This document shows positions 1 to 64,000 of a stretch of 64,000 nt of DNA, piece after piece; the first letter of the stretch is position 1; each line of letters starts with the position of its first letter. The translations under genes and the position numbers were made by a program. The notes below the pieces were generated by a model. It saw only the letters and a program-made list of their open reading frames with translations, made no database searches and was not told the origin of the DNA. Source of the stretch: Streptomyces kanamyceticus. Its GTDB lineage: Bacteria; Actinomycetota; Actinomycetes; Streptomycetales; Streptomycetaceae. The DNA lies in the NCBI RefSeq assembly GCF_008704495.1, contig NZ_CP023699.1, positions 3,410,001 through 3,474,000 of the forward strand, read 5' to 3'.

Positions 1-426
1 GGTGAGCGGGGAGTTGCCGAGGTTGTCGACGGCGATGGAGGCCCGGCCGCGGAAACGTCCGACGATGGTGGGCGGCAGGAGTTCGGCCCGCACCTCGGCG
101 AACGGCGTGATGGTGACCTGGCCCTCGACGACGTCGCGCGCCTCGGGGTGTTGCCTGGGTTCGACACGGATGCCGAACGGCGTGGGGCCCGCGGGGGCGT
201 CGGGCGAGCGGGGCGGTGCGAAGGAGATCTCGGCGGTGCCCTCGCTGCCCGGGTACAGGCGCAGGACCTCGGGTTCGACGCGGGACCAGCCCGCGGGTGC
301 GCCGAGCACCGACAAGCGGTACTCCTCGACCGTGTCTCCCGTATTGCGTACGCGAAGCCGCGCGGCGACGCGGCCACCAGGATCAACGGTCACCGCGGCC
401 GGGTCCAGGGAGTTCCACCACGTCAT
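1..426 (-). CDS. CIS-locus beta-sandwich protein ('hydrolytic protein' type), 5' part only
   Basis: The reverse strand is open from an ATG at 426 to the window edge (142 codons) and gives a normal protein, starting MTWWNSLDPAAV and continuing with Gly/Pro/Val-rich strands such as RLRVRNTGDTVEEYRLSV. This pattern of short strands (NTGD, EEYRLSV, GWSRVEP, GIRVEP) resembles NEW3/Ig-like domains of proteins annotated 'hydrolytic protein' beside Streptomyces contractile injection systems. It follows the SARP regulator on the same strand after 53 bp, so co-transcription is likely. A GTG nine bases upstream (435) is an alternative start; neither start has a well-spaced Shine-Dalgarno. The 3' part lies left of the window. 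The coding frame is firm; the family name is inference from composition and position. Confidence 0.6.
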   Translation of the reverse strand, partial: MTWWNSLDPAAVTVDPGGRVAARLRVRNTGDTVEEYRLSVLGAPAGWSRVEPEVLRLYPGSEGTAEISFAPPRSPDAPAGPTPFGIRVEPRQHPEARDVVEGQVTITPFAEVRAELLPPTIVGRFRGRASIAVDNLGNSPLT

Positions 427-479
427 ATGGGGCACGGTAGAGGGTGACGTGCCCTGACCTCCTGTACGAAAGGGCCGCC

Positions 480-3400
480 TCAGGGGCAGACCGCGCTGCC
501 CTTGCGGCCCTGTGCCCGCGTGGCGTCCAACTCGGCGAGCACGGTGGCGATTTCGGTGGCCTCCACGGCGCCGCGCCGGTCCATGACGCGGTGTGCGCCG
601 CGCAGGGCGGTGCGGGCGCCCTCCAGGTCGCCCCGCGCGAGCAGTGCCCTGCCGCGCGCGGCCTTCGCCAGGGCGCGGCAGAACACGTCGCCGAGTTCGC
701 TCTCGATGGTCAGGGCCTGGTCCGCGCAGGTCAGGGCCTCCTCGAGCCTGCCCTTGGCCAGTTCGCAGTAGGCGAGGCGGGCCCAGCACAGGGCCTCCCA
801 GCGCGGGGACCGCGACCAGCGGTGCAGCCGCTGCGCCTCGCGCAGCCGGTCGGCGGCCTCGGCCGCGCGTCCTTCGGCGAGCAGCGCGCAGCCTATTTGG
901 TAGAGGGCGTGCGCGAGAGTGCCCGTGCTGCCCGACGCGCGGGCCTGGCCAAGGGCCTCGGCCCGCGCGGTGTCCGCTTCCGCGTGCCGTCCGAGCGCGG
1001 CGTACGCGCGGACCAGGTGGGCCAGGATCTGGATCCGGTCGCCGCGCCCGTCGAGCGCGCCGAACCTGTCGTAGGCGTGGGTGAGTTGTTCGAGTGCTTC
1101 CTCGGCGCGGCCCATTCCCATGAGCACGATGCCCAGTTCGTGGCTGCTCTCGGCGCCGACGAGGGCGTCGCCCGCGGACTCGGCGAGGCGCAGGCTCTCG
1201 CGCAGGAGGCGTTCGGCGCGGGCGTAGGTCTCGGTGCCGTAGTGGAGGGTGCCGAGGAGGCGCAGGGCGCGGCCTGCGGAGAGGTCGTCGCCGTGGCGGC
1301 GCGCGGTCTCCAGGGCCAGTTCGGCGAGCGGTTCGAGGTCGCGGTGGCGGGCGGTGCCCGCGACCAGGTGGGACCAGGCGGTGAGCAGGTCGACGGTGGG
1401 GCGCAGGCCTGGCGGCGGCGTGGCGTCGTCGGGTATCGCGTCGGGTATGTGGCGCAGGGCGTTCTCCGCGGCCGCGTACAGGCGGGTGTGGGCCACCACC
1501 AGCCAGTCGTGCGCGGCGGCCGCGTCGGGCAGGTGCTTTCCCTCGGACGCGGGCTGGTGCAGCAGGGCGGGCAGCACGCTGTGCGGTTTCGTACGGCGGA
1601 TCGCGGTGACGACGGTGGCCAGAACGTAGTCGAGGAAGCGGAGCCGGGCGGCGGCGCGCTCCGTGGCGCTCTCCTGGCGCTCGCACTGGCGGGCGGCGAA
1701 GAGCCTGACCAGGTCGTGGTACCGGTAGCGGTCGTCGTCGTGCAGCTCCATGAGCCCCGCGTCGACCAGGCGTTCCACGGTCGTCTCGGCCTCCTCCTCG
1801 CTGACGTCGAGGAGGGCGGCCGCGGCGCCCCTGCAGAACGACGGCATGTAACAGAGCGACAGGACGCGGAAGGCGCGGGCGAGTTCGGGGGCGAGCGCCT
1901 CGTAGCCGAGCCGGAAGGTGGCCTCGACGCCGAGGTCGGCCACCCGCAGCTCGTCCAGCCTGCGGCGTTCGTCGCGCAGCCGGGCCGCCAGGTCGGCGAC
2001 GGAGCGGCCGGGCCGCGCGGCGAGCCTGGCGGCGGCGATCCGGACGGCGAGCGGGAGGCCGCCGCAGGCGGCGACCAGTTCACCGGCGGCCGCCGGTTCG
2101 GCGGAGACCCGCTCGGGGCCGACGATCGCGGCGAGCAGGCCGAGCGCCTCCGCCTCGTCCATGACGTCGACGTCGACGAGGCGGACGCCCGGCAGGGCGA
2201 TGGTGCGCGAGCGGCTGGTGACCAGGACCGCGCAGCCCGGGGCGCCGGGCAGCAGCGGGCGCACCTGCGCGGTGTCGCGCGCGTTGTCCAGGAGCACGAG
2301 GACCCGGCGGCCCGCGAGCAGCGAGCGGTACAGCGCGGTCTGCTGGTCGAGACCGTCGGGGACGGCGCTCTCGGGTACGCCGAGGGCGCGCAGGAAACCG
2401 ACCAGGGCGCTGCCGCTGCTGCCGTCCGGCGAGGGGTCGGGGGCGCTCAGGTCCACATAGAGCTGTCCGTCGGGGAACTCCGCCCGTACGGCGTGGGCGA
2501 CGTGTACCGCGAGGGCGGTCTTGCCGACGCCGCCGAGTCCGGTGAGCGCGGCCATGGCCATCGCGCTGCCGTCGACGGCCGTGCGCAGCACCTCGCGCAG
2601 TACGCCCGACTCCCGCTGGCGGCCTGCGAAGTCCGGTACGTCCGGGGGCAGTTGGGCGGGTACGGGGATCATGCGGGTGGGGCCTGTGGCGCCGGGCTGC
2701 TGCTGCGTGCCCGCCGGTGCGGGGGCGGTACGGCGGCGGGGCGGGGTCGCGGGCTGGCCCGGGGCGAGCGGGGCGGGCCGCGCGGGGGTACGGGGCCTGG
2801 CCGCGGCGCGTTCGGGGGCCACGGCCAGGGATGCCCCGCCGTCCGGTGCGGTGGTGGGTTCGGGGGCCTCGGTGCACATCGGGCGCCGGACGGCGACACC
2901 GGCCGCGGGGCGCCGGTCGCGGGTGCGCGCCTGGGCGTTGCCGTCCGCGTCGTCGGGGGCGCGGGCGCCGCCGCGCTCCCGGGCGGCCTCGGAGAGACGG
3001 CGTACGGAGCTGGCGGCGCGCTGCGCGCCGACGCGCTGGGCCGGGGCCTGGCGCGCCGTTCCGGTGTTCTGCCCGGATGCCGTCGGCGCCGGGAAGGCGT
3101 CGCCCTTCAGGAGGTCCTCGTGGAGCGTCGCGAGTTCCGCGCCGGGGTCGACGCCGAGCTCCGTGGCCAGGGTGTGGCGGGTGGCCTCGTAGACCGCGAG
3201 GGCGTCCGCCTGGCGGCCGCCGCGGCGCAGGGCCAGCATCAGCAGGGCCTGGGCGCGTTCGCGCAGCGGGTGTTCGGCGGCGAAGGCGCGCAGCGGCGGG
3301 GTGGCCTCCGCGTACCTGCCCAGTTCCAGGGCGCAGGCGAAGAGTTCCTCCTGGGCCGTGACGGAGAGTTCGGTGAGCCGGTCGCGCTGGCGCTCGGCGT

Positions 3401-4586
3401 AGGGGCCGGGGAGTCCGGCGAGCGGCGTGCCGTTCGACAGGGCGAGGGCGGCGGTCAGCTCGCCGTACGCGCCCGCGTGCTGGCGGGCCCCGCGCAGTCG
3501 GCGTGCGGCGGTGAGGCGGTCTTCGAGCCCGGTCGCGTCGAGCGCGCCGCGCGGCACGCGCAGGGCGTAGCCACCGCCCGCCGAGACGAGGAGGCTGGCG
3601 CGCCCCCTGGCCTGCCGGTCGGGTTCGAGGAGGGCGCGCAGTCGGGATACGTACGTACGCAGGGTGCCGACCGCGCGAGGCGGCGGCTCCTCGCCCCACA
3701 GGGCGTCCACCAGCTCCGACACGGACACGGGGCGGCCGTGGCTCAGGAGCAGCACCGCGAGGGTGGCACGCTGCTGCGGCGACCCGAGCGCCAACTGCCG
3801 CCCGCCGCGCCAGGCGCGAACGGGGCCGAGCAGCTGGAAGGTCAGGGCGCGGCTGGGGTCGGTGGGGCTTGCGGGGGTGTGGGGGCTTGCGGGGGTGTGG
3901 GGGCTTGCGGGGGTGTGGGGGCTTGCGGGGTGGCTAGGGCTTGCGGGGTTGTTAGGGCTCGCCGGGTGGCTAGGGCTTGCGGAGTTGTTGGGGCTCGCCG
4001 GGTGGCTAGGGCTTGCGGAGTTGTTAGGGCTCGCCCGGTGGCTAGGGCTTGCGGAGTTGTTAGGGCTCGCCCGGTGGCTAGGGCTTGCGGAGTTGTTAGG
4101 GCTCGCCCGGTGGCTAGGGCTTGCGGAGTTGTTAGGGCTCGCCGGGTGGCTAGGGCTTGCGGAGTTGTTAGGGCTCGCCGGGTGGCTGGGGTCTGTGGGT
4201 CGACTGGGGCCTGTGGGTCGACTGAGGCCTGCTGCGTCACCGGGGTCCGCCGGACCGCCAAGGCCGCCCGGGTCGCCAAGGCCGCCCGGGTCGCCGACGC
4301 CGCCCGGAACACCCGGCCCAGCCGGATTACTCAGGTCACCCAGAGCGACTAGGCCGCTCGGAGCGCCTGGGCCGCTCGGAACACCCAGAACCCTCGGGTC
4401 ACCGTGGCCAGCCTGATCACCCACACCGCTCACGCCGCCCGGCCCACCCAGGTCACCCAGGTCACCCACACCGCTCGGGTCACCCGCGTCACCCAGGCCG
4501 CCCGGATCCCCCGGGTGGCCTGGACCGTTCCATCCCGCTTCGGTTTCCGTGTTCCGGCCCGGGTCGCCGTCCGCGTCGCCCAGCAT
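480..4586 (-). CDS. SARP/AfsR-type transcriptional regulator with NB-ARC and TPR domains and a collagen-like, repetitive N-terminus
   Basis: A 1368-residue regulator. From about residue 247 it has a winged-helix DNA-binding domain (begins LTFQLLGPVRAW), then a BTAD domain (about 325-480), an NB-ARC ATPase with Walker A GLGGVGKTAL near residue 685 and Walker B VLVLLDN near 762, and C-terminal TPR-like helices (about 1080-1350). Family members normally begin at the winged helix. Here about 245 extra residues precede it: imperfect Gly-X-Y triplets (GDPGGLGDAGDP, GDPGGLGDPGGL), then tandem SPNNSASPSHRA and SPHTPA repeats. The ATG at 4586 has a plausible AAGGGG site 12 bases upstream, and codons stay GC3-rich, so the extension may be translated; a later GTG start cannot be excluded. 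It is divergent from the CIS operon and is the natural candidate to control it. Confidence 0.85.
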   Translation of the reverse strand: MLGDADGDPGRNTETEAGWNGPGHPGDPGGLGDAGDPSGVGDLGDLGGPGGVSGVGDQAGHGDPRVLGVPSGPGAPSGLVALGDLSNPAGPGVPGGVGDPGGLGDPGGLGGPADPGDAAGLSRPTGPSRPTDPSHPASPNNSASPSHPASPNNSASPSHRASPNNSASPSHRASPNNSASPSHRASPNNSASPSHPASPNNSASPSHPASPNNPASPSHPASPHTPASPHTPASPHTPASPTDPSRALTFQLLGPVRAWRGGRQLALGSPQQRATLAVLLLSHGRPVSVSELVDALWGEEPPPRAVGTLRTYVSRLRALLEPDRQARGRASLLVSAGGGYALRVPRGALDATGLEDRLTAARRLRGARQHAGAYGELTAALALSNGTPLAGLPGPYAERQRDRLTELSVTAQEELFACALELGRYAEATPPLRAFAAEHPLRERAQALLMLALRRGGRQADALAVYEATRHTLATELGVDPGAELATLHEDLLKGDAFPAPTASGQNTGTARQAPAQRVGAQRAASSVRRLSEAARERGGARAPDDADGNAQARTRDRRPAAGVAVRRPMCTEAPEPTTAPDGGASLAVAPERAAARPRTPARPAPLAPGQPATPPRRRTAPAPAGTQQQPGATGPTRMIPVPAQLPPDVPDFAGRQRESGVLREVLRTAVDGSAMAMAALTGLGGVGKTALAVHVAHAVRAEFPDGQLYVDLSAPDPSPDGSSGSALVGFLRALGVPESAVPDGLDQQTALYRSLLAGRRVLVLLDNARDTAQVRPLLPGAPGCAVLVTSRSRTIALPGVRLVDVDVMDEAEALGLLAAIVGPERVSAEPAAAGELVAACGGLPLAVRIAAARLAARPGRSVADLAARLRDERRRLDELRVADLGVEATFRLGYEALAPELARAFRVLSLCYMPSFCRGAAAALLDVSEEEAETTVERLVDAGLMELHDDDRYRYHDLVRLFAARQCERQESATERAAARLRFLDYVLATVVTAIRRTKPHSVLPALLHQPASEGKHLPDAAAAHDWLVVAHTRLYAAAENALRHIPDAIPDDATPPPGLRPTVDLLTAWSHLVAGTARHRDLEPLAELALETARRHGDDLSAGRALRLLGTLHYGTETYARAERLLRESLRLAESAGDALVGAESSHELGIVLMGMGRAEEALEQLTHAYDRFGALDGRGDRIQILAHLVRAYAALGRHAEADTARAEALGQARASGSTGTLAHALYQIGCALLAEGRAAEAADRLREAQRLHRWSRSPRWEALCWARLAYCELAKGRLEEALTCADQALTIESELGDVFCRALAKAARGRALLARGDLEGARTALRGAHRVMDRRGAVEATEIATVLAELDATRAQGRKGSAVCP
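3867..4190 (-). repeat. Tandem repeats inside the SARP regulator: 3 x 18 bp and 7 x 36 bp
   Basis: Three 18-bp units (gcttgcgggggtgtgggg on the + strand) occupy 3867-3920; a related 18-bp half unit follows at 3921-3938. Seven 36-bp units then run from 3939 to 4190, differing at only a few positions. On the coding strand they give hexapeptides SPHTPA and dodecapeptides SPNNSASPSHRA (or HPA). Unit lengths are multiples of three, so copy-number change keeps the frame. The near identity of the central units suggests recent slippage or recombination. Confidence 0.95.
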
Positions 4587-4820
4587 TGTCAGCCCGCACC
4601 CCTTGCCCCGTGACGCACCGCGAATGTGCCCGTTCGTACTGGCCGCGGTTGGCCATACGAACCAAACGTTACGTCAGTACCCCGGGTCACCCGGACCCCG
4701 TAGGAACCTTGCCCACCTTGTTGACCAGCAATTGACGCGGAACAAGCCACAGGGCAAGGGAAATGCGCCATCGAGGAGTCACATTCGGCCGAACCCCGCA
4801 TTCCGCCTCCGTCCATGATC

Positions 4821-5042
4821 GAACGGGCAGTCTGTCCTGCCCCCGAGGACGTCCGTCCGCCTCTGTGGCCAGCCGCGCGCACCCCGCACCATCGGGACGG
4901 GCGTCCGGACCGCGATCGGACCGATCCCGCGCGAGGAGCCGCGCCAGCTGCCGCCAGCCACCCGCCGACCCGTGCGGTGGCCGAACGGGCAGTGGCCTCT
5001 GCCCTCGGTGACGTCCGTCCGTCTCTACTGCCCGGCCGCGTC
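4821..5042. promoter_or_regulatory. Duplicated operator-like dyads in the SARP/CIS divergent intergenic region
   Basis: The 577-bp gap 4587-5163 separates the leftward regulator from the rightward CIS operon. It holds two copies of one composite element. GAACGGGCAG starts at 4821 and at 4983, exactly 162 bp apart. In each copy GGGCAG-N6-CTGCCC forms a perfect 6-bp dyad (4825-4842 and 4987-5004), and GACGTCCGTCC follows at 4848-4858 and 5010-5020 at the same distance. Conservation of the dyads, their spacing and the flanking motif while the rest diverges argues for protein-binding sites. The site nearer the sheath gene lies about 160-180 bp upstream of its start. I found no convincing -10/-35 pair in this gap. 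Confidence 0.6.
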
Positions 5043-5163
5043 CTGGGACATCGTCGTAGAAGACCGTACGACCAGCGGGAGCAGACCGCGGCCACGGGGA
5101 ACCGGCACACCCGGGCCGACGTGCCGGCGCAGGATCCCGTCATCGCGAGGAGAGAACGGAAAC

Positions 5164-6753
5164 ATGCCCAACTACCTGTCCCCCGGTGTCTACATCGAGG
5201 AAGTCGCCAGCGGCTCGCGACCCATCGAGGGAGTCGGTACCTCGGTGGCGGCCTTCGTCGGTCTCGCGCCGCACGGCCCGCTCAACGAGCCGACGCTGGT
5301 GACCAACTGGTCGCAGTACGTGGCCGCGTTCGGCGAGTTCACGGACGGGTACTACCTGGCGCACTCCGTCTACGGCTTCTTCAACAACGGCGGCTCCGCG
5401 GCCTACGTCGTGCGCGTCGGCGGCAGCAGCGCCGACGAGCCGCAGCAGCCCGCCACCGCCACCGCGCAGGCCCCCAAGGAGCTGACCGCGGGCACCCCCG
5501 TGGCGCTCGGCGGCTTCTCGGTCGCGGCGATCACCGCAGGGTCCGCCGCCGGTGGCGCGCTCACCGTCGAGGTGCAGGACAGCGAGGGCGAGAGCGCCGC
5601 CGACCGCTTCAAGCTGGTCGTCAAGGACGGCGAGAAGGTCGTCGAGAGCTTCGACGTCAGCTCCAAGAAGACGGCCCGCAACTACGTCGTCACGCAGGTC
5701 AAGCAGCGCTCCAAGACGATCGTCCTGGAAGAGGCCGCGGCCGGTGGCCAGGTGGCCAAGCCGGACGCGCAGTCCGTCACGCTCGCGCCGCCCGCCGCCG
5801 CGCCCGCCCCCGCCGTGCCCGCCTCGAACGGCGCGGCCGCCCCGGTCCAGACCGGCCAGTTCATCGGCGACTCCGCCGACCGCACCGGCTTCGGCGGCCT
5901 GGAGGCCCTCGACGAGATCAACATGGTCGCGGTGCCGGACCTGATGGCCGCCTACCAGCAGGGCCTGATCGACGAGGAGCAGGTCAAGGCCGTCCAGCTC
6001 GGCCTCATCTCGCACTGCGAGCTCATGGGCGACCGCATGGCGATCATCGACCCGCCGCCGAACCTCAACGCCCGCCAGGTCCGCCAGTGGCGCCAGGAGC
6101 TCGCGGGTTACGACTCGCGCTACGCCGCGCTCTACTACCCGTGGATCAAGTCCTTCGACCCGGCCAGCGGCCAGTCGGTGGTCGTGCCCCCGTCCGGCCA
6201 CATGGCCGGTGTGTGGGCGCGCAACGACGCCGAGCGCGGTGTGCACAAGGCTCCCGCCAACGAGATCGTGCGCGGCGCGATCGACCTGGAGCTGCAGATC
6301 ACCCGCGGTGAGCAGGACCTGCTCAACCCCATCGGCGTGAACTGCATCCGCGCCTTCCCCGGCCGCGGCATCCGCGTGTGGGGCGCGCGCACGATGGCCT
6401 CCGACCCGGCCTGGCGCTACCTGAACGTGCGCCGCTACTTCAACTACCTCGAAGAGTCGATCCTCATCGGCACCCAGTGGGTCGTGTTCGAGCCGAACGA
6501 CCACGCCCTGTGGGCGCGCATCCGCCGCAACGTGTCGGCGTTCCTGGTCAACGAGTGGCGCTCGGGCGCCCTGTTCGGCCAGCGCCCCGAGGACGCCTTC
6601 TACGTGAAGTGTGACGAGGAGACGAACCCGCCGGAGTCGGTCGACCTCGGCCGCGTCGTCTGCGAGATCGGCATCGCGCCGGTCAAGCCCGCCGAGTTCG
6701 TGGTGTTCCGCCTCGCGCAGTTCTCCGGCGGTGGCGGCGAGCTGGAGGAGTAG
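5164..6753 (+). CDS. Contractile injection system sheath protein
   Basis: 529 residues forming the contractile outer sheath. The N-terminus (LSPGVYIEEVASGSRPIEGV) is the tail-sheath signature, and the C-terminal domain has the conserved features FLVNEWRSGALFG, DEETNPPESVDLGR and APVKPAEFVVFRL found in phage, Afp/PVC-type and Streptomyces CIS sheaths. Residues about 85-255 are a more variable, Ala/Pro-rich insertion that would face outward. The ATG at 5164 has GGAGAG eight bases upstream; in-frame codons before it are not protein-like, so the longer reading frame from 4972 is not used. It is the first gene of the operon, followed after 86 bp by the tube. In S. coelicolor and S. venezuelae the homologous particles assemble in the cytoplasm. 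Confidence 0.95.
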   Translation: MPNYLSPGVYIEEVASGSRPIEGVGTSVAAFVGLAPHGPLNEPTLVTNWSQYVAAFGEFTDGYYLAHSVYGFFNNGGSAAYVVRVGGSSADEPQQPATATAQAPKELTAGTPVALGGFSVAAITAGSAAGGALTVEVQDSEGESAADRFKLVVKDGEKVVESFDVSSKKTARNYVVTQVKQRSKTIVLEEAAAGGQVAKPDAQSVTLAPPAAAPAPAVPASNGAAAPVQTGQFIGDSADRTGFGGLEALDEINMVAVPDLMAAYQQGLIDEEQVKAVQLGLISHCELMGDRMAIIDPPPNLNARQVRQWRQELAGYDSRYAALYYPWIKSFDPASGQSVVVPPSGHMAGVWARNDAERGVHKAPANEIVRGAIDLELQITRGEQDLLNPIGVNCIRAFPGRGIRVWGARTMASDPAWRYLNVRRYFNYLEESILIGTQWVVFEPNDHALWARIRRNVSAFLVNEWRSGALFGQRPEDAFYVKCDEETNPPESVDLGRVVCEIGIAPVKPAEFVVFRLAQFSGGGGELEE

Positions 6754-6839
6754 CCCGCCCCGCGCGCGGGCCGGGCAGGCCCGCGCGCTTCCGGTCCCCA
6801 CATACGTATCGGCAAGAACCGCAACAGGAGTGAACCCCC

Positions 6840-7283
6840 TTGTCCCTTCAGCCCGGTGATGCGCTCACTACCCACAACTTCGGCCTCCAGATCGACGGCG
6901 TCATGGTCGAGTACCTCCAGGAGGTCAGCGGCCTGTCGATGGAGCAGGAAGTCATCGAGTACCAGCAGGTCTCGGCGGACGGCAAGCCCGTCGTCAAGAA
7001 GATGCCCGGTGTCAAGAAGGCCGGTGAGTGCACCGTCACGCGCGGCATGACGCAGAGCCCCGTCTTCAGCGAGTGGATCAACAAGTCCATCGCCGGTGAC
7101 ATGGGTTCGGCGCGCAAGAACGCCACGATCATGATGATGGACTACCAGAACTCCCCGGTGAAGCGGTACAACCTCCGCAACGCCTGGTGCAGCAAGGTGG
7201 AGACCAGCGGGGTCAAGGCCGGCGACGCCGCCGCGCTGACCGAGCAGGTCACCATCGTCTTCGAAGAGCTGGTCATCGAGTAA
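6840..7283 (+). CDS. CIS inner tube protein (gp19-like), TTG start
   Basis: 147 residues of the phage-tail tube family (begins LQPGDALTTHNFGLQIDGVM; later SGLSMEQEVIEYQQVS, VTIVFEELVIE). Hexamers stack to form the hollow tube driven out when the sheath contracts. The start must be the TTG at 6840: AGGAG lies nine bases upstream (6826-6830), and the GTG between them (6830) runs into a stop in its own frame. The start choice is therefore well supported although the codon is unusual for an abundant structural protein. The stop codon overlaps the next start (TAATG), indicating translational coupling. Confidence 0.93.
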   Translation: MSLQPGDALTTHNFGLQIDGVMVEYLQEVSGLSMEQEVIEYQQVSADGKPVVKKMPGVKKAGECTVTRGMTQSPVFSEWINKSIAGDMGSARKNATIMMMDYQNSPVKRYNLRNAWCSKVETSGVKAGDAAALTEQVTIVFEELVIE

Positions 7284-7747
7284 TGCGGCGTGATGGCCCG
7301 GCGGCGGGCATGGCAGCGGGTACGGCGGGTCCGGCGGGACCCGCCGCGGCAGGCGCGGTAGCGGGGGCTCGTGAATCCCTGCGTACGGAGTTCGAGTTCG
7401 AGCTTCCGCGCGGGTACGTCGACGAGTCCGGCACCGTGCACCGCAACGGCGCGATGCGGCTCGCGACGGCGCGCGACGAACTCGTCCCGCTGCGGGACGT
7501 GCGCGTCCGCGAGAACCCCGCCTACCTCTCCGTCGTGCTGCTCGGCCGGGTCATCACCCGGCTCGGCACGCTCGGCTCCGTCCACGACGGCACGGTGGAG
7601 AACATGTTCGCCTCCGACCTCGCCTTCCTCCAGGACTTCTACCGGCAGATCAACGCGGAAGGACACACCCGCGCGGCCGTGGCCTGCCCGCACTGCTCGG
7701 AGTCCTTCGAGGTCGAGCTGGCCGGGAGCCGCCTGGGGGAATCGTGA
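7283..7747 (+). CDS. CIS tail-assembly-chaperone-like protein
   Basis: 154 residues from the ATG that overlaps the tube stop codon (TAATG). A short Ala/Gly-rich N-terminus is followed by a compact domain: FEFELPRGYVDESGTVHR, LVPLRDVRVRENPAYLSV, LLGRVITRLGTLG and a late CPHCSESFEVEL Cys-x2-Cys pair. Length, composition and position (between tube and the putative tape measure) match phage tail assembly chaperones such as Mu/P2-type TAC proteins, and similar genes recur in actinobacterial CIS loci. Its stop codon overlaps the next start (GTGA), and a run of five G just before the stop could allow a -1 shift into that gene. The chaperone role is inferred from synteny; the CIS association is solid. 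Confidence 0.7.
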   Translation: MRRDGPAAGMAAGTAGPAGPAAAGAVAGARESLRTEFEFELPRGYVDESGTVHRNGAMRLATARDELVPLRDVRVRENPAYLSVVLLGRVITRLGTLGSVHDGTVENMFASDLAFLQDFYRQINAEGHTRAAVACPHCSESFEVELAGSRLGES

Positions 7748-7905
7748 CGTACGCGGCCGACCGCATCGAGGAGGAAGTCGCGTACCTCGCCTATCACTTC
7801 CACTGGGGCCTGGACGACATCCTCGACCTCGAGCACGCCGACCGGCGCGGGTACGTGTCGCGGACGGCCTCGCTGGTGGAACAGGCCGAAGCAGCACGGC
7901 AGTGA
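7744..7905 (+). CDS. Small P2 GpE/DUF6760-like CIS protein (53 aa)
   Basis: A 53-residue gene with a GTG start overlapping the previous stop (GTGA). The product contains EEEVAYLAYHFHWGLDDIL and DLEHADRRGYV. The pattern 'x-hydrophobic-YHFHW...-hydrophobic-L-DLEHxxR' is that of P2 GpE (FHWPP...LLEWRHRA) and of the small proteins named DUF6760 in extracellular-CIS loci. In P2-type phages the equivalent gene is made partly by -1 frameshifting from the upstream chaperone gene, and here the two genes are also related by a -1 shift. Short length makes it easy to miss in automated annotation. It probably helps load tube subunits on the tape measure during assembly (inference). Confidence 0.75.
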   Translation: MTYAADRIEEEVAYLAYHFHWGLDDILDLEHADRRGYVSRTASLVEQAEAARQ

Positions 7906-7957
7906 CGGGACAACAGTGTGGTGTCGGTGGTCGGTGGCCGGTGAGTCGAGGTAAGTG

Positions 7958-10900
7958 ATGGGCTTGTTCAGGTGGGGCCGGGGGGATCGGTCCCGGGGGC
8001 AGCGGGATGCCGCGGTGACGCCGGGTGCGCCGGTCGAGCCGGAGGCGACCGCTCCGGACGCGGGTGCGGACGGGGCGGTTGCCGGTGCGCCCCGTGGCGG
8101 TGACGGTGGCTGGGCCACCGCGCCGCCGGTCCAGCGGGTCCTCGCCGCACCGCGCCCGGTCTCCGAGCCGGGCTTCGCCTCGATGCTCGCCACCCACCAG
8201 AACCCGTCCTTCGGCGGCCAGTTGGGCCACGCCGTACGCTCATCGGCCCCCGGCGGCCTGCTCCGCGACGTCCTCACACCCGTCGTGGGCACGCCGGGCA
8301 GCCTCGACCTGCCGTCGCTGCGGTTGCCGGTGCGGCAGGAGGGTGGGGCCGCGGAGGCGGGTGACGGGGGCTCGGGTACGCCCGCCGGTCCCTTCGGCGC
8401 TTCTGCTGCGTCTTCCGCGTCTTCCGCGTCGGCTGCCGCTTCTGGGGGCGGCGGGCAGGCGGCGCCTCGGGGGCGTGGGTCTGCCGCGGCGCGCAAGGGG
8501 CCGGGATCCACGCCCACGCCGGTGGCGCGGGCGGCTTCGGCTGGAGGCACGTCTTCTCCGGCGGCGGGTGCGGCTTCGGCTGCCGCGTCTTCGGGTGGGG
8601 CCGCTGCTCCGGGTGGCGCTGCTGCTCCGGTGCAGCGGGCCGCTTCGGGGGCGAGCGGGGGTTCGGCACCGGGTGGGGCTTCTGGACCGGCCGTGACTCC
8701 CGGTCCGTCCGGGTCCGCCGATCGGTCCGCCGCTTCCGGTTCGTCCAAGAGGCCTGGTTCGTCCGGGACCTCGGGGCTGCCCGCGGCTCCAGGTGCGTCT
8801 GAGACGTCCCAGCGGCCCCTGGCTTCCGACCCGTCCAGGAGTTCCGGTCCAGTCTCGGCTTCCGGTCCTGCCCAGGGGTCCGGTCCGGCCGGGGTCCCGG
8901 GGTTGCCTGCGACTCCTGGCCCATCCGCGTCTTCCCAGCGGCCCTCGGCTTCCGACCCGTCCAAGAGCTCCGCTCCGGCCTCGGCCTCCGGTCCTGCCAA
9001 GGGGCCCAGCCCGTCCGGGACCTCGGGACAGCCCGTGGCCGCTGGCCCGTCCGGGACGCCCCAGCGGCCGTCCAGGAGCTCCGGTCCCGGCTCGGCCGCC
9101 AGTCCCGCCAACAGGCCCGGTCCGTCCGGAACCTCGGGACAGCCCGTGGCTCCTGGCCCTTCCGGGACGTCCCACCGGCCCTTGACTTCCGACCCCTCCA
9201 GGAGCTCCGCTACGGCCAAGGGGCCCGGCCCGTCCGGGACTTCGGGGCCGACCGGGGCCGCTGGCTCGTCTGCGGCATCCGACCCGACCACCGTTGCCAG
9301 GTCGGCCAGGCCCGGGGGCCCGTCCAGCACCTCCCACTCGTCCAGGACTCCTGGTCCTTCCGGGGCTTCGGGACCGGTCGTGCCTCTCGGCCCGGCCGCG
9401 ACCAGCGCGCCGTCCCCCACTTCCGGCCCGTCCGTGACGCCGGGCTCGCCCACGGCCCCGGGTCCGTCCACGGCTCCTGGGCCCGGTGGGGCTTCCCGTA
9501 CGCCCGGTACCTCGGGCCCGTCCGGGGCTTCCGGACCGGCCAAGACCCCTGGTTCGTCCGGGTCTTCGGGTCCCGCCCGGACTCCCGGTGCTTCCAGGAC
9601 TTCGGGTCCGTCCGGGGCCCCCGGCCCGTCCGCACCGCGTACGCCCGTTGCCTCCGGCCCGTCCGGAACTCCCGGTCCTTCCGGGGCTCCCGCCACACCC
9701 AGGTCACGGGCCGCGTCGGGCCCGCAGACCTCAGCCCCGTCCCCGGCCACCCCGTCGGCCGCCTCCGCCTCCGGCCCCGCCGTGCAGCGCGCCGCCGCCT
9801 CCCGCAGGGACGACAAGTCGCGCACCGCGGCGTCGCCGGACTCCGGTGCACGCGCTCCCGGCCGTACGCCCGGTGCCTCCGGTCCGTCCGGAACTCCCGG
9901 TCCTTCCGGGGCTCCTGCCACATCCGGGCCGCGGGCCTCGTCGGGGCCGCAGGCCTCAGCCCCGTCCGCTTCCGGCCCCGCCGTGCAGCGGCGCACCGCG
10001 CCTCTCGCCGGTGACCGGTCCCTCTCCGTGCCCGGCGCGGACGACGCCCCCACGGGCGACGGCCCCGGGCCCCGGCTGACTCCGATGTCGGACGCGGACG
10101 TCCAGGCCCTGAGCCCGGCCGTTCCCGTCGTGCAGCGGATGCCCGTGAAGCGGTCCCCTCTGGTCTCGGCGACGCCGCCCGCGGAGCCTCAGCGGCGGCT
10201 GTTCCCCGTCGGGTCGGTGCCCACGGTGCCCACGGTGCCCGCTGCCGGGCCCACCGGGAGCTCCGCCCCCGCGAAGGCCACCACAGACTCGGCCCCCTCC
10301 GGGCCGACCGAAGTCCCCGGGCCGGTTCCCCCGGCCGGTCCGGGGACGCAGGCCCGGACCGCTCGCACGTCCGCGAGCGCGTCCGAGGCGGCGGGTCCCG
10401 TCGCTGCACGGGCGGGTACTACCCCCGTCCCGTCCGTGCAGCGTCGGGCCCCGGTACGCCGGATACAGCGCAAGCCCGACGGCGGCAGCGGCCCCTCCGC
10501 CGCGCCGAAGGGACGTCCTCGTACGGGACTCGGCTCGCCGCTCGGCGAGGTGCCCACCAGCGGCCCCGCGCCAGCGCCAGCACCCACGCCCGCGCCCGCG
10601 ACCGCCCCCGGCAGCAAGGGAAGCTCCCGCCGGAGCCCGATCGGCGCGCCCGTCACGCCTCCGGAAGCCACCACGCCCGCCGCGCCTGCCATGCCTGCCG
10701 CCCCCGCCACCCCCGTACAGAAGGCCGAAGCACCCGCGCCCACAACCCCGCCGGTGCCCCCAGCCGCGCACGCGCCCAAGCCTGTGACTACGCCGACGCC
10801 CTCACCCGCACCCACACCGGCAGAGACACCCGCGCCCAAGTCCCTCCCTCGCCCTCTTCCCCTCCCCGTCGTCCCCGTCAACCGCCGGATCGCCCCCGGG

Positions 10901-11521
10901 AGTTACCGGCCCGGCGGCCTCGGCGGGCCGCGCCCCCTGCCGCTGAGTTCCTCCCGGGGACTCGCGGTCCAGACGGCGCCGGACGACTCCGCCCCCGGCC
11001 CCTCCGTACCGCCGAAGGGCCCCGCACCCACGCCCGCCCCAGCTCCGCTCCAGCGATCCTCCGCCGCGAGCGGCGGCCCCGCCGACGCCTTCCACGCCGC
11101 GGCCCCCGTCGTCGTACCGCTGGCCAAGCACTCCGCCCAGGCTCCCGCGCGCGCCGCCGTGCCCACCCCGCCGGTACCGGCCCCCGTGCGCCCCACCGTC
11201 CAGCGGCGCGCGGCGGCTCCCACCCCGGCCCCCGCTCCTCCGCCGCCCCCGGCACCCGCACCCGCACCCGCCCCGGCGCCCCGGCGCCCCGCACCCGTCC
11301 AGCGCACCGACGCCGCCCCCAAGACAGCGGCACCGGCACCCGCACCGGCAGCGGCACCCGCCGCCGCGTCCGAGTCCGAGCCCGCCGCCTCGGGGCCGTC
11401 CGCGCCCGCCGAGATCGACGAGCTCGCCCGGCGGCTCGTGGCGCCCCTGTCCCGGCTGCTCCGGGCCGAGTTGCGCGGTGACCGCGAGCGGCTCGGGCGG
11501 CTGCGTGACCACGGCCGCTGA
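7958..11521 (+). CDS. Giant Pro/Ser/Ala/Gly-rich CIS protein with PVQR motifs, in the tape-measure position
   Basis: 1187 residues from the ATG at 7958 (GAGG six bases upstream; an adjacent GTG at 7955 adds one residue). A short N-terminal segment (FASMLATHQNPSFGGQLGHA) is followed by about 1000 residues of low complexity: degenerate GPSGTSGQPVAPGPSGT-like blocks (about 8.7-9.7 kb) and then Ala/Pro stretches. At least eight xVQR motifs (PPVQRV, APVQRA, PAVQRR, PSVQRR, PTVQRR and others) punctuate it. The last 35 residues form an amphipathic helix (EIDELARRLVAPLSRLLRAE). It lies directly after the chaperone-like pair, where myophages encode the tape measure, yet it lacks the helical coiled-coil look of tape measures. 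It may be a disordered ruler, a tube cargo, or both. Function not established. Confidence 0.7.
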   Translation: MGLFRWGRGDRSRGQRDAAVTPGAPVEPEATAPDAGADGAVAGAPRGGDGGWATAPPVQRVLAAPRPVSEPGFASMLATHQNPSFGGQLGHAVRSSAPGGLLRDVLTPVVGTPGSLDLPSLRLPVRQEGGAAEAGDGGSGTPAGPFGASAASSASSASAAASGGGGQAAPRGRGSAAARKGPGSTPTPVARAASAGGTSSPAAGAASAAASSGGAAAPGGAAAPVQRAASGASGGSAPGGASGPAVTPGPSGSADRSAASGSSKRPGSSGTSGLPAAPGASETSQRPLASDPSRSSGPVSASGPAQGSGPAGVPGLPATPGPSASSQRPSASDPSKSSAPASASGPAKGPSPSGTSGQPVAAGPSGTPQRPSRSSGPGSAASPANRPGPSGTSGQPVAPGPSGTSHRPLTSDPSRSSATAKGPGPSGTSGPTGAAGSSAASDPTTVARSARPGGPSSTSHSSRTPGPSGASGPVVPLGPAATSAPSPTSGPSVTPGSPTAPGPSTAPGPGGASRTPGTSGPSGASGPAKTPGSSGSSGPARTPGASRTSGPSGAPGPSAPRTPVASGPSGTPGPSGAPATPRSRAASGPQTSAPSPATPSAASASGPAVQRAAASRRDDKSRTAASPDSGARAPGRTPGASGPSGTPGPSGAPATSGPRASSGPQASAPSASGPAVQRRTAPLAGDRSLSVPGADDAPTGDGPGPRLTPMSDADVQALSPAVPVVQRMPVKRSPLVSATPPAEPQRRLFPVGSVPTVPTVPAAGPTGSSAPAKATTDSAPSGPTEVPGPVPPAGPGTQARTARTSASASEAAGPVAARAGTTPVPSVQRRAPVRRIQRKPDGGSGPSAAPKGRPRTGLGSPLGEVPTSGPAPAPAPTPAPATAPGSKGSSRRSPIGAPVTPPEATTPAAPAMPAAPATPVQKAEAPAPTTPPVPPAAHAPKPVTTPTPSPAPTPAETPAPKSLPRPLPLPVVPVNRRIAPGSYRPGGLGGPRPLPLSSSRGLAVQTAPDDSAPGPSVPPKGPAPTPAPAPLQRSSAASGGPADAFHAAAPVVVPLAKHSAQAPARAAVPTPPVPAPVRPTVQRRAAAPTPAPAPPPPPAPAPAPAPAPRRPAPVQRTDAAPKTAAPAPAPAAAPAAASESEPAASGPSAPAEIDELARRLVAPLSRLLRAELRGDRERLGRLRDHGR

Positions 11522-11586
11522 CCCGTCCGCCCGCCGCCTGCGACCATCCGGTCTCCCCTCCGTCCGCCACAGGAAAGAACAGCCCG

Positions 11587-12024
11587 ATGCCCTCGACCCT
11601 GGACCCCGGTTCCACCGTCTTCTTCAAACTGACCATCGACGGTCAGGACCTCGGCCTGTTCAACGGGTGTGACGGCCTGTCCTCCCAGGTGGAGGTGGAG
11701 CAGCGGCAGGAGGGCGGCAACAACGGGTTCGTCTGGCAGCTGCCGACCCGCGTGACGTTCTCGACGATCCGCCTGACCCGGCCGCTGACCGCCGACACCT
11801 CCCGCGTCGCCGCCTGGATCTCGTCCATCGCGACGGGGATCTCGCGGCCCACCGCGCAGATCGCCGCGCTGCGCGCGGACGGCTCGATCGTCGCCCAGTG
11901 GGGGCTCGTCGAGGTGCTCCCGGTGAGCTGGCAGGGGCCGAGCCTGAGCCCGGACAGTCCGAGCGTGGCGACCGAGACGCTGGAGATCGCCCACCACGGC
12001 TTCACCGACGCGGGAGGTGCCTGA
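11587..12024 (+). CDS. Second CIS tube-family protein (gp19-like, probable tube initiator)
   Basis: 145 residues related to the tube at 6840: TVFFKLTIDGQDLGLFNGCDGLSSQVEVEQ, WQLPTRVTFSTIRLTRPL and a closing ETLEIAHHGF correspond to the gp19/tube fold. CIS loci commonly carry a main tube protein and one or more divergent copies that form the first ring between hub and tube. The gene sits just before the LysM hub gene, which fits a tube-initiator role. GGAAAG precedes the ATG by nine bases. It is separated from the large Pro-rich gene by 65 bp and from the next gene by one base. Confidence 0.85.
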   Translation: MPSTLDPGSTVFFKLTIDGQDLGLFNGCDGLSSQVEVEQRQEGGNNGFVWQLPTRVTFSTIRLTRPLTADTSRVAAWISSIATGISRPTAQIAALRADGSIVAQWGLVEVLPVSWQGPSLSPDSPSVATETLEIAHHGFTDAGGA

Positions 12025-12025
12025 G

Positions 12026-12775
12026 ATGGCCGCGCCGTCCGGCGGCAAGGCGGGCGCGAGCCTGGTCCGCGCCGCGCTCGCCATCCACCAGCCGCCCACC
12101 GATCTCGGCGGATCGATGGGCGGGCGCATCGGTGAGGTGGAGTTCCAGTTCAATCCGACGCAGCTCCAGATGGGCCGCACCGCGGAGTGGCGCACGCAGC
12201 CCGCGGTCGCCTACACGCGGGGCGCGCCGCCGAAGTTCACCGGCGCCCAGCCCGCCACGCTGCAGCTCGAGGTGTTCCTCGACTCCTCGGGCACGCCGAA
12301 CGGCGGCAAGGTGCAGAAGCAGGTGGAGCTGTTGCTCTCCTGCTGCGAGGTGACGCCGCAGAGCGTGTCGACCAAGCGTCCTTCGCCGCCGTGGGTGCGG
12401 TTCTCGTGGGGGTCGTTCAACACGGTGCAGTTCGTCGCGTACGTGACCAGCGTCAGCGCGACGTACACCCTGTTCAACCCGACCGGCGAGCCGCTGCGCG
12501 CGACCTGTTCGCTGTCGCTGACCGAGGTGGCCATGCCCACCAAGGGGCAGAACCCGACGTCGGGCGCGCTGTCCGCGCGGCGCGTGCACCGCACCGTCGC
12601 CGGTGACTCGCTGGCCTCGCTGGCCTGGCGCGAGTACGGCGACGCGACGCGCTGGCGGCTGATCGCCGAGGCCAACGAGATCGACGACCCGATGCGGCTG
12701 CGGCCGGGCACGGAACTGCTCCTGCCCGCCGCCGACGAGCCCCGCATCGCCCCCGTTCACCCGGAGTCCGCATGA
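12026..12775 (+). CDS. CIS hub/adaptor protein with C-terminal LysM domain
   Basis: 249 residues. The N-terminal two thirds (GRIGEVEFQFNPTQLQMGR, FTGAQPATLQLEVFLDS, WGSFNTVQFVAYVTSVSATYTLFNPTGEPLRA) match the phage gp53/T4-like hub family seen in Afp7/PVC7-type proteins. Residues about 190-238 form a LysM motif (HRTVAGDSLASLAWREYGD, W-x-LIAEANEIDDP, LRPGTELLLP). In related injection systems this protein joins tube initiator and spike inside the baseplate. The ATG at 12026 has GGAGG eight bases upstream and is preferred over a GTG nine bases earlier that overlaps the preceding gene. Its stop overlaps the spike start (ATGA). Confidence 0.87.
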   Translation: MAAPSGGKAGASLVRAALAIHQPPTDLGGSMGGRIGEVEFQFNPTQLQMGRTAEWRTQPAVAYTRGAPPKFTGAQPATLQLEVFLDSSGTPNGGKVQKQVELLLSCCEVTPQSVSTKRPSPPWVRFSWGSFNTVQFVAYVTSVSATYTLFNPTGEPLRATCSLSLTEVAMPTKGQNPTSGALSARRVHRTVAGDSLASLAWREYGDATRWRLIAEANEIDDPMRLRPGTELLLPAADEPRIAPVHPESA

Positions 12776-14691
12776 GCGAGAAGACGTACACGAGTGTCCT
12801 GCACGCCGAGATCGGCGGCGCCCGGCTGCCCGACAAGCTGGCCGTGCTGCTCGTGGAGGGCTGGGTGGACTCCAGCGTGAACGTGCCGTCCGCCTTCCAG
12901 CTGACCTTCGTCGACAGCGGCGGCGACATCCTGCAGAAGTTCCGGCAGATCAAGGTGGGCGCGGAGGCGGTGCTCTGCCCGTTCACCGACGGCGTGCGCG
13001 GCAAGCCCATGCTGACCGGCGAGGTCACCGCCCTTGAGGTGGACTCGGACGCGAGCGGCAAGACCCTCGTGGTGCGCGGCTACGACCCGGGGCACCGCCT
13101 CCTTCGCAACCGCCGGGTGCAGGGCTATCCGAACATGACGGCCTCCGACATCGTGCGCCGCGTCGCAGGTCTCAACCGCCTCAAGATCGGCAAGATCGAA
13201 TCCACTCCGACCGTGTACGAGCTGGCGACCCAGCCCAACATCACGGACTGGGACTTCCTGTCCCGCCTCGCCCAGGAGAACGACAGCAGGCTCTCCTTCG
13301 ACGAGGACGGCAAGCTGAACTTCGCGGGCCTCAAGCCCGCCGCGGGGGCGCCCGCCGACACCACTCCGTCCGCGCAGAGCCCGTACGTCCTGGAGTTCGG
13401 GCACAACGCGCTGCACAGCCGGGTCGCGGTGACCGCGTCGGGGCAGGTCTCCACCGCGGGTGCGCGCGGCTGGGACGTGCGGTCCAAGCGCGCCCTTTCC
13501 TCGACGTCCCCGGCCACGGTCAGCAAGGACATCGACGCCGACATCACCCCGGCGCAGCTGTCCCAGCCGTTCGGCAAGTCCGAACTCACCAGCACGCAGA
13601 CGCCGTACACCACCCAGGCGCAGGTGCGGCACGCCGCCAAGTCGCTCGCCGACGACGTGTCGGGCTCCTTCGCGGAGCTGGAGGTCGCGGTCACCGGCAA
13701 CCCCGACCTGCAGCCGGGCAGGCCGGTGGCGCTCAAGGGCGCGGGCTTCCCCTTCGAGGGGAAGTACACGGCGACCGGCGTGCGCCACGTCTTCGAGTCC
13801 GGGCGTCCCTTCACCACCTGGCTGACCGTGTCGGGGCGGCAGTTCCGTTCGCTGTACGGGCTCGCCTCGGGCGGCGCGGACGCCGCGCCGCCGATGCCGG
13901 GCGTGGCCATGGCGCTGGTCAGCAACGCCAAGGACCCGATGAAGATGAACCGGGTCAAGCTGCGCTTCCCGTGGCTCTCGGACACCTACGAGAGCGACTG
14001 GTGCCGGATCGCCCAGCTGGGCGGCGTACGCGGTGGCGGGCTGATGATGCCGGAGGTGGGCGACGAGGTGCTCGTGGCCTTCGACCGGGGCTCTCTCGAA
14101 CATCCCTATGTGCTCGCCGGGCTGTACAACGGCAGGGACAAGCCGACGCCGAACACGGACGGTCTGCAGCCGATCGACCCGACGAGCGGCCGGGTCAACT
14201 GGCGCTCCATCTCCTCGCGCAGCGGCCACACCATGGAGCTCGTCGACGCCAAGTCCCGCATGAAGAGCGGCATCAGGCTGCAGACGGGCAACGGCCGCCT
14301 CACCGTCCACATGGACGAGACGAAGACCAGCGTGACCATCAAGAGCGACGGTTCCGTCTCCATCACCGGCACCCGGAACGTCAGCATCAAGGCGGGCGGC
14401 AACCTGTCGCTGACCGCGGGCGGTTCGCTGACGATGAGCGCGGGCGGGGCCGTCGACATCAAGGCGGGCGCCAAGTTCGGCGTGATGGCGGGCGCCGCCG
14501 CGGACATCAACGCGACCGGCGCCATCAGCCTCAAGTCGGCGGGCGCGGTGGCCGTGAACTCGGTCGGCGCGGTCTCCGTCACGGCGGTCGGCGCGGTGGC
14601 CGTCTCGGCGGGCGCGGCGGCGGCGATCAGCTCGCCCGCCACGGTCGCGCTGAGCGCACCGGCCGTCCTGCGCAACGGCATTCCCTTCTAG
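12772..14691 (+). CDS. CIS spike protein, VgrG/gp27-gp5-like
   Basis: 639 residues. The N-terminal region (to about 350) is a gp27/late-control-D hub domain (LLRNRRVQGYPNMTASDIVR, ITDWDFLSRLAQENDSRL). A gp5 OB-fold follows (about 380-460: GVAMALVSNAKDPMKMNRVKL, WCRIAQLGG, GDEVLVAFDRGSLEHPYVL). The C-terminus is a Gly/Ala/Val repetitive needle (GGNLSLTAGGSLTMSAGGA, GAVSVTAVGAVAVSAG) expected to fold as a triple beta-helix. It ends RNGIPF without an added enzymatic domain, so no effector fusion is visible. The start overlaps the hub gene stop. It caps the tube and leads penetration. Confidence 0.93.
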   Translation: MSEKTYTSVLHAEIGGARLPDKLAVLLVEGWVDSSVNVPSAFQLTFVDSGGDILQKFRQIKVGAEAVLCPFTDGVRGKPMLTGEVTALEVDSDASGKTLVVRGYDPGHRLLRNRRVQGYPNMTASDIVRRVAGLNRLKIGKIESTPTVYELATQPNITDWDFLSRLAQENDSRLSFDEDGKLNFAGLKPAAGAPADTTPSAQSPYVLEFGHNALHSRVAVTASGQVSTAGARGWDVRSKRALSSTSPATVSKDIDADITPAQLSQPFGKSELTSTQTPYTTQAQVRHAAKSLADDVSGSFAELEVAVTGNPDLQPGRPVALKGAGFPFEGKYTATGVRHVFESGRPFTTWLTVSGRQFRSLYGLASGGADAAPPMPGVAMALVSNAKDPMKMNRVKLRFPWLSDTYESDWCRIAQLGGVRGGGLMMPEVGDEVLVAFDRGSLEHPYVLAGLYNGRDKPTPNTDGLQPIDPTSGRVNWRSISSRSGHTMELVDAKSRMKSGIRLQTGNGRLTVHMDETKTSVTIKSDGSVSITGTRNVSIKAGGNLSLTAGGSLTMSAGGAVDIKAGAKFGVMAGAAADINATGAISLKSAGAVAVNSVGAVSVTAVGAVAVSAGAAAAISSPATVALSAPAVLRNGIPF

Positions 14692-14748
14692 ACGGTCTGG
14701 GCGGCTCGAGGAAATTGAGGGACATGCGACGCAAGGGGGTCACCGGAC

Positions 14749-15162
14749 ATGAGTGAACAGTTCGTCGGCGCGGGCTGGACCTTCCCGCTGCGTACCGACG
14801 CGGGCGGCGGCATCGCGCTGGCCCGCCGCGAACGCGAGATCGAGGAGTCGATCCGGCTGGTGCTCGCCACCGCGCCGGGCGAGCGGCCGATGCGGCCCGA
14901 ATTCGGCTGCGCCGTCCACGACATGGTCTTCGCGCCGGTCAACGAGGCGACGGCGGGCCGGATCAGGTACGAGGTGCGGTCCTCGCTGGACCGCTGGGAG
15001 CCACGGATCGAGGTCATCGACGTCGAGGTCAGCCCCGCCCCCGACGACCCGTCCGTCCTGTTCATCGACGTGAGCTACAGCGTGCGCGGCACCAACAACC
15101 CGCGCAGCCTCGTCTTCCCCTTCTACGTGATCCCTTCCACGGAAACCGAAAGCGGAGTCTGA
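14749..15162 (+). CDS. CIS baseplate wedge protein, gp25/GpW family
   Basis: 137 residues with the gp25 core: ALARREREIEESIRLVLATAP, GERPMRPEFGCAVHDMVFAPVN, then YEVRSSLDRWEPRIEVIDVEV. The E-P-R triplet-like motif 'RWEPRIEV' is typical of gp25 of T4, T6SS TssE and eCIS. It initiates sheath polymerisation at the baseplate. GGGG lies nine bases upstream of the ATG. A 57-bp gap separates it from the spike gene; six bases separate it from the baseplate J gene. Confidence 0.93.
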   Translation: MSEQFVGAGWTFPLRTDAGGGIALARREREIEESIRLVLATAPGERPMRPEFGCAVHDMVFAPVNEATAGRIRYEVRSSLDRWEPRIEVIDVEVSPAPDDPSVLFIDVSYSVRGTNNPRSLVFPFYVIPSTETESGV

Positions 15163-15168
15163 AGTCCG

Positions 15169-17160
15169 ATGGCCCTGCCCGCACCCCACCTCGACGACCG
15201 GCGCTTCCAGCAGTTCGTCGACGACGCCAAGCGCTACATTCAGCAGCGCTGCCCGGAGTGGACCGACCACAACGTCTCCGACCCGGGCGTCACCCTCATC
15301 GAGGCGGTCGCGCACATGGCCGACCAGGTCGTCTACCGCCTCAACCGGGTGCCGGAGAAGAACCACCTGGCCTTCCTCGACCTGCTCGGCGTCACCCTCT
15401 TCCCGCCCGCCGCGGCCCGCGCCGACGTCACCTTCTGGCTCTCCGCGCCGCAGACCGAGCCGGTGGTCCTGCCCGCGGGTACGGAGGTGGCCACCAGCCG
15501 CACCGAGACCGAGGAGGCGGTGGCCTTCGCGACCGAGGGCGACCTGACGGTGGTGCCCTGCGAGCTGGAGTCGGTCCTTCGCCAGGAGTCGGGCGGCACC
15601 CCGCAGGACTGCGGGCAGGACGTCTTCGGCGGCCGCGACGTGGCCGCCTTCTCGGCCTCGCCGCAGCCCGGCGACACCCTGCTGTTCGGGCTCAGCTCCC
15701 CGGTGCCGCGCTGCGCCGCCGTGCTCCAGCTCGACAGCCGCGTCGACGGCGTCGGCGTCGACCCGCGCCAGCCGCCCCTGGTGTGGGAGGCGTGGACCGC
15801 GGACGGCTGGACGGAGTGCGAGGTGGAGGAGGACTCCACCGGTGGCCTCAACCGGCCGGGCGACGTGGTCCTGCACATTCCCGCGGGGCACACCGTCTCG
15901 CGGATCGGCAGACAGGACGCGGGCTGGCTGCGCTGCCGGGTGACCGAGGCCGTGCAGGGCCAGCCGTTCTACAGCGCCTCGCCGACCGTGCGCGCCGCGT
16001 CCGCGTTCACCATCGGCGGTACGACGACGGTGGCGCACGCCGACGTGGTGCGCGACGAATCGCTCGGCGACTCCTCCGGCGTACCGGGACAGCGCCTCCG
16101 CCTGGCCCAGGCGCCGGTCGTCGCCGACCGGCCGCCGCTGGTCCTGGAGGTCTCCGAGCACTCCGCGGACGACTCCGGAGACGGCGACAACGACGGGGCG
16201 GGCTGGCACCAGTGGCAGGTCGTCTCCGACTTCGCCTCATCGGGCCCGCTGGACCCGCACGTGACGCTCGACGCGGCGACCGGCGAGATCGCCTTCGGGC
16301 CCGCGGTACGCGAACCGGACGGCTCCCTGCGGCAGTTCGGCGCGGTGCCCGCCAAGGGCGCGGCGATCCGCGCGACCCGCTACCGCACCGGCGGCGGCCG
16401 CGCGGGCAACGTGGCGCGCGGCGCCATCCAGGTGCTCCGCAGCTCCATCCCGTACGTCGCCCGGGTGGAGAACCGCGAGGCGGCGCGCGGCGGGGTGGAC
16501 GGCGAGACCGTGCAGGAGGCCAAGGTGCGCGCGCCGATCGCGCTGCGCGCCCAGGAGCGCGCGGTGACCGCGCGCGACTACGAGGAGCTCGCGCGGCGCG
16601 CGGCGCCCGAGACGGCCCGCATCCACTGTCTGGCCGCGGACACCGCGGAGGCGGGCGAGAACGCGGTCCGGGTCCTCGTCGTCCCGCAGGCCGTGTCCGA
16701 CCGGGGCGGGCGGCTCCGCTTCGAGCAGCTGGTGCCGGGCGAGGAACTCCTCTCGCGCGTCACCCAGTTCCTCGACGACCGGCGCCCGATCGGCACCCGG
16801 CTCGCGGTCGGGCCGCCGTTCTACCAGGGCGTCACGGTCGTCGCCACGCTGCACTCCTTCCGCGCCGCCCAGTCGGAGAAGGTGCGCACCGAGGCGCTCG
16901 ACGCGCTGTACGCCTATCTGGACCCGCTGACCGGCGGCGCGCACGGCGACGGCTGGCCGTTCGGGCGTCCGCTGCGCGCCGGTGAGATCTTCGCCGCGCT
17001 GCAGCGCGTGCCCGGCGTCGAGCTGGTCGACGAGGTGCTCCTGCACCCCGCCGACCCGCTGACCGGGCGGCGCGGCGACGCCACCGACCGCATCGATCTC
17101 GCGCCGTCCGCGCTCCTCTTCCCCTTCGACCACCGCGTCCGCGTCATCGAGGCCCGATGA
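15169..17160 (+). CDS. CIS baseplate J-like protein
   Basis: 663 residues, the 'putative baseplate assembly protein' family (gpJ / T4 gp6-like). It begins with the characteristic helical segment RCPEWTDHNVSDPGVTLIEA and AHMADQVVYRLNRVPEKNHL, then LGVTLFPPAAARADVTFWL. The C-terminal third carries the baseplate J core (GRAGNVARGAIQVL, NREAARGGVDGETVQEAK, RAQERAVTARDYEELA). It builds the ring of wedges around the hub together with gp25 and tail protein I. Its stop overlaps the next start (ATGA). Confidence 0.93.
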   Translation: MALPAPHLDDRRFQQFVDDAKRYIQQRCPEWTDHNVSDPGVTLIEAVAHMADQVVYRLNRVPEKNHLAFLDLLGVTLFPPAAARADVTFWLSAPQTEPVVLPAGTEVATSRTETEEAVAFATEGDLTVVPCELESVLRQESGGTPQDCGQDVFGGRDVAAFSASPQPGDTLLFGLSSPVPRCAAVLQLDSRVDGVGVDPRQPPLVWEAWTADGWTECEVEEDSTGGLNRPGDVVLHIPAGHTVSRIGRQDAGWLRCRVTEAVQGQPFYSASPTVRAASAFTIGGTTTVAHADVVRDESLGDSSGVPGQRLRLAQAPVVADRPPLVLEVSEHSADDSGDGDNDGAGWHQWQVVSDFASSGPLDPHVTLDAATGEIAFGPAVREPDGSLRQFGAVPAKGAAIRATRYRTGGGRAGNVARGAIQVLRSSIPYVARVENREAARGGVDGETVQEAKVRAPIALRAQERAVTARDYEELARRAAPETARIHCLAADTAEAGENAVRVLVVPQAVSDRGGRLRFEQLVPGEELLSRVTQFLDDRRPIGTRLAVGPPFYQGVTVVATLHSFRAAQSEKVRTEALDALYAYLDPLTGGAHGDGWPFGRPLRAGEIFAALQRVPGVELVDEVLLHPADPLTGRRGDATDRIDLAPSALLFPFDHRVRVIEAR

Positions 17161-17894
17161 GCGGGCAGAACGGCGACGGGGCAGGCGCCGCGTCCATGTC
17201 CAAGGGCGCGGGGTCGTCCTCCGCGTACATGTCCAAGGGCTCCCCGTCCGCCGGGCAGGGGACGGGGAACGGCAGCGGACCCGGCGGCGGGCACGGCGCC
17301 GGGCACGTGAGCGTGTCGCACCGGGGCAGCGTCGACTCGCTCGGCTCCGCGCATCCGCTCGACGAGCAGCTCCCCGCCGTCTTCGCCGACGACGACTTCG
17401 CGCTGCGCTTCGTCTCCGGTCTCGACGTCGTGCTCGCCCCCGTCTTCACCGTCCTGGACTGTCTGGAGGCGTACTTCATGCCCTCCCTGGCACCCGAGGA
17501 CTTCCTCGAGTGGCTGACCGACTGGGTCGGCACGGAGCTCGACGGCACGGAGCCGCTGGTGCTCCGCCGGCACGCGGTGGCCTCCGCGGTCGCCCTGCAC
17601 CGGGTGCGCGGCACCCGGCGCGGTCTGGCAGCCGCCGTCGAACTCGCCTTCGGCGTACGGCCCGAGATCACCGAGAGCGGCGGCGCCACCTGGTCCGCGC
17701 GGCCGCTCGGCTCCTTTCCCGGCAACCCGCGCCCCGGCCTGCACATCGCTCTGCCGGTCCGCGACCCGGCGTCGGTGGACGGGCACCGCCTGCACGCCGT
17801 CGTCGCCGCGGCCCGCCCCGCCCACCTCCCCTTCACGGCCGAGGTGACCACCACACCGTCCCTGAGGGAACCCACCCATGACCGAGAAGCCTGA
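17157..17894 (+). CDS. CIS tail protein I (wedge) family protein
   Basis: 245 residues. After a Gly/Ser-rich leader of about 60 residues the conserved domain starts: LDEQLPAVFADDDFALRFVSG, LDCLEAYFMPSLAPEDFLEWL, then HRVRGTRRGLAAAVELAFGV. This is the phage tail protein I (P2 gpI) pattern, which completes the baseplate wedge. It overlaps baseplate J by four bases and the next gene by 17. No tail-fibre gene follows, unlike phages and typical extracellular injection systems. Confidence 0.9.
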   Translation: MSGQNGDGAGAASMSKGAGSSSAYMSKGSPSAGQGTGNGSGPGGGHGAGHVSVSHRGSVDSLGSAHPLDEQLPAVFADDDFALRFVSGLDVVLAPVFTVLDCLEAYFMPSLAPEDFLEWLTDWVGTELDGTEPLVLRRHAVASAVALHRVRGTRRGLAAAVELAFGVRPEITESGGATWSARPLGSFPGNPRPGLHIALPVRDPASVDGHRLHAVVAAARPAHLPFTAEVTTTPSLREPTHDREA

Positions 17895-19137
17895 GATGTC
17901 AGACTCCCCTTCCAGTACCGCTCCCTGCCCCGAGTGCGGCACCCCGGCCCGCAAGCACGGCCAGTCCTTCTGCGACTCGTGCGGCGCCTTCCTGCGCTGG
18001 GACACCCCGGCCGCCCCCGCGGGCACAGGACCCGGCGCGTCCCCCGCCGACGACGCCGTGCCCGACCTGCCGCCGGGCCCGGCGCGGGACCACGCGCGCG
18101 AGGGCTCCGTGCCCGGTGCGGCGGCGACGACCGTGCCGCTGCCGACGACCCCGCCCGGCGAGCCCGCCTACCAGCCCGCGCAGCCCCCGCACCCGCCGCA
18201 GGCCCCGCAGCCCCCGCAGCAGCAGGCCGGGGCCCACCCCGACGGCGGTTACGCCCGTCAGGACGACCAGCGGCCGTCCGCCGGGCACTCCGACACCGCG
18301 ATCAGGTCGCTGCTCGTGCCGGTGCCCGACTCCGAGCCCGTCGGCCCGCCCGAGGCGCCCGGCGGCGTGCTGCCCGGCAGGCCCGAGGCCGCCCGCCCGC
18401 GGGTGCGCCAGGCCGCCGTGCCCGCCGAGCCCGAGTCGGGCATGCCGTGCCCCGGCTGCGGGGTGCCCAACGCGCCGCGCAGGCACTTCTGCCGCAGCTG
18501 CGCGACGCCGCTGAAGGACCACTCCGGCCCGGCCGCCGAAGGCCCGTACGCCGGACAGCGGCCGCGCCTGAACCGCGACCGCACCCGGTGGATCTACCGC
18601 GCCGTGGTGGCCGTCATCGTCGTCGGCGTGGTGGTCGGCGGGATCTTCGGCGGGCCGCCCGCCGCGCGCGCCGTGCAGGACCACTTCGCCAAGCGGGTCC
18701 CGGTCCGCCCGACGGACTTCAGCGCCTCGCACTCCTCGCCCAAGCACGGCCCCCAGGTGGCCTTCGACGGCTACTCCAACACCTGGTGGGGTACGGGCTA
18801 TTCGGGCGACTCGGCGGGCCAGTGGCTGCAGGCCGACTTCGGCCAGCCCACCGACCTGCTCAACCTGCTGATCACGCCGGGCACGTCGCCGCGCACCGCG
18901 CAGGCCGCCGAGCAGGCGCGGCCCATGGAGTTCGACCTCGTGGTGACGGACTCGGCGGGCAAGGAGCGCACCTTCAAGCGCCGGATCAACGACGGCGGCG
19001 CGCAGAAGGTCGACGTGCGGGTGCGCGACGCGGTCTCCGTCCGCCTGGTGGTCCGCTCCGCGTACGGCGCGGGGGACAAGCGTCAGCTGGCCATCGCCGA
19101 GCTGGAGTACTTCGGCAGGTCGACCGGCGGTCAGTGA
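17878..19137 (+). CDS. CIS-operon membrane protein: two zinc ribbons, one TM helix, discoidin-like C-terminal domain (CisA-like)
   Basis: 419 residues. Residues about 17-40 hold a zinc ribbon (CPECGTP...FCDSCGAFL); about 45-190 are Pro/Ala-rich and probably disordered; a second ribbon (CPGCGVP...FCRSCATPL) lies near 190-215. One hydrophobic helix (about 239-262, AVVAVIVVGVVVGGIFGG) follows. The outer part (about 280-415) has the discoidin/F5-8C pattern AFDGYSNTWWGTG, QWLQADFG, LAIAELEYFGR. Cytoplasmic ribbons plus an external sugar- or lipid-binding domain suit a tether between the particle and the envelope. Streptomyces CIS have such a bitopic membrane partner, CisA; equivalence here is inference from operon and layout. 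The ATG at 17878 has GAGGG nine bases upstream; another ATG lies at 17896. Confidence 0.75.
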   Translation: MTEKPEMSDSPSSTAPCPECGTPARKHGQSFCDSCGAFLRWDTPAAPAGTGPGASPADDAVPDLPPGPARDHAREGSVPGAAATTVPLPTTPPGEPAYQPAQPPHPPQAPQPPQQQAGAHPDGGYARQDDQRPSAGHSDTAIRSLLVPVPDSEPVGPPEAPGGVLPGRPEAARPRVRQAAVPAEPESGMPCPGCGVPNAPRRHFCRSCATPLKDHSGPAAEGPYAGQRPRLNRDRTRWIYRAVVAVIVVGVVVGGIFGGPPAARAVQDHFAKRVPVRPTDFSASHSSPKHGPQVAFDGYSNTWWGTGYSGDSAGQWLQADFGQPTDLLNLLITPGTSPRTAQAAEQARPMEFDLVVTDSAGKERTFKRRINDGGAQKVDVRVRDAVSVRLVVRSAYGAGDKRQLAIAELEYFGRSTGGQ

Positions 19138-19151
19138 GCCGGTGGACAGCA

Positions 19152-19189
19152 GGCGGGGGCGGTCCGGTTCCGGGCCGCCCCCGCCTTGT
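19152..19189 (+). terminator. Terminator of the CIS operon
   Basis: GGCGGGGGCGG (19152-19162) pairs perfectly with CCGCCCCCGCC (19175-19185) over a 12-base loop and is followed by TTGTC. It starts 14 bp after the stop of the membrane-protein gene. The T tract is weak, as usual in Streptomyces. Confidence 0.75.
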
Positions 19190-19250
19190 CATCCGGCCTT
19201 GCCATCCGGGCCGCCCCGCCTTGTCAGTGGTGCGTGCCATGATCGCTCGT

Positions 19251-22200
19251 ATGACCGTCGCACTCCCCCACCAGGCGAACTCCTCGACCGTGTACGTCGA
19301 TTGGGTCCGCGCCCACGACCCGGCCGCGTTGAGCGCCGCCGAGGACCTCGCCGACAAGGTGCGGGACGACCTGCGCGGGGCGTACGAGAAGCCCGGGCAG
19401 GCCATGGGCGTGCTCGAACTGCGGGCCGGACGGCTGCCGTCCGCCCATCTGCCGTGGTTCTGGGACATGGTGGGGCACCGGTTCTGCGGCACGTCGGCCC
19501 GGTATGCCGGGAAGGCGTACGGCCTGGCGCGGCGGGCCGAGAAGGAGCACCGGCTGCCCCTCGACACCACCTACCAGGTGGCGAACGCGCTGCTCTACGC
19601 GCGCGAAGGAGCCCTGCCCAGCAAGGAGATGGGCGCTCATCAGCGCGCCCTTGCCGCCGCGCTGCCCGGGGCCTCGGCCCATCAGGAGTTCGTGCGCTTC
19701 CTGGACGCCTGGTCCGGCTCGTCGGCCGGGCTCGGCGCGGATCTGGTGACCCGATTGCGGGCGTCCGCGCGGGGCGCGGGACTCGGTGTGGCCGAGGAGG
19801 CCCGGGTGCTCGGCGACGTGCTGCGCCGGGCCGCGGGGAAGTCCGTCCCTGACGCCCTCTTCGACGCCGCGGCGCGGGTGTTCGCCGCCTCCGGAGAGCC
19901 CCTCGACGACTCCTTGAGCGGCGAGCTGTGGGGAATCTTCCCGGGCAACGACACCGACGGCGCCGCCTGGCTGCGGATGCTGGACGCGTGCGGCGCCGTC
20001 GACGCGGTGACCGCGGGGCGCGCAGTGCCGGTGGGCGGTCTCGCGGGCTGGCTGGAGCGGTTCGCCGCGGCGTACGCCTACCGGCGCGCGGGCGGCGGCG
20101 GGATCCGGCGGCAGCAGATGCCCGTCGAGGTCCTCCACCTGGTGGACCGGATCGCGCCGCGGCTGCGCGGCGAGTCGCGGGACGTGCGGCTGCACCGGAC
20201 CAAGTGGTCCTCCTACACGGGCCTGGACGCCGACCTCCTGGACGCGTGCCTGGCGGCCGGGGTGCCCGTGCACGACCCGGGCGAGCGGGTCAGGCTCACC
20301 TACTGGGGCGAGCGCTCGCACCGCGATCTGAAGGCCCTCGCGGGGGACCCCGTCTTCGGTCCTCGGCTCGAAGGCACCGTCCACGCGCGTGTGCGGCGCG
20401 GCACCGCCGTTGCCCTCCTGCCGGACAACGAGGGCATCAGCGCCGAGGTCCACGAGCGCGTCGAGCGGCTGCTCAAGGAGGTGCGCGGGGGCGGCGTCGC
20501 CGGGGCCGACGAGGCGTTGCGCGAGCTCGGCGAGGTGCTCGACAGGCCCACCGTGGCGGCGCTCGGCGGTCTTGAGGAGGCGCTGGCCGGACTCGACCTG
20601 GTCGGACCGCTCGCCAGGGCGCTGCGGGGCGGCCTGGTGGAGGAGTTCGGCTGGCCCGCCCTCGAAGAGGCGCTCGCCGAGTTCCCCGAGGGGGAGGCGC
20701 TGTCCGTCACCTCCACGTGGCCGGTCCTCACGGTGTACTCCCGCGAGCGCGCCATCGCCGTCGACCACGAACGACGGCGCGCCGCCGGCGAGTTCACGCT
20801 GCCCGAGGACGCCACGATGCACTCCGTGCACTACGCGGGCGGGCGGTTCCTGGTGGGCTGGAGCGTCAAGGACGTCATGCCGCTGGTCAGTCAGGCGTTC
20901 TGGACGGACAGGCCGCAGGACGTGTTCCGCCCAGAAGACCCGCTGGGCATGGTGCCGTTCGGCGGGTCCATCGACGGCGCGCTCGGCTTCCAGTTCGAGA
21001 GCGCGGACGGGCAGGGGCGGTACGACGGGCAGCGGATCATGCGCCCCGGCGACCGCTGCGGCATCGCCGACCACGAGCAGCAGCTGAGCGACGGCAGCCG
21101 GTACTGGGGTTCGAGCATCTTCGGCAACGAGGGCCACCGGCGCGGCGGGCGCGACGCCTGGGCGCGCTTCGACCCCGCCACCGGCGAGCGCGGCGAACAG
21201 GGCGGCCTGCCCGACTTCCCCGGCGCCCCCGCCGCTCCCGCCACCGAGAAGGGCCTGGCGCTCGACCCGGACGAGATCTCGCTCGCCGCCCTGCCCCCGG
21301 GGGCAGGTGCGTCGCCGCTGGGCCAGGCGGGCCGACTGGTGGGCTGCCGCGTCCTGTTCCACACCGGCGACCCGGAGAAGACCCGGCGGTACGTCGTGGA
21401 GGGCATCGACGGCCGCCGGGCCCGGTTCCGCATCACGCGGCAGGGGCAGACCCCCTGGGGCATCCTGCGCATGCCCGAGGGCGGCGAGGACGGCGTGCTC
21501 GCCGAGACCGACCGGGTGCGCTGCCACTCCGCCGACGACGGTTCGCTGCTGTGGGAGCTGCCAGGATTCCCCGACAAGGACTGGCTGCGGATGCGCAGGG
21601 CGGCGCCCGGCCTGGAGAAGCAGGACCGGCTGCACACGGCAGAGCGGCTGCCCGCGCCGCCGCCCGCCTTCTGGCACTTCCTCTCCCCGCGCGACCCGGC
21701 GTCCTCCAAGGCGCTGCGCGCGGCCACCGAGGACACGGCGCGGGCGCTGCTCGACGCGGCGCGGCGCGAGGAAGCGGAGTGCGCCGTGCGCGCCGAGCTC
21801 GCGCGGGTGCTGCCCGGGGTGACCGAGGCGCGCATCGCCGACGCGGTCGTCCGTACCGCGCTGCGGGCCGCGGACATCCTGCGGCGCCGCGCGGAACTCT
21901 CCCGGCTCGTCGACATCATGCGGGCGCCGTCGCCGGTCGCGCTGCGGGTCCAGGTCCCCGACTCCGACCTGAAGGCGGCCCTGCGCGCCGTCATCACCGA
22001 GCCGTGGGGCCACGCACCGGCCCCCACGGGACCGACCGCCGCGACGCTCACGGCACTCGCCGCGGACGGCCGCTACCTGCGCGGCGAGATCGACGACGAC
22101 ACCCGCCGCCTGAGCACCCCCGCTCCCCCGGCCGACTGGACCCCCCTGCTCGGCCACACCGACGCCGTCTCCTGGCGCGCGGCGACCGAGGCCACGCCGG

Positions 22201-24356
22201 ACGCCGAACGGGCGGCGCTGGCGGAGCTGTTGAGGGTGTGGGCCGAGCAGCCGTTCGCGGAGGCGGAGGGCGGGGGCGAGGGTGAAGGCGAGATCGGGAC
22301 CGGAGCCGAGGCCGACATGCGGGCCCGGGCCAGGGCCGGGACAGGAACCGACACCGGGACCGGAGCCGAGGCCGACATGCGGGCCCGGGCCAGGGCCGGG
22401 ACAGGAACCGACACCGGGGCCGGAGCCGGGGCCGGGGCTGCCTCCGAGGCCGGAACGCCAGCTACGACCGACGCCGGGGCCCGGCCCGGAACGGGAACCG
22501 GCACCGATACCGGAGCCCGGCCCGGAACCAGCACCGGAGCCGAGGCCGGAACCCGAGCCGCGACCGGAGCCGGAGCCGGAGCCGCGACCGACCCTGCCGA
22601 CTCCACCGACCCCACCCTGGCCAGTCGGCAAACCCACGGCTGGCGTACCGGCCGTGCCCGCGCGGGCGCCATCGCCGCGCGGCGGGCCGCCGGTGGGCTC
22701 GTGGTCGCCTCCGCGCTCGACGATCGCCGGTTCGCGAGCCGGCCCGACCCCGTCCTGCGCTTCGTGCAGCGCGCGGCCGAGCCCGCGCCCGAAGGGGCCG
22801 AGGAGTGCGTGACCGTGGTGGTCGGGCGGGACGAGGCCGGGCGCATCGGGCGGCTGCTCGAACTGCTCGGCGCGCACGGCCCGTTCAGCCCCGGCGCCGA
22901 GGCGGTCGAGGAGTTCTGCAGGATCACCGGCGTCCGGCGCGCCGTCGGGCGGCTCGTGCTCGACGGGCTGCCCGGCAGGGACGGCTCCGACGAGCACCGC
23001 AAGCTGCTGCGCGCCGCGCCCTACCGCGCGGGCAAGGACCTCCAGCGGGAGTACGACGACGCGTTCTCGAAGCTGGGCCTCGAAGGACGCAGGGAGATCC
23101 TCGCCGCCGGACTCCCGGACGCCACCGAGGAGTTGGCGGAGCTGTGGACGGAGCCCGGCGCCCGCGCCGCGGCCCGGCGCATGGCCGAGGTGTGGAACGA
23201 CCGGATCGGCGCGCGGCCGTACGTCGACGAGGACCTGGCCGACGCGCTCGACGGCGCCCTCGGCCTCGGCCCCGTCTGGGCGCAGGTGCTCGCGGGCGCC
23301 GCCCCCGGCGACGTACCGACGGAGCCCCGCGCCCGCGTCCTGCTCGACGACGGATACGGCGGCCTCGCCCTCCACCACGCCCGCCAAGACGGCTCGCCCT
23401 TCCGGCCCGCCTACAGCTGGGACCTCACCCATCTCCAGCTGCCGTCCGTCCTCGCGTGGGCGCTGACCGAGCGCCCCGTCGGCGACATCGCCGCGGGCCG
23501 GGCGGCCGGGCTGTACGGCGCGCTGCTCGACTGGCTGCGCTCACCCGACCTGCTGCTGCCGCTCGGCCGCCACCGGATCCCCGGCGGCGCCGCCGAGTTC
23601 GAGCGCCTCTTCGGTCCCACCCGCCACCCCCTGCGGCTTTCCGACGAGGCCCGCGCCCGGGCGTACGGCGACGGCAGCGGGGGCACGGGCGGCGAGCCCG
23701 TCGTGGCGTACGACGACGGGCTGCTCGTCGTCGGCGGGCGCTACGGCGACGTCTTCATCCGCCCCCGCGGCCTCGACGACACGGCCAAGCTCCGGCGCGT
23801 GGAGCGGCTCTGCGCCGAGCTCGACCTGCCGGACCTGCTCCTGGGCGTACGCCGGGTCCAGACGCTGTACGACGGCGGCGGCCTGGCCCGCATGGTCGAG
23901 CGCGCCGCCGACTCCCCCGTCCCCGCGGGCGGTTACGAGCTCGACCCGCGGCTGAGCGCCCCCGGCCTGGTCGCCGAGGCCGCCGAGTCGCTGGGCGTCG
24001 GCACGGACGCGGCGGCGCTCCAGCTGCAGCTGCTCGCCCTGCCCCGCCCCGCCGACCGCGACGTACGCCGTTGGAACGGGTGGACCGCCGCCCGCCACAA
24101 GGCCGTTCAGGCGGAGCTGGCCGCGGCGGGCGCCGTGGAGACGGGCAAGCGTTCCCGCGCGGGCCGCACGGCGTTCGTGCCGGGCGGCTGGACCGAGGCC
24201 AAGGCGCCGCACCTGCCCCTGGAGACGGCCAAGCTGGACCCGCACCTGGCCGAGTCGGACGCGTCCGGGGAGCTCACGGGCCCCTTCCTGCGGCTGTTCC
24301 CGCCCGTCCCGCCGCACGAGTTGTTCGCCCGCGCCTGGGCCAGGACCGGGGAATGA
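19251..24356 (+). CDS. Very large conserved protein of unknown function (1701 aa)
   Basis: I do not recognise the family. The start is placed at ATG 19251 ([20 protein letters not shown]); an in-frame ATG at 19239 would add four residues, and the close spacing with no Shine-Dalgarno suggests a short or absent leader. Visible features: an alpha-rich N-terminal half ([26 protein letters not shown] split into helices), a central segment rich in aromatic and Gly residues ([38 protein letters not shown]), an Ala/Glu-rich helical stretch, a low-complexity Gly/Thr/Ala spacer (about 1010-1125), and a second globular half ending [18 protein letters not shown]. There is no Walker motif, signal peptide or membrane helix. 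It stands alone after the CIS terminator; co-function with the CIS is not shown. Confidence 0.7.
22295..22414 (+). repeat. 60-bp tandem duplication and low-complexity spacer in the 1701-aa gene
   Basis: Two perfect 60-bp units (22295-22354, 22355-22414) encode [20 protein letters not shown] twice. Degenerate [19 protein letters not shown] sequence continues to about 22600. The 60-bp length keeps the frame, so copy number could vary between strains. It is probably a flexible linker. Confidence 0.9.
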
Positions 24357-24444
24357 CATCCTGTCCGGGACGGACGGCGCCGCGAGCCACGGACGGCAGG
24401 CGGCCGTCCCGAGCAGGCGACCCCATCACGAGAGGACGCGGTCA

Positions 24445-25215
24445 GTGAGCGACTGGATACGGTGCTTCCACCCCGCACCCGAGGCCCCGGCCCGGCTGCT
24501 CTGCTTCCCGCACGCGGGCGGCTCGGCCAGCGCCTACCACCCGCTGTCGGCCGCCGTCAGCGGCGCGGTGGAGCCGCTGATCGTGCAGTACCCGGGGAGG
24601 CAGGACCGGCACGGCGAGCCGTTCGCCGAGCGGACGGACGAGGTCGTCGACGCGGTGCTCGCCGCGCTCGCGCAGCACCCGGGAGACGCTCCGCTCGCCC
24701 TGTTCGGGCACAGCATGGGCGCGGTCATGGCCTACGAGACGGCCCGGCGCCTGACGGACCGAGGGCGGCCGCCCGTGGCCCTGTTCCTCTCCGGACGGCA
24801 GGCGCCCTCGGTGCCGCGCCGGTCCACCGGGCCGCGCCCGGCGCGCGAGCTGAGCGACGCCGAACTCCTTCAGGACATGCGGGAGTTGTCCGGCACGGAC
24901 GACGAGGTGCTCACCGAACCCGAGCTGCTGCCGCTCATCCTGCCGCCGATGCGCGCCGACTATCAGCTGCTCGACGACCACGTCCACCGCGCGGGGCCCC
25001 GCCTCGGCTGCCCGATCGTCGCCCTGACCGGCGAGAGCGACCCGCGCGTCACGCCCGACGGCGTACGGCTCTGGGCGGACGAGACCGACGCCGCCTTCGA
25101 CTGCCACGTGCTGGCGGGCGGCCACTTCTTCCTCGACGCCCACTTGCCGTACGTCGCGGAGGTCATCGCCTCCGCACTGCGCCACCGCGAGAGCGAGGGC
25201 ACCCGGGTGGGGTGA
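24445..25215 (+). CDS. Type II thioesterase (alpha/beta hydrolase)
   Basis: 256 residues. Hallmarks of stand-alone thioesterases of polyketide and peptide synthesis: RLLCFPHAGGSASAYHPL with the oxyanion region, IVQYPGRQDR, nucleophile elbow GHSMG with Ser90, a probable Asp in LTGESDPRVTP (about 200) and catalytic His in AGGHFFLD (about 231). Such enzymes clear stalled or misprimed acyl groups from carrier proteins. The GTG start has GAGAGGA eight to nine bases upstream. No carrier-protein, PKS or NRPS gene is in the window, so it would act in trans on an assembly line elsewhere, or has another acyl substrate. Confidence 0.85.
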   Translation: MSDWIRCFHPAPEAPARLLCFPHAGGSASAYHPLSAAVSGAVEPLIVQYPGRQDRHGEPFAERTDEVVDAVLAALAQHPGDAPLALFGHSMGAVMAYETARRLTDRGRPPVALFLSGRQAPSVPRRSTGPRPARELSDAELLQDMRELSGTDDEVLTEPELLPLILPPMRADYQLLDDHVHRAGPRLGCPIVALTGESDPRVTPDGVRLWADETDAAFDCHVLAGGHFFLDAHLPYVAEVIASALRHRESEGTRVG

Positions 25216-25249
25216 CACCGCGCCCGACCCGTCCCCGCATGCCGTCCCC

Positions 25250-26299
25250 TCACGCCGACGCGCGCCTCTTGGCCGTCGTCTTCTTCGCCGCGGCCGACTT
25301 CTTCCGCGTCGTCTTCTTCGCCGCCGTGGCCGTCTTGCGGCCCGTCTGCGCCGACTTCGACGCGGACTTCTTCGCGGTCGCGGTCGCCTTCTTCTTGGTG
25401 GCAGTCGACTTCTTGCCGCCCACCTGCTTCGGCGCGGCGGGGGCCGACTTGGCGCGGCGCGCGGGCAGCGGCGTCACGTCCGCCACCGCGTCGTCGTCCG
25501 CGGCCTCGCCACGCGCCGAGCGGGCCGCGCGGACGCTGTTCTCCAGGGCGGCCATCAGGTCGATGACCTTGCCGCCGCCCGCCTCGGCGGCGGGCGCCTG
25601 CTCCGTGGGGGCCGTGCCCCCGACCTTCGCGGCGATGAGTTCCTCGACCGCGTCGCGGTAGTCGTCGTGGAGCGTGGAGATGTCGACCTCGCCGAGCGTG
25701 TCCATCAGGGCGTCCGCCAGGTCGAGCTCGGCGTCGCGGACGGTGACGTGCGAGTCGGGCGCGACGCCTTCGGGGACCCGGATCTCGTCCGGCCAGAGCA
25801 GCCCGTGCATGGCGATCACGTCGTCGACCACGCGCAGCATGCCGAGCCGCTCCTTGCCCCGCAGCGCGAACTTCGCGATGGCCACCTTCTTGCTGCGCTT
25901 GAGCGCCTCGCGCAGCAGCGTGTAGGGCTTGGCGGCGGGGACGCCGTTCGCCGAGAGGTAGTACGCCGCGTCCATCTGGAGCGGGTCGATGCGGTCCGCG
26001 GGGACGAAGGCGACGATCTCGATCGTCTTGGCGGTCGGGATCGGCAGCGCGGCCAGGTCCTCGTCCGTGATGGGGATGACCGAGCCATCCGCGTCCTCGT
26101 ACCCCTTGCCGATCTCCGCGGACGTCACCTCGCGGTCCTCCAGCTCGCACACCTTGCGGTAGCGGATCCGGCCGCCGTCCTCGGTGTGGATCTGGCGGAA
26201 GGAGATCGAGTGGTTCTCGGTGGCGTTCACGAGCTTGATCGGAATGCTGACCAGACCGAAGGAGATCGCACCGTTCCATATGGATCGCACGTCCGGCAC
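25250..26299 (-). CDS. ku: Ku homodimer protein of bacterial non-homologous end joining
   Basis: 349 residues. The Ku core (1-about 255) is plain: SIWNGAISFGLVSIPIKLVNAT, SFRQIHTEDGGRIRYRKVCE, GYEDADGSVIPITDEDL, FALRGKERLGMLRVVDD. Ku binds DNA ends as a ring and recruits LigD. The last 75 residues are a Lys/Ala tail (KKKATATAKKSASKSAQ-like), as in long actinobacterial Ku proteins, which helps DNA binding. The GTG start at 26299 follows GAGAG very closely. It diverges from the LigD polymerase gene across 52 bp, so the two arms of one repair pathway share a promoter region. Confidence 0.96.
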   Translation of the reverse strand: MPDVRSIWNGAISFGLVSIPIKLVNATENHSISFRQIHTEDGGRIRYRKVCELEDREVTSAEIGKGYEDADGSVIPITDEDLAALPIPTAKTIEIVAFVPADRIDPLQMDAAYYLSANGVPAAKPYTLLREALKRSKKVAIAKFALRGKERLGMLRVVDDVIAMHGLLWPDEIRVPEGVAPDSHVTVRDAELDLADALMDTLGEVDISTLHDDYRDAVEELIAAKVGGTAPTEQAPAAEAGGGKVIDLMAALENSVRAARSARGEAADDDAVADVTPLPARRAKSAPAAPKQVGGKKSTATKKKATATAKKSASKSAQTGRKTATAAKKTTRKKSAAAKKTTAKRRASA

Positions 26300-26351
26300 C
26301 TCTCGCTAGGACGGGGGGTCGATTTGTGGTGATTTATGGGACTCTCATCGT

Positions 26352-27248
26352 ATGACGCCGATCACCGAGGTGGAGGGGCGGCGGCTCGCGCTCAGCAATC
26401 TGGAGAAGGTGCTGTACCCGGCGGGCGGCTTCACCAAGGGCGAGATGCTGCACTACTACGCCAGCACGGCGGGCGCCCTCCTCGCGCACCTCCACAACCG
26501 GCCCGTCTCGTTCCTGCGCTACCCGGACGGACCCGAAGGCCAGCGCTTCTTCGCCAAGAACGTGCCCCCCGGCACCCCCTCCTGGGTGCGCACCGCCGAC
26601 GTGCCGCGCTCCGACGGCACCGCGCGCCAGATCCTCGTACAGGACCTGGCCACGCTGATGTGGGCGGCCAATCTGGTCACCGAGTTCCACACCCCGCAAT
26701 GGCAGGCGGACGCCCCGGGGCAGGCCGACCGCCTGGTCCTGGACCTGGACCCCGGCGCCCCCGCCACCATCGTGGAGTGCTGCGGGGCCGCGCTCTGGCT
26801 GCGGGAGCGGCTGATGGCCGACGGCTTCCACGTGTACGCGAAGACCTCGGGCAGCAAGGGCCTGCACCTGCTCGTACCGCTGGAGCCGACCCCCGCCGAA
26901 CGGGTCACGGCGTACGCGAAGGAGCTGGCCGTCGAGGCCGAGCGGGAGCTGCCCGCGCTCGTCGTGCACCGGATGACGCGGAGCCTGCGCCCCGGCAAGG
27001 TCTTCGTCGACTTCAGCCAGAACGCCGCCGCGAAGACGACCGCCACGCCCTACACCCTGCGGGCCCGCCCCGAGCCGACCGTCTCCACCCCCGTGACCTG
27101 GGCGGAGATCGAGCAGTGCGACGAGCGGGACCAGCTGGTCTTCCGCGCGGACGACATCGCGCCCCGCCTGCGCAGGTACGGGGACCTGCTCGGCCCGCTC
27201 ATCAACCTCAACCGGGCCAGACCGCTGCCCGCGCGGTCGCCGCGATGA
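26352..27248 (+). CDS. ligD: LigD polymerase/primase domain protein
   Basis: 298 residues, a stand-alone polymerase domain (archaeo-eukaryotic primase fold) of the LigD type. Motifs: LSNLEKVLYPAGGFTKGEML, RYPDGPEGQRFFAKNVP, the metal-binding DLDPG (LVLDLDPGAPA), KTSGSKGLHLLVPL and KVFVDFSQN with the third acidic residue. It fills gaps with ribonucleotides during end joining. It is split from its ligase partner: the stop overlaps the ligase start (ATGA). The start ATG follows TCTCATcgt, consistent with a short or absent leader. Confidence 0.95.
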   Translation: MTPITEVEGRRLALSNLEKVLYPAGGFTKGEMLHYYASTAGALLAHLHNRPVSFLRYPDGPEGQRFFAKNVPPGTPSWVRTADVPRSDGTARQILVQDLATLMWAANLVTEFHTPQWQADAPGQADRLVLDLDPGAPATIVECCGAALWLRERLMADGFHVYAKTSGSKGLHLLVPLEPTPAERVTAYAKELAVEAERELPALVVHRMTRSLRPGKVFVDFSQNAAAKTTATPYTLRARPEPTVSTPVTWAEIEQCDERDQLVFRADDIAPRLRRYGDLLGPLINLNRARPLPARSPR

Positions 27249-28138
27249 CTCCGGCCGCGCCGGTGCGGGTGGCCCTCGCCCAGACGGTGAGCGCGCTGCC
27301 GGAGGGCGGCGGCTGGGCCTACGAGCCGAAGTTCGACGGGCACCGCCTGGTCGTGCACCGCGCGGCGGACGGCCAGGTGACGCTCCAGGCGCGCTCCGGG
27401 CGCCTGGTCACGACCGCCTTCCCCGACCTCGTGGAGGCGGCGGCCGCGCTGCCCGCGGGCACGGTCCTGGACGGCGAGGTCGTGGTGTGGACCGAGGGGC
27501 GCATCGACTTCGCCGCCGTACAGCGGCGGGCCGCGGCGACCCAGTCGCGCGCCGCCCAGCTCGCCAGGACCCTGCCCGCCTCGTACGCCGCCTTCGACCT
27601 GCTCACCGAGGACGGCGAGGACCGCCGGGGCATGCCCTACGAGGAACGCCGTGCCCGTCTCGTACGACTGCTCGAACCGCTCGGGCCTCCCCTCCAGGCG
27701 GTCCCCTCGACGACCGACCGCGCACTGGCCCTGACCTGGTACGAGACACTGCCCGCGACCGGCGTCGAGGGTCTGGTGATCAAGCGGCTCGACGGCGCGT
27801 ACCGGGGCGGCACGCGCGCGTGGCTGAAGCTGCGGCACAGCGACACCCGCGACGCGGTGGTCGTCGGCTGCACCGGAAACCCCGCGCACCCCCGCGCCCT
27901 GGTCCTCGTCCTGCCCGGCGACGGCACCCCGGTGGTGTCGTCCCCGCTCTCCCCCGCGGTACGGACGGCCGCGGCCCGGGCGCTGCCCGCACCGGCGGGC
28001 GAGGGCGTCGCGACGGCGATCGGCATCGGCGACGTGACGTACGCGGCGCTGCCCGCGGAGCCGGTGGTCCTCGTCGAGGTGCGGCGGAACACGACGCGGC
28101 ACGCTACGGCGGTCGTGGTGCGGTTCCGTGACGCGTGA
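27245..28138 (+). CDS. ATP-dependent DNA ligase (LigD ligase domain as a separate protein)
   Basis: 297 residues. The nucleotidyltransferase motif I is YEPKFDGHRL with the adenylated Lys near residue 29; later motifs DGEVVVW, SYAAFDLL, EGLVIKRLDGAYRGG and WLKLRH correspond to motifs III-V, followed by an OB-fold domain with VEVRRNTTRHATAVVVRF. There is no phosphoesterase domain. With Ku and the upstream polymerase it makes a complete two-subunit equivalent of LigD. The start overlaps the polymerase stop by four bases, so the two should be made in equal amounts. Confidence 0.94.
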   Translation: MTPAAPVRVALAQTVSALPEGGGWAYEPKFDGHRLVVHRAADGQVTLQARSGRLVTTAFPDLVEAAAALPAGTVLDGEVVVWTEGRIDFAAVQRRAAATQSRAAQLARTLPASYAAFDLLTEDGEDRRGMPYEERRARLVRLLEPLGPPLQAVPSTTDRALALTWYETLPATGVEGLVIKRLDGAYRGGTRAWLKLRHSDTRDAVVVGCTGNPAHPRALVLVLPGDGTPVVSSPLSPAVRTAAARALPAPAGEGVATAIGIGDVTYAALPAEPVVLVEVRRNTTRHATAVVVRFRDA

Positions 28139-28153
28139 CCGGCATCACTACTA

Positions 28154-28212
28154 ATCAAGTTTGACCAGATCGACTTCGTGGCATATCTTCTCCGTCAGTA
28201 GTCAAACTTGAT
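28154..28212 (+). promoter_or_regulatory. Promoter flanked by two inverted operator copies, upstream of the NTF2-like gene
   Basis: ATCAAGTTTGAC (28154-28165) recurs as the perfect reverse complement GTCAAACTTGAT (28201-28212). Each copy also holds an internal dyad TCAA-N2-TTGA. The first copy overlaps a consensus-like -35 TTGACC (28161-28166), spaced 17 bp from -10 TATCTT (28184-28189). The second copy lies where transcription would start. A repressor bound at both would block the promoter. GAGGAG precedes the GTG at 28243. Confidence 0.8.
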
Positions 28213-28242
28213 GAATCGCTGAATCACCGAAGAGGAGACCGC

Positions 28243-28671
28243 GTGACCTTTCTTCCCGAGACCGGATACGTGCCGACCGACGAGGACCGCGCGAGCCTGG
28301 ACGCCTGGTTCGCCGCCTACGACGCGCACAGCGCGCGGCGCGACGTGGAGCGCATGGCCGACCTGGCCGTCTTCCCGCTCAACCTGGTCAGCGACGACTC
28401 CGCGGGCGACGGGCGGTCCGCACAGTGGGACCGGGAGCAGTTCGTGGGCACCATGACGCACGTGATGGGAGAGGGCGGCGAGGACATCACCTTCGAGTCC
28501 ACGCGCACGCCCGTCTTCCTCTCCCCGGCGATGGCCGTCGTCTTCACCGACTCGGTGATGACGGCGAACGGCGAGAAGCAGCAGCTGCGGTACGCCGACA
28601 TCCTGATCAGGCGCGGTGGGTCCTGGGCCTTCCAGACCATGATCCAGGGCGGCTGGGGGGACAACTTGTAG
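28243..28671 (+). CDS. NTF2/SnoaL-like small protein
   Basis: 142 residues from a GTG with GAGGAG upstream. The pattern LDAWFAAYDAHSARRDVERMADLAVFPLNLV, then FESTRTPVFLSPAMAVVFTDS and QQLRYADILIRRGGSWAFQTM, is the alpha+beta cone fold of NTF2/SnoaL/DUF4440 proteins. These act as small-molecule cyclases, isomerases or binding proteins, and no active-site assignment is possible here. It is monocistronic and stands behind the best-defined regulated promoter of the window, so expression probably depends on an inducer. Confidence 0.7.
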   Translation: MTFLPETGYVPTDEDRASLDAWFAAYDAHSARRDVERMADLAVFPLNLVSDDSAGDGRSAQWDREQFVGTMTHVMGEGGEDITFESTRTPVFLSPAMAVVFTDSVMTANGEKQQLRYADILIRRGGSWAFQTMIQGGWGDNL

Positions 28672-28693
28672 CCGCCACCGGTACCACGAGCGG

Positions 28694-29503
28694 TCAGACC
28701 CGCCGCCAGGTGCGGCGGTCCCTGGCCAGTGCGTGCAGCGCCTCCACGTCGGCCGGTTTCAGCACACCGCCCAGGTGCGCGAGGCCCGGCAGGTCCGGCT
28801 CGCGCAGGACCCGCACGTCGCGCGGCGGCGCCGCGAGGTGCAGGTCCACCGCGCCGGTCCCGGCGATGGCGAGGACGGGGCGGACCTCCGCCGTCAGCGC
28901 GAAGGAGGCGCGGCCCGCGTCGGAGCGCAGCCCGCGAAGCAGCGGTACGGGGTCGCCGCGGCCGACCGTCACCAGCGGGTCCGCGATGCGCACCCGCTGC
29001 TTGCGGACGGCGAGGGTGCCCACGCAGAACAGGCCGCCGGGGCCGATAAGCAGATGGTGGACGCGGGCGCCGCCGGGCAGCGGGATCGAGTGGAGCACGC
29101 GCCAGCCCGCGCCTTCGAGCCCGTCCAGGGCGTCACCGACGGCCTTCTCGCCGACGAGCGCGCGGTACCTGGCGTCGGCACGCATCCTGCGGGGCACCAC
29201 AGGATCGCGCTCCAGGGCGACCCGCAGGGCCTCGCCGGGGCGGTTCGGCGCGAGGTCGTCGTCGGGGTGCAGCGCCAGGCGGGCCATCTCGACGGGGGTC
29301 GGCACCGGTGGCGGACCCACCGTGACCTGGCCGGTGAGGAAGGGTCCGAGGGCGTCGAGCACCTCCACCTCGCGGTCCTCGCTCAGCAGGTTCACCCGGG
29401 ACGCCTCCCGGTCGTACCACGCCACGTTCCTGCCGTCGGCGAGGCAGACGTACAGCCGCTCCTGACCATGCCGCCAAGCCGGTACGACGCGCAGTCCGCT
29501 CAT
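28694..29503 (-). CDS. NERD domain protein
   Basis: 269 residues. The central segment ALVGEKAVGDALDGLEGAGW, VLHSIPLPGGARVHHLLIGPGGLFCVGTL is the nuclease-related (NERD) core; the tail contains ADVEALHALARDRRTW. The N-terminal 100 residues (RLYVCLADGRNVAWYDREA) form a separate small domain common in actinobacterial NERD proteins. The ATG at 29503 is preferred over a much longer frame because upstream codons are not protein-like; GAGGGGG and GGTGGTG precede it. Role unknown; nuclease activity is only a family-level suggestion. Confidence 0.8.
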   Translation of the reverse strand: MSGLRVVPAWRHGQERLYVCLADGRNVAWYDREASRVNLLSEDREVEVLDALGPFLTGQVTVGPPPVPTPVEMARLALHPDDDLAPNRPGEALRVALERDPVVPRRMRADARYRALVGEKAVGDALDGLEGAGWRVLHSIPLPGGARVHHLLIGPGGLFCVGTLAVRKQRVRIADPLVTVGRGDPVPLLRGLRSDAGRASFALTAEVRPVLAIAGTGAVDLHLAAPPRDVRVLREPDLPGLAHLGGVLKPADVEALHALARDRRTWRRV

Positions 29504-29768
29504 GCACCACCACCCCCTCGACCATGGGAGCAGGCCGGACCGCCCGGGGGCAAGAACCCGTTGGGGGCAAAGAGAAGTTGGGGCGTTTTTGCGCCGACTT
29601 CGACCGGTCCCTCTGCGATGTCCCTCCGGTCCCGTAACGGCACTGCCTGCACAGCTATGGCGGGCTGTTACGTAGCCGGTGAATTGCCGCAATGGCTGAC
29701 ATCTAACTTCGTAGCTGTCCACCCGATCGCACCGGAGCGACCAGCCGACAGACCGTAAGGAACGTCCC

Positions 29769-30338
29769 GTGAGCACCCACCGCCGCCACACCCTCCTCCG
29801 TACCGCCGCCGTCTCCGCCCTCGCCGGTGGCGCACTGCTCATACCGGTGGCGGGCGCCTTCGCGGACTCGCCCTCGGCCGAGCCGACCGCCTCGCCGACC
29901 GCCTCACAGTCGCCCGACAAGACCGACAAGCCGAGCGACAAGCGGGGGCCCGTCTTCGAGGTCACCCTCGGCAACGGCGCCAAGGCCAAGGTGCAGAACC
30001 GCGGCGGCGCGTACGTCGCGACGATCTCCGTCGACGGCAAGCAGATCGCGACCCTCTCCTCCACCCACTCGACCGTCACCCAGGGCGGCGTGCGGTACGA
30101 GCTCTACTCCTCCAACGGGCACATCGGCATCACCTACCTGAAGGGCAAGGACGGCAAGGACGGCAAGGACGGCAAGCACGACCAGAAGGTCACCCCGAGG
30201 GGCGGCGTCAAGGCCGGTGCCGAGGGCGTGCACAGCGCGAGCGACCCCGCCTTCCTGGTGGCCGGTGGCGGCATGGCGGCGGCGGGCGCGGCGGGCCTCG
30301 GCTTCGCGATGCTGCGCCGCGGCCGCACGGACTCCTGA
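29769..30338 (+). CDS. Secreted surface protein with C-terminal membrane anchor, probable sortase partner
   Basis: 189 residues. Signal peptide (about 1-32, SALAGGALLIPVAGAFA), a Ser/Pro/Thr linker, a small beta domain (FEVTLGNGAKAKVQNRGGAY, ISVDGKQIATLSS), a charged collagen-like stretch KGKDGKDGKDGKDGK, and a C-terminal hydrophobic helix (FLVAGGGMAAAGAAGLGFAML) followed by RRGRTDS. This is the layout of cell-wall-sorted proteins, but no LPXTG or LAXTG motif precedes the helix; the residues there are SASDPA. AAGGAACG lies before the GTG start. A class F sortase follows after 37 bp, so it may be the sortase's dedicated substrate. Confidence 0.75.
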   Translation: MSTHRRHTLLRTAAVSALAGGALLIPVAGAFADSPSAEPTASPTASQSPDKTDKPSDKRGPVFEVTLGNGAKAKVQNRGGAYVATISVDGKQIATLSSTHSTVTQGGVRYELYSSNGHIGITYLKGKDGKDGKDGKHDQKVTPRGGVKAGAEGVHSASDPAFLVAGGGMAAAGAAGLGFAMLRRGRTDS

Positions 30339-30375
30339 ACCCCCGTCCCCCTCCCCCCTTCTCCCAGGAGCCCTC

Positions 30376-31035
30376 GTGAGCACCCCCACCGACTACGAGC
30401 CCGCCGAGACCCCCGAAGCCCGGCAGCGCCGTCACACCTTCCGCATCGCCGCGTCCGCGGCGCTCCTCGCGACCCTCGGCATCGGCCTGATCGCCTGCGG
30501 CCAGGGCGGCAAGGGCGACCCGGCACCCGACGTGAAGGTCAACAACGCGGCCGCCGCGCAGGCCAAGCGGGCGCCCGAGCCGCTGACGGCGGCCAAGCCG
30601 ACCGGCCTGCGGATCCCCTCGGCGGGCGTCGACGCCACGTCGATGCTCGACCTGGGCGTGGGCGCGGACAAGGAACTCGACGTACCGCCGGTGGACAAGG
30701 CCGACGAGCCCGGTTGGTGGACCGGCGGCGTCACGCCCGGCGAGAAGGGCGCGGCCGTGATCGTCGCGCACTACGACACGGCGAAGGGTCCCGCGCTGAT
30801 GAAGAACGTCGCGAAGGTCAAGGTCGGCGACACTGTCGAGGTGCCCCGCGCGGACGGCTCGACGGCGACGTTCAAGGTCCGCGAGATCCAGCAGGTCGAC
30901 AAGAAGGACTTCCCCACCAATAAGGTGTACGGAGCGACCGACCGGCCCGAGCTCCGCCTGCTGACCTGCGGCGGACCCATCGTGGACGGTCACCGCTCGG
31001 ACAACATCATTCTCTACGCCGACCTGGTGGCGTGA
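30376..31035 (+). CDS. Class F sortase
   Basis: 219 residues. A membrane anchor near residues 25-45 (AASAALLATLGIGLIACG) is followed by the sortase barrel: TGLRIPSAGVDATSML, GWWTGGVTPGEKGAAVIVAHYD with His132, LRLLTCGG with Cys198 and HRSDN with Arg207. These are the three catalytic residues. Sortases of this class are found in Actinobacteria and their transpeptidase substrates are poorly known. CAGGAG precedes the GTG start. It is downstream of the anchored surface protein, presumably co-transcribed. Confidence 0.92.
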   Translation: MSTPTDYEPAETPEARQRRHTFRIAASAALLATLGIGLIACGQGGKGDPAPDVKVNNAAAAQAKRAPEPLTAAKPTGLRIPSAGVDATSMLDLGVGADKELDVPPVDKADEPGWWTGGVTPGEKGAAVIVAHYDTAKGPALMKNVAKVKVGDTVEVPRADGSTATFKVREIQQVDKKDFPTNKVYGATDRPELRLLTCGGPIVDGHRSDNIILYADLVA

Positions 31036-31086
31036 CACCGGGACCGGTGCCACGACAGGCCGCGCCCCGCGGCAGGCAGGAGTGCA

Positions 31087-31857
31087 GTGAACCGCAGTCG
31101 GCTCGCGCTCGCCGCGGCCCTCACCGCGGCCGCCGCGCTCCTCGTCGGCGGCTGCGGCGACCCGGGCGGACCGCGCGGGGCCGGGGCGACACCGACCGCC
31201 GAGGGCCCCACCCACCTCTGGCCCGACCTGCCGCCGCCGTCCGCGCCCGCCGAGGACTACGGCGCGATAGAGGCCGTGAAGGTCACGGGCGTCAAGGTGC
31301 CCGGCGGCGATCTGCACAAGGTCGACCCGGCCGACGTCGTGCGCGTGGACTTCATCCAGAACCCGGGGACGTACGAACCCTCCGACACCGCCTACAAGAA
31401 GACCGTCGAGCGGCTCAAGGACTGCGCCGCCGACAACTCGGGCGGGACGGGGCGCTGCCCGGTCCTCAAGGCGTACTACCGCGATCTGACCGGCGACGGC
31501 AAGGACGATCTGATCGTCGGCATCTCGACGCCCGACGACAACCTCGACATCCGTGTGTACGCCGAGGAGGACCGGCGGCTCACCCAGATCATGGAGATGA
31601 GCGACGCCGTGCTCGGCGTCGAACTGGCCGGGCGCGACCTGATCATCCGGGCCATCTCCAGCCTGCCGGGGTACGAGTACCACACCGTCTGGTCCTGGGA
31701 CTCGCACCAGAAGACGATGCTGCCGACCAGCGACGAGATCGTTCGCTCCGCGAACGCGTCTCGCCCCAAGTCGCTTCCGTCAAAGGCTTCCGATGCGCCT
31801 TCCTCCCGGAGTCCCCGGCAGTCCCCCTCCGCGTCCGCCCCGGACGACGGCCGATGA
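31087..31857 (+). CDS. Lipoprotein upstream of a sensor kinase
   Basis: 256 residues from a GTG with AGGAG upstream. The signal sequence ends in the lipobox LLVGGC (Cys near 23). The mature part has VKVTGVKVPGGDLHKVDPADVVRVDF and KAYYRDLTGDGKDDLIVGIS, an FG-GAP-like Asp-rich loop, then VWSWDSHQKTMLPTSDEIVR and a Ser/Pro tail. Its stop overlaps the kinase start (ATGA). The arrangement recalls CseA, a lipoprotein that tunes the CseC sensor kinase in Streptomyces; homology to CseA is not proven here. It may sense envelope stress for the kinase. Confidence 0.75.
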   Translation: MNRSRLALAAALTAAAALLVGGCGDPGGPRGAGATPTAEGPTHLWPDLPPPSAPAEDYGAIEAVKVTGVKVPGGDLHKVDPADVVRVDFIQNPGTYEPSDTAYKKTVERLKDCAADNSGGTGRCPVLKAYYRDLTGDGKDDLIVGISTPDDNLDIRVYAEEDRRLTQIMEMSDAVLGVELAGRDLIIRAISSLPGYEYHTVWSWDSHQKTMLPTSDEIVRSANASRPKSLPSKASDAPSSRSPRQSPSASAPDDGR

Positions 31858-33167
31858 GCCGCCGACCGCCGCGCGGGCCGCGGCTGCCCGCCTGGACGGC
31901 GACGCTCACCTGGAAGGCCGCCGTCTTCATCACGGTGATGTGCTGCGGGCTCGCCGCGATGCTCGGCGCACTCGTGCACGTCTCGGTGACCAACCAGACC
32001 GTGGGCCAGGCCCGCGAACGCGCGCTCATCCGCCTCAAGGACGTCACCGAGCGGTACGAGGCGGGCGACCGGCTCGGCCCCGGCGCGGGCGTCGACCCGA
32101 AGGGCCTGCCCGAAAGCCTGCGCGACCTCGCGGTGAGCGGGCAGCGCGCCACGATGGTCGCGGCGCACGAGTCCCGGCCCACCATGTGGGCCGCCGGACC
32201 CGCCGACGGCGGCCGCGCCATCGCCGTCCAGGTCGACTACGCGCAGGGCGCCCGCACCATCGACGGCCTCGACCGGGCCATCCTCGGCTCCTCCGTCCTG
32301 GCGATCGGCGCGACGCTGCTCGTCGGCGCGTTCGCGGTGACCCGCGTGACGCGGCGCCTGCACCTGACGGCGCAGGTGGCCAGGAAGATCAGCGCGGGCG
32401 ACCTCGACGCGCGCGTCAACGACCCGCACTCGGGCCCCTCCGCCCAGGGCACGCCGCGCCACCAGGACGAGGTCGCCGCGGTGGCCGGGGCCCTGGACAC
32501 CATGGCGTCCTCGCTGCAGGGCAAGCTCCTGAGCGAGCAGCGGTTCACCGCGGACGTGGCGCACGAGCTGCGCACCCCGCTGACCGGGCTGCACGCGGCG
32601 GCCGAGCTGCTGCCGCCGGGGCGGCCGACCGAGCTGGTGCGCGACCGGGTCGCCGCGCTGCGCACGCTGACCGAGGACCTCCTGGAGATCTCGCGGCTCG
32701 ACGCGAAGAGCGAGCGGGTGGACCTCGACGCCCACCGGCTCGCTCCACTGGCGGAACGGGTGGTGCGCTCTTCGGGACCCGGCACGGAGCTCGTCGTCGT
32801 ACGCGACGTGTGCGTGGAGACCGACCGGCGGCGCCTGGAGCGGGTGCTCGGGAACCTGGTCGCCAACGCGCTCAAGCACGGGCGGGAGCCGGTGCTCGTG
32901 ACCGTCGACGGGCCCGTGGTCACCGTGCGGGACCACGGGGACGGTTACCCGGACTACCTCCTGGAGCACGGCCCTCAGCGGTTCCGCACGGAGGGCACGA
33001 CCAAGGGGCACGGTCTTGGCCTCACCATCGCGCTGGGTCAGACGCGGGTGCTGGGCGCCCGGCTGACGTTCGCCAACGCCCCCGACGGGGGCGCGGTCGC
33101 CTCTTTGCGACTGCCGCACGAGGAACCGCCCGAGCCGGACGCGAACGAGAACAGGGGCGCCCCGTAA
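31854..33167 (+). CDS. Orphan sensor histidine kinase
   Basis: 437 residues. TM1 (about 22-44, VFITVMCCGLAAMLGALVHV), an external loop, TM2 (about 142-165, AILGSSVLAIGATLLVGAF), HAMP (RKISAGDLDARVND), a HisKA box FTADVAHELRTPLTGLHAAA, N box LGNLVANALKHG, and G boxes VRDHGDGYP and TKGHGLGLTIA. It is a complete kinase, but no response regulator gene is adjacent: the lipoprotein gene takes that place upstream, and a terminator follows. Its stop codon (33165-33167) lies inside a dispersed intergenic repeat, which thus supplies the last codons. Confidence 0.9.
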   Translation: MSRRPPRGPRLPAWTATLTWKAAVFITVMCCGLAAMLGALVHVSVTNQTVGQARERALIRLKDVTERYEAGDRLGPGAGVDPKGLPESLRDLAVSGQRATMVAAHESRPTMWAAGPADGGRAIAVQVDYAQGARTIDGLDRAILGSSVLAIGATLLVGAFAVTRVTRRLHLTAQVARKISAGDLDARVNDPHSGPSAQGTPRHQDEVAAVAGALDTMASSLQGKLLSEQRFTADVAHELRTPLTGLHAAAELLPPGRPTELVRDRVAALRTLTEDLLEISRLDAKSERVDLDAHRLAPLAERVVRSSGPGTELVVVRDVCVETDRRRLERVLGNLVANALKHGREPVLVTVDGPVVTVRDHGDGYPDYLLEHGPQRFRTEGTTKGHGLGLTIALGQTRVLGARLTFANAPDGGAVASLRLPHEEPPEPDANENRGAP

Positions 33168-33294
33168 GGGGCGCGGGGAACTGCGCGCTCAGCGCGCGAA
33201 GGGCCGCAGTCGCGTCTGCCGAGCAACCCGGCAGACGCGACTGCGGCTTTTCTGTGGTTGCTCGCGCAGCTCCCCGTGCCCCTTACGGGGCACC
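33154..33294 (+). terminator. Nested long inverted repeat with 19-bp terminator stem
   Basis: GCCGCAGTCGCGTCTGCCG (33203-33221) pairs perfectly with its complement at 33229-33247 over a 7-base loop (33222-33228) and is followed by TTTTCT, the clearest intrinsic terminator in the window. Outside it, two inverted copies of the dispersed repeat (33154-33188 and 33256-33294, core ggggcgcggggaactgcgcg) extend the pairing, so nearly the whole 140-bp stretch can fold as one hairpin. Confidence 0.9.
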
Positions 33295-33390
33295 TCCGCG
33301 CGGCACAGCATGTGGCGTTGCATGCACCATGCGCCACTTTTACGGTGAATTGCGGCTTAAGCGACGCCGCAACACCCCCGAGGAGGCCCC

Positions 33391-33750
33391 ATGTCCCTGC
33401 GGAGCACACGCACCGCCACCCGGCTAGGCATACTCGCCGCCGGCGGCGCCCTCGCCGCGCTGACCGTCGCCGGTCCCGCCGCCGCCCTGGACGGCTCGAA
33501 CAACGGCCACCCGCCCGTATACAAGGGCCGCGTCACCGCCAAGTCCGGGCTCCTGCTGCGCGACGCCCCGACCCGCGGCAGCCGCGTGGTCCGCAGCGAG
33601 CCGTACGGCAAGGTCGTCACCATCTTCTGCAAGACGACCGGCGACACCGTGGGCCGCAACAACCTCTGGTACCTCCTCACGGACGGGACCTGGGCGTGGG
33701 GCGCCGCGCACTACATCGCCAACATCGGACAGGCCCCGCGCTGGTGCTGA
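33391..33750 (+). CDS. Small secreted SH3-like protein
   Basis: 119 residues. A Tat-free signal peptide (about 1-32, LGILAAGGALAALTVAGPAAA) precedes a bacterial SH3-like domain (YKGRVTAKSGLLLRDAPTRGS, SEPYGKVVTIFCKTTGDTV, LWYLLTDGTWAWGAAHYIAN) with two Cys that could form a disulphide. Such proteins are abundant in the Streptomyces secretome; binding to the cell wall is likely but unproved. GAGGAGG precedes the ATG. It has its own promoter region after the strong terminator. Confidence 0.82.
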   Translation: MSLRSTRTATRLGILAAGGALAALTVAGPAAALDGSNNGHPPVYKGRVTAKSGLLLRDAPTRGSRVVRSEPYGKVVTIFCKTTGDTVGRNNLWYLLTDGTWAWGAAHYIANIGQAPRWC

Positions 33751-33825
33751 ACGTCGACATAGTCGACATAAGCGGACTTTAGGTCCTGTCACTTGCTACG
33801 TTCCCGGCATGACCGGAACACGGGC

Positions 33826-35217
33826 ATGACCGGAACAAGAGCGGGCACGGCATCCACCGTGGTCCCCGCTGTCCGCGTCCCCCGGCGCCGTGGCACCGAA
33901 CTCGCCCTGCTCGTCGTCGCCGTCCTGCTCTCCGTGTACGGCTACTGCGACGTCGGGCTCGCCAGGAACGGCACCGTCCCGCCCGGCGCCGCCGGATACG
34001 GCGCCGGGCTCGGCGTGCTCGCGCTCCTCGCGCACCTCGCCGTCCGCTTCCGCGCCCCGTACGCCGATCCGCTGCTCCTGCCGATCGCGGTGCTCCTCAA
34101 CGGCCTCGGGCTCGTCCTCATCTACCGGCTCGACCTGGAGACCCCCAGCGACGAGGCGGCGCCCACCCAGCTGATCTGGTCGACCATCGGCGTCGGGCTC
34201 TTCATCGCCGTCGTGCTCGTCCTGCGCGACCACCGCGTACTGCAGCGCTACGCCTATCTCTCCGTCGTCACCGCACTGGTCCTGATGATCGTGCCGATCT
34301 TCTTCCCCGCCGTGAACGGCGCCCGGATCTGGATCAGGATCGGCGGCTTCTCCATCCAGCCCGGCGAGTTCGCCAAGATCCTGCTCGCGGTCTTCTTCGC
34401 CAGCTATCTGGCGGCCAACCGCAACGCGCTCGCCTACACCGGCCGCACCATCTGGCGGTTCAAGCGGCTCCAGCTGCCCACCGGACGCGTCCTCGGCCCC
34501 ATCGTCGCCATCTGGCTGCTCAGCGTGGGAGTCCTGGTCCTCGAACGCGACCTCGGCACCTCGCTGCTCTTCTTCGGGCTCTTCGTGATCCTGCTGTACG
34601 TCGCCACGGGGCGCACCGGCTGGATCGCGGTGGGCCTGCTGCTCGCCGCGCTCGGCGCGTTCGCGGTCGGCTCCCTCGAACCGCACGTGCACAGCCGCGT
34701 CACCGACTGGCTGCACCCCTTCGCCTCCATCGACGCGGGGCAGGGCCCCAACCAGCTCGCCCAGTCCCTCTTCGCCTTCGCGGCGGGCGGGATGCTCGGC
34801 ACCGGGCTCGGCGCGGGCCACTCCATCCTCATCGGCTTCGCCGCCAAGTCCGACTTCATCCTGGCGACGGCGGGCGAGGAACTGGGCCTCACGGGGCTCT
34901 GCGCGATCTTCCTGCTCTACGCCCTGCTCGTGGAGCGCGGCTACCGCGCGGGGCTCGCCCTGCGCGACTCCTTCGGGCGGCTGCTCGCCATCGGGCTCGC
35001 CTCGATCGTCGCGCTCCAGGTGTTCGTGATCGCGGGCGGCGTGATGGGGCTCATCCCGCTCACCGGCATGGCGATGCCGTTCCTCGCGCAGGGCGGTTCG
35101 TCGGTCGTCACCAACTGGATCATCGTGGCGCTGCTCATCCGGGTCAGCGACTCGGCGCGCGCCCAGCCCGTCGGCAACGCGGACAGGGCGGACAGGGCGG
35201 ACAAGGAGGCCAGGTGA
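33826..35217 (+). CDS. RodA/FtsW/SpoVE-family peptidoglycan glycosyltransferase (SEDS)
   Basis: 463 residues with about ten to twelve membrane helices. SEDS signatures: NGARIWIRIGGFSIQPGEFAK, LVLERDLGTSLLFFGLFV, TDWLHPFASIDAGQGPNQLAQSLFAFA, GTGLGAGHS, FILATAGEELGLTG and GMAMPFLAQGGSSVVTNW. It polymerises lipid II into glycan strands with a class B PBP partner, encoded by the next gene (stop/start overlap GTGA). The ATG at 33826 is chosen; an earlier ATG at 33809 is in another frame. The tail has a short acidic/basic repeat (RADRADK). Confidence 0.93.
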   Translation: MTGTRAGTASTVVPAVRVPRRRGTELALLVVAVLLSVYGYCDVGLARNGTVPPGAAGYGAGLGVLALLAHLAVRFRAPYADPLLLPIAVLLNGLGLVLIYRLDLETPSDEAAPTQLIWSTIGVGLFIAVVLVLRDHRVLQRYAYLSVVTALVLMIVPIFFPAVNGARIWIRIGGFSIQPGEFAKILLAVFFASYLAANRNALAYTGRTIWRFKRLQLPTGRVLGPIVAIWLLSVGVLVLERDLGTSLLFFGLFVILLYVATGRTGWIAVGLLLAALGAFAVGSLEPHVHSRVTDWLHPFASIDAGQGPNQLAQSLFAFAAGGMLGTGLGAGHSILIGFAAKSDFILATAGEELGLTGLCAIFLLYALLVERGYRAGLALRDSFGRLLAIGLASIVALQVFVIAGGVMGLIPLTGMAMPFLAQGGSSVVTNWIIVALLIRVSDSARAQPVGNADRADRADKEAR

Positions 35218-36671
35218 CCCGATACATCCGGCACGCCGCCGCGTTCTGCGCGCTGCTCCTGATCGCGCTGCTCGTCAACGCCACCCGCGTGCAGGTCGTC
35301 CAGTCCGACGCGCTCGACGACAACCCGGCCAACCGCCGGGGCGCCATCGTCCGCTTCGACCAACCGCGCGGCGACATCGTCGTCGACGGCCGCGCGGTCA
35401 CCGGCTCCAAGGACACCGGGGAGCAGCTCCGCTATGAACGCACCTACAAGAACGGCCCGTTGTACGCGCCGGTGACCGGCTTCGCCTCGCAGGTGTACGG
35501 CACGACGTTCCTGGAGAACGCCGAGGACGACATCCTCTCCGGCACCGACCCGATGCTCGCCCCGCTCCCCCTGTGGAACGACATCACGCGCGCGCAGAAC
35601 CCCGGCGGCAAGGTCGTCACCACCATCAAGTCGGCCGCGCAGCAGGCCGCTTACGCGGGGCTCGGCGGCAAGAAGGGCGCGGTCGCCGCGATCGAGCCTT
35701 CCACCGGGAAGATCCTCGCGCTGGTGAGCACCCCTTCGTACGATCCCGAACGGCTCTCCGGGACGAGCAAGTCGGTGGCGGACTCCTGGGCCGAGCTGAA
35801 TTCCAGCGCGGCCAAGCCGATGCTGAACCGGGCGATCCGCCAGACCTATCCGCCCGGTTCGACGTTCAAGGTGGTGACGGCGGCCGCGGCGCTCGACGCG
35901 GGCGTGGTGACGGACCTGGACGCGGCGACCAGGTCCCCGAACCCGTACACGCTGCCCGGCACCAGCACCCAGCTGACCAACGAGGTGGACGGCTGCACCA
36001 ACGCGAGCCTGCGCTACGCCTTCCAGTGGTCGTGCAACACGGTGTTCGCCAAGCTCGGTGTCGACACCGGACTGAGCGACATGGCGGGCACGGCGCGGAA
36101 CTTCGGGTTCAACGACAGCGGCCTGAAGATCCCCTCGTCCGTCGCGGCCAGCAACTTCGACACCTCGATGGACAAGGCCCAGCTGGCGCTCTCCGCCATC
36201 GGGCAGTACGACACCCGGGCCACGCCGCTGCAGATGGCGATGGTCTCGGCGGCCGTCGCGAACGGCGGCTCGGTCAAGTCCCCCTATCTGGTGGACCGTA
36301 CGACCACGCGGGACGGCGACGTCGTCGACACGACCGGCACCAAGTCCCTGCGCCAGGCGATGAATCCGGCGACCGCGATGCAGCTGCGCGAGATGATGAC
36401 GGACGTCGTCGAGGAGGGCACCGGGAAGAACGCGGCGATCCCCGGCGCGACGGTGGGCGGCAAGACCGGCACCGCCCAGCACGGCATCGACAACTCCGGC
36501 ACGCCGTACGCCTGGTTCGTCTCCTGGGCGCAGGCCGCCGACGCCGGTGAGCCCGCGGTGGCCGTCGCGGTCGTCGTCGAGGACGCGTCGGCGGACCGCG
36601 GGGACATCAGCGGGGGCGGCAGCGCGGCGCCGATCGCGAAGGCGGTGATGGAGGCGGCACTGAAGCCCTGA
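35214..36671 (+). CDS. Class B penicillin-binding protein (PbpA-like transpeptidase)
   Basis: 485 residues. One N-terminal membrane helix (about 5-24), a dimerisation domain, and a transpeptidase domain with active-site YPPGSTFK, second motif WSCN and third motif GGKTGTAQH, all intact. Length and the lack of PASTA domains match the PbpA type rather than FtsI. It crosslinks strands made by the SEDS partner. Together they form a pair like the rodA-pbpA genes near pknB in Streptomyces, but no kinase, phosphatase or FHA gene is nearby, so this is probably an additional, specialised pair. Confidence 0.93.
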   Translation: MTRYIRHAAAFCALLLIALLVNATRVQVVQSDALDDNPANRRGAIVRFDQPRGDIVVDGRAVTGSKDTGEQLRYERTYKNGPLYAPVTGFASQVYGTTFLENAEDDILSGTDPMLAPLPLWNDITRAQNPGGKVVTTIKSAAQQAAYAGLGGKKGAVAAIEPSTGKILALVSTPSYDPERLSGTSKSVADSWAELNSSAAKPMLNRAIRQTYPPGSTFKVVTAAAALDAGVVTDLDAATRSPNPYTLPGTSTQLTNEVDGCTNASLRYAFQWSCNTVFAKLGVDTGLSDMAGTARNFGFNDSGLKIPSSVAASNFDTSMDKAQLALSAIGQYDTRATPLQMAMVSAAVANGGSVKSPYLVDRTTTRDGDVVDTTGTKSLRQAMNPATAMQLREMMTDVVEEGTGKNAAIPGATVGGKTGTAQHGIDNSGTPYAWFVSWAQAADAGEPAVAVAVVVEDASADRGDISGGGSAAPIAKAVMEAALKP

Positions 36672-36695
36672 CGCGCTGGCGCGCGACCTCCGTGG

Positions 36696-37802
36696 TCAGA
36701 CCGCCTCACCGGACGCGATCGCGTCCGACACCTCCGCCACGCGCGCGTGCTCCTCGGCGGCGAAACGCTCCGCGTCGAGCTTCTCGGCGATCTCCTCGTC
36801 CTGGGCCATGAGCTGGTCGAGGTTGGCGTTGCCCATCTCGAAGACGCCCATGTCGACGTACGCCTGCTGCAGGCGCTTGCCCCACAGGCCGATGTCCTTG
36901 ACGCACGGCACGATGCGGGAGAACAGCAACTGGCGGAAGAGCGCCAGGAATTCGGACTGTTCGCTGTACTCCGCCGCCTGCGCCGCGGGGATGCCGAAGT
37001 TCTCCAGGACCTCCACGCCGCGCAGCCGGTCGCGCATCAGGTAGCAGCCCTCGATGACGAATTCCTCGCGCTCGCGCAGCTCCGCGTCGGTGAGCTGCTG
37101 GTAGTAGTCGCGCAGGGCCATCCGCCCGAAGGCCACGTGCCGGGCCTCGTCCTGCATGACGTACGCCAGGATCTGCTTGGGCAGCGGCTTGTCGGTGGTG
37201 TCGCGGATCATGCCGAAGGCGGCGAGCGCGAGGCCCTCGATGAGAACCTGCATGCCGAGGTAGGGCATGTCCCAGCGGGAGTCGCGCAGGGTGTCGCCGA
37301 GCAGCGACTGGAGGTTGTCGTTGATCGGGTAGAGCATCCCGATCTTCTCGTGCAGGAAGCGTCCGTAGATCTCGGCGTGCCGGGCCTCGTCCATGGTCTG
37401 GGTGGCGGAGTAGAACTTCGCGTCCAGGTCGGGGACGGACTCCACGATGCGCGCGGCGCACACCATCGCGCCCTGCTCGCCGTGCAGGAACTGGCTGAAC
37501 TGCCAGGAGGTGTAGTGCTTACGCAGCTCGCCCTTGTCCTTGTCGGTCATCTTCGCCCAGTAGGGCGTGCCGTAGAGCGACATCGACTCGTCGGGGCTGC
37601 CGAGGGGGTCGAGCGGATCGACCTCCAGGCCCCAGTCGATGCGCTTGTTGCCGTCCCACTGCTTGTCCTTGCCCTTCTGGTAGAGGGCAAGGAGGCGGTC
37701 GCGCCCTTCGTCGTACTCCCAGCTGAAGCGGGCCGAACTGGCCGATGGAACCTGCCAGTTGAGCCCTCCGGTTGTTGTGGTGTAGAGCTCGTGCGTCGAC
37801 AT
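36696..37802 (-). CDS. Ferritin-like non-haem diiron protein
   Basis: 368 residues starting MSTHELYTTTTGGL. It has two metal-binding helices with EARH motifs (TMDEARHAEIYGRFL and MQDEARHVAFGRMAL) plus an upstream Glu in FLHGEQGAMVCAA, the pattern of ribonucleotide-reductase-R2-like and N-oxygenase diiron proteins. WSWEYDEG-type aromatic residues near the N-terminus are common in this group. The product may be an oxidase or N-oxygenase; the substrate is unknown. It diverges from a second diiron gene over 133 bp. The ATG at 37802 is preferred; further upstream codons would enter the divergent gene. Confidence 0.8.
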   Translation of the reverse strand: MSTHELYTTTTGGLNWQVPSASSARFSWEYDEGRDRLLALYQKGKDKQWDGNKRIDWGLEVDPLDPLGSPDESMSLYGTPYWAKMTDKDKGELRKHYTSWQFSQFLHGEQGAMVCAARIVESVPDLDAKFYSATQTMDEARHAEIYGRFLHEKIGMLYPINDNLQSLLGDTLRDSRWDMPYLGMQVLIEGLALAAFGMIRDTTDKPLPKQILAYVMQDEARHVAFGRMALRDYYQQLTDAELREREEFVIEGCYLMRDRLRGVEVLENFGIPAAQAAEYSEQSEFLALFRQLLFSRIVPCVKDIGLWGKRLQQAYVDMGVFEMGNANLDQLMAQDEEIAEKLDAERFAAEEHARVAEVSDAIASGEAV

Positions 37803-37935
37803 ACGGGCAGGCTCACACGCTGCTATACCAAGGGTCAACAAGTCGTGCGCGAGGGATTGACGCCCTTGCTGACAAGCAGTCTCATAAGTGGTGACCGCCG
37901 GTAACGCGCCTCTGTATGTGAAGGCAGGAACAGCC

Positions 37936-38874
37936 ATGACGACCGTGACGGAAGACGTTTCGCTCGACGGCCTGCGAGACGCGCTCGGCCTGCTCAAAGA
38001 CCGGGAACAGGTCGCCGTCCGCCTCCTCGAATCCTCCGCCAAACACTCCTTCGACCCCGACGAGGAACTCAACTGGGACGCACCGGTCGAGGAGGGCAAG
38101 TGGTTCTGGCCGCCCGAGCTCGTCTCCCTCTACGACACCCCGATGTGGAAGCGGATGTCCGAGGAGCAGCGCCTCGACCTCGCCCGGCACGAGGCCGCCT
38201 CGCTCGCCTCGCTCGGCATCTGGTTCGAGATCATCCTGATGCAGCTGCTCGTCCGGCACATCTACGACAAGTCGCTGACCAGCTCGCACGTGCGGTACGC
38301 GCTGACCGAGATCGCCGACGAGTGCAGGCACTCGATGATGTTCGCGCGGATGATCCAGAAGGGCGGCGCCCCGACGTACCCCGTCACGCGCCTCAACCAC
38401 AACCTCGCGCGCGTCCTCAAGACCGTCTCCACGACCCCCGGTTCCTTCGCCTGCACGCTGCTCGGCGAGGAGATCCTCGACTGGATGCAGCGCCTCACGT
38501 TCCCGGACGAGCGCGTCCAGACGCTGGTGCGCGGCGTGACCCGCATCCACGTCGTGGAGGAGGCCCGCCACGTGCGGTACGCCCGGGAGGAGTTGCGGCG
38601 CCAGATGGTGACCGCGCCCCGCTGGGAGCGGGCGCTGACGCGGGTCAGCTGCGGTGAGGCGGCCCGGGTCTTCTCCATCGCCTTCGTGAACCCCGAGGTG
38701 TACACGAACGTCGGCCTCGACCGGCGGGAGGCGGTGGCGCAGGTGAAGGCGAGCGGGCACCGTCGGGAGGTCATGCAGACGGGCGCGAAGCGGCTCACCG
38801 ACTTCTTGGACGACATCGGGGTCATGCGGGGTGCAGGGCGACGACTGTGGAAGTCGTCCGGGCTTCTCGCCTAG
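37936..38874 (+). CDS. AurF-type diiron oxygenase
   Basis: 312 residues, matching the p-aminobenzoate N-oxygenase (AurF) family. Metal ligands are visible in EIADECRHSMMFARMI and HVVEEARHVRYAREEL, with an earlier Glu in SLGIWFEIILMQLLVRH. The start ATG 37936 has GGAA upstream. AurF converts aromatic amines to nitro compounds; whether this homologue does so is not shown. Its divergent neighbour is another diiron protein, and a TetR gene follows after 88 bp, suggesting a small regulated oxidation locus. Confidence 0.85.
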   Translation: MTTVTEDVSLDGLRDALGLLKDREQVAVRLLESSAKHSFDPDEELNWDAPVEEGKWFWPPELVSLYDTPMWKRMSEEQRLDLARHEAASLASLGIWFEIILMQLLVRHIYDKSLTSSHVRYALTEIADECRHSMMFARMIQKGGAPTYPVTRLNHNLARVLKTVSTTPGSFACTLLGEEILDWMQRLTFPDERVQTLVRGVTRIHVVEEARHVRYAREELRRQMVTAPRWERALTRVSCGEAARVFSIAFVNPEVYTNVGLDRREAVAQVKASGHRREVMQTGAKRLTDFLDDIGVMRGAGRRLWKSSGLLA

Positions 38875-38903
38875 AGCTCGGCGCTCGGCTGCGGGTTGCT
38901 CCT

Positions 38904-38942
38904 GGTTGCTCGCGCAGTTCCCCGCGCCCCTAAAGGGGCCCA
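38904..38942 (-). repeat. Dispersed intergenic repeat, copy 3
   Basis: ggttgctcgcgcagttcccc followed by gcgcccctaaaggggc. The last part is self-complementary. It lies between the AurF-type gene and the TetR gene, 30 bp after the stop and 20 bp before the next start. It is the inverse orientation of copies 1, 4 and 5. Confidence 0.85.
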
Positions 38943-38962
38943 CCCCGAGTTACGCTGCGGGC

Positions 38963-39688
38963 ATGACCCCGACAGCAACCACCCGTGCGTACCGCCGCCT
39001 CAGCGTCGAAGCGCGGCGGAGGCAGTTGCTGGAGTCCGCGCTTGGTCTCTTCGCGCACCGCGCGCCCGAGGAGGTCAATCTCGACGACGTCGCCGAGGCG
39101 GCCGGGGTCTCGCGGCCGCTCGTCTACCGCTACTTCCCCGGCGGCAAGCAGCAGTTGTACGAGGCGGCGCTGCGGTCCGCGGCGGACGAGCTGGAGCAGT
39201 GCTTCGCGGAGCCCCCGCAGGGACCGCTCACCCAGCGCCTCTCCCGCGCGCTCGACCGGTACCTGGCCTTCGTCGACCAGCACGACACGGGGTTCAGCGC
39301 ACTCCTCCAGGGCGGCAGCGTCGTGGAGACCTCGCGGACCACCGCCATCGTGGACGGGGTGCGCAGGGCCGCGGCCGAGAACATCCTGGCCCACCTGGAC
39401 GTGCCCGAGCCCGGGCCCCGGCTGCGGATGACCGTGCGGATGTGGATCACCGCGGTCGAGGCGGCCTCGCTGATCTGGCTGGACGAGGACAAGCAGCCGC
39501 CGCTCGACGAGCTGCGGGACATGCTCGTCGAGCAGTTCATGGCGGTGCTCGTGACGACGGCGGGCCGCGACGAGCAGACCGCGGGGGTCGTGCGGTGGGC
39601 GCTGGCCCTGGAGACGCCGGAGGGACCCGTGGGCGGCCTCGCGCGGCGCGTGCTGCCCGTGGTCAGCGACGCGGCGCACCTGCTGTGA
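38963..39688 (+). CDS. TetR-family transcriptional regulator
   Basis: 241 residues. N-terminal TetR helix-turn-helix: RRRQLLESALGLFAHRAPEEVNLDDVAEAAGVSRPLVYRYF split over residues about 14-54, then a ligand-binding domain (LSRALDRYLAFVDQHDTGFSAL, MTVRMWITAVEAASLIW). TACGCT lies 6 bases before the ATG, as in leaderless Streptomyces genes. It may regulate the diiron genes next to it or itself. Confidence 0.9.
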   Translation: MTPTATTRAYRRLSVEARRRQLLESALGLFAHRAPEEVNLDDVAEAAGVSRPLVYRYFPGGKQQLYEAALRSAADELEQCFAEPPQGPLTQRLSRALDRYLAFVDQHDTGFSALLQGGSVVETSRTTAIVDGVRRAAAENILAHLDVPEPGPRLRMTVRMWITAVEAASLIWLDEDKQPPLDELRDMLVEQFMAVLVTTAGRDEQTAGVVRWALALETPEGPVGGLARRVLPVVSDAAHLL

Positions 39689-39710
39689 CCCGCGGTGTGA
39701 CACTGGTGCC

Positions 39711-39983
39711 GTGAAGAGCGAAGACACCCCCTTTGTCGGCGGCCCGCTGGACGGCCGCGTGCTGCCCGTCCTGCTCGGACAGACCGGGCACCCGCCGAAG
39801 GTGTACCGCGTCCCCGTCCCCGACGACGCGGGCGGCCCGCCGACGGTGCTCGTCTACCGCCGGGTGGCGGCGGAGACCGGAAGGCGGCTCGCGCTGACTC
39901 CGAAGTGGCGGTACGAGTACGACGCCGACGGCGACAAGAACACGGGCCTGAAGTGGCCGTGGTCGAAGCCGAACAAGGACTGA
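39711..39983 (+). CDS. Small protein of unknown function (90 aa)
   Basis: 90 residues from a GTG. The sequence VGGPLDGRVLPVLL, VYRVPVPDDAGGPPTVLVYRR and WRYEYDADGDKNTGLKWPW gives a beta-rich, single-domain protein without signal or membrane segment. Similar 'GGPLDGR' proteins are common in actinomycetes and uncharacterised. It lies 22 bp after the TetR gene and could be co-transcribed. Confidence 0.65.
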   Translation: MKSEDTPFVGGPLDGRVLPVLLGQTGHPPKVYRVPVPDDAGGPPTVLVYRRVAAETGRRLALTPKWRYEYDADGDKNTGLKWPWSKPNKD

Positions 39984-39993
39984 CCGGCACGGA

Positions 39994-40096
39994 GGCGCCC
40001 CGTAAGGGGCGCGGGGCTGCGACATGTGCGGCTCCGCCGCGCGGGCGCGAGGCTACCGGGCCCCTGTAAGGGGCGCGGGGAACTGCGCGACCAGCC
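39994..40096 (+). repeat. Dispersed intergenic repeat, copies 4 and 5
   Basis: Copy 4 (39994-40022, ggcgccccgtaaggggcg then cggggctgcg) and copy 5 (40058-40096, gggcccctgtaaggggcg then cggggaactgcgcg) are in direct orientation, 36 bp apart. Both begin with a short hairpin around 'taa'. The whole gap 39984-40268 (285 bp) otherwise shows only the NlpC/P60 ribosome-binding site. Confidence 0.85.
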
Positions 40097-40256
40097 ACAT
40101 GCGGCCCGCGGAAACGCACGTACGCCCCGAGGCAACACCCCACGCCGACGTTCACTGGACGAGTGACCTCATTGCGCCACCCGCCCACCGCCCGGAGGCG
40201 GACCACGGCACCCGGCCCGATGCTCACGGTGCGCGCCGGAGGTCCTGGCCCGCACC

Positions 40257-40266
40257 GGAGGTGATG
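40257..40266 (+). promoter_or_regulatory. Near-perfect Shine-Dalgarno before the NlpC/P60 gene
   Basis: GGAGGTGATG matches the full anti-Shine-Dalgarno (nine consecutive pairs with the 16S 3' end). It lies very close to the GTG at 40269, which supports that start; there is no in-frame alternative with a better position. Confidence 0.7.
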
Positions 40267-40268
40267 AG

Positions 40269-41426
40269 GTGTCAGGAAGGCTGCTGCGATGGGCCTGCAC
40301 CGGGGCCGCGCTCGGAGGACTGCTCACCACCACTCCCCCGGCGGGAGCCGACCCCGCCCCAGGCCCAGGCGCCCGCCCCGTCGCCGAACTGCTCACGGAC
40401 CTCCAGCGCCTCTACCAGTCGACCGAAGAGGCATCGGAGACGTACAACGCGACCGAGGAGAAGCTCAAGAAGCAGCGCAGGACGGCGGCTGACCTCCACG
40501 AGAAGCTGATCGAGGCGCGCGCCTCGGTGCACGACAGCAAGGGCGACGCGGGCCGCCTCGCCCGCCAGCAGTACCAGGGCTCGTCCGACCTCTCCCCCTA
40601 CCTGCGGCTGCTGCTCGCCCGCGACCCGCAGCACGCGCTCGACCAGGGCCATGTGATCGGCCGGGTGGCCGCGGGCCGGGCCGCCGCCGTGGAGCGCCTG
40701 GTCGGCGGCGAGAAGAAGGCGGACGACCTCGCGGCCGCGGCGAAGAAGGCCCTGGACACCCAACTCGCCCTCGCCGGGCGGCAGAAGAAGCAGCGGGACA
40801 CCGTACGCGGACAGCTCAGGGAGGTCGAGGAGCTGCTCGCCGCGCTCACCGCGGACCAGCTGGCCGCCCTGCGGCAGGCGGAGGACTCGGGTGCGGCCGA
40901 CGCCCAGCGCCAGTTCCTGGACTCCGGCGCGCTCGGCGGTGGACAGGCCGCGCGGGCACCCTCATCGCAGGGCGGCCGTGCGCTCGACTTCGCCGTACGG
41001 CAGATCGGGCTGCCCTACGAGTGGGGCGCCGAGGGCCCGGAGGCGTACGACTGCTCGGGGCTGACCCAGCGGGCCTGGGCGCGGGCGGGCCGGGAGATTC
41101 CCCGGACGAGTCAGGAGCAGTGGGCCGAGCTGCGGCGCATCCCGCTGTCCGAGCTGCGCCCCGGCGACCTCGTCGTCTACTTCCCGAAGGCCACGCACGT
41201 GGCGATGTACCTGGGCGAGGGCAAGGTCGTCCAGGCGCCGCGGCCCGGCGCGCGGGTCAAGGTCTCCCCGATCGCGGCGAACCCCGTGCTCGGGGCGGTA
41301 CGGCCCGACCCCGAGGGCCGGGCCGTGCGCGACTACACCCCGCCGGTGCTGCCCGAGGGAGCCACCTCGGGCAGCGACCTGGGCTACGGCGCCGGTCAGG
41401 CGCCCGGCGCGACCGACTCCAGGTAG
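40269..41426 (+). CDS. Secreted NlpC/P60 peptidoglycan hydrolase with coiled coil
   Basis: 385 residues. Signal peptide (about 1-26, WACTGAALGGLLTTTPPAGA), two long coiled-coil segments (about 40-100 and 130-205, rich in E/K/A/Q), then an NlpC/P60 domain from about 235: FAVRQIGLPYEWGAEGPEAYDCSGLTQRAW with the catalytic Cys, and ATHVAMYLGEGKVV with the catalytic His. This is the RipA-like plan of actinobacterial D,L-endopeptidases that cut stem peptides. The 3' end overlaps the convergent flavoprotein gene by 31 bp. Confidence 0.92.
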   Translation: MSGRLLRWACTGAALGGLLTTTPPAGADPAPGPGARPVAELLTDLQRLYQSTEEASETYNATEEKLKKQRRTAADLHEKLIEARASVHDSKGDAGRLARQQYQGSSDLSPYLRLLLARDPQHALDQGHVIGRVAAGRAAAVERLVGGEKKADDLAAAAKKALDTQLALAGRQKKQRDTVRGQLREVEELLAALTADQLAALRQAEDSGAADAQRQFLDSGALGGGQAARAPSSQGGRALDFAVRQIGLPYEWGAEGPEAYDCSGLTQRAWARAGREIPRTSQEQWAELRRIPLSELRPGDLVVYFPKATHVAMYLGEGKVVQAPRPGARVKVSPIAANPVLGAVRPDPEGRAVRDYTPPVLPEGATSGSDLGYGAGQAPGATDSR

Positions 41427-42634
41427 GCGGCGGCCTTCTCCGGGTCGTAGAAGTAGTTCTCGAAGTCGGCCGGGTCGTTGAAGCCGTTGGCGAACCGGTC
41501 GGCGACCGGCTGCAGCTGGCCCGCCGCGCCGAGGATGTTCAGGACGTGCTCGGGCGGCGCGCCCAGCATCGCGTTGGTCCACTTGGTGACCCACTGCGCG
41601 GTGTCCCAGTAGCGGTCGAACGCCGATTGCATCCACGCCTCGTCGAAGGGCTTGTCGCCGTGCTCGACGATGGAGGAGATGTACGAAGCGGCGCACTTGG
41701 ACGCCGAGTTGGAGCCCTGCCCGGTGATCGGGTCGTTGGCGACGACGACGTCGGCGACGCCCAGGACCAGGCCGCCGCCGGGCAGGTGACCGATGGGCTT
41801 GCGCACGGTGGGGGCGTAGCGCCCGGCCAGCGTGCCGCCCGCGTCGGTCAGTTCGACCTTCGTGGCGCGCGCGTACTCCCAGGGCAGGAACTTCTCCAGG
41901 AGTTCGAGGGTCAGGGCCAGGTGCTCGCTCGGGTCCTTGACGCCCTGGAAGACGTCGAGCGGGCCGCCGGGGACGCCCTCCCAGAAAAGGATGTCGGCGC
42001 GTCCCGACGTGGTGAGCGTCGGCATGACGAAGAGCTCGCCGACGCCGGGCACCAGGTTGCAGCGGACCGCGTCGAACTCGGGGTGCTCGGGCCGCGGGCC
42101 GAGCCCGTGCACGTACGCGACGGAGAGCGCGCGCTGCGGCTCGGTGAACGGCGAGCGGGACGCGTCGCGCTCGAACATCGAGACGAGCTCGCCCTTGCCC
42201 GCCGAGACGAGCACCAGGTCGTAGGCGCGCGAGAAGTAGTCGAGGTCGCCGACGGCGGCGCCGTGGATGACCAGCTGGCCGCCGCGCTGGGCGAACGTCT
42301 CCATCCAGCCCGCCATCTTCACGCGCTGGTCGACGGACTGGGCGTACCCGTCGAGCTTGCCGACCCAGTCGATGACGCGGGAGGAGTCCGGGCCTGCCAC
42401 CGAGACGCCGACGCCCTCGATCTTCGGGGCCTGCGACTCCCAGAAGTTCGCCTGGATGTCGCGCTCGTTCTGGAGCGCCGTGTGGAACATGCACTGCGTG
42501 GACATGACCCGGCCCGCCCGGATCTCGTCCGCCGTGCGGTTGGACATCAGGGTGACCTCGTACCCCTGCGCCTGGAGCCCGAGGGCGATCTGGAGCCCGG
42601 ACTGACCGGCTCCCACGACAAGTATCTTCCGCAT
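41396..42634 (-). CDS. Styrene/indole monooxygenase-like FAD protein
   Basis: 412 residues. The N-terminus has the dinucleotide-binding motif VVGAGQSGLQIALGL and continues EVTLMSNRTADEIRAGRVMS, typical of StyA-type two-component flavin monooxygenases; GVADVVVANDPITGQGSN is the second FAD motif. Such enzymes epoxidise aromatic alkenes or oxidise indole with a separate flavin reductase, which is not present here. It follows the conservon GTPase by 44 bp on the same strand, so it is probably the fifth gene of that operon, in the place often taken by a cytochrome P450. Its 3' end overlaps the NlpC/P60 gene. Confidence 0.88.
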   Translation of the reverse strand: MRKILVVGAGQSGLQIALGLQAQGYEVTLMSNRTADEIRAGRVMSTQCMFHTALQNERDIQANFWESQAPKIEGVGVSVAGPDSSRVIDWVGKLDGYAQSVDQRVKMAGWMETFAQRGGQLVIHGAAVGDLDYFSRAYDLVLVSAGKGELVSMFERDASRSPFTEPQRALSVAYVHGLGPRPEHPEFDAVRCNLVPGVGELFVMPTLTTSGRADILFWEGVPGGPLDVFQGVKDPSEHLALTLELLEKFLPWEYARATKVELTDAGGTLAGRYAPTVRKPIGHLPGGGLVLGVADVVVANDPITGQGSNSASKCAASYISSIVEHGDKPFDEAWMQSAFDRYWDTAQWVTKWTNAMLGAPPEHVLNILGAAGQLQPVADRFANGFNDPADFENYFYDPEKAAAYLESVAPGA

Positions 42635-42678
42635 GCGGGTCCTTCTTCTTCCTCGGGGCTCTTACTCGGGGGTCGCGT

Positions 42679-43296
42679 CTACTCAGGGGTCGCGTCGAGC
42701 GCGTGGCCGACCAGGGCGAGGAGCGACTCGATCGCCGAGATGCGCTGCCGGGCGTCCATGATCAGCACGGGTATGTGCGACGGAACCGTCAGGGCCTCGC
42801 GCACATCGGCCACCGCGAACTCCTCGCTGCCGTCGAAGTGGTTGACGGCCACGATGTACGGCAGGCCGCAGCTCTCGAAGTAGTCGAGCGCGGGGAAGCA
42901 GTCGGAGAGGCGCCGGGTGTCGGCGAGCACGACGGCGCCGATCGCGCCGCGCACCAGGTCGTCCCACATGAACCAGAAGCGCTGCTGGCCCGGCGTACCG
43001 AAGAGGTAGAGGACCAGGTCGTCGTCGAGCGTGATCCGGCCGAAGTCCATCGCCACCGTGGTGGTGGTCTTGCCCGGCGTGCCGCTGAGGTCGTCGGTCT
43101 CGGCGCTGGCCTGGGTCATCAGCGCCTCCGTCTGGAGGGGCTGGATCTCGGAGACGGCCGTGACCAGTGTCGTCTTGCCGACGCCGAAGCCGCCCGCCAC
43201 CACGATCTTCGTGGCGATCGGGGCGCGCGACCTGTCCGTCTGCCAGGGCTGCAACTGCTCCTCGTCCTCGAGGAGTTCAGAGACGGCGGAGTCCAC
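42679..43296 (-). CDS. Conservon GTPase (CvnD-like, Ras-type small GTPase)
   Basis: 205 residues. GTPase motifs: P-loop GGFGVGKTTLV, TTTTVAMDFGRITLDDDLVLYLFGTPGQQRF with switch II, and NHFD for guanine specificity. The N-terminus carries a short acidic extension (SELLEDEEQLQPW). In Streptomyces conservons this MglA-related GTPase works with CvnA, B and C at the membrane in a G-protein-like signalling complex. It overlaps the DUF742 gene by 20 bases. Confidence 0.93.
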   Translation of the reverse strand: MDSAVSELLEDEEQLQPWQTDRSRAPIATKIVVAGGFGVGKTTLVTAVSEIQPLQTEALMTQASAETDDLSGTPGKTTTTVAMDFGRITLDDDLVLYLFGTPGQQRFWFMWDDLVRGAIGAVVLADTRRLSDCFPALDYFESCGLPYIVAVNHFDGSEEFAVADVREALTVPSHIPVLIMDARQRISAIESLLALVGHALDATPE

Positions 43297-43708
43297 TCAG
43301 CACCCTTTCCAGCAGTGCGCGGTCGGGCTGACCCGGGCCGTGGCCCGTTCCGTACACGCGGATCTTTCCCTGGTCGGCGAGGTCGCTCAGCAGGACGCGG
43401 ACCACGCCGAGCGGCATCTTGAGGAGGGCCGCGATCTCCGCGACCGTGCGCATCCGGCGGCAGATCTCGACGATCGCCCGCATCTCCGGCATCACACGGG
43501 TGGAGAGGTTGCCCTTGGGCAGTTCGAGGCGCTCCTCGGGCGCCTCGATCGCGGCGTTGCTCGCGACGAACGTCTCGACGAGCAGCACGTGCCCGAACCT
43601 GGTCCGCCCGCCGGTGAGCGAGTAGGGACGCACCCGGGCGGGTTTTCGGTCACCGCCGCGCTGCGGCAGCTTCGGCGTCGTACGGCTGCTCATCCTGCTA
43701 CCGCTCAT
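43277..43708 (-). CDS. Conservon DUF742 protein (CvnC-like)
   Basis: 143 residues with the DUF742 pattern VRPYSLTGGRTRFGHVLLVETF, RVMPEMRAIVEICRRMRTVAEIAALL and LGVVRVLLSDLADQGKIRVYG, a winged-helix-like fold. It ends ERVLSGLRRL. The ATG overlaps the roadblock gene stop (four bases); an internal ATG at 43693 is possible. Partner of the GTPase in the conservon. Confidence 0.93.
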   Translation of the reverse strand: MSGSRMSSRTTPKLPQRGGDRKPARVRPYSLTGGRTRFGHVLLVETFVASNAAIEAPEERLELPKGNLSTRVMPEMRAIVEICRRMRTVAEIAALLKMPLGVVRVLLSDLADQGKIRVYGTGHGPGQPDRALLERVLSGLRRL

Positions 43709-44250
43709 CGGGCGCTCTCCATCGACTGGCGCAGTTCGCTGCGGAGTTCGGGAGTGAGGACGTGCCCGGCGCGGCCGACGAACAGCGCCATGTGGTACGC
43801 CACGACGCTCATGTCGCAGTCCGGGGTGGCGTGCACACCGAGCAGCGAGCCGTCACTGATCGACATGACGAAGAGGCTGCCCTCCTCCATCGCGACGACG
43901 GTCTGCTTGACCGCGCCGCCGTCCATCAGCTTGGCGGCGCCGATGGTGAGCGAACCGAGGCCCGACACGATGGTGGCCAGGTCGGCGCTCGAACCCTTGG
44001 GGCCTTTGGGGTTCGCCGCGGGGCGCCCCTCGGCGTTGCGCTCGGGGTCGGAGGACAGCAGCAGGAGACCGTCGGAGGAGACCACCGCGACGGAGAGCAG
44101 GCCCGGCACCTCCTCGACGAGGTTGGTGAGCAGCCAGTGCAGGTTGCGGGCTTCGCTGCTGAGTCCGTACGCGGACGGGTCCTTCGTGGTGGATGCGCCG
44201 GTGGCACCGGCTTCGGCGGAAGAACTGGGCGTGCGCATGGGCGCAGTCAA
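43705..44250 (-). CDS. Conservon roadblock/LC7 protein (CvnB-like)
   Basis: 181 residues. After a 30-residue Ser/Ala-rich leader, the roadblock/LC7 domain runs NLHWLLTNLVEEVPGLLSVAVVSSDGLLLLSSD, ADLATIVSGLGSLTIGAAKLMDGG, VVAMEEGSLFVMSISDGSLLGV. It is a probable GTPase-activating partner of the conservon GTPase, as MglB is for MglA. ATGA overlap with the kinase gene. Confidence 0.93.
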   Translation of the reverse strand: MTAPMRTPSSSAEAGATGASTTKDPSAYGLSSEARNLHWLLTNLVEEVPGLLSVAVVSSDGLLLLSSDPERNAEGRPAANPKGPKGSSADLATIVSGLGSLTIGAAKLMDGGAVKQTVVAMEEGSLFVMSISDGSLLGVHATPDCDMSVVAYHMALFVGRAGHVLTPELRSELRQSMESAR

Positions 44251-47186
44251 CTGCTTGCCTCCTCGACTGAATCCCCCATTACGTCTGCGGCTTCTGCGTT
44301 CTTTTCGTTACCTTGCGGCGCTTCGTCACCTTGCGGCGCTTCGTCGCCTTGTCCCGCGATCTCGGCCTCCACGTCCCGCCGGCCGCTCAGCGCGCCCTGG
44401 TGGAAGCCGCCGAGCCTGCGGCGGAGCGCCTCCGCGTCCACGGATCCCCGCACCTTGGGCGCGGCGGGCGCGGGCGCGGTGATCTTCGGCGTCCGCTTGG
44501 GCAGCCCCTTGTCGGTGACGCGCTCCCACTTGGGAGACTCCTCCTCGGGCTCCTGCCGTGGGCGGGCGGGCACAGCCCCCGGTTCCGGCTCAGCGGACGA
44601 CGGCGGAGGCACGAGCTCCATGGTCGTTTCCGACGTAGGAGCAGGCTCGGGATCAGGCGACGGCGCAGGCTCCGGAGCCAGCTCAGGCAGCGCCGACTGC
44701 ACCGTCCGCTCCGCCGCGGCGATCAGCGGATCCTCCCCGCCGGTGGTCAACCGCCCGGGCAGGACATTGGAGTTGGCCTCGGCCGCGGAGCCGGGCAGGT
44801 GCGTCAGGGACTCGCCCGCACGCGGCGCCGCGACCACGGCGGGCGACGGAGCGGGCGCGAGGATCGCCTTGGGCAGCACCACGACCGCCGCGACGCCCCC
44901 CTGCTTCTGGTCCCGCAGCCGCACCCGCGCCCCGTGCCGCGCCGCGAGCCTGGCGACCACGTAGAGGCCGAGGCCGAGGCCGTCCCCGCCCTCCTGGTCG
45001 TACGCGGCGTCCGGGTCGAAGTCGGCCAGGCGCGCGTTCAGTTCGCGCATCCGGTCCTGGGTGACGCCGATGCCCTCGTCCTGGACGGAGAGCATGACCT
45101 CGCCGCTCTCCAGGAGCCAGCCGGAGACCTCGACGGAGGCGTCGGGCGGCGAGAACGACGTCGCGTTCTCCAGGAGTTCGGCGGTGAGGTGGCTGATGTC
45201 GTCCGCCGCGAAGCCCGCGACGTGCGCGTGCGGCGGCAGCGTGGCGATGCGGACGCGCTCGTACCGCTCGATCTCGGAGACGGCGGCGCGCACCACGTCG
45301 ACCAGCGGGACCGCGCCCGGGTGCTGGTGTCCGTGGTCGGCACCGGCGAGGACCAGGAGGTTCTCGCTGTGCCTGCGCATGACCGTGGCGAAGTGGTCGA
45401 GCTTGAAGAGCGTGGCGAGCCGGTCGGGGTCCTGCTCGCGGTCCTCCAGGTTCTCGATGACGGCGAGCTGGCGCTCCACCAGACCGAGCGTGCGCAGCGC
45501 CAGGTTCACGAACGTGCCGTGGATGGACTGGCGCACCCGCTGCAAGTGGACGGAGGCCTCGGCGAGTTCGGCCCGCAGGGCCTCGCGCTCGTCGGCCATG
45601 GACTCGCGCCTGCCGATGAGGTGCTTGCGGTCGGCTTCGAGCGTGGTGACGCGCTCGTGCAGCGCGGCCGCGTGCCCGTGCAGGGCGTTGACGGAGCGTA
45701 CGACCTGGGCGAACTCGTCGTCGCGGCCGGTGAAGCGGATCGGCTCCTGCGGCGCGGGCTCGGTGGCGAGGCGGGCGGAGCCCAGGCGCAGCACGGCGAG
45801 CGGGCGGGTCAGCGAGCGGGCCGCCGCCATCGAGACGCCGACCGCGACGAGGAGGCAGACGCCGACGAGCGCGACGCGGATCTCCAGCTCGGTGACCTCG
45901 TCGTCGCGCAGCTGGGCGAGCTGCTTGGTGCGCGCGACGCCGAGGGCTGACTCGGTGCCGCGCATCGTCTCGATCCGGGCGGAGAGCGCGGCGTCGACCT
46001 TCTTGCGGTCGTAGCCCCGCTCGGCGGTGGAGAGCGTGGGCTCGTCGGTGAGGCGGGCCAGGTACTTCTCCGCGGTGCCGACCTCGGAGCCGGTGACCGT
46101 CGATTCGTACGTCGCGCGGGCGGAGTCGCCCGCCGTGTCGCTGAAGTCGGCGAGCGCGGCCAGCTCGCGGACGTGGGCCTGCTGGGCGGCGGCGCTGAGC
46201 TCGTCGCGGCGCTTGCCGTCGGCCGGGGAGTCCTCGGTGCCGGTGGTGGGCAGTCCTGTGACCGGGTCGACGGACGACGTGGACGTGGTGCCGGGCACGG
46301 CGAGCGCGGCGAGCAGCAGGCCGCGGGCGGCGGCGGCCTGCTCGACGGCGTGGTCGAGGTCGGCGAGGGCGAGGGCGCCCTTGTTGGCCTCGGGGGGCAG
46401 CCGCTCGGCCAGTTCGCGGGTGAGTCCGTGGAGTTCGGCGATGACCTTCGTGTACGCCTCGTGCGTTTCGAGAGCGGTGCTCTTGCCGGTGAGCGCCTCT
46501 CTCCGGACGGCCCCGATGTCGGCGAGGTCGGCGCGCAGCCCGGCGGGCGCGTCGGCGTCGCGCAGCTCGTCGATCTGCCGGTCGACGCGGGCGCTGCGGC
46601 TCTTGGAGAGGCCCTTGCCCTGGGAGCGGCCCGCGGCGATGAAGGAGGTGACCTCGTCGCGCTCGTCGGCCAGCGAATGGCCGAGGGAGACCGCCTGCTG
46701 GGTCCGCTCGGCGAGCGTCACCAGGCTCTGCGCGTCGTTCAGTTGACCGGAGGCGGCGACGATGGCGGGTGCGCCCGCTCCGACGATGGCGGCGGCCACC
46801 ACGGCCACGGCGACCATCAGCCGATTGCGTACGCGCGCGGTGGGCGCCTTGGTGACGTGCGGCGCGGGGGCGAAGGAGGCCGCCACGGGGGACGGCTCGG
46901 GCGCGGCGGCGTGATCGGTGGGGGTGCTCGATGACGGCGCGGGCCCTGAGTCGCCCGGGGCGGACGGGGCGGTGGAGGTGGACGGGTCTCCGGCGGCAGA
47001 CGGGTCTCCGGGGGCGGGCGAGGCAGGTCCCGGGGTCGAGGAGGCCGCGGGCGGCGCCGCTGACGGATCCGTGGCGGTGCGCTCCGGCGCACGCTCGGTC
47101 GGGGTGGTCGCGCCCGGCGTGGCCCCTTGGGAGGCCGACTGCTTGCCTTTGCGCCCAGGCCGCATCTTCTGCACCGGTGCTCGCAT
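44247..47186 (-). CDS. Conservon sensor histidine kinase (CvnA-like)
   Basis: 979 residues from ATG 47186. About 150 N-terminal residues are Pro/Ser/Thr-rich and cytoplasmic; TM1 near 165-190 (LMVAVAVVAAAIVGAGAPAI); a large external helical domain of the nitrate/sulphate-sensor type (AERTQQAVSLGHSLADERDE); TM2 near 480 (VALVGVCLLVAVGVSMAAA); HAMP; coiled coil; and a HATPase domain (LLENATSFSPPDASVEV, VQDEGIGV, GLGLGLYVVARLAARHG). As usual for CvnA proteins there is no clear phosphoacceptor His box. The C-terminus is a long Pro/Glu-rich tail with three GDEAPQ-like units (18-bp repeats near 44321-44365). First gene of the conservon. Confidence 0.92.
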   Translation of the reverse strand: MRAPVQKMRPGRKGKQSASQGATPGATTPTERAPERTATDPSAAPPAASSTPGPASPAPGDPSAAGDPSTSTAPSAPGDSGPAPSSSTPTDHAAAPEPSPVAASFAPAPHVTKAPTARVRNRLMVAVAVVAAAIVGAGAPAIVAASGQLNDAQSLVTLAERTQQAVSLGHSLADERDEVTSFIAAGRSQGKGLSKSRSARVDRQIDELRDADAPAGLRADLADIGAVRREALTGKSTALETHEAYTKVIAELHGLTRELAERLPPEANKGALALADLDHAVEQAAAARGLLLAALAVPGTTSTSSVDPVTGLPTTGTEDSPADGKRRDELSAAAQQAHVRELAALADFSDTAGDSARATYESTVTGSEVGTAEKYLARLTDEPTLSTAERGYDRKKVDAALSARIETMRGTESALGVARTKQLAQLRDDEVTELEIRVALVGVCLLVAVGVSMAAARSLTRPLAVLRLGSARLATEPAPQEPIRFTGRDDEFAQVVRSVNALHGHAAALHERVTTLEADRKHLIGRRESMADEREALRAELAEASVHLQRVRQSIHGTFVNLALRTLGLVERQLAVIENLEDREQDPDRLATLFKLDHFATVMRRHSENLLVLAGADHGHQHPGAVPLVDVVRAAVSEIERYERVRIATLPPHAHVAGFAADDISHLTAELLENATSFSPPDASVEVSGWLLESGEVMLSVQDEGIGVTQDRMRELNARLADFDPDAAYDQEGGDGLGLGLYVVARLAARHGARVRLRDQKQGGVAAVVVLPKAILAPAPSPAVVAAPRAGESLTHLPGSAAEANSNVLPGRLTTGGEDPLIAAAERTVQSALPELAPEPAPSPDPEPAPTSETTMELVPPPSSAEPEPGAVPARPRQEPEEESPKWERVTDKGLPKRTPKITAPAPAAPKVRGSVDAEALRRRLGGFHQGALSGRRDVEAEIAGQGDEAPQGDEAPQGNEKNAEAADVMGDSVEEASS

Positions 47187-47545
47187 TCTTGGTTTTTCGT
47201 CTGCCCTCGGGCCCGGGTGACGATCTGTCAACACGAGCGCGCCCCCGGTACGGCTCCCGACCCTTCCAGTGCCGGTGAGTGGCGGTCGGGCATCGCCTGC
47301 CCGGCCACCCGAAGGAGTGAACATCGGCGGGGAGTTGGCGGGCAAGTCCCGGTCGGCGGGGTCGCGGGCCCGCGCGGTGTGCCGGTTGGACGTCTCCCAC
47401 AGGCTTTGGCAGGATGCGCCGCCACACCCCGGCGGAGGTGATCATTCCGGCCGAATTCAGGCGCGCCTTCCGCTGGTACGGGCCATTCATCCACCCCTTT
47501 GCGGCTTCTGGTGGGCCTTGTGAAGGGGTCGTGCAGACTGGCCGG
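47187..47545 (+). promoter_or_regulatory. Divergent control region between conservon and PP2C-like gene
   Basis: 359 bp without a supported gene. On the + strand TTGGAC and CAGGAT are 18 bp apart (about 47389-47418), a plausible promoter. Closer to the next gene, CAGACT (47535-47540) ends five bases before the ATG at 47546, the spacing of leaderless Streptomyces promoters. I see no clear conservon promoter on the - strand. Confidence 0.4.
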
Positions 47546-48391
47546 ATGCGTATCGAACTCGCCACCGAACCCGGCGACCCCACGCGCCCCAACGAGGACT
47601 ACGCGTCGGTCGCGCTACCCGCTTCCGGACAGGGCGGATCGCTCGTCCTCCTCGACGGCGTCACGCCGCCCGAGGGGGCGGTGGGCTGTCTGCATTCCGT
47701 CCCCTGGTTCACCGCGCGACTCGGCGGCGCATTGAGTGAACTGTCCGTTTCACGGCGGGATATGACGCTGCCTGAGATCCTGGCGGAGTCCATCTCGCGT
47801 ACCGCCGACGCCCATAGTTCAACCTGTGACCTTTCTCACCCGCGTACCCCGCAGGCCACCGTGGTCCTGGTGCGCTGGGACGAGGAGCGCGTCGAGCACC
47901 TCGTCCTCTCCGACTCGGCGCTGCTCCTCGCGGGACCCCGCGGCGCGGTGACCGCGATCCTCGACCGGCGCCTGGCCGAGCTGCCGCCCGCGGTCCGCAC
48001 CATGCGCGACCAGGTGCGCGCCCTGCCGCGCGGCTCGGCCGAGCGCGAGGTGGCGGGCCGCGCCTACGCGGCGAAGGTCGAGGCCCTGCGCAACGCGGAG
48101 GACGGCTTCTTCACCGCCGCGGCCGACCCCACGGCCGCCCTGCGCGCGGTCGTCGGCGAGAGCGCGCGGGCCGAGATGACGGCGGTGGCGGCGCTCACCG
48201 ACGGCGCGGGCCGCTGGACCGACACGTTCCACGAGGGCGACTGGACCGAGTGCTTCGCGCTCCTGCGCAAGGAGGGTCCGCAGCATCTGATCGACCGGGT
48301 GCGCGAGTTGGAGACGGCTGACCCGCAGGGTCTCGCCTTCCCGCGCGGGAAGCGGCACGACGACGCGGCGGTGGTGTACGCGGAATTCTGA
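47546..48391 (+). CDS. PP2C-like phosphatase-fold protein
   Basis: 281 residues from ATG 47546. It keeps elements of the PP2C fold: NEDYASVALPASGQGGSLVLLDGVTPPEG in place of the usual NED...VADGMGG, TPQATVVLVRWDEERVEHLVLSDSALLL, and the closing HDDAAVVYAEF with paired Asp. Key acidic residues are therefore present, but the GMGGH signature is altered, so activity is uncertain. A longer frame from 47414 exists, but a leaderless start at 47546 fits the promoter. It diverges from the conservon kinase gene. Confidence 0.78.
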   Translation: MRIELATEPGDPTRPNEDYASVALPASGQGGSLVLLDGVTPPEGAVGCLHSVPWFTARLGGALSELSVSRRDMTLPEILAESISRTADAHSSTCDLSHPRTPQATVVLVRWDEERVEHLVLSDSALLLAGPRGAVTAILDRRLAELPPAVRTMRDQVRALPRGSAEREVAGRAYAAKVEALRNAEDGFFTAAADPTAALRAVVGESARAEMTAVAALTDGAGRWTDTFHEGDWTECFALLRKEGPQHLIDRVRELETADPQGLAFPRGKRHDDAAVVYAEF

Positions 48392-48594
48392 TCCAGCTCC
48401 CCACCCTCTCCCACCCTTTCACTCTCTTTCACTCTCTTTCTCTTTCTTCCCCTTTCCCATCTCGGGATCATTTCAACTGAAGCAGAGATAAGGGATTCGG
48501 TGTTGAAATTCCGAACCGCGAAAGGGAAGGATCGGCAGCCGAGGGAGCCGCCTGGCCGCGTCCGGCCATGCGCCCACGCACGAGAGGGAATTGA
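48392..48594 (+). other. Intergenic polypyrimidine tract
   Basis: A run of about 65 nearly pure pyrimidines (48396-48460; units such as ctctttcactctctttc) follows the PP2C-like gene. It stands out sharply in this GC-rich chromosome. No hairpin precedes it. GAGAGGG just before 48595 is the ribosome-binding site of the next gene. Confidence 0.8.
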
Positions 48595-49959
48595 ATGTCG
48601 CGCAGGGCAGTCATTTTCGGCGCGGTGCTCGCCGCCGCGCTGGCCGTCACCGGCTGCGGACCGGGCGAGTCGGACAGCGGGGGCGAAGGCGGTGACGGCG
48701 GCGCGGAGTCATCGGCCGTCGACGCCGCGCTGCTCGGCCAGGTGCCCACCGCCAAGGTGAGCGAACTGGCGGGCGCGATGGGAATGTGGACCACGGAAAA
48801 GAACTTCGTGAAGACCGACCTGAAGAAGATTTCCGGATATCCGCTGTCCGGCGGAAAAGCAGAGTGGGAGATACCGCTCGGCGGCGAGGTCTGCTGGTCC
48901 TCGCCGCAGGCCACCTCCGAAGGGCTGATCGCGGTCCTCTTCCGCGACGACAAGGACGACCCCGCGGTCTGCACCGAAGTCGGCCTCGTCGACCTGGACA
49001 AGGGCAAGCTGCTCTGGCGGAAACAGGGCCTCGACACCTACGGCGGCCGCCAGATGTTCGACGAGGTGACCATCGGCGGCGGCACGGTCGCCGCGGCGGG
49101 CACCGGCGGCAGCGCGGGCTGGACGACGGGCGGCAAGCCCCTGTGGTCGCCCGCGAGCACCGACGACGAGAAGTGCCCCGCGGAGGGCTTCGCGGGCGAG
49201 GGCGAGAAGCTGGTCGCGGTGCGCGACTGCGGCGACACCGACCACCCGAAGCTGACCCTGCAGACCATCGACCCGGCGACGCGCGCGGTGAAGTCGGCGT
49301 ACGCGTTCGAGCAGGGCATCGAGCACGCCCACGTGGTCTCCGCCGAGCCGCTGGTGGTCGCCGTCGACGACGGGGACTCCCCCGGCGGCTCCGGCATCAC
49401 CGCGTTCCTGACGATCGACGACGGCGCGGCGCGCGGCAAGCCGCTCGCCACGATCGGCACGAAGGGCGGCAAGTACGGCAAGTACGACGCCGAATGCCCC
49501 AGCACGAACGTCACGGACTGCAGGCAGCTCGCGGTCGACGAGAAGTCGGGGACGCTCTTCCTGCCCACCCGCGATCCAGGGCCCGGTTCCGCCGCCGACA
49601 ACGACGTCGTCGCCTTCGACCTGAAGACCGGCAAGAAGAAGGGCACGGTCCCCGGCACCGCCGCGGGCGCCATGACCCCGGTCGGCGTGGACGGCGGCGG
49701 CAAGGTCGTGGTGTACCAGGACGCGGACATCGTCGGCGAGACGGGCGGCGCGGTCTGGCGGATCGACCCGGCCTCGTACAAGAAGACGAAGGTCATGCAG
49801 AACCCGGGCGCGAGCTACGAGATGGAGAGCCGCTTCGAGACGGACCGGCGCACCCTCTTCGCCGGTGAGCGCCTCTACCTGGGCGCCGACCACGTCAGCG
49901 AGCCCTCCGAGGTCTACAAGAAGAAGCAGCCGCTGGCGGTCGTCTTCGGCGCGAAGTAG
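48595..49959 (+). CDS. Lipoprotein with PQQ-like beta-propeller
   Basis: 454 residues. Signal peptide with lipobox LAVTGC (Cys21), then an acidic Gly-rich linker. The body repeats beta-propeller strands: WEIPLGGEVCWSSPQATSEGLIAVLF, GLVDLDKGKLLWRKQG, VVAFDLKTGKKKGTVPG, VWRIDPASYKKTKV. Similar proteins (e.g. in membrane assembly or as extracellular scaffolds) bind other proteins at the membrane surface. Function unknown. A terminator follows 10 bp after the stop. Confidence 0.82.
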   Translation: MSRRAVIFGAVLAAALAVTGCGPGESDSGGEGGDGGAESSAVDAALLGQVPTAKVSELAGAMGMWTTEKNFVKTDLKKISGYPLSGGKAEWEIPLGGEVCWSSPQATSEGLIAVLFRDDKDDPAVCTEVGLVDLDKGKLLWRKQGLDTYGGRQMFDEVTIGGGTVAAAGTGGSAGWTTGGKPLWSPASTDDEKCPAEGFAGEGEKLVAVRDCGDTDHPKLTLQTIDPATRAVKSAYAFEQGIEHAHVVSAEPLVVAVDDGDSPGGSGITAFLTIDDGAARGKPLATIGTKGGKYGKYDAECPSTNVTDCRQLAVDEKSGTLFLPTRDPGPGSAADNDVVAFDLKTGKKKGTVPGTAAGAMTPVGVDGGGKVVVYQDADIVGETGGAVWRIDPASYKKTKVMQNPGASYEMESRFETDRRTLFAGERLYLGADHVSEPSEVYKKKQPLAVVFGAK

Positions 49960-49968
49960 GCCTGTTCC

Positions 49969-50003
49969 GCGGGCGCCCGGTCGGAAATCGCCCGGGCGCC
50001 CGC
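49969..50003. terminator. Bidirectional terminator
   Basis: GCGGGCGCCCGG (49969-49980) pairs perfectly with CCGGGCGCCCGC (49992-50003) over an 11-base loop. It lies between the convergent lipoprotein and MarR genes. Confidence 0.8.
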
Positions 50004-50008
50004 ACCCC

Positions 50009-50497
50009 TCAGGTGTCCGCGCTCTCGTTCAGCTGACCGAGGAGGCGGGCGAGTTCGGCGACCTCCGCCCGGTCCCAGCCCGCGAGGCGGCGTACGTACT
50101 GGGCGCGGCGGCCCGCGCGCACCGTGCGGAAGCGGGTGCGGCCGTCCGGTGTCAGCTGGATCAGCCAGGCGCGGCCGTCGGCGGGGTCGGGTTCGCGGGC
50201 CACCAGGCCGAGTTCTTCGAGGGCACGCAGTTGACGGCTCATCGTGGCCTTGCCGACGCCGATGTACGCGGCGAGGTCGGTGGCCCGCTGCGGGCCCGAG
50301 TCGTCCAGACAGACGAGCAGGCCGTACGCGGCGGGCTCCAGGTCGGGGTGGACCTGGCGCGCCATCTCGCCGGACGAGGCCCGCGCGCGGCGCATCAGGA
50401 GCGACAACTCCCGTTCGAGGGAGAGGAACTCGCTGTCCACCCCTTGTTCGACGCCGTCGTGCGCCCCGCCCGTCACGCCCTCTTCTGCAGCACCCAT
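50009..50497 (-). CDS. MarR-family transcriptional regulator
   Basis: 162 residues. The MarR winged helix is clear: LEPAAYGLLVCLDDSGPQRATDLAAYIGVGKATMSRQLRALEELGLVAREPDPADGRAWLI in order across residues about 54-115, with dimerisation helices at both ends. The ATG at 50497 follows GAAAG. It diverges from the lysozyme gene across 258 bp and may control it or itself. Confidence 0.92.
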   Translation of the reverse strand: MGAAEEGVTGGAHDGVEQGVDSEFLSLERELSLLMRRARASSGEMARQVHPDLEPAAYGLLVCLDDSGPQRATDLAAYIGVGKATMSRQLRALEELGLVAREPDPADGRAWLIQLTPDGRTRFRTVRAGRRAQYVRRLAGWDRAEVAELARLLGQLNESADT

Positions 50498-50686
50498 GTC
50501 CCGCTTTCCCGATTCTGAAAGTTATCGCCGGATGGCCCGCTCGCCGTGCCCGTCGTGGCAGCGGCCTGACCAGTATTTCGCAAGGTCGGGACGGTGCCGC
50601 CCCGATGGCACCGTCACAGGAGTGGACCAACGGCACAACCCGCGCCCTCTTCCCTCACCCGGGTCTACGTGCGTAGCTTTTCAAGT

Positions 50687-50710
50687 GACATGTTCACACC
50701 ACAGCATGTC
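50687..50710. promoter_or_regulatory. Dyad GACATG-N12-CATGTC upstream of the lysozyme gene
   Basis: A perfect 6-bp inverted repeat in the MarR/lysozyme divergent region. TAGCTT at 50674-50679, just before it, may be a -10 element for the lysozyme gene, in which case the dyad lies at the transcription start. Short dyads can occur by chance. Confidence 0.35.
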
Positions 50711-50755
50711 GACAGGTCCCCACCGAGCACCACCGAGGCCTTCGGAGGCACGAAG

Positions 50756-51589
50756 ATGCCCGTGCACAGACCCGGACCGGCCCGCCGCTCGCGCTTGTCG
50801 CCGGCGGGGGTTCTCCTCGCAGTACTGTCCGCTCTCTCCCTCCTCCTGACGCTCCCCACGGCGGCCCAGGCGGACGACGTCCCCGACCGCGGCACCGCGC
50901 GGCTCGGCCAGGGCGTCATCGAACACGACGGCCAGGGCGGTCGGCCCACCGGCGGTGACGCCGCCCAGACCGAGGGCGTCGACGTCAGCAGCCACCAGGG
51001 CAACGTCGCCTGGCAGACGCTGTGGAACAGCGGCGTGAAGTGGGCCTACGTCAAGGCCACCGAGAGCACCTCGTACAAGAACCCCTACTTCGCCCAGCAG
51101 TACAACGGTTCGTACGGCGTGGGCATGATCCGCGGCGCGTACCACTTCGCGACGCCCGACACCTCCTCCGGCGCCGCCCAGGCCAACTACTTCGCGAGCA
51201 ACGGCGGCGGCTGGTCGCGCGACGGCAGGACGCTGCCCGGCGCGCTCGACATCGAGTGGAACCCGTACGGCGCCGCCTGCTTCGGCAAGTCCCAGTCCGC
51301 GATGGTCAGCTGGATCCGGGACTTCCTGACCACGTACAAGGCGCGCACCGGGCGCGACGCGGTGATCTACACCGCCACCAGCTGGTGGAAGCAGTGCACC
51401 GGCAACTACGGCGGCTTCGGCTCCACCAACCCGCTGTGGATCCCCCGCTACAACACCAGCCCGGGTGAACTCCCGGCGGGCTGGGGCTTCCACACGATGT
51501 GGCAGTACACCTCGTCGGGCCCGACGGTCGGTGACCACAACAAGTTCAACGGCGCCCTGGACAGGGTGGTCGCGCTCGCCAACGGCTGA
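50756..51589 (+). CDS. Secreted GH25 lysozyme (muramidase)
   Basis: 277 residues. Signal peptide (about 1-40, GVLLAVLSALSLLLTLPTAAQA), then a GH25 domain: EGVDVSSHQGNVAWQTLWNSG, WAYVKATESTSYKNPYF, GAYHFATPDTSSGAAQANYF, and the catalytic acid in PGALDIEWNPYG; MWQYTSSGPTVGDHNKFN closes the barrel. It cleaves the beta-1,4 bond of peptidoglycan, like the Streptomyces lysozymes cellosyl/mutanolysin. The ATG at 50756 has GGAGG seven bases upstream, so longer frames are not used. Confidence 0.95.
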   Translation: MPVHRPGPARRSRLSPAGVLLAVLSALSLLLTLPTAAQADDVPDRGTARLGQGVIEHDGQGGRPTGGDAAQTEGVDVSSHQGNVAWQTLWNSGVKWAYVKATESTSYKNPYFAQQYNGSYGVGMIRGAYHFATPDTSSGAAQANYFASNGGGWSRDGRTLPGALDIEWNPYGAACFGKSQSAMVSWIRDFLTTYKARTGRDAVIYTATSWWKQCTGNYGGFGSTNPLWIPRYNTSPGELPAGWGFHTMWQYTSSGPTVGDHNKFNGALDRVVALANG

Positions 51590-51601
51590 GCGTGCGACGG
51601 A

Positions 51602-51631
51602 GCGGCCGCCCCCGGTACCGGGGGCGGCCGC
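51602..51631. terminator. Perfect 30-bp palindromic terminator
   Basis: The 30 bases are a perfect palindrome centred on GGTACC with arms GCGGCCGCCCCC. It sits between the convergent lysozyme and lon genes and can act for both. Confidence 0.85.
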
Positions 51632-51646
51632 TTCCCTCCGCGTCGC

Positions 51647-54091
<2,445 letters not shown>

Positions 54092-54220
54092 GATCTCCCC
54101 TTCGGCACTCAAGTTGAGCTGTATCGACTCAATGCTTATGAGCTTCGGGATGTTCCCCGGGGCGTGTTCGCTCTGAGCGATCAGGAAACCGGTGAGCGGC
54201 GTACGCCCGATAGAGAGGGC

Positions 54221-55150
54221 GTGAGACTGTTCCGCCCCATGGGGGCCGCCCCGGACGACGACGGGGCGCTGCTGCGGTCCGTCGCCGACGAGGACGCGGA
54301 TGCGCTGGCCGCGCTGTACGACCGGCACGCCGGCTGGCTGCACGCGCGGCTCGCACGGCGCTGCGGCGACCCCGACGTCGTACGCGAAGTACTGCAGGAC
54401 ACCTTCATGACCGTGTGGCGCTCGGCCGGTTCGCACCGGGGCCGCGAGGCGGGCGGCTGGCTGTGGGTGATCGCGGCGCGCACAGCCGAGGACGCCCGTG
54501 ATCGCCACCGGCCCCCTGACGGAGACCGCCCCGTCCGCGGAGGAACACGTCGGGCTGGAGTACGCGGACGTGGCCCTGGCCCTCGCCCCGTTCGCGGCGG
54601 CGGCCTGCGCGGCGGCGCTCCTGGTGCACACCGGCGACGGCGTGTGGCGCCCCGATCCGGCGCGGCCGCCCTCGTCTGCGACGACGGCACCCCGCAGGTG
54701 AGCGCGGCGCTGACGGATCTGCGGACGAAGCTGCGCGGGGTGCCGGAGCGGCTGGTCGGCGGGCCCTCGCGGCAGGGGGAAGACAGTCGGTGGGAGCCCG
54801 GCCCCGGCGGTGGGCCCGGCACCACGGGGCGCCTCGCGGACCTGGAGCCCGCCGTCGTGCGCGACCGGCTCGTCGACCCCGCCTCGTACGCGAACGCGGT
54901 GGCCGGTGAGCTGCTGGCCGCGGACTGTCCGGCCCGCGCCACCGAGGGCGCGGACGCGGAGCGGGCGACCGCCGTCAACGACGCGGTGCTCCAGTGGCTC
55001 GCGCCGTCGCCGTCCTTCGCGTACTACGGGCCGCGAGCGGAGCGGCGGTTTCGGCGGATCGAGGCCCTGACGACAGCGGAGCGCACCGCGTACCTGACGG
55101 AGTACTTCGCTGCCGGTCCCTGCGCCCCGAAGGAGGTCCCGTCCCCGTGA
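54221..55150 (+). pseudogene. Decayed ECF-type sigma factor gene (region 2 retained, region 4 lost)
   Basis: The first 90 codons are a good sigma region 2: LLRSVADEDADALAALYDRHAGWLHARLARRCGDPDVVREVLQDTFMTVWRS in order, then GWLWVIAARTAEDARD. After about 54495 this frame turns Arg/Gly-rich (nonsense), while the +1 frame carries the expected linker TAPSAEEHVGLEYADVALAL. That frame then runs LVHTGDGVWRPDPARP to about 54660, where sense returns to the first frame (CDDGTPQVSAALTDLRTKL) and continues to 55150. Sigma region 4 is absent. Two compensating frameshifts plus a deletion or fusion explain this. The last part is translationally coupled (GTGA) to the next gene. Start GTG 54221 or ATG 54239. 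Confidence 0.65.
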
Positions 55151-55557
55151 ATCTCCTCCTGAACCGTTCCGGCAGCCTCCTGCACGCCAGGGCGCGGACC
55201 CTGCCCCTCACCCTCGCGAGCCACGGCGGCACCGTCCGGGTCCCCGTCGTCGTGCTCGGCCCGCTCCTCGCCGCCTCGGCGATCGGCGTCGGGCTGCGGA
55301 ACGTGCTCGGGGACGTGGGGCTCGTGGCCGGGGCCGCCGCGCTGATCGGGGCGCGGCTGAGCTGGCTACCGGTGCTGGCGTACGGCAGTGCGGTCTACCT
55401 CGCGGCGCCCGACCCCGGGGGTGCCGCCGCGCTCTGGGCCTGGCTGATGCAGCCGGGGCCGCAGGGCGCGTCGTGGGCGGTGGCCTGCGGCCTCTTCGTC
55501 TGCGGCGGTGCGCTCTACGTCCGGTGCGGGGCGCGGCCCGAAGGACCCCGGGACTGA
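55147..55557 (+). CDS. Small membrane protein (ABC-2 permease-like remnant)
   Basis: 136 residues with about three hydrophobic segments (VPVVVLGPLLAASAIGVGL, GLVAGAAALIGARLSWLPV, WAVACGLFVCGGALYV). In other Streptomyces a sigma factor of this kind is followed by ABC transporter genes, and the sequence VRVPVVVLGPLLAAS looks like the end domain of such permeases. No ATPase gene is present. The GTG overlaps the stop of the decayed upstream gene; the 3' end overlaps the convergent rhomboid-like gene by 43 bp. Confidence 0.5.
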   Translation: MNLLLNRSGSLLHARARTLPLTLASHGGTVRVPVVVLGPLLAASAIGVGLRNVLGDVGLVAGAAALIGARLSWLPVLAYGSAVYLAAPDPGGAAALWAWLMQPGPQGASWAVACGLFVCGGALYVRCGARPEGPRD

Positions 55558-56549
55558 CGCCCGCGGCCGAGCAGCGGCCAGGTGGCCACGCCGATCAGGA
55601 GCGCCAGGAGGTGGCCCCAGTTCGTCATCGGGTCGGCGAACTCGATCAGGTCCTCGACCAGCATCAGGCCGAAGCCCGCCAGGACGGTCCAGCGCAGCCA
55701 CGGCGCGAGCAGGCCCGCCAGCGCGCCGACGCTGGCCGCCACGCCGAAGCTGATGCCGTAGTCGAGGCGGTGCAGGGAGCTGTCGGGCAGGTGCCCCGCG
55801 AGGACCGAGAGGCCGACGGGGACCTCGGTGGCGAGCGTGGCGACGCCGTGCCCGAGCAGGAAGACGCCCGCGGTGCGCCAGGCGCCGATGCGGCGTTCCA
55901 GTGCGGTCAGGACGAGCAGGAAGCCGATCGCGTACGGCGAGGTGATGCCGCCCGCGATCCACAGGGCGCTGGCCACCAGGACCAGGCCGGGGGCGTGGGC
56001 GAGGTTGGTCACGTCCGTGCTGGAGCTCTGGAGCAGGGAGTCGACGAGGCTCGGGGCGGCGTACTCGGTGAGGAGGGACGTGGCCGCGAGGACCAGGGCG
56101 TAGACGAAGGTGAAGGGGGCACCCTTGGGGGTGGGGAGGAGGTGCCACGGGTGGAGGGGGTGGCGGAGGGGGGCGCTGGTCCGCTGCGGGGCTCCGGTCC
56201 GCTGCGGGGTTCCGGTCCGCTGCGGGGTTCCGATTCGCTGCGGGGTTCCGGTCCGCTGCTGGGTGCCAGTCCGCTGCCGGGTGCCAGTCCGCTGCTGGGT
56301 GCGCTCCGTCTGTTCAGGGGCGGGGCCGTCCCGGTATACCCGTCCTCGCCATCCTTGCGCCGGCGCCTCCGAGCTCGCCCCTGGAGCCTGCGCCACTGTG
56401 CTCCGGGCGGGAATACCGGTACGTCCCCTCCCGTTTCGAGCGCGACCGTCCGCCGGTGGGGGCTGCTGCGCGGGGATTCCGTTCAGGGGCGGCTCCGGGT
56501 CCTCCTGGGGTCCGGGCATGACCTCGGGGGACTTCACGCTGTGGTTCAC
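55515..56549 (-). CDS. Rhomboid-like membrane protein with N-terminal hexapeptide repeats
   Basis: 344 residues from GTG 56549 (AGGAG ten bases upstream; in-frame ATGs at 56519 and 56636 are alternatives). A disordered N-terminus has seven hexapeptides QRTGTP. Five or six membrane helices follow (FVYALVLAATSLLTEY, GLVLVASALWIAGGI, GVFLLGHGVATLATE, SFGVAASVGALAGLL). The helices LDYGISFGVAASVGALAG and NWGHLLALLIGVATW match rhomboid-like proteins of actinomycetes, but the catalytic GxS is not evident (GVAAS instead), so protease activity is doubtful. Confidence 0.78.
   Translation of the reverse strand: MNHSVKSPEVMPGPQEDPEPPLNGIPAQQPPPADGRARNGRGRTGIPARSTVAQAPGASSEAPAQGWRGRVYRDGPAPEQTERTQQRTGTRQRTGTQQRTGTPQRIGTPQRTGTPQRTGAPQRTSAPLRHPLHPWHLLPTPKGAPFTFVYALVLAATSLLTEYAAPSLVDSLLQSSSTDVTNLAHAPGLVLVASALWIAGGITSPYAIGFLLVLTALERRIGAWRTAGVFLLGHGVATLATEVPVGLSVLAGHLPDSSLHRLDYGISFGVAASVGALAGLLAPWLRWTVLAGFGLMLVEDLIEFADPMTNWGHLLALLIGVATWPLLGRGRQSRGPSGRAPHRT
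56178..56303 (-). repeat. Seven 18-bp tandem repeats in the rhomboid-like gene
   Basis: Seven degenerate 18-bp units (consensus ggtccgctgcggggttcc on the + strand) encode QRTGTP-type hexapeptides. The unit length keeps the reading frame. Similar in-frame 18-bp slippage is seen in the SARP regulator gene. Confidence 0.93.
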
Positions 56550-56723
56550 GGGTGAGGCGCTCCTTCCGTCTTCGCCCACCCTTTGCCTCTTTTTCCGGCG
56601 TTGTCTATGACCGACGCCACGTGAGGGGCGATTCACAGCAACCTCTTGGGTTCATTTCGCGTTGCGGGGTGCGGCCGCATAACTCGCTTACGGCTCGCGG
56701 CAGTAGCTTCTACGCTGGCGCCC

Positions 56724-57401
56724 ATGCACACCCACACCACCGCCCCCGTCGTCCTCGACCGGCGCGAGGGGCCGTACGGCGAAGTCGTACTGCGGCGCCA
56801 CGGTGAGCTGCTGCAGATCATCGCCAACGGCTGCTTCCTGATGGACACCTCGAACGGACGTTCGGAGCGATTGCTCGTCGACGCGGCGCGCGACGCCCTC
56901 GACGACAGGCCCGCGCCCGATGTCCTGATCGGCGGACTCGGCGTCGGCTTCTCCCTCGCCCACGCCGCCGCGGATCCCCGCTGGGGGCGCATCGCCGTGG
57001 TCGAGCGCGAGCAGGCGATCATCGACTGGCACCGCGAAGGGCCCCTCGCCGAGCTCTCCGGCGCGGCACTCGCCGATTCCCGCACCGAGATCCTGCACAC
57101 AGACCTGGTCGCCCACCTGGTCAGGACGCGGGACACGTACGACGCCCTCTGTCTCGACATCGACAACGGACCCGACTGGACCGTGACGGAGGACAACAAC
57201 TCCCTTTACTCGCCTACCGGTCTGGCCTCCTGCAAAGCACGCCTCAACCCCGGCGGAGTACTCGCCGTCTGGTCCGCCCAGCCCTCGTCCGCTTTCGACG
57301 ACGCTCTACGGAATGCCGGATTCTGTGGGGTACGCACCAAAGAGATCCCCGTTGCCCGAGGCGTCCCCGACGTGGTGCACCTCGGCGTAAGGGCTGCGTA
57401 G
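56724..57401 (+). CDS. Spermidine-synthase-like SAM-binding protein
   Basis: 225 residues. It has the N-terminal beta part (REGPYGEVVLRRHGELLQII), the SAM-type motif VLIGGLGVGFSLAHAA, acidic EREQAIIDWHR, and YDALCLDIDNGPDW. Members of this family are annotated spermidine synthase, but this one is short and lacks several polyamine-site residues, so a different aminopropyl- or methyltransferase role is possible. TACGCT seven bases before the ATG suggests a short leader or none. Confidence 0.85.
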   Translation: MHTHTTAPVVLDRREGPYGEVVLRRHGELLQIIANGCFLMDTSNGRSERLLVDAARDALDDRPAPDVLIGGLGVGFSLAHAAADPRWGRIAVVEREQAIIDWHREGPLAELSGAALADSRTEILHTDLVAHLVRTRDTYDALCLDIDNGPDWTVTEDNNSLYSPTGLASCKARLNPGGVLAVWSAQPSSAFDDALRNAGFCGVRTKEIPVARGVPDVVHLGVRAA

Positions 57402-57467
57402 CCGAGGTGCCTTCGCGACCCGTACCCTGCTGACCGAACACAAGCGATCAGTGTCAGGGGCGGGGCG

Positions 57468-58208
57468 ATGGAGCAGACACACACCTCCCACAACGGCGCT
57501 ACGGCGGCGATGCCCGGCGCTCAGCGCCGGGTGCTGGTGGTCGAGGACGACCCGACGATCGTCGACGCCATCGCCGCCCGGCTGCGCGCCGAGGGTTTTG
57601 TCGTGCAAACGGCGGGCGACGGGCCCTCGGCGGTCGACACCGCCCAGGCGTGGCAGCCCGATCTGCTGATTCTCGACATCATGCTGCCGGGCTTCGACGG
57701 CCTGGAGGTGTGCCGCCGGGTGCAGGCCCAGCGGCCCGTCCCCGTCCTCATGCTCACCGCGCGTGATGACGAGACGGACATGCTGGTCGGGCTCGGCGTC
57801 GGCGCGGACGACTACATGACCAAGCCGTTCTCCATGCGGGAGCTGGCGGCGCGCGTGCACGTCCTGCTGCGCAGGGTCGAGCGGGCCGCGCTCGCCGCGA
57901 CCACGCCCCGCAGCGGCATCCTGCGCCTGGGCGAGCTGGAGATCGACCACGCCCAGCGGCGAGTGCGGGTGCGCAGCGAGGACGTCCATCTGACGCCCAC
58001 CGAGTTCGACCTGCTCGTCTGCCTGGCCAATACGCCGCGTGCGGTGCTCTCGCGCGAGCAGCTGCTCGCCGAGGTGTGGGACTGGGCCGACGCGTCGGGG
58101 ACCCGCACCGTCGACAGCCACATCAAGGCGCTGCGCCGGAAGATCGGCGCGGAGCGGATCCGTACGGTGCACGGCGTCGGGTACGCCCTCGAGACGCCCA
58201 CACCGTGA
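57468..58208 (+). CDS. OmpR-family response regulator
   Basis: 246 residues. Receiver domain: VLVVEDDPTIVDAIAARLRAEGF, phospho-Asp in LLILDIMLPGFDG, and TKPFSMRELAARV. C-terminal winged helix: LTPTEFDLLVCLANTPRAVLSREQLLAEVWDW and HIKALRRKIG. Paired with the downstream kinase (13-bp gap). The pair sits between lon and kgd, as in S. coelicolor. Confidence 0.95.
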   Translation: MEQTHTSHNGATAAMPGAQRRVLVVEDDPTIVDAIAARLRAEGFVVQTAGDGPSAVDTAQAWQPDLLILDIMLPGFDGLEVCRRVQAQRPVPVLMLTARDDETDMLVGLGVGADDYMTKPFSMRELAARVHVLLRRVERAALAATTPRSGILRLGELEIDHAQRRVRVRSEDVHLTPTEFDLLVCLANTPRAVLSREQLLAEVWDWADASGTRTVDSHIKALRRKIGAERIRTVHGVGYALETPTP

Positions 58209-58221
58209 GGCGGGCCCTGCG

Positions 58222-59301
58222 ATGAGCGGGCCCTTCGGAGGGCTGCAGCCGTTCTCCATCAAGACGAAGCTCGGCGCCCTGGTGGTCGTCTCGGTGTTCA
58301 TCACCACCGGACTGCTCCTGGTCGCCATGAAGACCGAGACCGAGCTGCGCTTCATCACCGTCTTCTCGGTGATCGCCACACTGCTGATCACCCAGTTCGT
58401 GGCGCACAGCCTCACCGCGCCCCTTGACGAGATGAACGCGGTGGCCCGCGCCGTCTCGCACGGCGACTACACGCGCCGGGTGCGCGGCGCCGACCGGCGC
58501 GACGAGCTGGGCGACGTGGCCTCCACCATCAACCGCATGGCCGACGACCTGGAGGCCCAGGACCGGCAGCGCAAGGAACTCGTCGCCAACGTCTCGCACG
58601 AGCTGCGCACCCCCATCGCCGGGCTGCGCGCGGTCCTGGAGAACGTCGTCGACGGCGTCTCCGCCGCCGACCCGGAGACCATGCGCACCGCCCTGAAGCA
58701 GACGGAGCGCCTCGGCAGGCTCGTGGACACCCTCCTGGACCTGTCCCGCCTGGACAACGGCGTCGTCCCGCTCAAGGCCCGCCGCTTCGAGGTGTGGCCC
58801 TATCTGTCGGGCGTCCTGAAGGAGGCCAACATGGTCGCCTCCGCGCGCGGGGGCATCGCGTCGGGCTCCGGCAGCCATACGCGTACGGACGTCCATCTGC
58901 ACCTCGACGTGTCGCCGCCCGAGCTGACCGCCCACGCGGACCAGGAGCGGCTGCACCAGGTCGTGGCGAACCTCATCGACAACGCCGTCAAGCACAGCCC
59001 GCCGCACGGCCGGGTGACGGTGCGGGCCCGGCGCGGTTTCTCTCCGGAGTCCCTGGACCTGGAGGTGCTCGACGAGGGCCCCGGAATCCCGGAGTCCGAG
59101 TGGCACCGCGTCTTCGAGCGCTTCAACCGCGGCAGCCACGCGGGCGCCCCCGCCCACGGCCAGGGCAACGACGGCGGCACGGGCCTCGGCCTCGCCATCG
59201 CCCGCTGGGCGGTCGATCTGCACGGCGGCCACATCGGAGTGGCCGAATCCCCTCGGGGCTGCCGGATCCAGGTCACTCTTCCGGGCCTGCCCGAAGTGTG
59301 A
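58222..59301 (+). CDS. Sensor histidine kinase
   Basis: 359 residues. Two close membrane helices at about 17-37 and 45-65 leave almost no external loop, so it probably senses a signal in the membrane. HAMP (VARAVSHGDYTRRV, RRDELGDVASTINRMADDL), HisKA box LVANVSHELRTPIAGLRAVL, N box VANLIDNAVKHSPPHG, G1 LDEGPGIPESEW and GTGLGLAIARWAVDLHGG are all intact. Cognate partner of the regulator upstream. Confidence 0.95.
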   Translation: MSGPFGGLQPFSIKTKLGALVVVSVFITTGLLLVAMKTETELRFITVFSVIATLLITQFVAHSLTAPLDEMNAVARAVSHGDYTRRVRGADRRDELGDVASTINRMADDLEAQDRQRKELVANVSHELRTPIAGLRAVLENVVDGVSAADPETMRTALKQTERLGRLVDTLLDLSRLDNGVVPLKARRFEVWPYLSGVLKEANMVASARGGIASGSGSHTRTDVHLHLDVSPPELTAHADQERLHQVVANLIDNAVKHSPPHGRVTVRARRGFSPESLDLEVLDEGPGIPESEWHRVFERFNRGSHAGAPAHGQGNDGGTGLGLAIARWAVDLHGGHIGVAESPRGCRIQVTLPGLPEV

Positions 59302-59577
59302 AGTTGACGTAGGGTTCGAGACGGAAGCGGACCGCGGGCGGATCTCAGCCCCGCCCGGGCGCCGCCGCCGCGCGTAGACGCCTCATCGGCGTACCCGCGC
59401 GGCCATCTGGCGTTGCAGAACCTCGCTTGTTTCCCGCCATTTACGGCCCTGAAACCCTCGTTCCGGTGTGACTTACGCGACGGATGACGGGCCCGGTCTG
59501 CACCTCGTGGCAATGGAGGCGTAGCCTTAATTCCCGCTGTCCATCACCTTGTGAAGCGGAAGAGGGCGGTTACCGCC

Positions 59578-62500
59578 GTGTCGTCACAGTCCCCCAGTAG
59601 TTCGAGCATCTCGACCGACCAAGACGGTCAGGGCAAGGACCCTGCTGCTGCCTTCGGTCCCAATGAGTGGCTCGTCGACGAGATCTATCAGCAGTACCTC
59701 CAGGACCCGAATTCGGTCGACCGAGCCTGGTGGGACTTCTTTGCCGACTACAAGCCAGGGGTGGGCGCTTCCGTAGCCGCCGCCCCGGCGAAGCCGGCGG
59801 GTGACGCGGCCGCGGGGGCTGCGCCCACCACCACTCCCGCCGCGCCCGCTGCCCCGGCGAAGTCCGCGGCTCCGGCCGCGCCCGCCGCGCCCGCGGCTCC
59901 GGCCACGAGCAGCTCGGCCGCTCCGAAGGCCACGCCCGCCGCGGCGAAGCCCGCGGCGGCAAGCAGCGCCGCAGGCGCCCCCGCCTCCAAGCCGGCGGCC
60001 GCTGCCGCCAAGGCAGCTGAGCCGGCCAAGCCCGCCGAGGCCCAGGGGCCCGAGTACGTGACGCTGCGTGGCCCTTCGGCCGCCGTCGCGAAGAACATGA
60101 ACGCCTCGATCGAGGTCCCGACGGCGACGTCGGTCCGCGCGGTCCCGGTGAAGCTGCTCTTCGACAACCGCATCGTCATCAACAACCACCTCAAGCGCGC
60201 CCGCGGCGGGAAGATCTCCTTCACGCACCTCATCGGGTACGCGATGGTGCAGGCCATCAAGACCATGCCGTCGATGAACTACTCCTTCGTGGAGAAGGAC
60301 GGCAAGCCGACCCTGGTCAAGCCGGAGCACATCAACTTCGGCCTCGCCATCGACCTGGTCAAGCCCAACGGCGACCGCCAGCTCGTGGTCGCGGGCATCA
60401 AGAAGGCCGAGACCCTGAACTTCTTCGAGTTCTGGCAGGCCTACGAGGACATCGTCCGGCGCGCCCGCGACGGCAAGCTCGGCATGGACGACTTCACCGG
60501 CGTCACGGTCTCGCTGACCAACCCCGGCGGCCTCGGCACCGTCCACTCGGTCCCGCGCCTGATGCCCGGACAGTCGGTCATCATGGGCGTCGGCGCCATG
60601 GACTACCCCGCGGAGTTCCAGGGCACCTCCCAGGACACCCTGAACAAGCTCGGCATCTCGAAGGTCATGACGCTCACGTCGACCTACGACCACCGGGTCA
60701 TCCAGGGCGCCGCCTCCGGCGAGTTCCTGCGCATCGTCGCGAACCTCCTCCTCGGCGAGGGCGAGTTCTACGACGAGATCTTCAAGGCTCTCCGGATCCC
60801 CTACGAGCCGGTCCGCTGGCTCAAGGACATCGACGCCTCGCACGACGACGACGTCACGAAGGCCGCCCGCGTCTTCGAGCTGATCCACTCCTACCGCGTC
60901 CGCGGCCACGTCATGGCCGACACGGACCCGCTGGAGTACAAGCAGCGCAAGCACCCCGACCTGGACATCACCGAGCACGGCCTCACCCTGTGGGACCTGG
61001 AGCGGGAGTTCGCGGTCGGCGGCTTCGCCGGCAAGTCGATGATGAAGCTGCGCGACGTCCTCGGCGTCCTGCGCGACTCGTACTGCCGCACCACCGGCGT
61101 CGAGTTCATGCACATCCAGGACCCGAAGCAGCGCAAGTGGCTGCAGGACCGCATCGAGCGCCAGCACGCCACGAAGCCGGAGCGCGAGGAGCAGCTGCGC
61201 ATCCTGCGCCGCCTGAACTCCGCGGAGGCCTTCGAGACCTTCCTGCAGACGAAGTACGTCGGCCAGAAGCGCTTCTCCCTGGAGGGCGGCGAGTCGGTCA
61301 TCCCGCTGCTCGACGCCGTCATCGACAGCGCCGCCGAGTCGCGTCTGGACGAGGTCGTCATCGGCATGGCCCACCGCGGCCGCCTGAACGTCCTCGCCAA
61401 CATCGTCGGCAAGTCGTACGCCCAGATCTTCCGCGAGTTCGAGGGCAACATGGACCCCAAGTCCATGCACGGCTCCGGCGACGTGAAGTACCACCTGGGC
61501 GCCGAGGGCACCTTCACCGGCCTGGACGGCGAGCAGATCAAGGTCTCCCTCGCGGCGAACCCGTCCCACCTGGAGACGGTCGACCCGATCATCGAGGGCA
61601 TCGCCCGCGCCAAGCAGGACGTCATCAACAAGGGCGGCACGGACTTCACGGTCCTGCCCGTCGCCCTGCACGGTGACGCGGCCTTCGCGGGCCAGGGCGT
61701 GGTCGCCGAGACGCTGAACATGTCGCAGCTGCGCGGCTACCGCACCGGCGGCACGGTCCACATCGTCATCAACAACCAGGTCGGCTTCACCGCCGCCCCG
61801 GAGTCGTCGCGCTCCTCCATGTACGCCACGGACGTGGCCCGCATGATCGAGGCGCCGATCTTCCACGTGAACGGCGACGACCCCGAGGCCGTCGTCCGCG
61901 TTGCCCGTCTGGCCTTCGAGTTCCGCCAGGCGTTCAACAAGGACGTCGTCATCGACCTCATCTGCTACCGCCGCCGCGGTCACAACGAGTCGGACAACCC
62001 GGCGTTCACGCAGCCGCTGATGTACGACCTGATCGACAAGAAGCGCTCGGTGCGCAAGCTCTACACCGAGTCCCTCATCGGTCGCGGCGACATCACCCTG
62101 GAAGAGGCCGAGCAGGCGCTGCAGGACTTCCAGGGCCAGCTGGAGAAGGTCTTCACGGAGGTCCGCGAGGCCACCGCGCAGCCCGGCGAGGCCGAGGTGT
62201 CCGCGCCGGAGGCCGAGTTCCCGGTCAAGATCGACACCGCGATCTCCCGTGAGATCGTGAAGCGGATCGCCGAGTCCCAGGTCAACATCCCCGACCGGGT
62301 CACCGTCCACCCGCGCCTGCTGCCGCAGCTGCAGCGCCGCGCGACGATGGTCGAAGAGGGCACGATCGACTGGGGCATGGGCGAGACCCTCGCCATCGGC
62401 TCGCTGCTCCTGGAGGGCACCCCGGTCCGCCTGTCGGGCCAGGACTCGCGCCGCGGCACGTTCGGTCAGCGCCACGCGGTCCTCATCGACCGTGCGACGG

Positions 62501-63414
62501 GCGAGGACTTCACGCCGCTCCTGTACCTCTCCGAGGACCAGGCGCGTTACAACGTGTACGACTCGCTGCTCTCCGAGTACGCGGTGATGGGCTTCGAGTA
62601 CGGCTACTCGCTGGCCCGCCCCGAGGCTCTGGTGATGTGGGAGGCGCAGTTCGGCGACTTCGTCAACGGCGCGCAGACGGTGGTGGACGAGTACATCTCG
62701 GCCGCCGAGCAGAAGTGGAACCAGCACTCCGGCGTCACGCTGCTGCTGCCCCACGGCTACGAGGGCCAGGGCCCGGACCACTCGTCCGCCCGCATCGAGC
62801 GGTTCCTCCAGCTGTGCGCGCAGAACAACATGACCGTCGCGATGCCGACGCTCCCTTCGAACTACTTCCACCTCCTGCGGTGGCAGGTGCACAACCCGCA
62901 CCACAAGCCGCTGGTCGTCTTCACCCCGAAGTCGATGCTGCGCCTGAAGGCCGCCGCGTCGAAGACGGAGGAGTTCACCAGCGGTGGCTTCCGCCCGGTG
63001 ATCGGCGACGCGACGGTCGACCCGGCCGCGGTGCGCAAGGTGGTGTTCTGCGCGGGCAAGCTCTACTACGACCTCGAGGCGGAGCGCACCAAGCGCGGCG
63101 CGACGGACACGGCCATCATCCGCATCGAGCGCCTGTACCCGCTGCCGGGTGCCGAGCTCCAGGCGGAGATCGCCAAGTTCCCGAACGCCGAGAAGTACCT
63201 GTGGGCGCAGGAGGAGCCGGCGAACCAGGGCGCGTGGCCCTTCATCGCCCTCAACCTCATCGACCACCTGGACCTGGCGGTCGGCGCCGACATCCCGCAC
63301 GGCGAGCGCCTGCGCCGCATCTCGCGCCCGCACGGCTCGTCCCCCGCGGTCGGCTCGAAGAAGCGTCACGAGCAGGAGCAGGAGCAGCTCGTACGCGAGG
63401 TGTTCGAGGCCTAG
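59578..63414 (+). CDS. kgd: Multifunctional 2-oxoglutarate metabolism enzyme (E2-E1 fusion, KGD/SucA)
   Basis: 1278 residues. N-terminal segment [30 protein letters not shown]; an Ala/Pro/Lys linker (about 60-160); an E2-type succinyltransferase core (about 170-400, with [10 protein letters not shown] holding the catalytic His); then the thiamin-diphosphate E1 domains ([45 protein letters not shown]). This fusion, typical of Actinobacteria, replaces separate E1 and E2 of the TCA-cycle complex; it lacks a lipoyl domain. The GTG at 59578 is chosen because homologues begin there and GGGCGG lies eight bases upstream; a GTG at 59551 would add nine residues. A terminator follows. Confidence 0.96.
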
Positions 63415-63434
63415 GCCTCGACGGTTCTCCGTAC

Positions 63435-63479
63435 GGTGGGCCCGGTCCCGAGCGCTTGTCGCCCGGGGCCGGGCCCACC
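63435..63479 (+). terminator. Terminator after kgd
   Basis: GGTGGGCCCGG (63435-63445) pairs with CCGGGCCCACC (63469-63479), 20 bp after the kgd stop codon. The 23-base loop can pair further internally. No T tract. Confidence 0.75.
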
Positions 63480-63552
63480 GGCGTACACGGGGGAATCGGA
63501 ACACTGCCTATGCTGGACGCCCCGAGCACATCGTCCGAACGCGGAGCCTGTT

Positions 63553-63735
63553 TTGTACTTCACCGACCGTGGCATCGAGGAACTGGAGAAGCGGCGCGGC
63601 CAGGAGGAGGTCACCTTCGAGTGGCTCGCCGAGCAGCTCCGCACCTTCGTGGACCTCAACCCGGACTTCGAGGTGCCGGTGGAGCGCCTGGCCACGTGGC
63701 TGGCGCGGCTGGACGACGAGGACGAGGACGAGTAG
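63553..63735 (+). CDS. Small conserved acidic protein (60 aa), TTG start
   Basis: 60 residues from TTG 63553 with GGAG six bases upstream: begins MYFTDRGIEELEKRRG and contains EEVTFEWLAEQLRTFVDLNP and FEVPVERLATWLARLDDEDE. The sequence is that of the small DUF6104-type proteins found next to kgd/sucA in Streptomyces. Helical and strongly acidic at the end. No in-frame ATG or GTG fits. Function unknown; its constant neighbour suggests a link to 2-oxoglutarate metabolism, but a terminator-like stem separates the two. Confidence 0.78.
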   Translation: MYFTDRGIEELEKRRGQEEVTFEWLAEQLRTFVDLNPDFEVPVERLATWLARLDDEDEDE

Positions 63736-64000
63736 TCACCTGCCGAGCAGAGCGGGGGCCAGCTCGCGCCACTGCGGCAGCGGCAGTTCGGCCGGGTCCT
63801 CGGTGAGCACCTGTACGCAGACGTGGTCGGCGCCCGCGTCGAGATGCTCCCGCACGCGCGCGTGGAGCACGTCCACGTCTCCGTAGGCGACGATCGCGTC
63901 GACCAGACGGCGGCTCGGACGCCCTCCCGCCATGTCCTGGTCGCCGAATCCCAGGCGGCGCATGTTCGCCGCCTGATGGGGCGCTCTCGTGACGTAGCTC
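63736..64000 (-). CDS. LLM-class F420-dependent oxidoreductase, C-terminal part
   Basis: The reverse strand is open from the window edge to a stop at 63736 (about 88 codons). It reads SYVTRAPHQAANMRRLGFGDQDMAGG, RLVDAIVAYGDVDVLHARVREHLDAGADHVCVQVL in two blocks, the typical end of luciferase-like F420-dependent oxidoreductases. The 5' part lies beyond the right edge, so no cofactor site can be checked. Its stop directly abuts the small acidic protein gene (convergent). Confidence 0.8.
   Translation of the reverse strand, partial: SYVTRAPHQAANMRRLGFGDQDMAGGRPSRRLVDAIVAYGDVDVLHARVREHLDAGADHVCVQVLTEDPAELPLPQWRELAPALLGR

Follow-up and report, generated by a model that had tools for sequence, protein, structure and literature searches.

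The 64,000-nucleotide stretch of Streptomyces kanamyceticus DNA analysed here, which we refer to as the window, contains a contractile-injection-system (CIS) operon that we assign to actinobacterial type IId, the type being taken from the Streptomyces literature. Assignment of its genes by Pfam and PHROGs (Table 1) gives an order around one long open reading frame, designated X, that matches the order of P2-type phages; in these phages gpT occupies the tape-measure slot. The first-pass annotation had placed X in that slot with the hub immediately following, and the slot stands throughout the family, X lying between the tail-assembly chaperone genes and the tube initiator/hub, although the tube initiator and LysM genes separate X from the hub itself. 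The tube initiator, Cis1b, matches chain a of PDB 9gtp with an E value of 1.4e-72. By position, the 154-aa chaperone would correspond to SCO4251, and the adjacent DUF6760 protein would be a second chaperone; all 19 members of the chaperone alignment match phrog_508 ('tail assembly chaperone', best 2.5e-8), the match of the window's own copy being only 0.0035. The DUF6760 protein has no convincing relative in the PDB, and no relative of the chaperone query was found in viral_contigs. A 195-aa ORF at 7371-7958 was rejected as a gene, as it runs in the wrong frame across the two real chaperone genes.

Table 1. Features of the CIS operon and of X (window positions).
Feature	Position	Strand	Evidence
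CIS sheath (Cis2), start position provisional	4972..6753	+	PF04984 2.6e-28, PF17482 4.4e-21
Inner tube (Cis1a)	6840..7283	+	PF06841 3.7e-34
Tail-assembly chaperone, 154 aa, C-terminal CPxC pair	7283..7747	+	codon-position GC, phrog_508
DUF6760 small protein, 53 aa	7744..7905	+	PF20546 29.9 bits, cut-off 27
X, disordered Pro/Ala/Ser/Gly-rich protein in tape-measure slot, 1187 aa	7958..11521	+	
X N-terminus, basic with aromatic residues, putatively like an eCIS loading signal	7958..8020	+	charge/aromatic counts
X conserved N-terminal segment, residues 46-130, holds first VQR	8093..8347	+	tblastn E < 1, same frame as tail in 84/92
Eight VQR motifs (first bases 8129, 8630, 9782, 9983, 10130, 10436, 11198, 11297)	8129..11305	+	
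Tandem 111/126-bp repeats in X linker	8745..9270	+	TRF
X C-terminal helix, residues 1150-1183, RERxG signature	11405..11506	+	pLDDT about 90
Tube initiator (Cis1b), second gp19-type tube protein	11587..12024	+	PF06841 2e-30
CIS_tube + LysM (Cis7)	12017..12775	+	PF19266 2.6e-25
VgrG-like hub-spike (Cis8)	12772..14691	+	PF04717, PF05954
gp25-like (Cis9)	14749..15162	+	PF04965
Baseplate_J (Cis11)	15169..17160	+	PF04865
Tail_P2_I (Cis12)	17157..17894	+	PF09684

An ORF check bore out the extent of X given in the first-pass annotation, although position 7955, one codon earlier, offers an in-frame GTG as an alternative start. Its description as a disordered Pro/Ser/Ala-rich protein with only a short C-terminal helix also holds: the composition is P 20%, A 19%, S 14% and G 14%, and an AlphaFold2 model built from 35 sequences has a mean pLDDT of 45.6, with 947 of the 1187 residues below 50 and a single confident long helix, that at residues 1150–1183. 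X has no Pfam family match at E 0.05 and no NCBIfam match was found; a match to phrog_819 (8.5e-5, residues 459–816) was set aside because it falls in the low-complexity linker. The want of family matches, together with a GC3 of 0.81 that is below that of the neighbouring genes and a GC2, also 0.81, that is far above theirs, would suit an ORF that arises only from the GC-richness of the DNA and encodes no protein, but this explanation is refuted in practice. Both conserved ends are kept in the same frame in 84 of 92 distinct orthologs despite 9–58 alignment gaps per close pair, and linker substitutions fall most often at codon position 3 and least often at position 2 in all ten close pairs examined, not all of which are independent. 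In view of this conservation of frame and ends and of the codon-position pattern, and despite its lower GC3, X is a real gene.

The family was assembled around Cis1b, using a subset of its relatives chosen by eye to spread identity. Of the 126 pieces with Cis1b, 14 lack a match to the chaperone or DUF6760, being either cut contigs or CIS of other types, and nine have no X-sized gap; seven named loci without Cis1b were left out. At 95 of the 103 loci with more than 1 kb at the X position there is a single ORF that has the conserved tail at its end, including one (L060) that is probably mis-framed, with most of its VQR motifs in another frame. The eight departures are L038, L076 (with an N run) and L130, in which the two X ends are in different frames; L123, in which the ends are split between frames and the tail is present twice; L087 and L089, in which the tail was not found; and L101 and L112, which end in the tail yet have no tblastn match to it. 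Removal of L032 (N runs) and of L028 and L030 (which duplicate L010 and L011) leaves 92 proteins; all 95 were used for the VQR shuffle and composition counts, and 94 for length range and VQR spacing. Members share a basic N-terminus, a variable Pro/Ala/Ser/Gly body and the C-terminal RERxG helix, and range from 571 to 1393 aa; the chain is mostly Arg-rich, with a net positive charge in 76 of the 92 orthologs and not in the other 16. Database searches with whole X or with residues 1120–1187 returned no relatives, probably as the candidate list had been swamped with low-complexity words, and the last 40 residues gave three at E <= 10 (best 7.5e-3), two of them named 'hypothetical protein'. The papers retrieved by literature searches do not discuss X.

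In the C-terminal helix, R39, R41 and G43 are invariant in 45 of 45 aligned tails, and a tail regex matches 92 of 92 orthologs, which is partly selection, the frame having been picked by way of the tail match. Searched against the PDB, the C-tail returned designed or unrelated proteins only (best E 0.0011, by profile). At the opposite end, with start codons unverified, the net charge at residues 6–21 averages +2.5 in the 92 orthologs compared with +0.5 inside X, and an aromatic residue is present in the first eight positions in 84% (versus 6%). These properties fit those described for the eCIS loading signal (PMC11297309), the comparison being one of features and not of the published score.

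The internal VQR motifs are a third recurrent element. At least eight xVQR motifs had been noted on first reading, and there are exactly eight, whereas across 500 residue shuffles the count averages 0.11 and peaks at 2; for [VIL]QR the count is 10, against a shuffled mean of 0.20 and maximum of 3 (500 shuffles). The motif is also abundant in eCIS_core (DUF4157) proteins, 26 of which contain 81 [VIL]QR where 8.4 are expected, while six other CIS proteins of the window contain one in total (1.5 expected). The 26 come from 30 eCIS_core loci taken from among the matches listed, after removal from the VQR count of four without a recognisable HExxH, which are long ORFs with 0 or 1 VQR. The proposal that VQR marks all eCIS cargo was rejected, since six eCIS_core ORFs of 2.1–2.4 kaa have 0 or 1, as was a regular spacing matching tube rings (gap CV 0.80, n = 1086). 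eCIS_core cargo is like X in its VQR motifs and in the occurrence of the domain in four divergent slot proteins (within the tail-bearing L100, L090 and L114, and in L191, whose tail has diverged), but unlike it in that the domain is absent from window X, L119 and L096; a Pfam scan found PF13699 in none of these three, nor in L101 or L112. In S. lividans, a DUF4157 protein is reported to have co-eluted with the Cis1b homologue SlpT2 (PMC13277306). The link to eCIS_core and the loading-signal-like N-terminus favour X being carried in the tube, one of the two roles suggested for it in the first-pass annotation, the other being a new kind of ruler.

Phage and bacteriocin tape measures, such as gpT of P2 and diffocin CD1366 (PMC10996793), resemble X in slot, length and C-terminal helix. 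The diffocin protein, however, is largely a coiled-coil trimer (PMC10996793), whereas X is predicted to be disordered apart from a single helix of ~34 residues, the mostly alpha-helical body of a tape measure being absent from its model. A separate helical tape measure to the left of the window, which would have displaced X from the role, was sought with a composition heuristic; none was found between a point 20 kb outside the left edge of the window and one 26 kb within it. The longest helix-like run in this span is 83 residues, while the same heuristic picks out one of 404 residues in an ORF that occupies the Sle1 position in another genome. Streptomyces CIS clusters have been reported to lack a typical tape measure (PMC10066040). 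Of the published particles, those of S. coelicolor (CISSc) are uniform in length, and the structure section of that report describes nine modelled proteins and mentions neither a plug nor X (PMC12237407). Passages of a mass spectrometry study name SCO4242, SCO4256 and SCO4251 among detected proteins of unknown function, and not SCO4249 (PMC10020575), which by position would be the S. coelicolor X; its S. lividans counterpart, again by position, would be SLIV_17140. The published count of sheath layers for S. coelicolor particles is 61. Deletion of sco4256-4258 is reported to leave the lumen mostly empty in tomography (about 85% of 73; PMC10066040); X should still be made in that deletion. Other CIS tubes reportedly have negative lumen surfaces (PMC8894135, PMC8894136).

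A disordered, Arg-dotted ruler can be envisaged, with the C-terminal helix at the tube initiator, the chain stretched by confinement in the lumen, the N-terminal end halting polymerisation, and repeat-driven length changes retuning particle length between species; this is improbable, but if true, CIS thought to be without a tape measure would use a disordered one. The strict form, in which the length of the disordered chain sets tube length one to one as in phages, also seems unlikely. It draws on the uniformity of CISSc particles with no recognised tape-measure gene, and on S. lividans particles lacking Sle1/2, for which no apparent structural defect is reported (PMC13277306). In two genomes whose Cis1b is identical to that of S. 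coelicolor X is 1378 or 1357 aa, and over an in-vitro particle length of ~230 nm (PMC10066040) this corresponds to 1.67–1.69 A per residue, close to the 1.70 A per residue that we obtain by dividing the diffocin figures (1388 A, modelled residues 1–817; PMC10996793). Over the full 268 nm, however, the same lengths give 1.94–1.97 A per residue, and both ratios take the S. coelicolor length from those two genomes and not from its own X. Moreover, a disordered chain is a soft ruler, family members range from 571 to 1393 aa, and X length behaves as an unconstrained random walk, which argues against the strict ruler: across 24 sister pairs (1010 versus 1198 aa and 1150 versus 1357 aa, for example) the mean z2 is 1.69, where 1 is expected without constraint and less with it, an expectation reasoned and not simulated.

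It is rather unlikely, too, that X takes no part in assembly and serves instead as cargo or as its carrier, loaded by its N-terminus and either tethering or releasing eCIS_core effectors through VQR or being itself delivered. The N-terminal features, the VQR motifs common to X and eCIS_core proteins and the eCIS_core domain within divergent slot proteins are all in keeping with this, as are the very long linkers reported in many eCIS effectors (PMC8213781), but eCIS_core is the only Pfam domain in the eight slot proteins scanned, a short conserved helix occupies the C-terminus, where effectors carry their activity, and the window cluster has X without a Sle1-like helical ORF. Close comparisons are Tme of S. 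davawensis and Sle1 of S. lividans, reported as tape-measure-related CIS effectors (PMC11126660, PMC13277306) and set beside X by description and not by sequence; both are CIS-linked, long and connected with eCIS_core. Tme is also reported to be about 70% disordered, with its gene directly before those of the baseplate, but it carries eCIS_core, transmembrane helices and a nuclease (PMC11126660). Sle1 is described as a coiled coil whose gene lies upstream of the sheath (PMC13277306); X has no predicted long N-terminal coiled coil and lies downstream of the sheath, and in one S. coelicolor-like genome (G631) an ORF is present at the Sle1 position in addition to X. It is quite improbable that X has its role elsewhere than in the completed particle, whether as a scaffold for assembly or as a membrane or cytoplasmic partner, and is afterwards lost or degraded, since its conserved position beside the tube initiator and the conservation of its C-terminal helix suggest that it makes a structural contact.

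Most likely X resides in the tube lumen, where its C-terminal helix anchors it, and works like both a tape measure and a spike plug; we give about even chances to its being the working counterpart of both in actinobacterial type IId CIS. The Cis6/Alg6 spike plug is similar to X in having a C-terminal helix and a spike-proximal position in the operon, but Alg6 is small, the two being compared by description and not by sequence (PMC8894135, PMC8894136); in the six X-bearing clusters inspected, the interval from Cis1b to Cis7 holds no plug-sized gene. The RERxG helix, probably trimeric, would seat on the tube initiator/hub, the site taken by tape-measure C-termini and by the Cis6/Alg6 plug; we infer both the trimer and its partner. 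The chaperones would keep the long disordered protein in solution during polymerisation of the tube around it, and the N-terminal end may signal to the cap where polymerisation ends. The mostly Arg-rich chain would then occupy the lumen, and the VQR sites may be docking or processing sites in common with eCIS_core cargo. In favour of this reading are the single tail-bearing ORF at most slots, the gene order, the conserved and confidently modelled C-terminal helix, the eCIS_core domain within slot proteins and the prevailing positive charge of X beside the reportedly negative lumen surfaces of other CIS tubes; the published tomography, mass spectrometry and structure text cited above, the want of a convincing solved relative of the C-tail, the eCIS_core ORFs with 0 or 1 VQR and the 16 orthologs that are not net positive count against it.

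X is thus a conserved candidate for the missing tape-measure role in Streptomyces CIS, and the VQR motif that it has in common with eCIS_core proteins provides a concrete handle on the recognition or processing of eCIS cargo. A disordered lumen protein, if true, would change what is sought in tape-measure annotation, because family models and coiled-coil criteria both miss X.

The CIS (contractile injection system) genes lie in one continuous run of a single-contig genome of 10.1 Mb, in the order sheath, tube, tail-assembly chaperone, DUF6760, X, Cis1b (the tube initiator), Cis7 (a LysM protein), hub-spike, gp25, J, I and a gene at the CisA position. The first-pass annotation had placed X, a 1187-aa protein, in the tape-measure slot after the sheath, tube and chaperones, which stands, and had put the hub next to it, which does not, since Cis1b and Cis7 intervene. 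A 195-aa ORF at 7371-7958 was rejected, as codon-position GC indicates that it runs out of frame across the chaperone and DUF6760 genes.

Features of the CIS locus and of X (window coordinates unless stated)
Feature	Position	Strand	Remarks
CIS gene run	4972-19137	+	one continuous run
Tail-assembly chaperone	7283-7747		true frame by codon-position GC
DUF6760	7744-7905		directly after chaperone; true frame by codon-position GC
X	7958-11521	+	1187 aa
X conserved N-terminal segment	residues 46-130		
X C-terminal helix	residues 1150-1183		pLDDT about 90; ends RERxG
CisA-position gene	17878-19137		zinc ribbons and NADase-type glycan-binding domain; NF047619, 2e-19
Cap	G000:C1:3404651-3405181 (source genome)		left flank of window; PF14065

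The left flank also encodes an AAA+ ATPase with a winged-helix domain, a LuxR-type regulator and a ricin-lectin protein resembling the S. coelicolor ricin-domain effectors Sco4257/4258 described in PMC10066040. Left of the window near the CIS genes, a low-GC3 block (L141:6334-12728) with a HATPase protein, an Mrr/DEAD-helicase restriction protein and a cytosine-5 DNA methylase is probably a restriction/defence island. A second CIS cluster of the same genome (G000:C1:9688618-9695070) has a pair of sheath genes and a separate cap gene; neither chaperone nor DUF6760 was matched there, and thus no X-type slot was detected in it. Beyond the CIS run, long ORFs overlap on opposite strands at 19224-24356 (2140 aa on the plus and 1402 aa on the minus strand, neither with a Pfam match), and at 25250-28138 Ku (minus) adjoins LigD primase-polymerase and ATP-dependent DNA ligase ORFs (plus), an end-joining repair locus.

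Loci for comparison were gathered through neighbouring DNA, with X itself not used as a query, from 23 named loci (22 Streptomyces and one Kibdelosporangium) and from stretches of genomes with Cis1b, only a part of which were fetched, picked to spread identity. Cis1b matches were found in 28 of 396 genomes of the phylum and 102 of 199 of the genus; with the S. coelicolor Cis1b as query at E 1e-70, 92 of 392 genus genomes match. A chaperone or DUF6760 is also present in 112 of 126 pieces with Cis1b, and the slot between them exceeds 1 kb in 103 of these and not in the other nine. A single ORF ending in the conserved tail (the C-terminal helix with RERxG) spans more than 80% of the gap in 95 of the 103 slots, one of them (L060) probably mis-framed, and removal of one sequence with N runs and two duplicates left 92 proteins, 84 of which have the N-terminal segment in the same frame as the tail. 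Lengths range from 571 to 1393 aa (n = 94), and linker substitutions fall by codon position in the order 3 > 1 > 2 (ten close pairs). These comparisons indicate that X is a real, conserved gene.

Some slots depart from this pattern. In L038, L130 and L060 the tail and the VQR-rich part sit in different frames, which would come from sequencing errors or else from genuine shifts of frame in a repeat-rich gene. In L123 (G740:C1:4675900-4683900) the tail is seen at two places, about 1.2 kb from each other and in different frames, through a duplicated end, an insertion or frame changes. Nine divergent clusters have no X in the slot, and all but L104 were inspected just after Cis1b. Seven of them (L103, L105, L106, L108, L110, L111 and L113) have a putative ORF of 230-358 aa directly after Cis1b, low-complexity, Arg-rich and without VQR, which might be a displaced counterpart of X; in L107 Cis7 follows Cis1b directly.

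AlphaFold2 assigns pLDDT below 50 to 947 of the 1187 residues and predicts the short C-terminal helix with confidence, in keeping with the earlier description of X as disordered but for such a helix. Pro, Ala, Gly, Ser and Thr make up a median of 67% of the whole protein, and the body of the window copy contains tandem repeats. The R, R and G of RERxG are invariant in 45 of 45 aligned tails, some of them from other genera and some from other classes. The N-terminus is short and basic (charge +2.5 versus +0.5 in internal stretches), with an aromatic in the first eight residues in 84% of 92 orthologs versus 6% of internal stretches, both taken from putative start codons; eCIS loading signals are reported to be disordered and hydrophilic with a slight positive charge, and to have aromatics among their first eight residues (PMC11297309).

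X occupies the place of a tape measure and is probably anchored like one through its C-terminal end, but we do not file it in that family because, when tested for a coiled-coil body, it showed none. It is also distinct from Sle1, the coiled-coil effector of S. lividans, as genome G631 has X plus a 956-aa ORF with a 404-residue helical run, assigned to the Sle1 position by location rather than sequence and adjoining a DUF4157 ORF. X may replace the plug Cis6/Alg6, of which Alg6 is reported to be essential for AlgoCIS assembly (PMC8894135); no plug-sized gene lies between Cis1b and Cis7 in six X-bearing clusters inspected, where Cis7 follows Cis1b.

The Cis1b proteins of G600 and G631 are 100% identical over 137 residues to PDB 9gtp chain a, which we take to be the tube initiator of the solved S. 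coelicolor CIS, and X lies between DUF6760 and Cis1b in both (1357 aa in G600, L120; 1378 aa in G631, L119). With SCO4248 the SlpT2 homologue and SCO4253 the sheath (PMC10286715), the S. coelicolor X would by position be SCO4249. Among the open-access papers searched, that tag appears in one, where it is applied to PhoP. This looks like a tag error, PhoP presumably being SCO4230. Casu et al. describe clusters without a typical tape measure (PMC10066040), as does an eLife paper in which all analysed particles are of equal length, with 61 sheath layers and 268 nm (PMC12237407), and the gene is also reported absent in S. lividans (PMC10286715). X is not described in the portions consulted of the open-access literature on SCO4249, SLIV_17140 and neighbouring tags, disordered tape measures, eCIS/DUF4157 with tape measure and disorder, and (among 12 of 31 matches) CIS proline-rich or tube-lumen proteins.

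Could X be a strict ruler that sets particle length? Its position with adjoining chaperones would fit, and the first-pass annotation had named a separate helical tape measure left of the window, together with absence of the protein from particles, as evidence to the contrary; a composition-based scan of ORFs, begun 20 kb to the left of the window and ended 26 kb into it, gave no helical run over 83 residues. Also in its favour, no structural defect is reported without Sle1/2 (PMC13277306) and assembly is reported to be unaffected without sco4256-4258 (PMC10066040). For the G600 and G631 proteins, the reported length of ~230 nm (PMC10066040) gives 1.67-1.69 A per residue, a value close to that of diffocin (1388 A over modelled residues 1-817; PMC10996793), but 268 nm gives 1.94-1.97 A. 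Against it, a chain that is disordered measures length poorly, the net length change of X between sisters is as large as free indel drift would produce (mean z2 1.69 over 24 pairs, with 1 expected without length constraint), most particles of the sco4256-4258 mutant have an empty-looking lumen (PMC10066040), and X is not among the proteins of unknown function named as detected by mass spectrometry in the passages of PMC10020575 consulted. Because of the free length drift, the disorder, the empty-looking lumen and this lack of naming, we retain the strict ruler only as a minority view.

A different connection is offered by the cargo. PF13699, the eCIS_core domain (DUF4157), is found in three tail-bearing divergent slot proteins (L100, 82.5 bits; L090, 61.4; L114, 53.3; cut-off 22) and in a fourth slot ORF of 978 aa with a diverged tail (L191); the window X lacks the domain and is therefore not an eCIS_core protein. 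Sle2, a small DUF4157 protein of S. lividans, is reported to co-elute with SlpT2, a tube initiator homologue (PMC13277306), and we infer that the tube initiator is where slot protein and cargo core meet.

The eight or more xVQR motifs claimed previously are borne out by a count of eight VQR in the window X versus 0.11 expected. VQR is the tripeptide with the highest enrichment by z-score among 95 orthologs (runs of residue letter X set aside), in which [VIL]QR occurs 1192 times versus 32 expected; the motifs are unevenly spaced (mean 75, CV 0.80, n = 1086), and longer proteins tend to contain more of them (Spearman 0.52, n = 94). Across six further CIS proteins encoded in the window, [VIL]QR is seen once, with 1.5 expected. 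In 26 eCIS_core proteins, drawn from 30 fetched loci of genomes carrying X-type clusters, it occurs 81 times versus 8.4 expected, frequently right in front of the domain. At most one copy is present in each of six far longer eCIS_core ORFs, which lie in stretches where neither the chaperone nor DUF6760 was matched. The motif is thus common to X and one class of CIS cargo, and not to all cargo or to the structural proteins tested.
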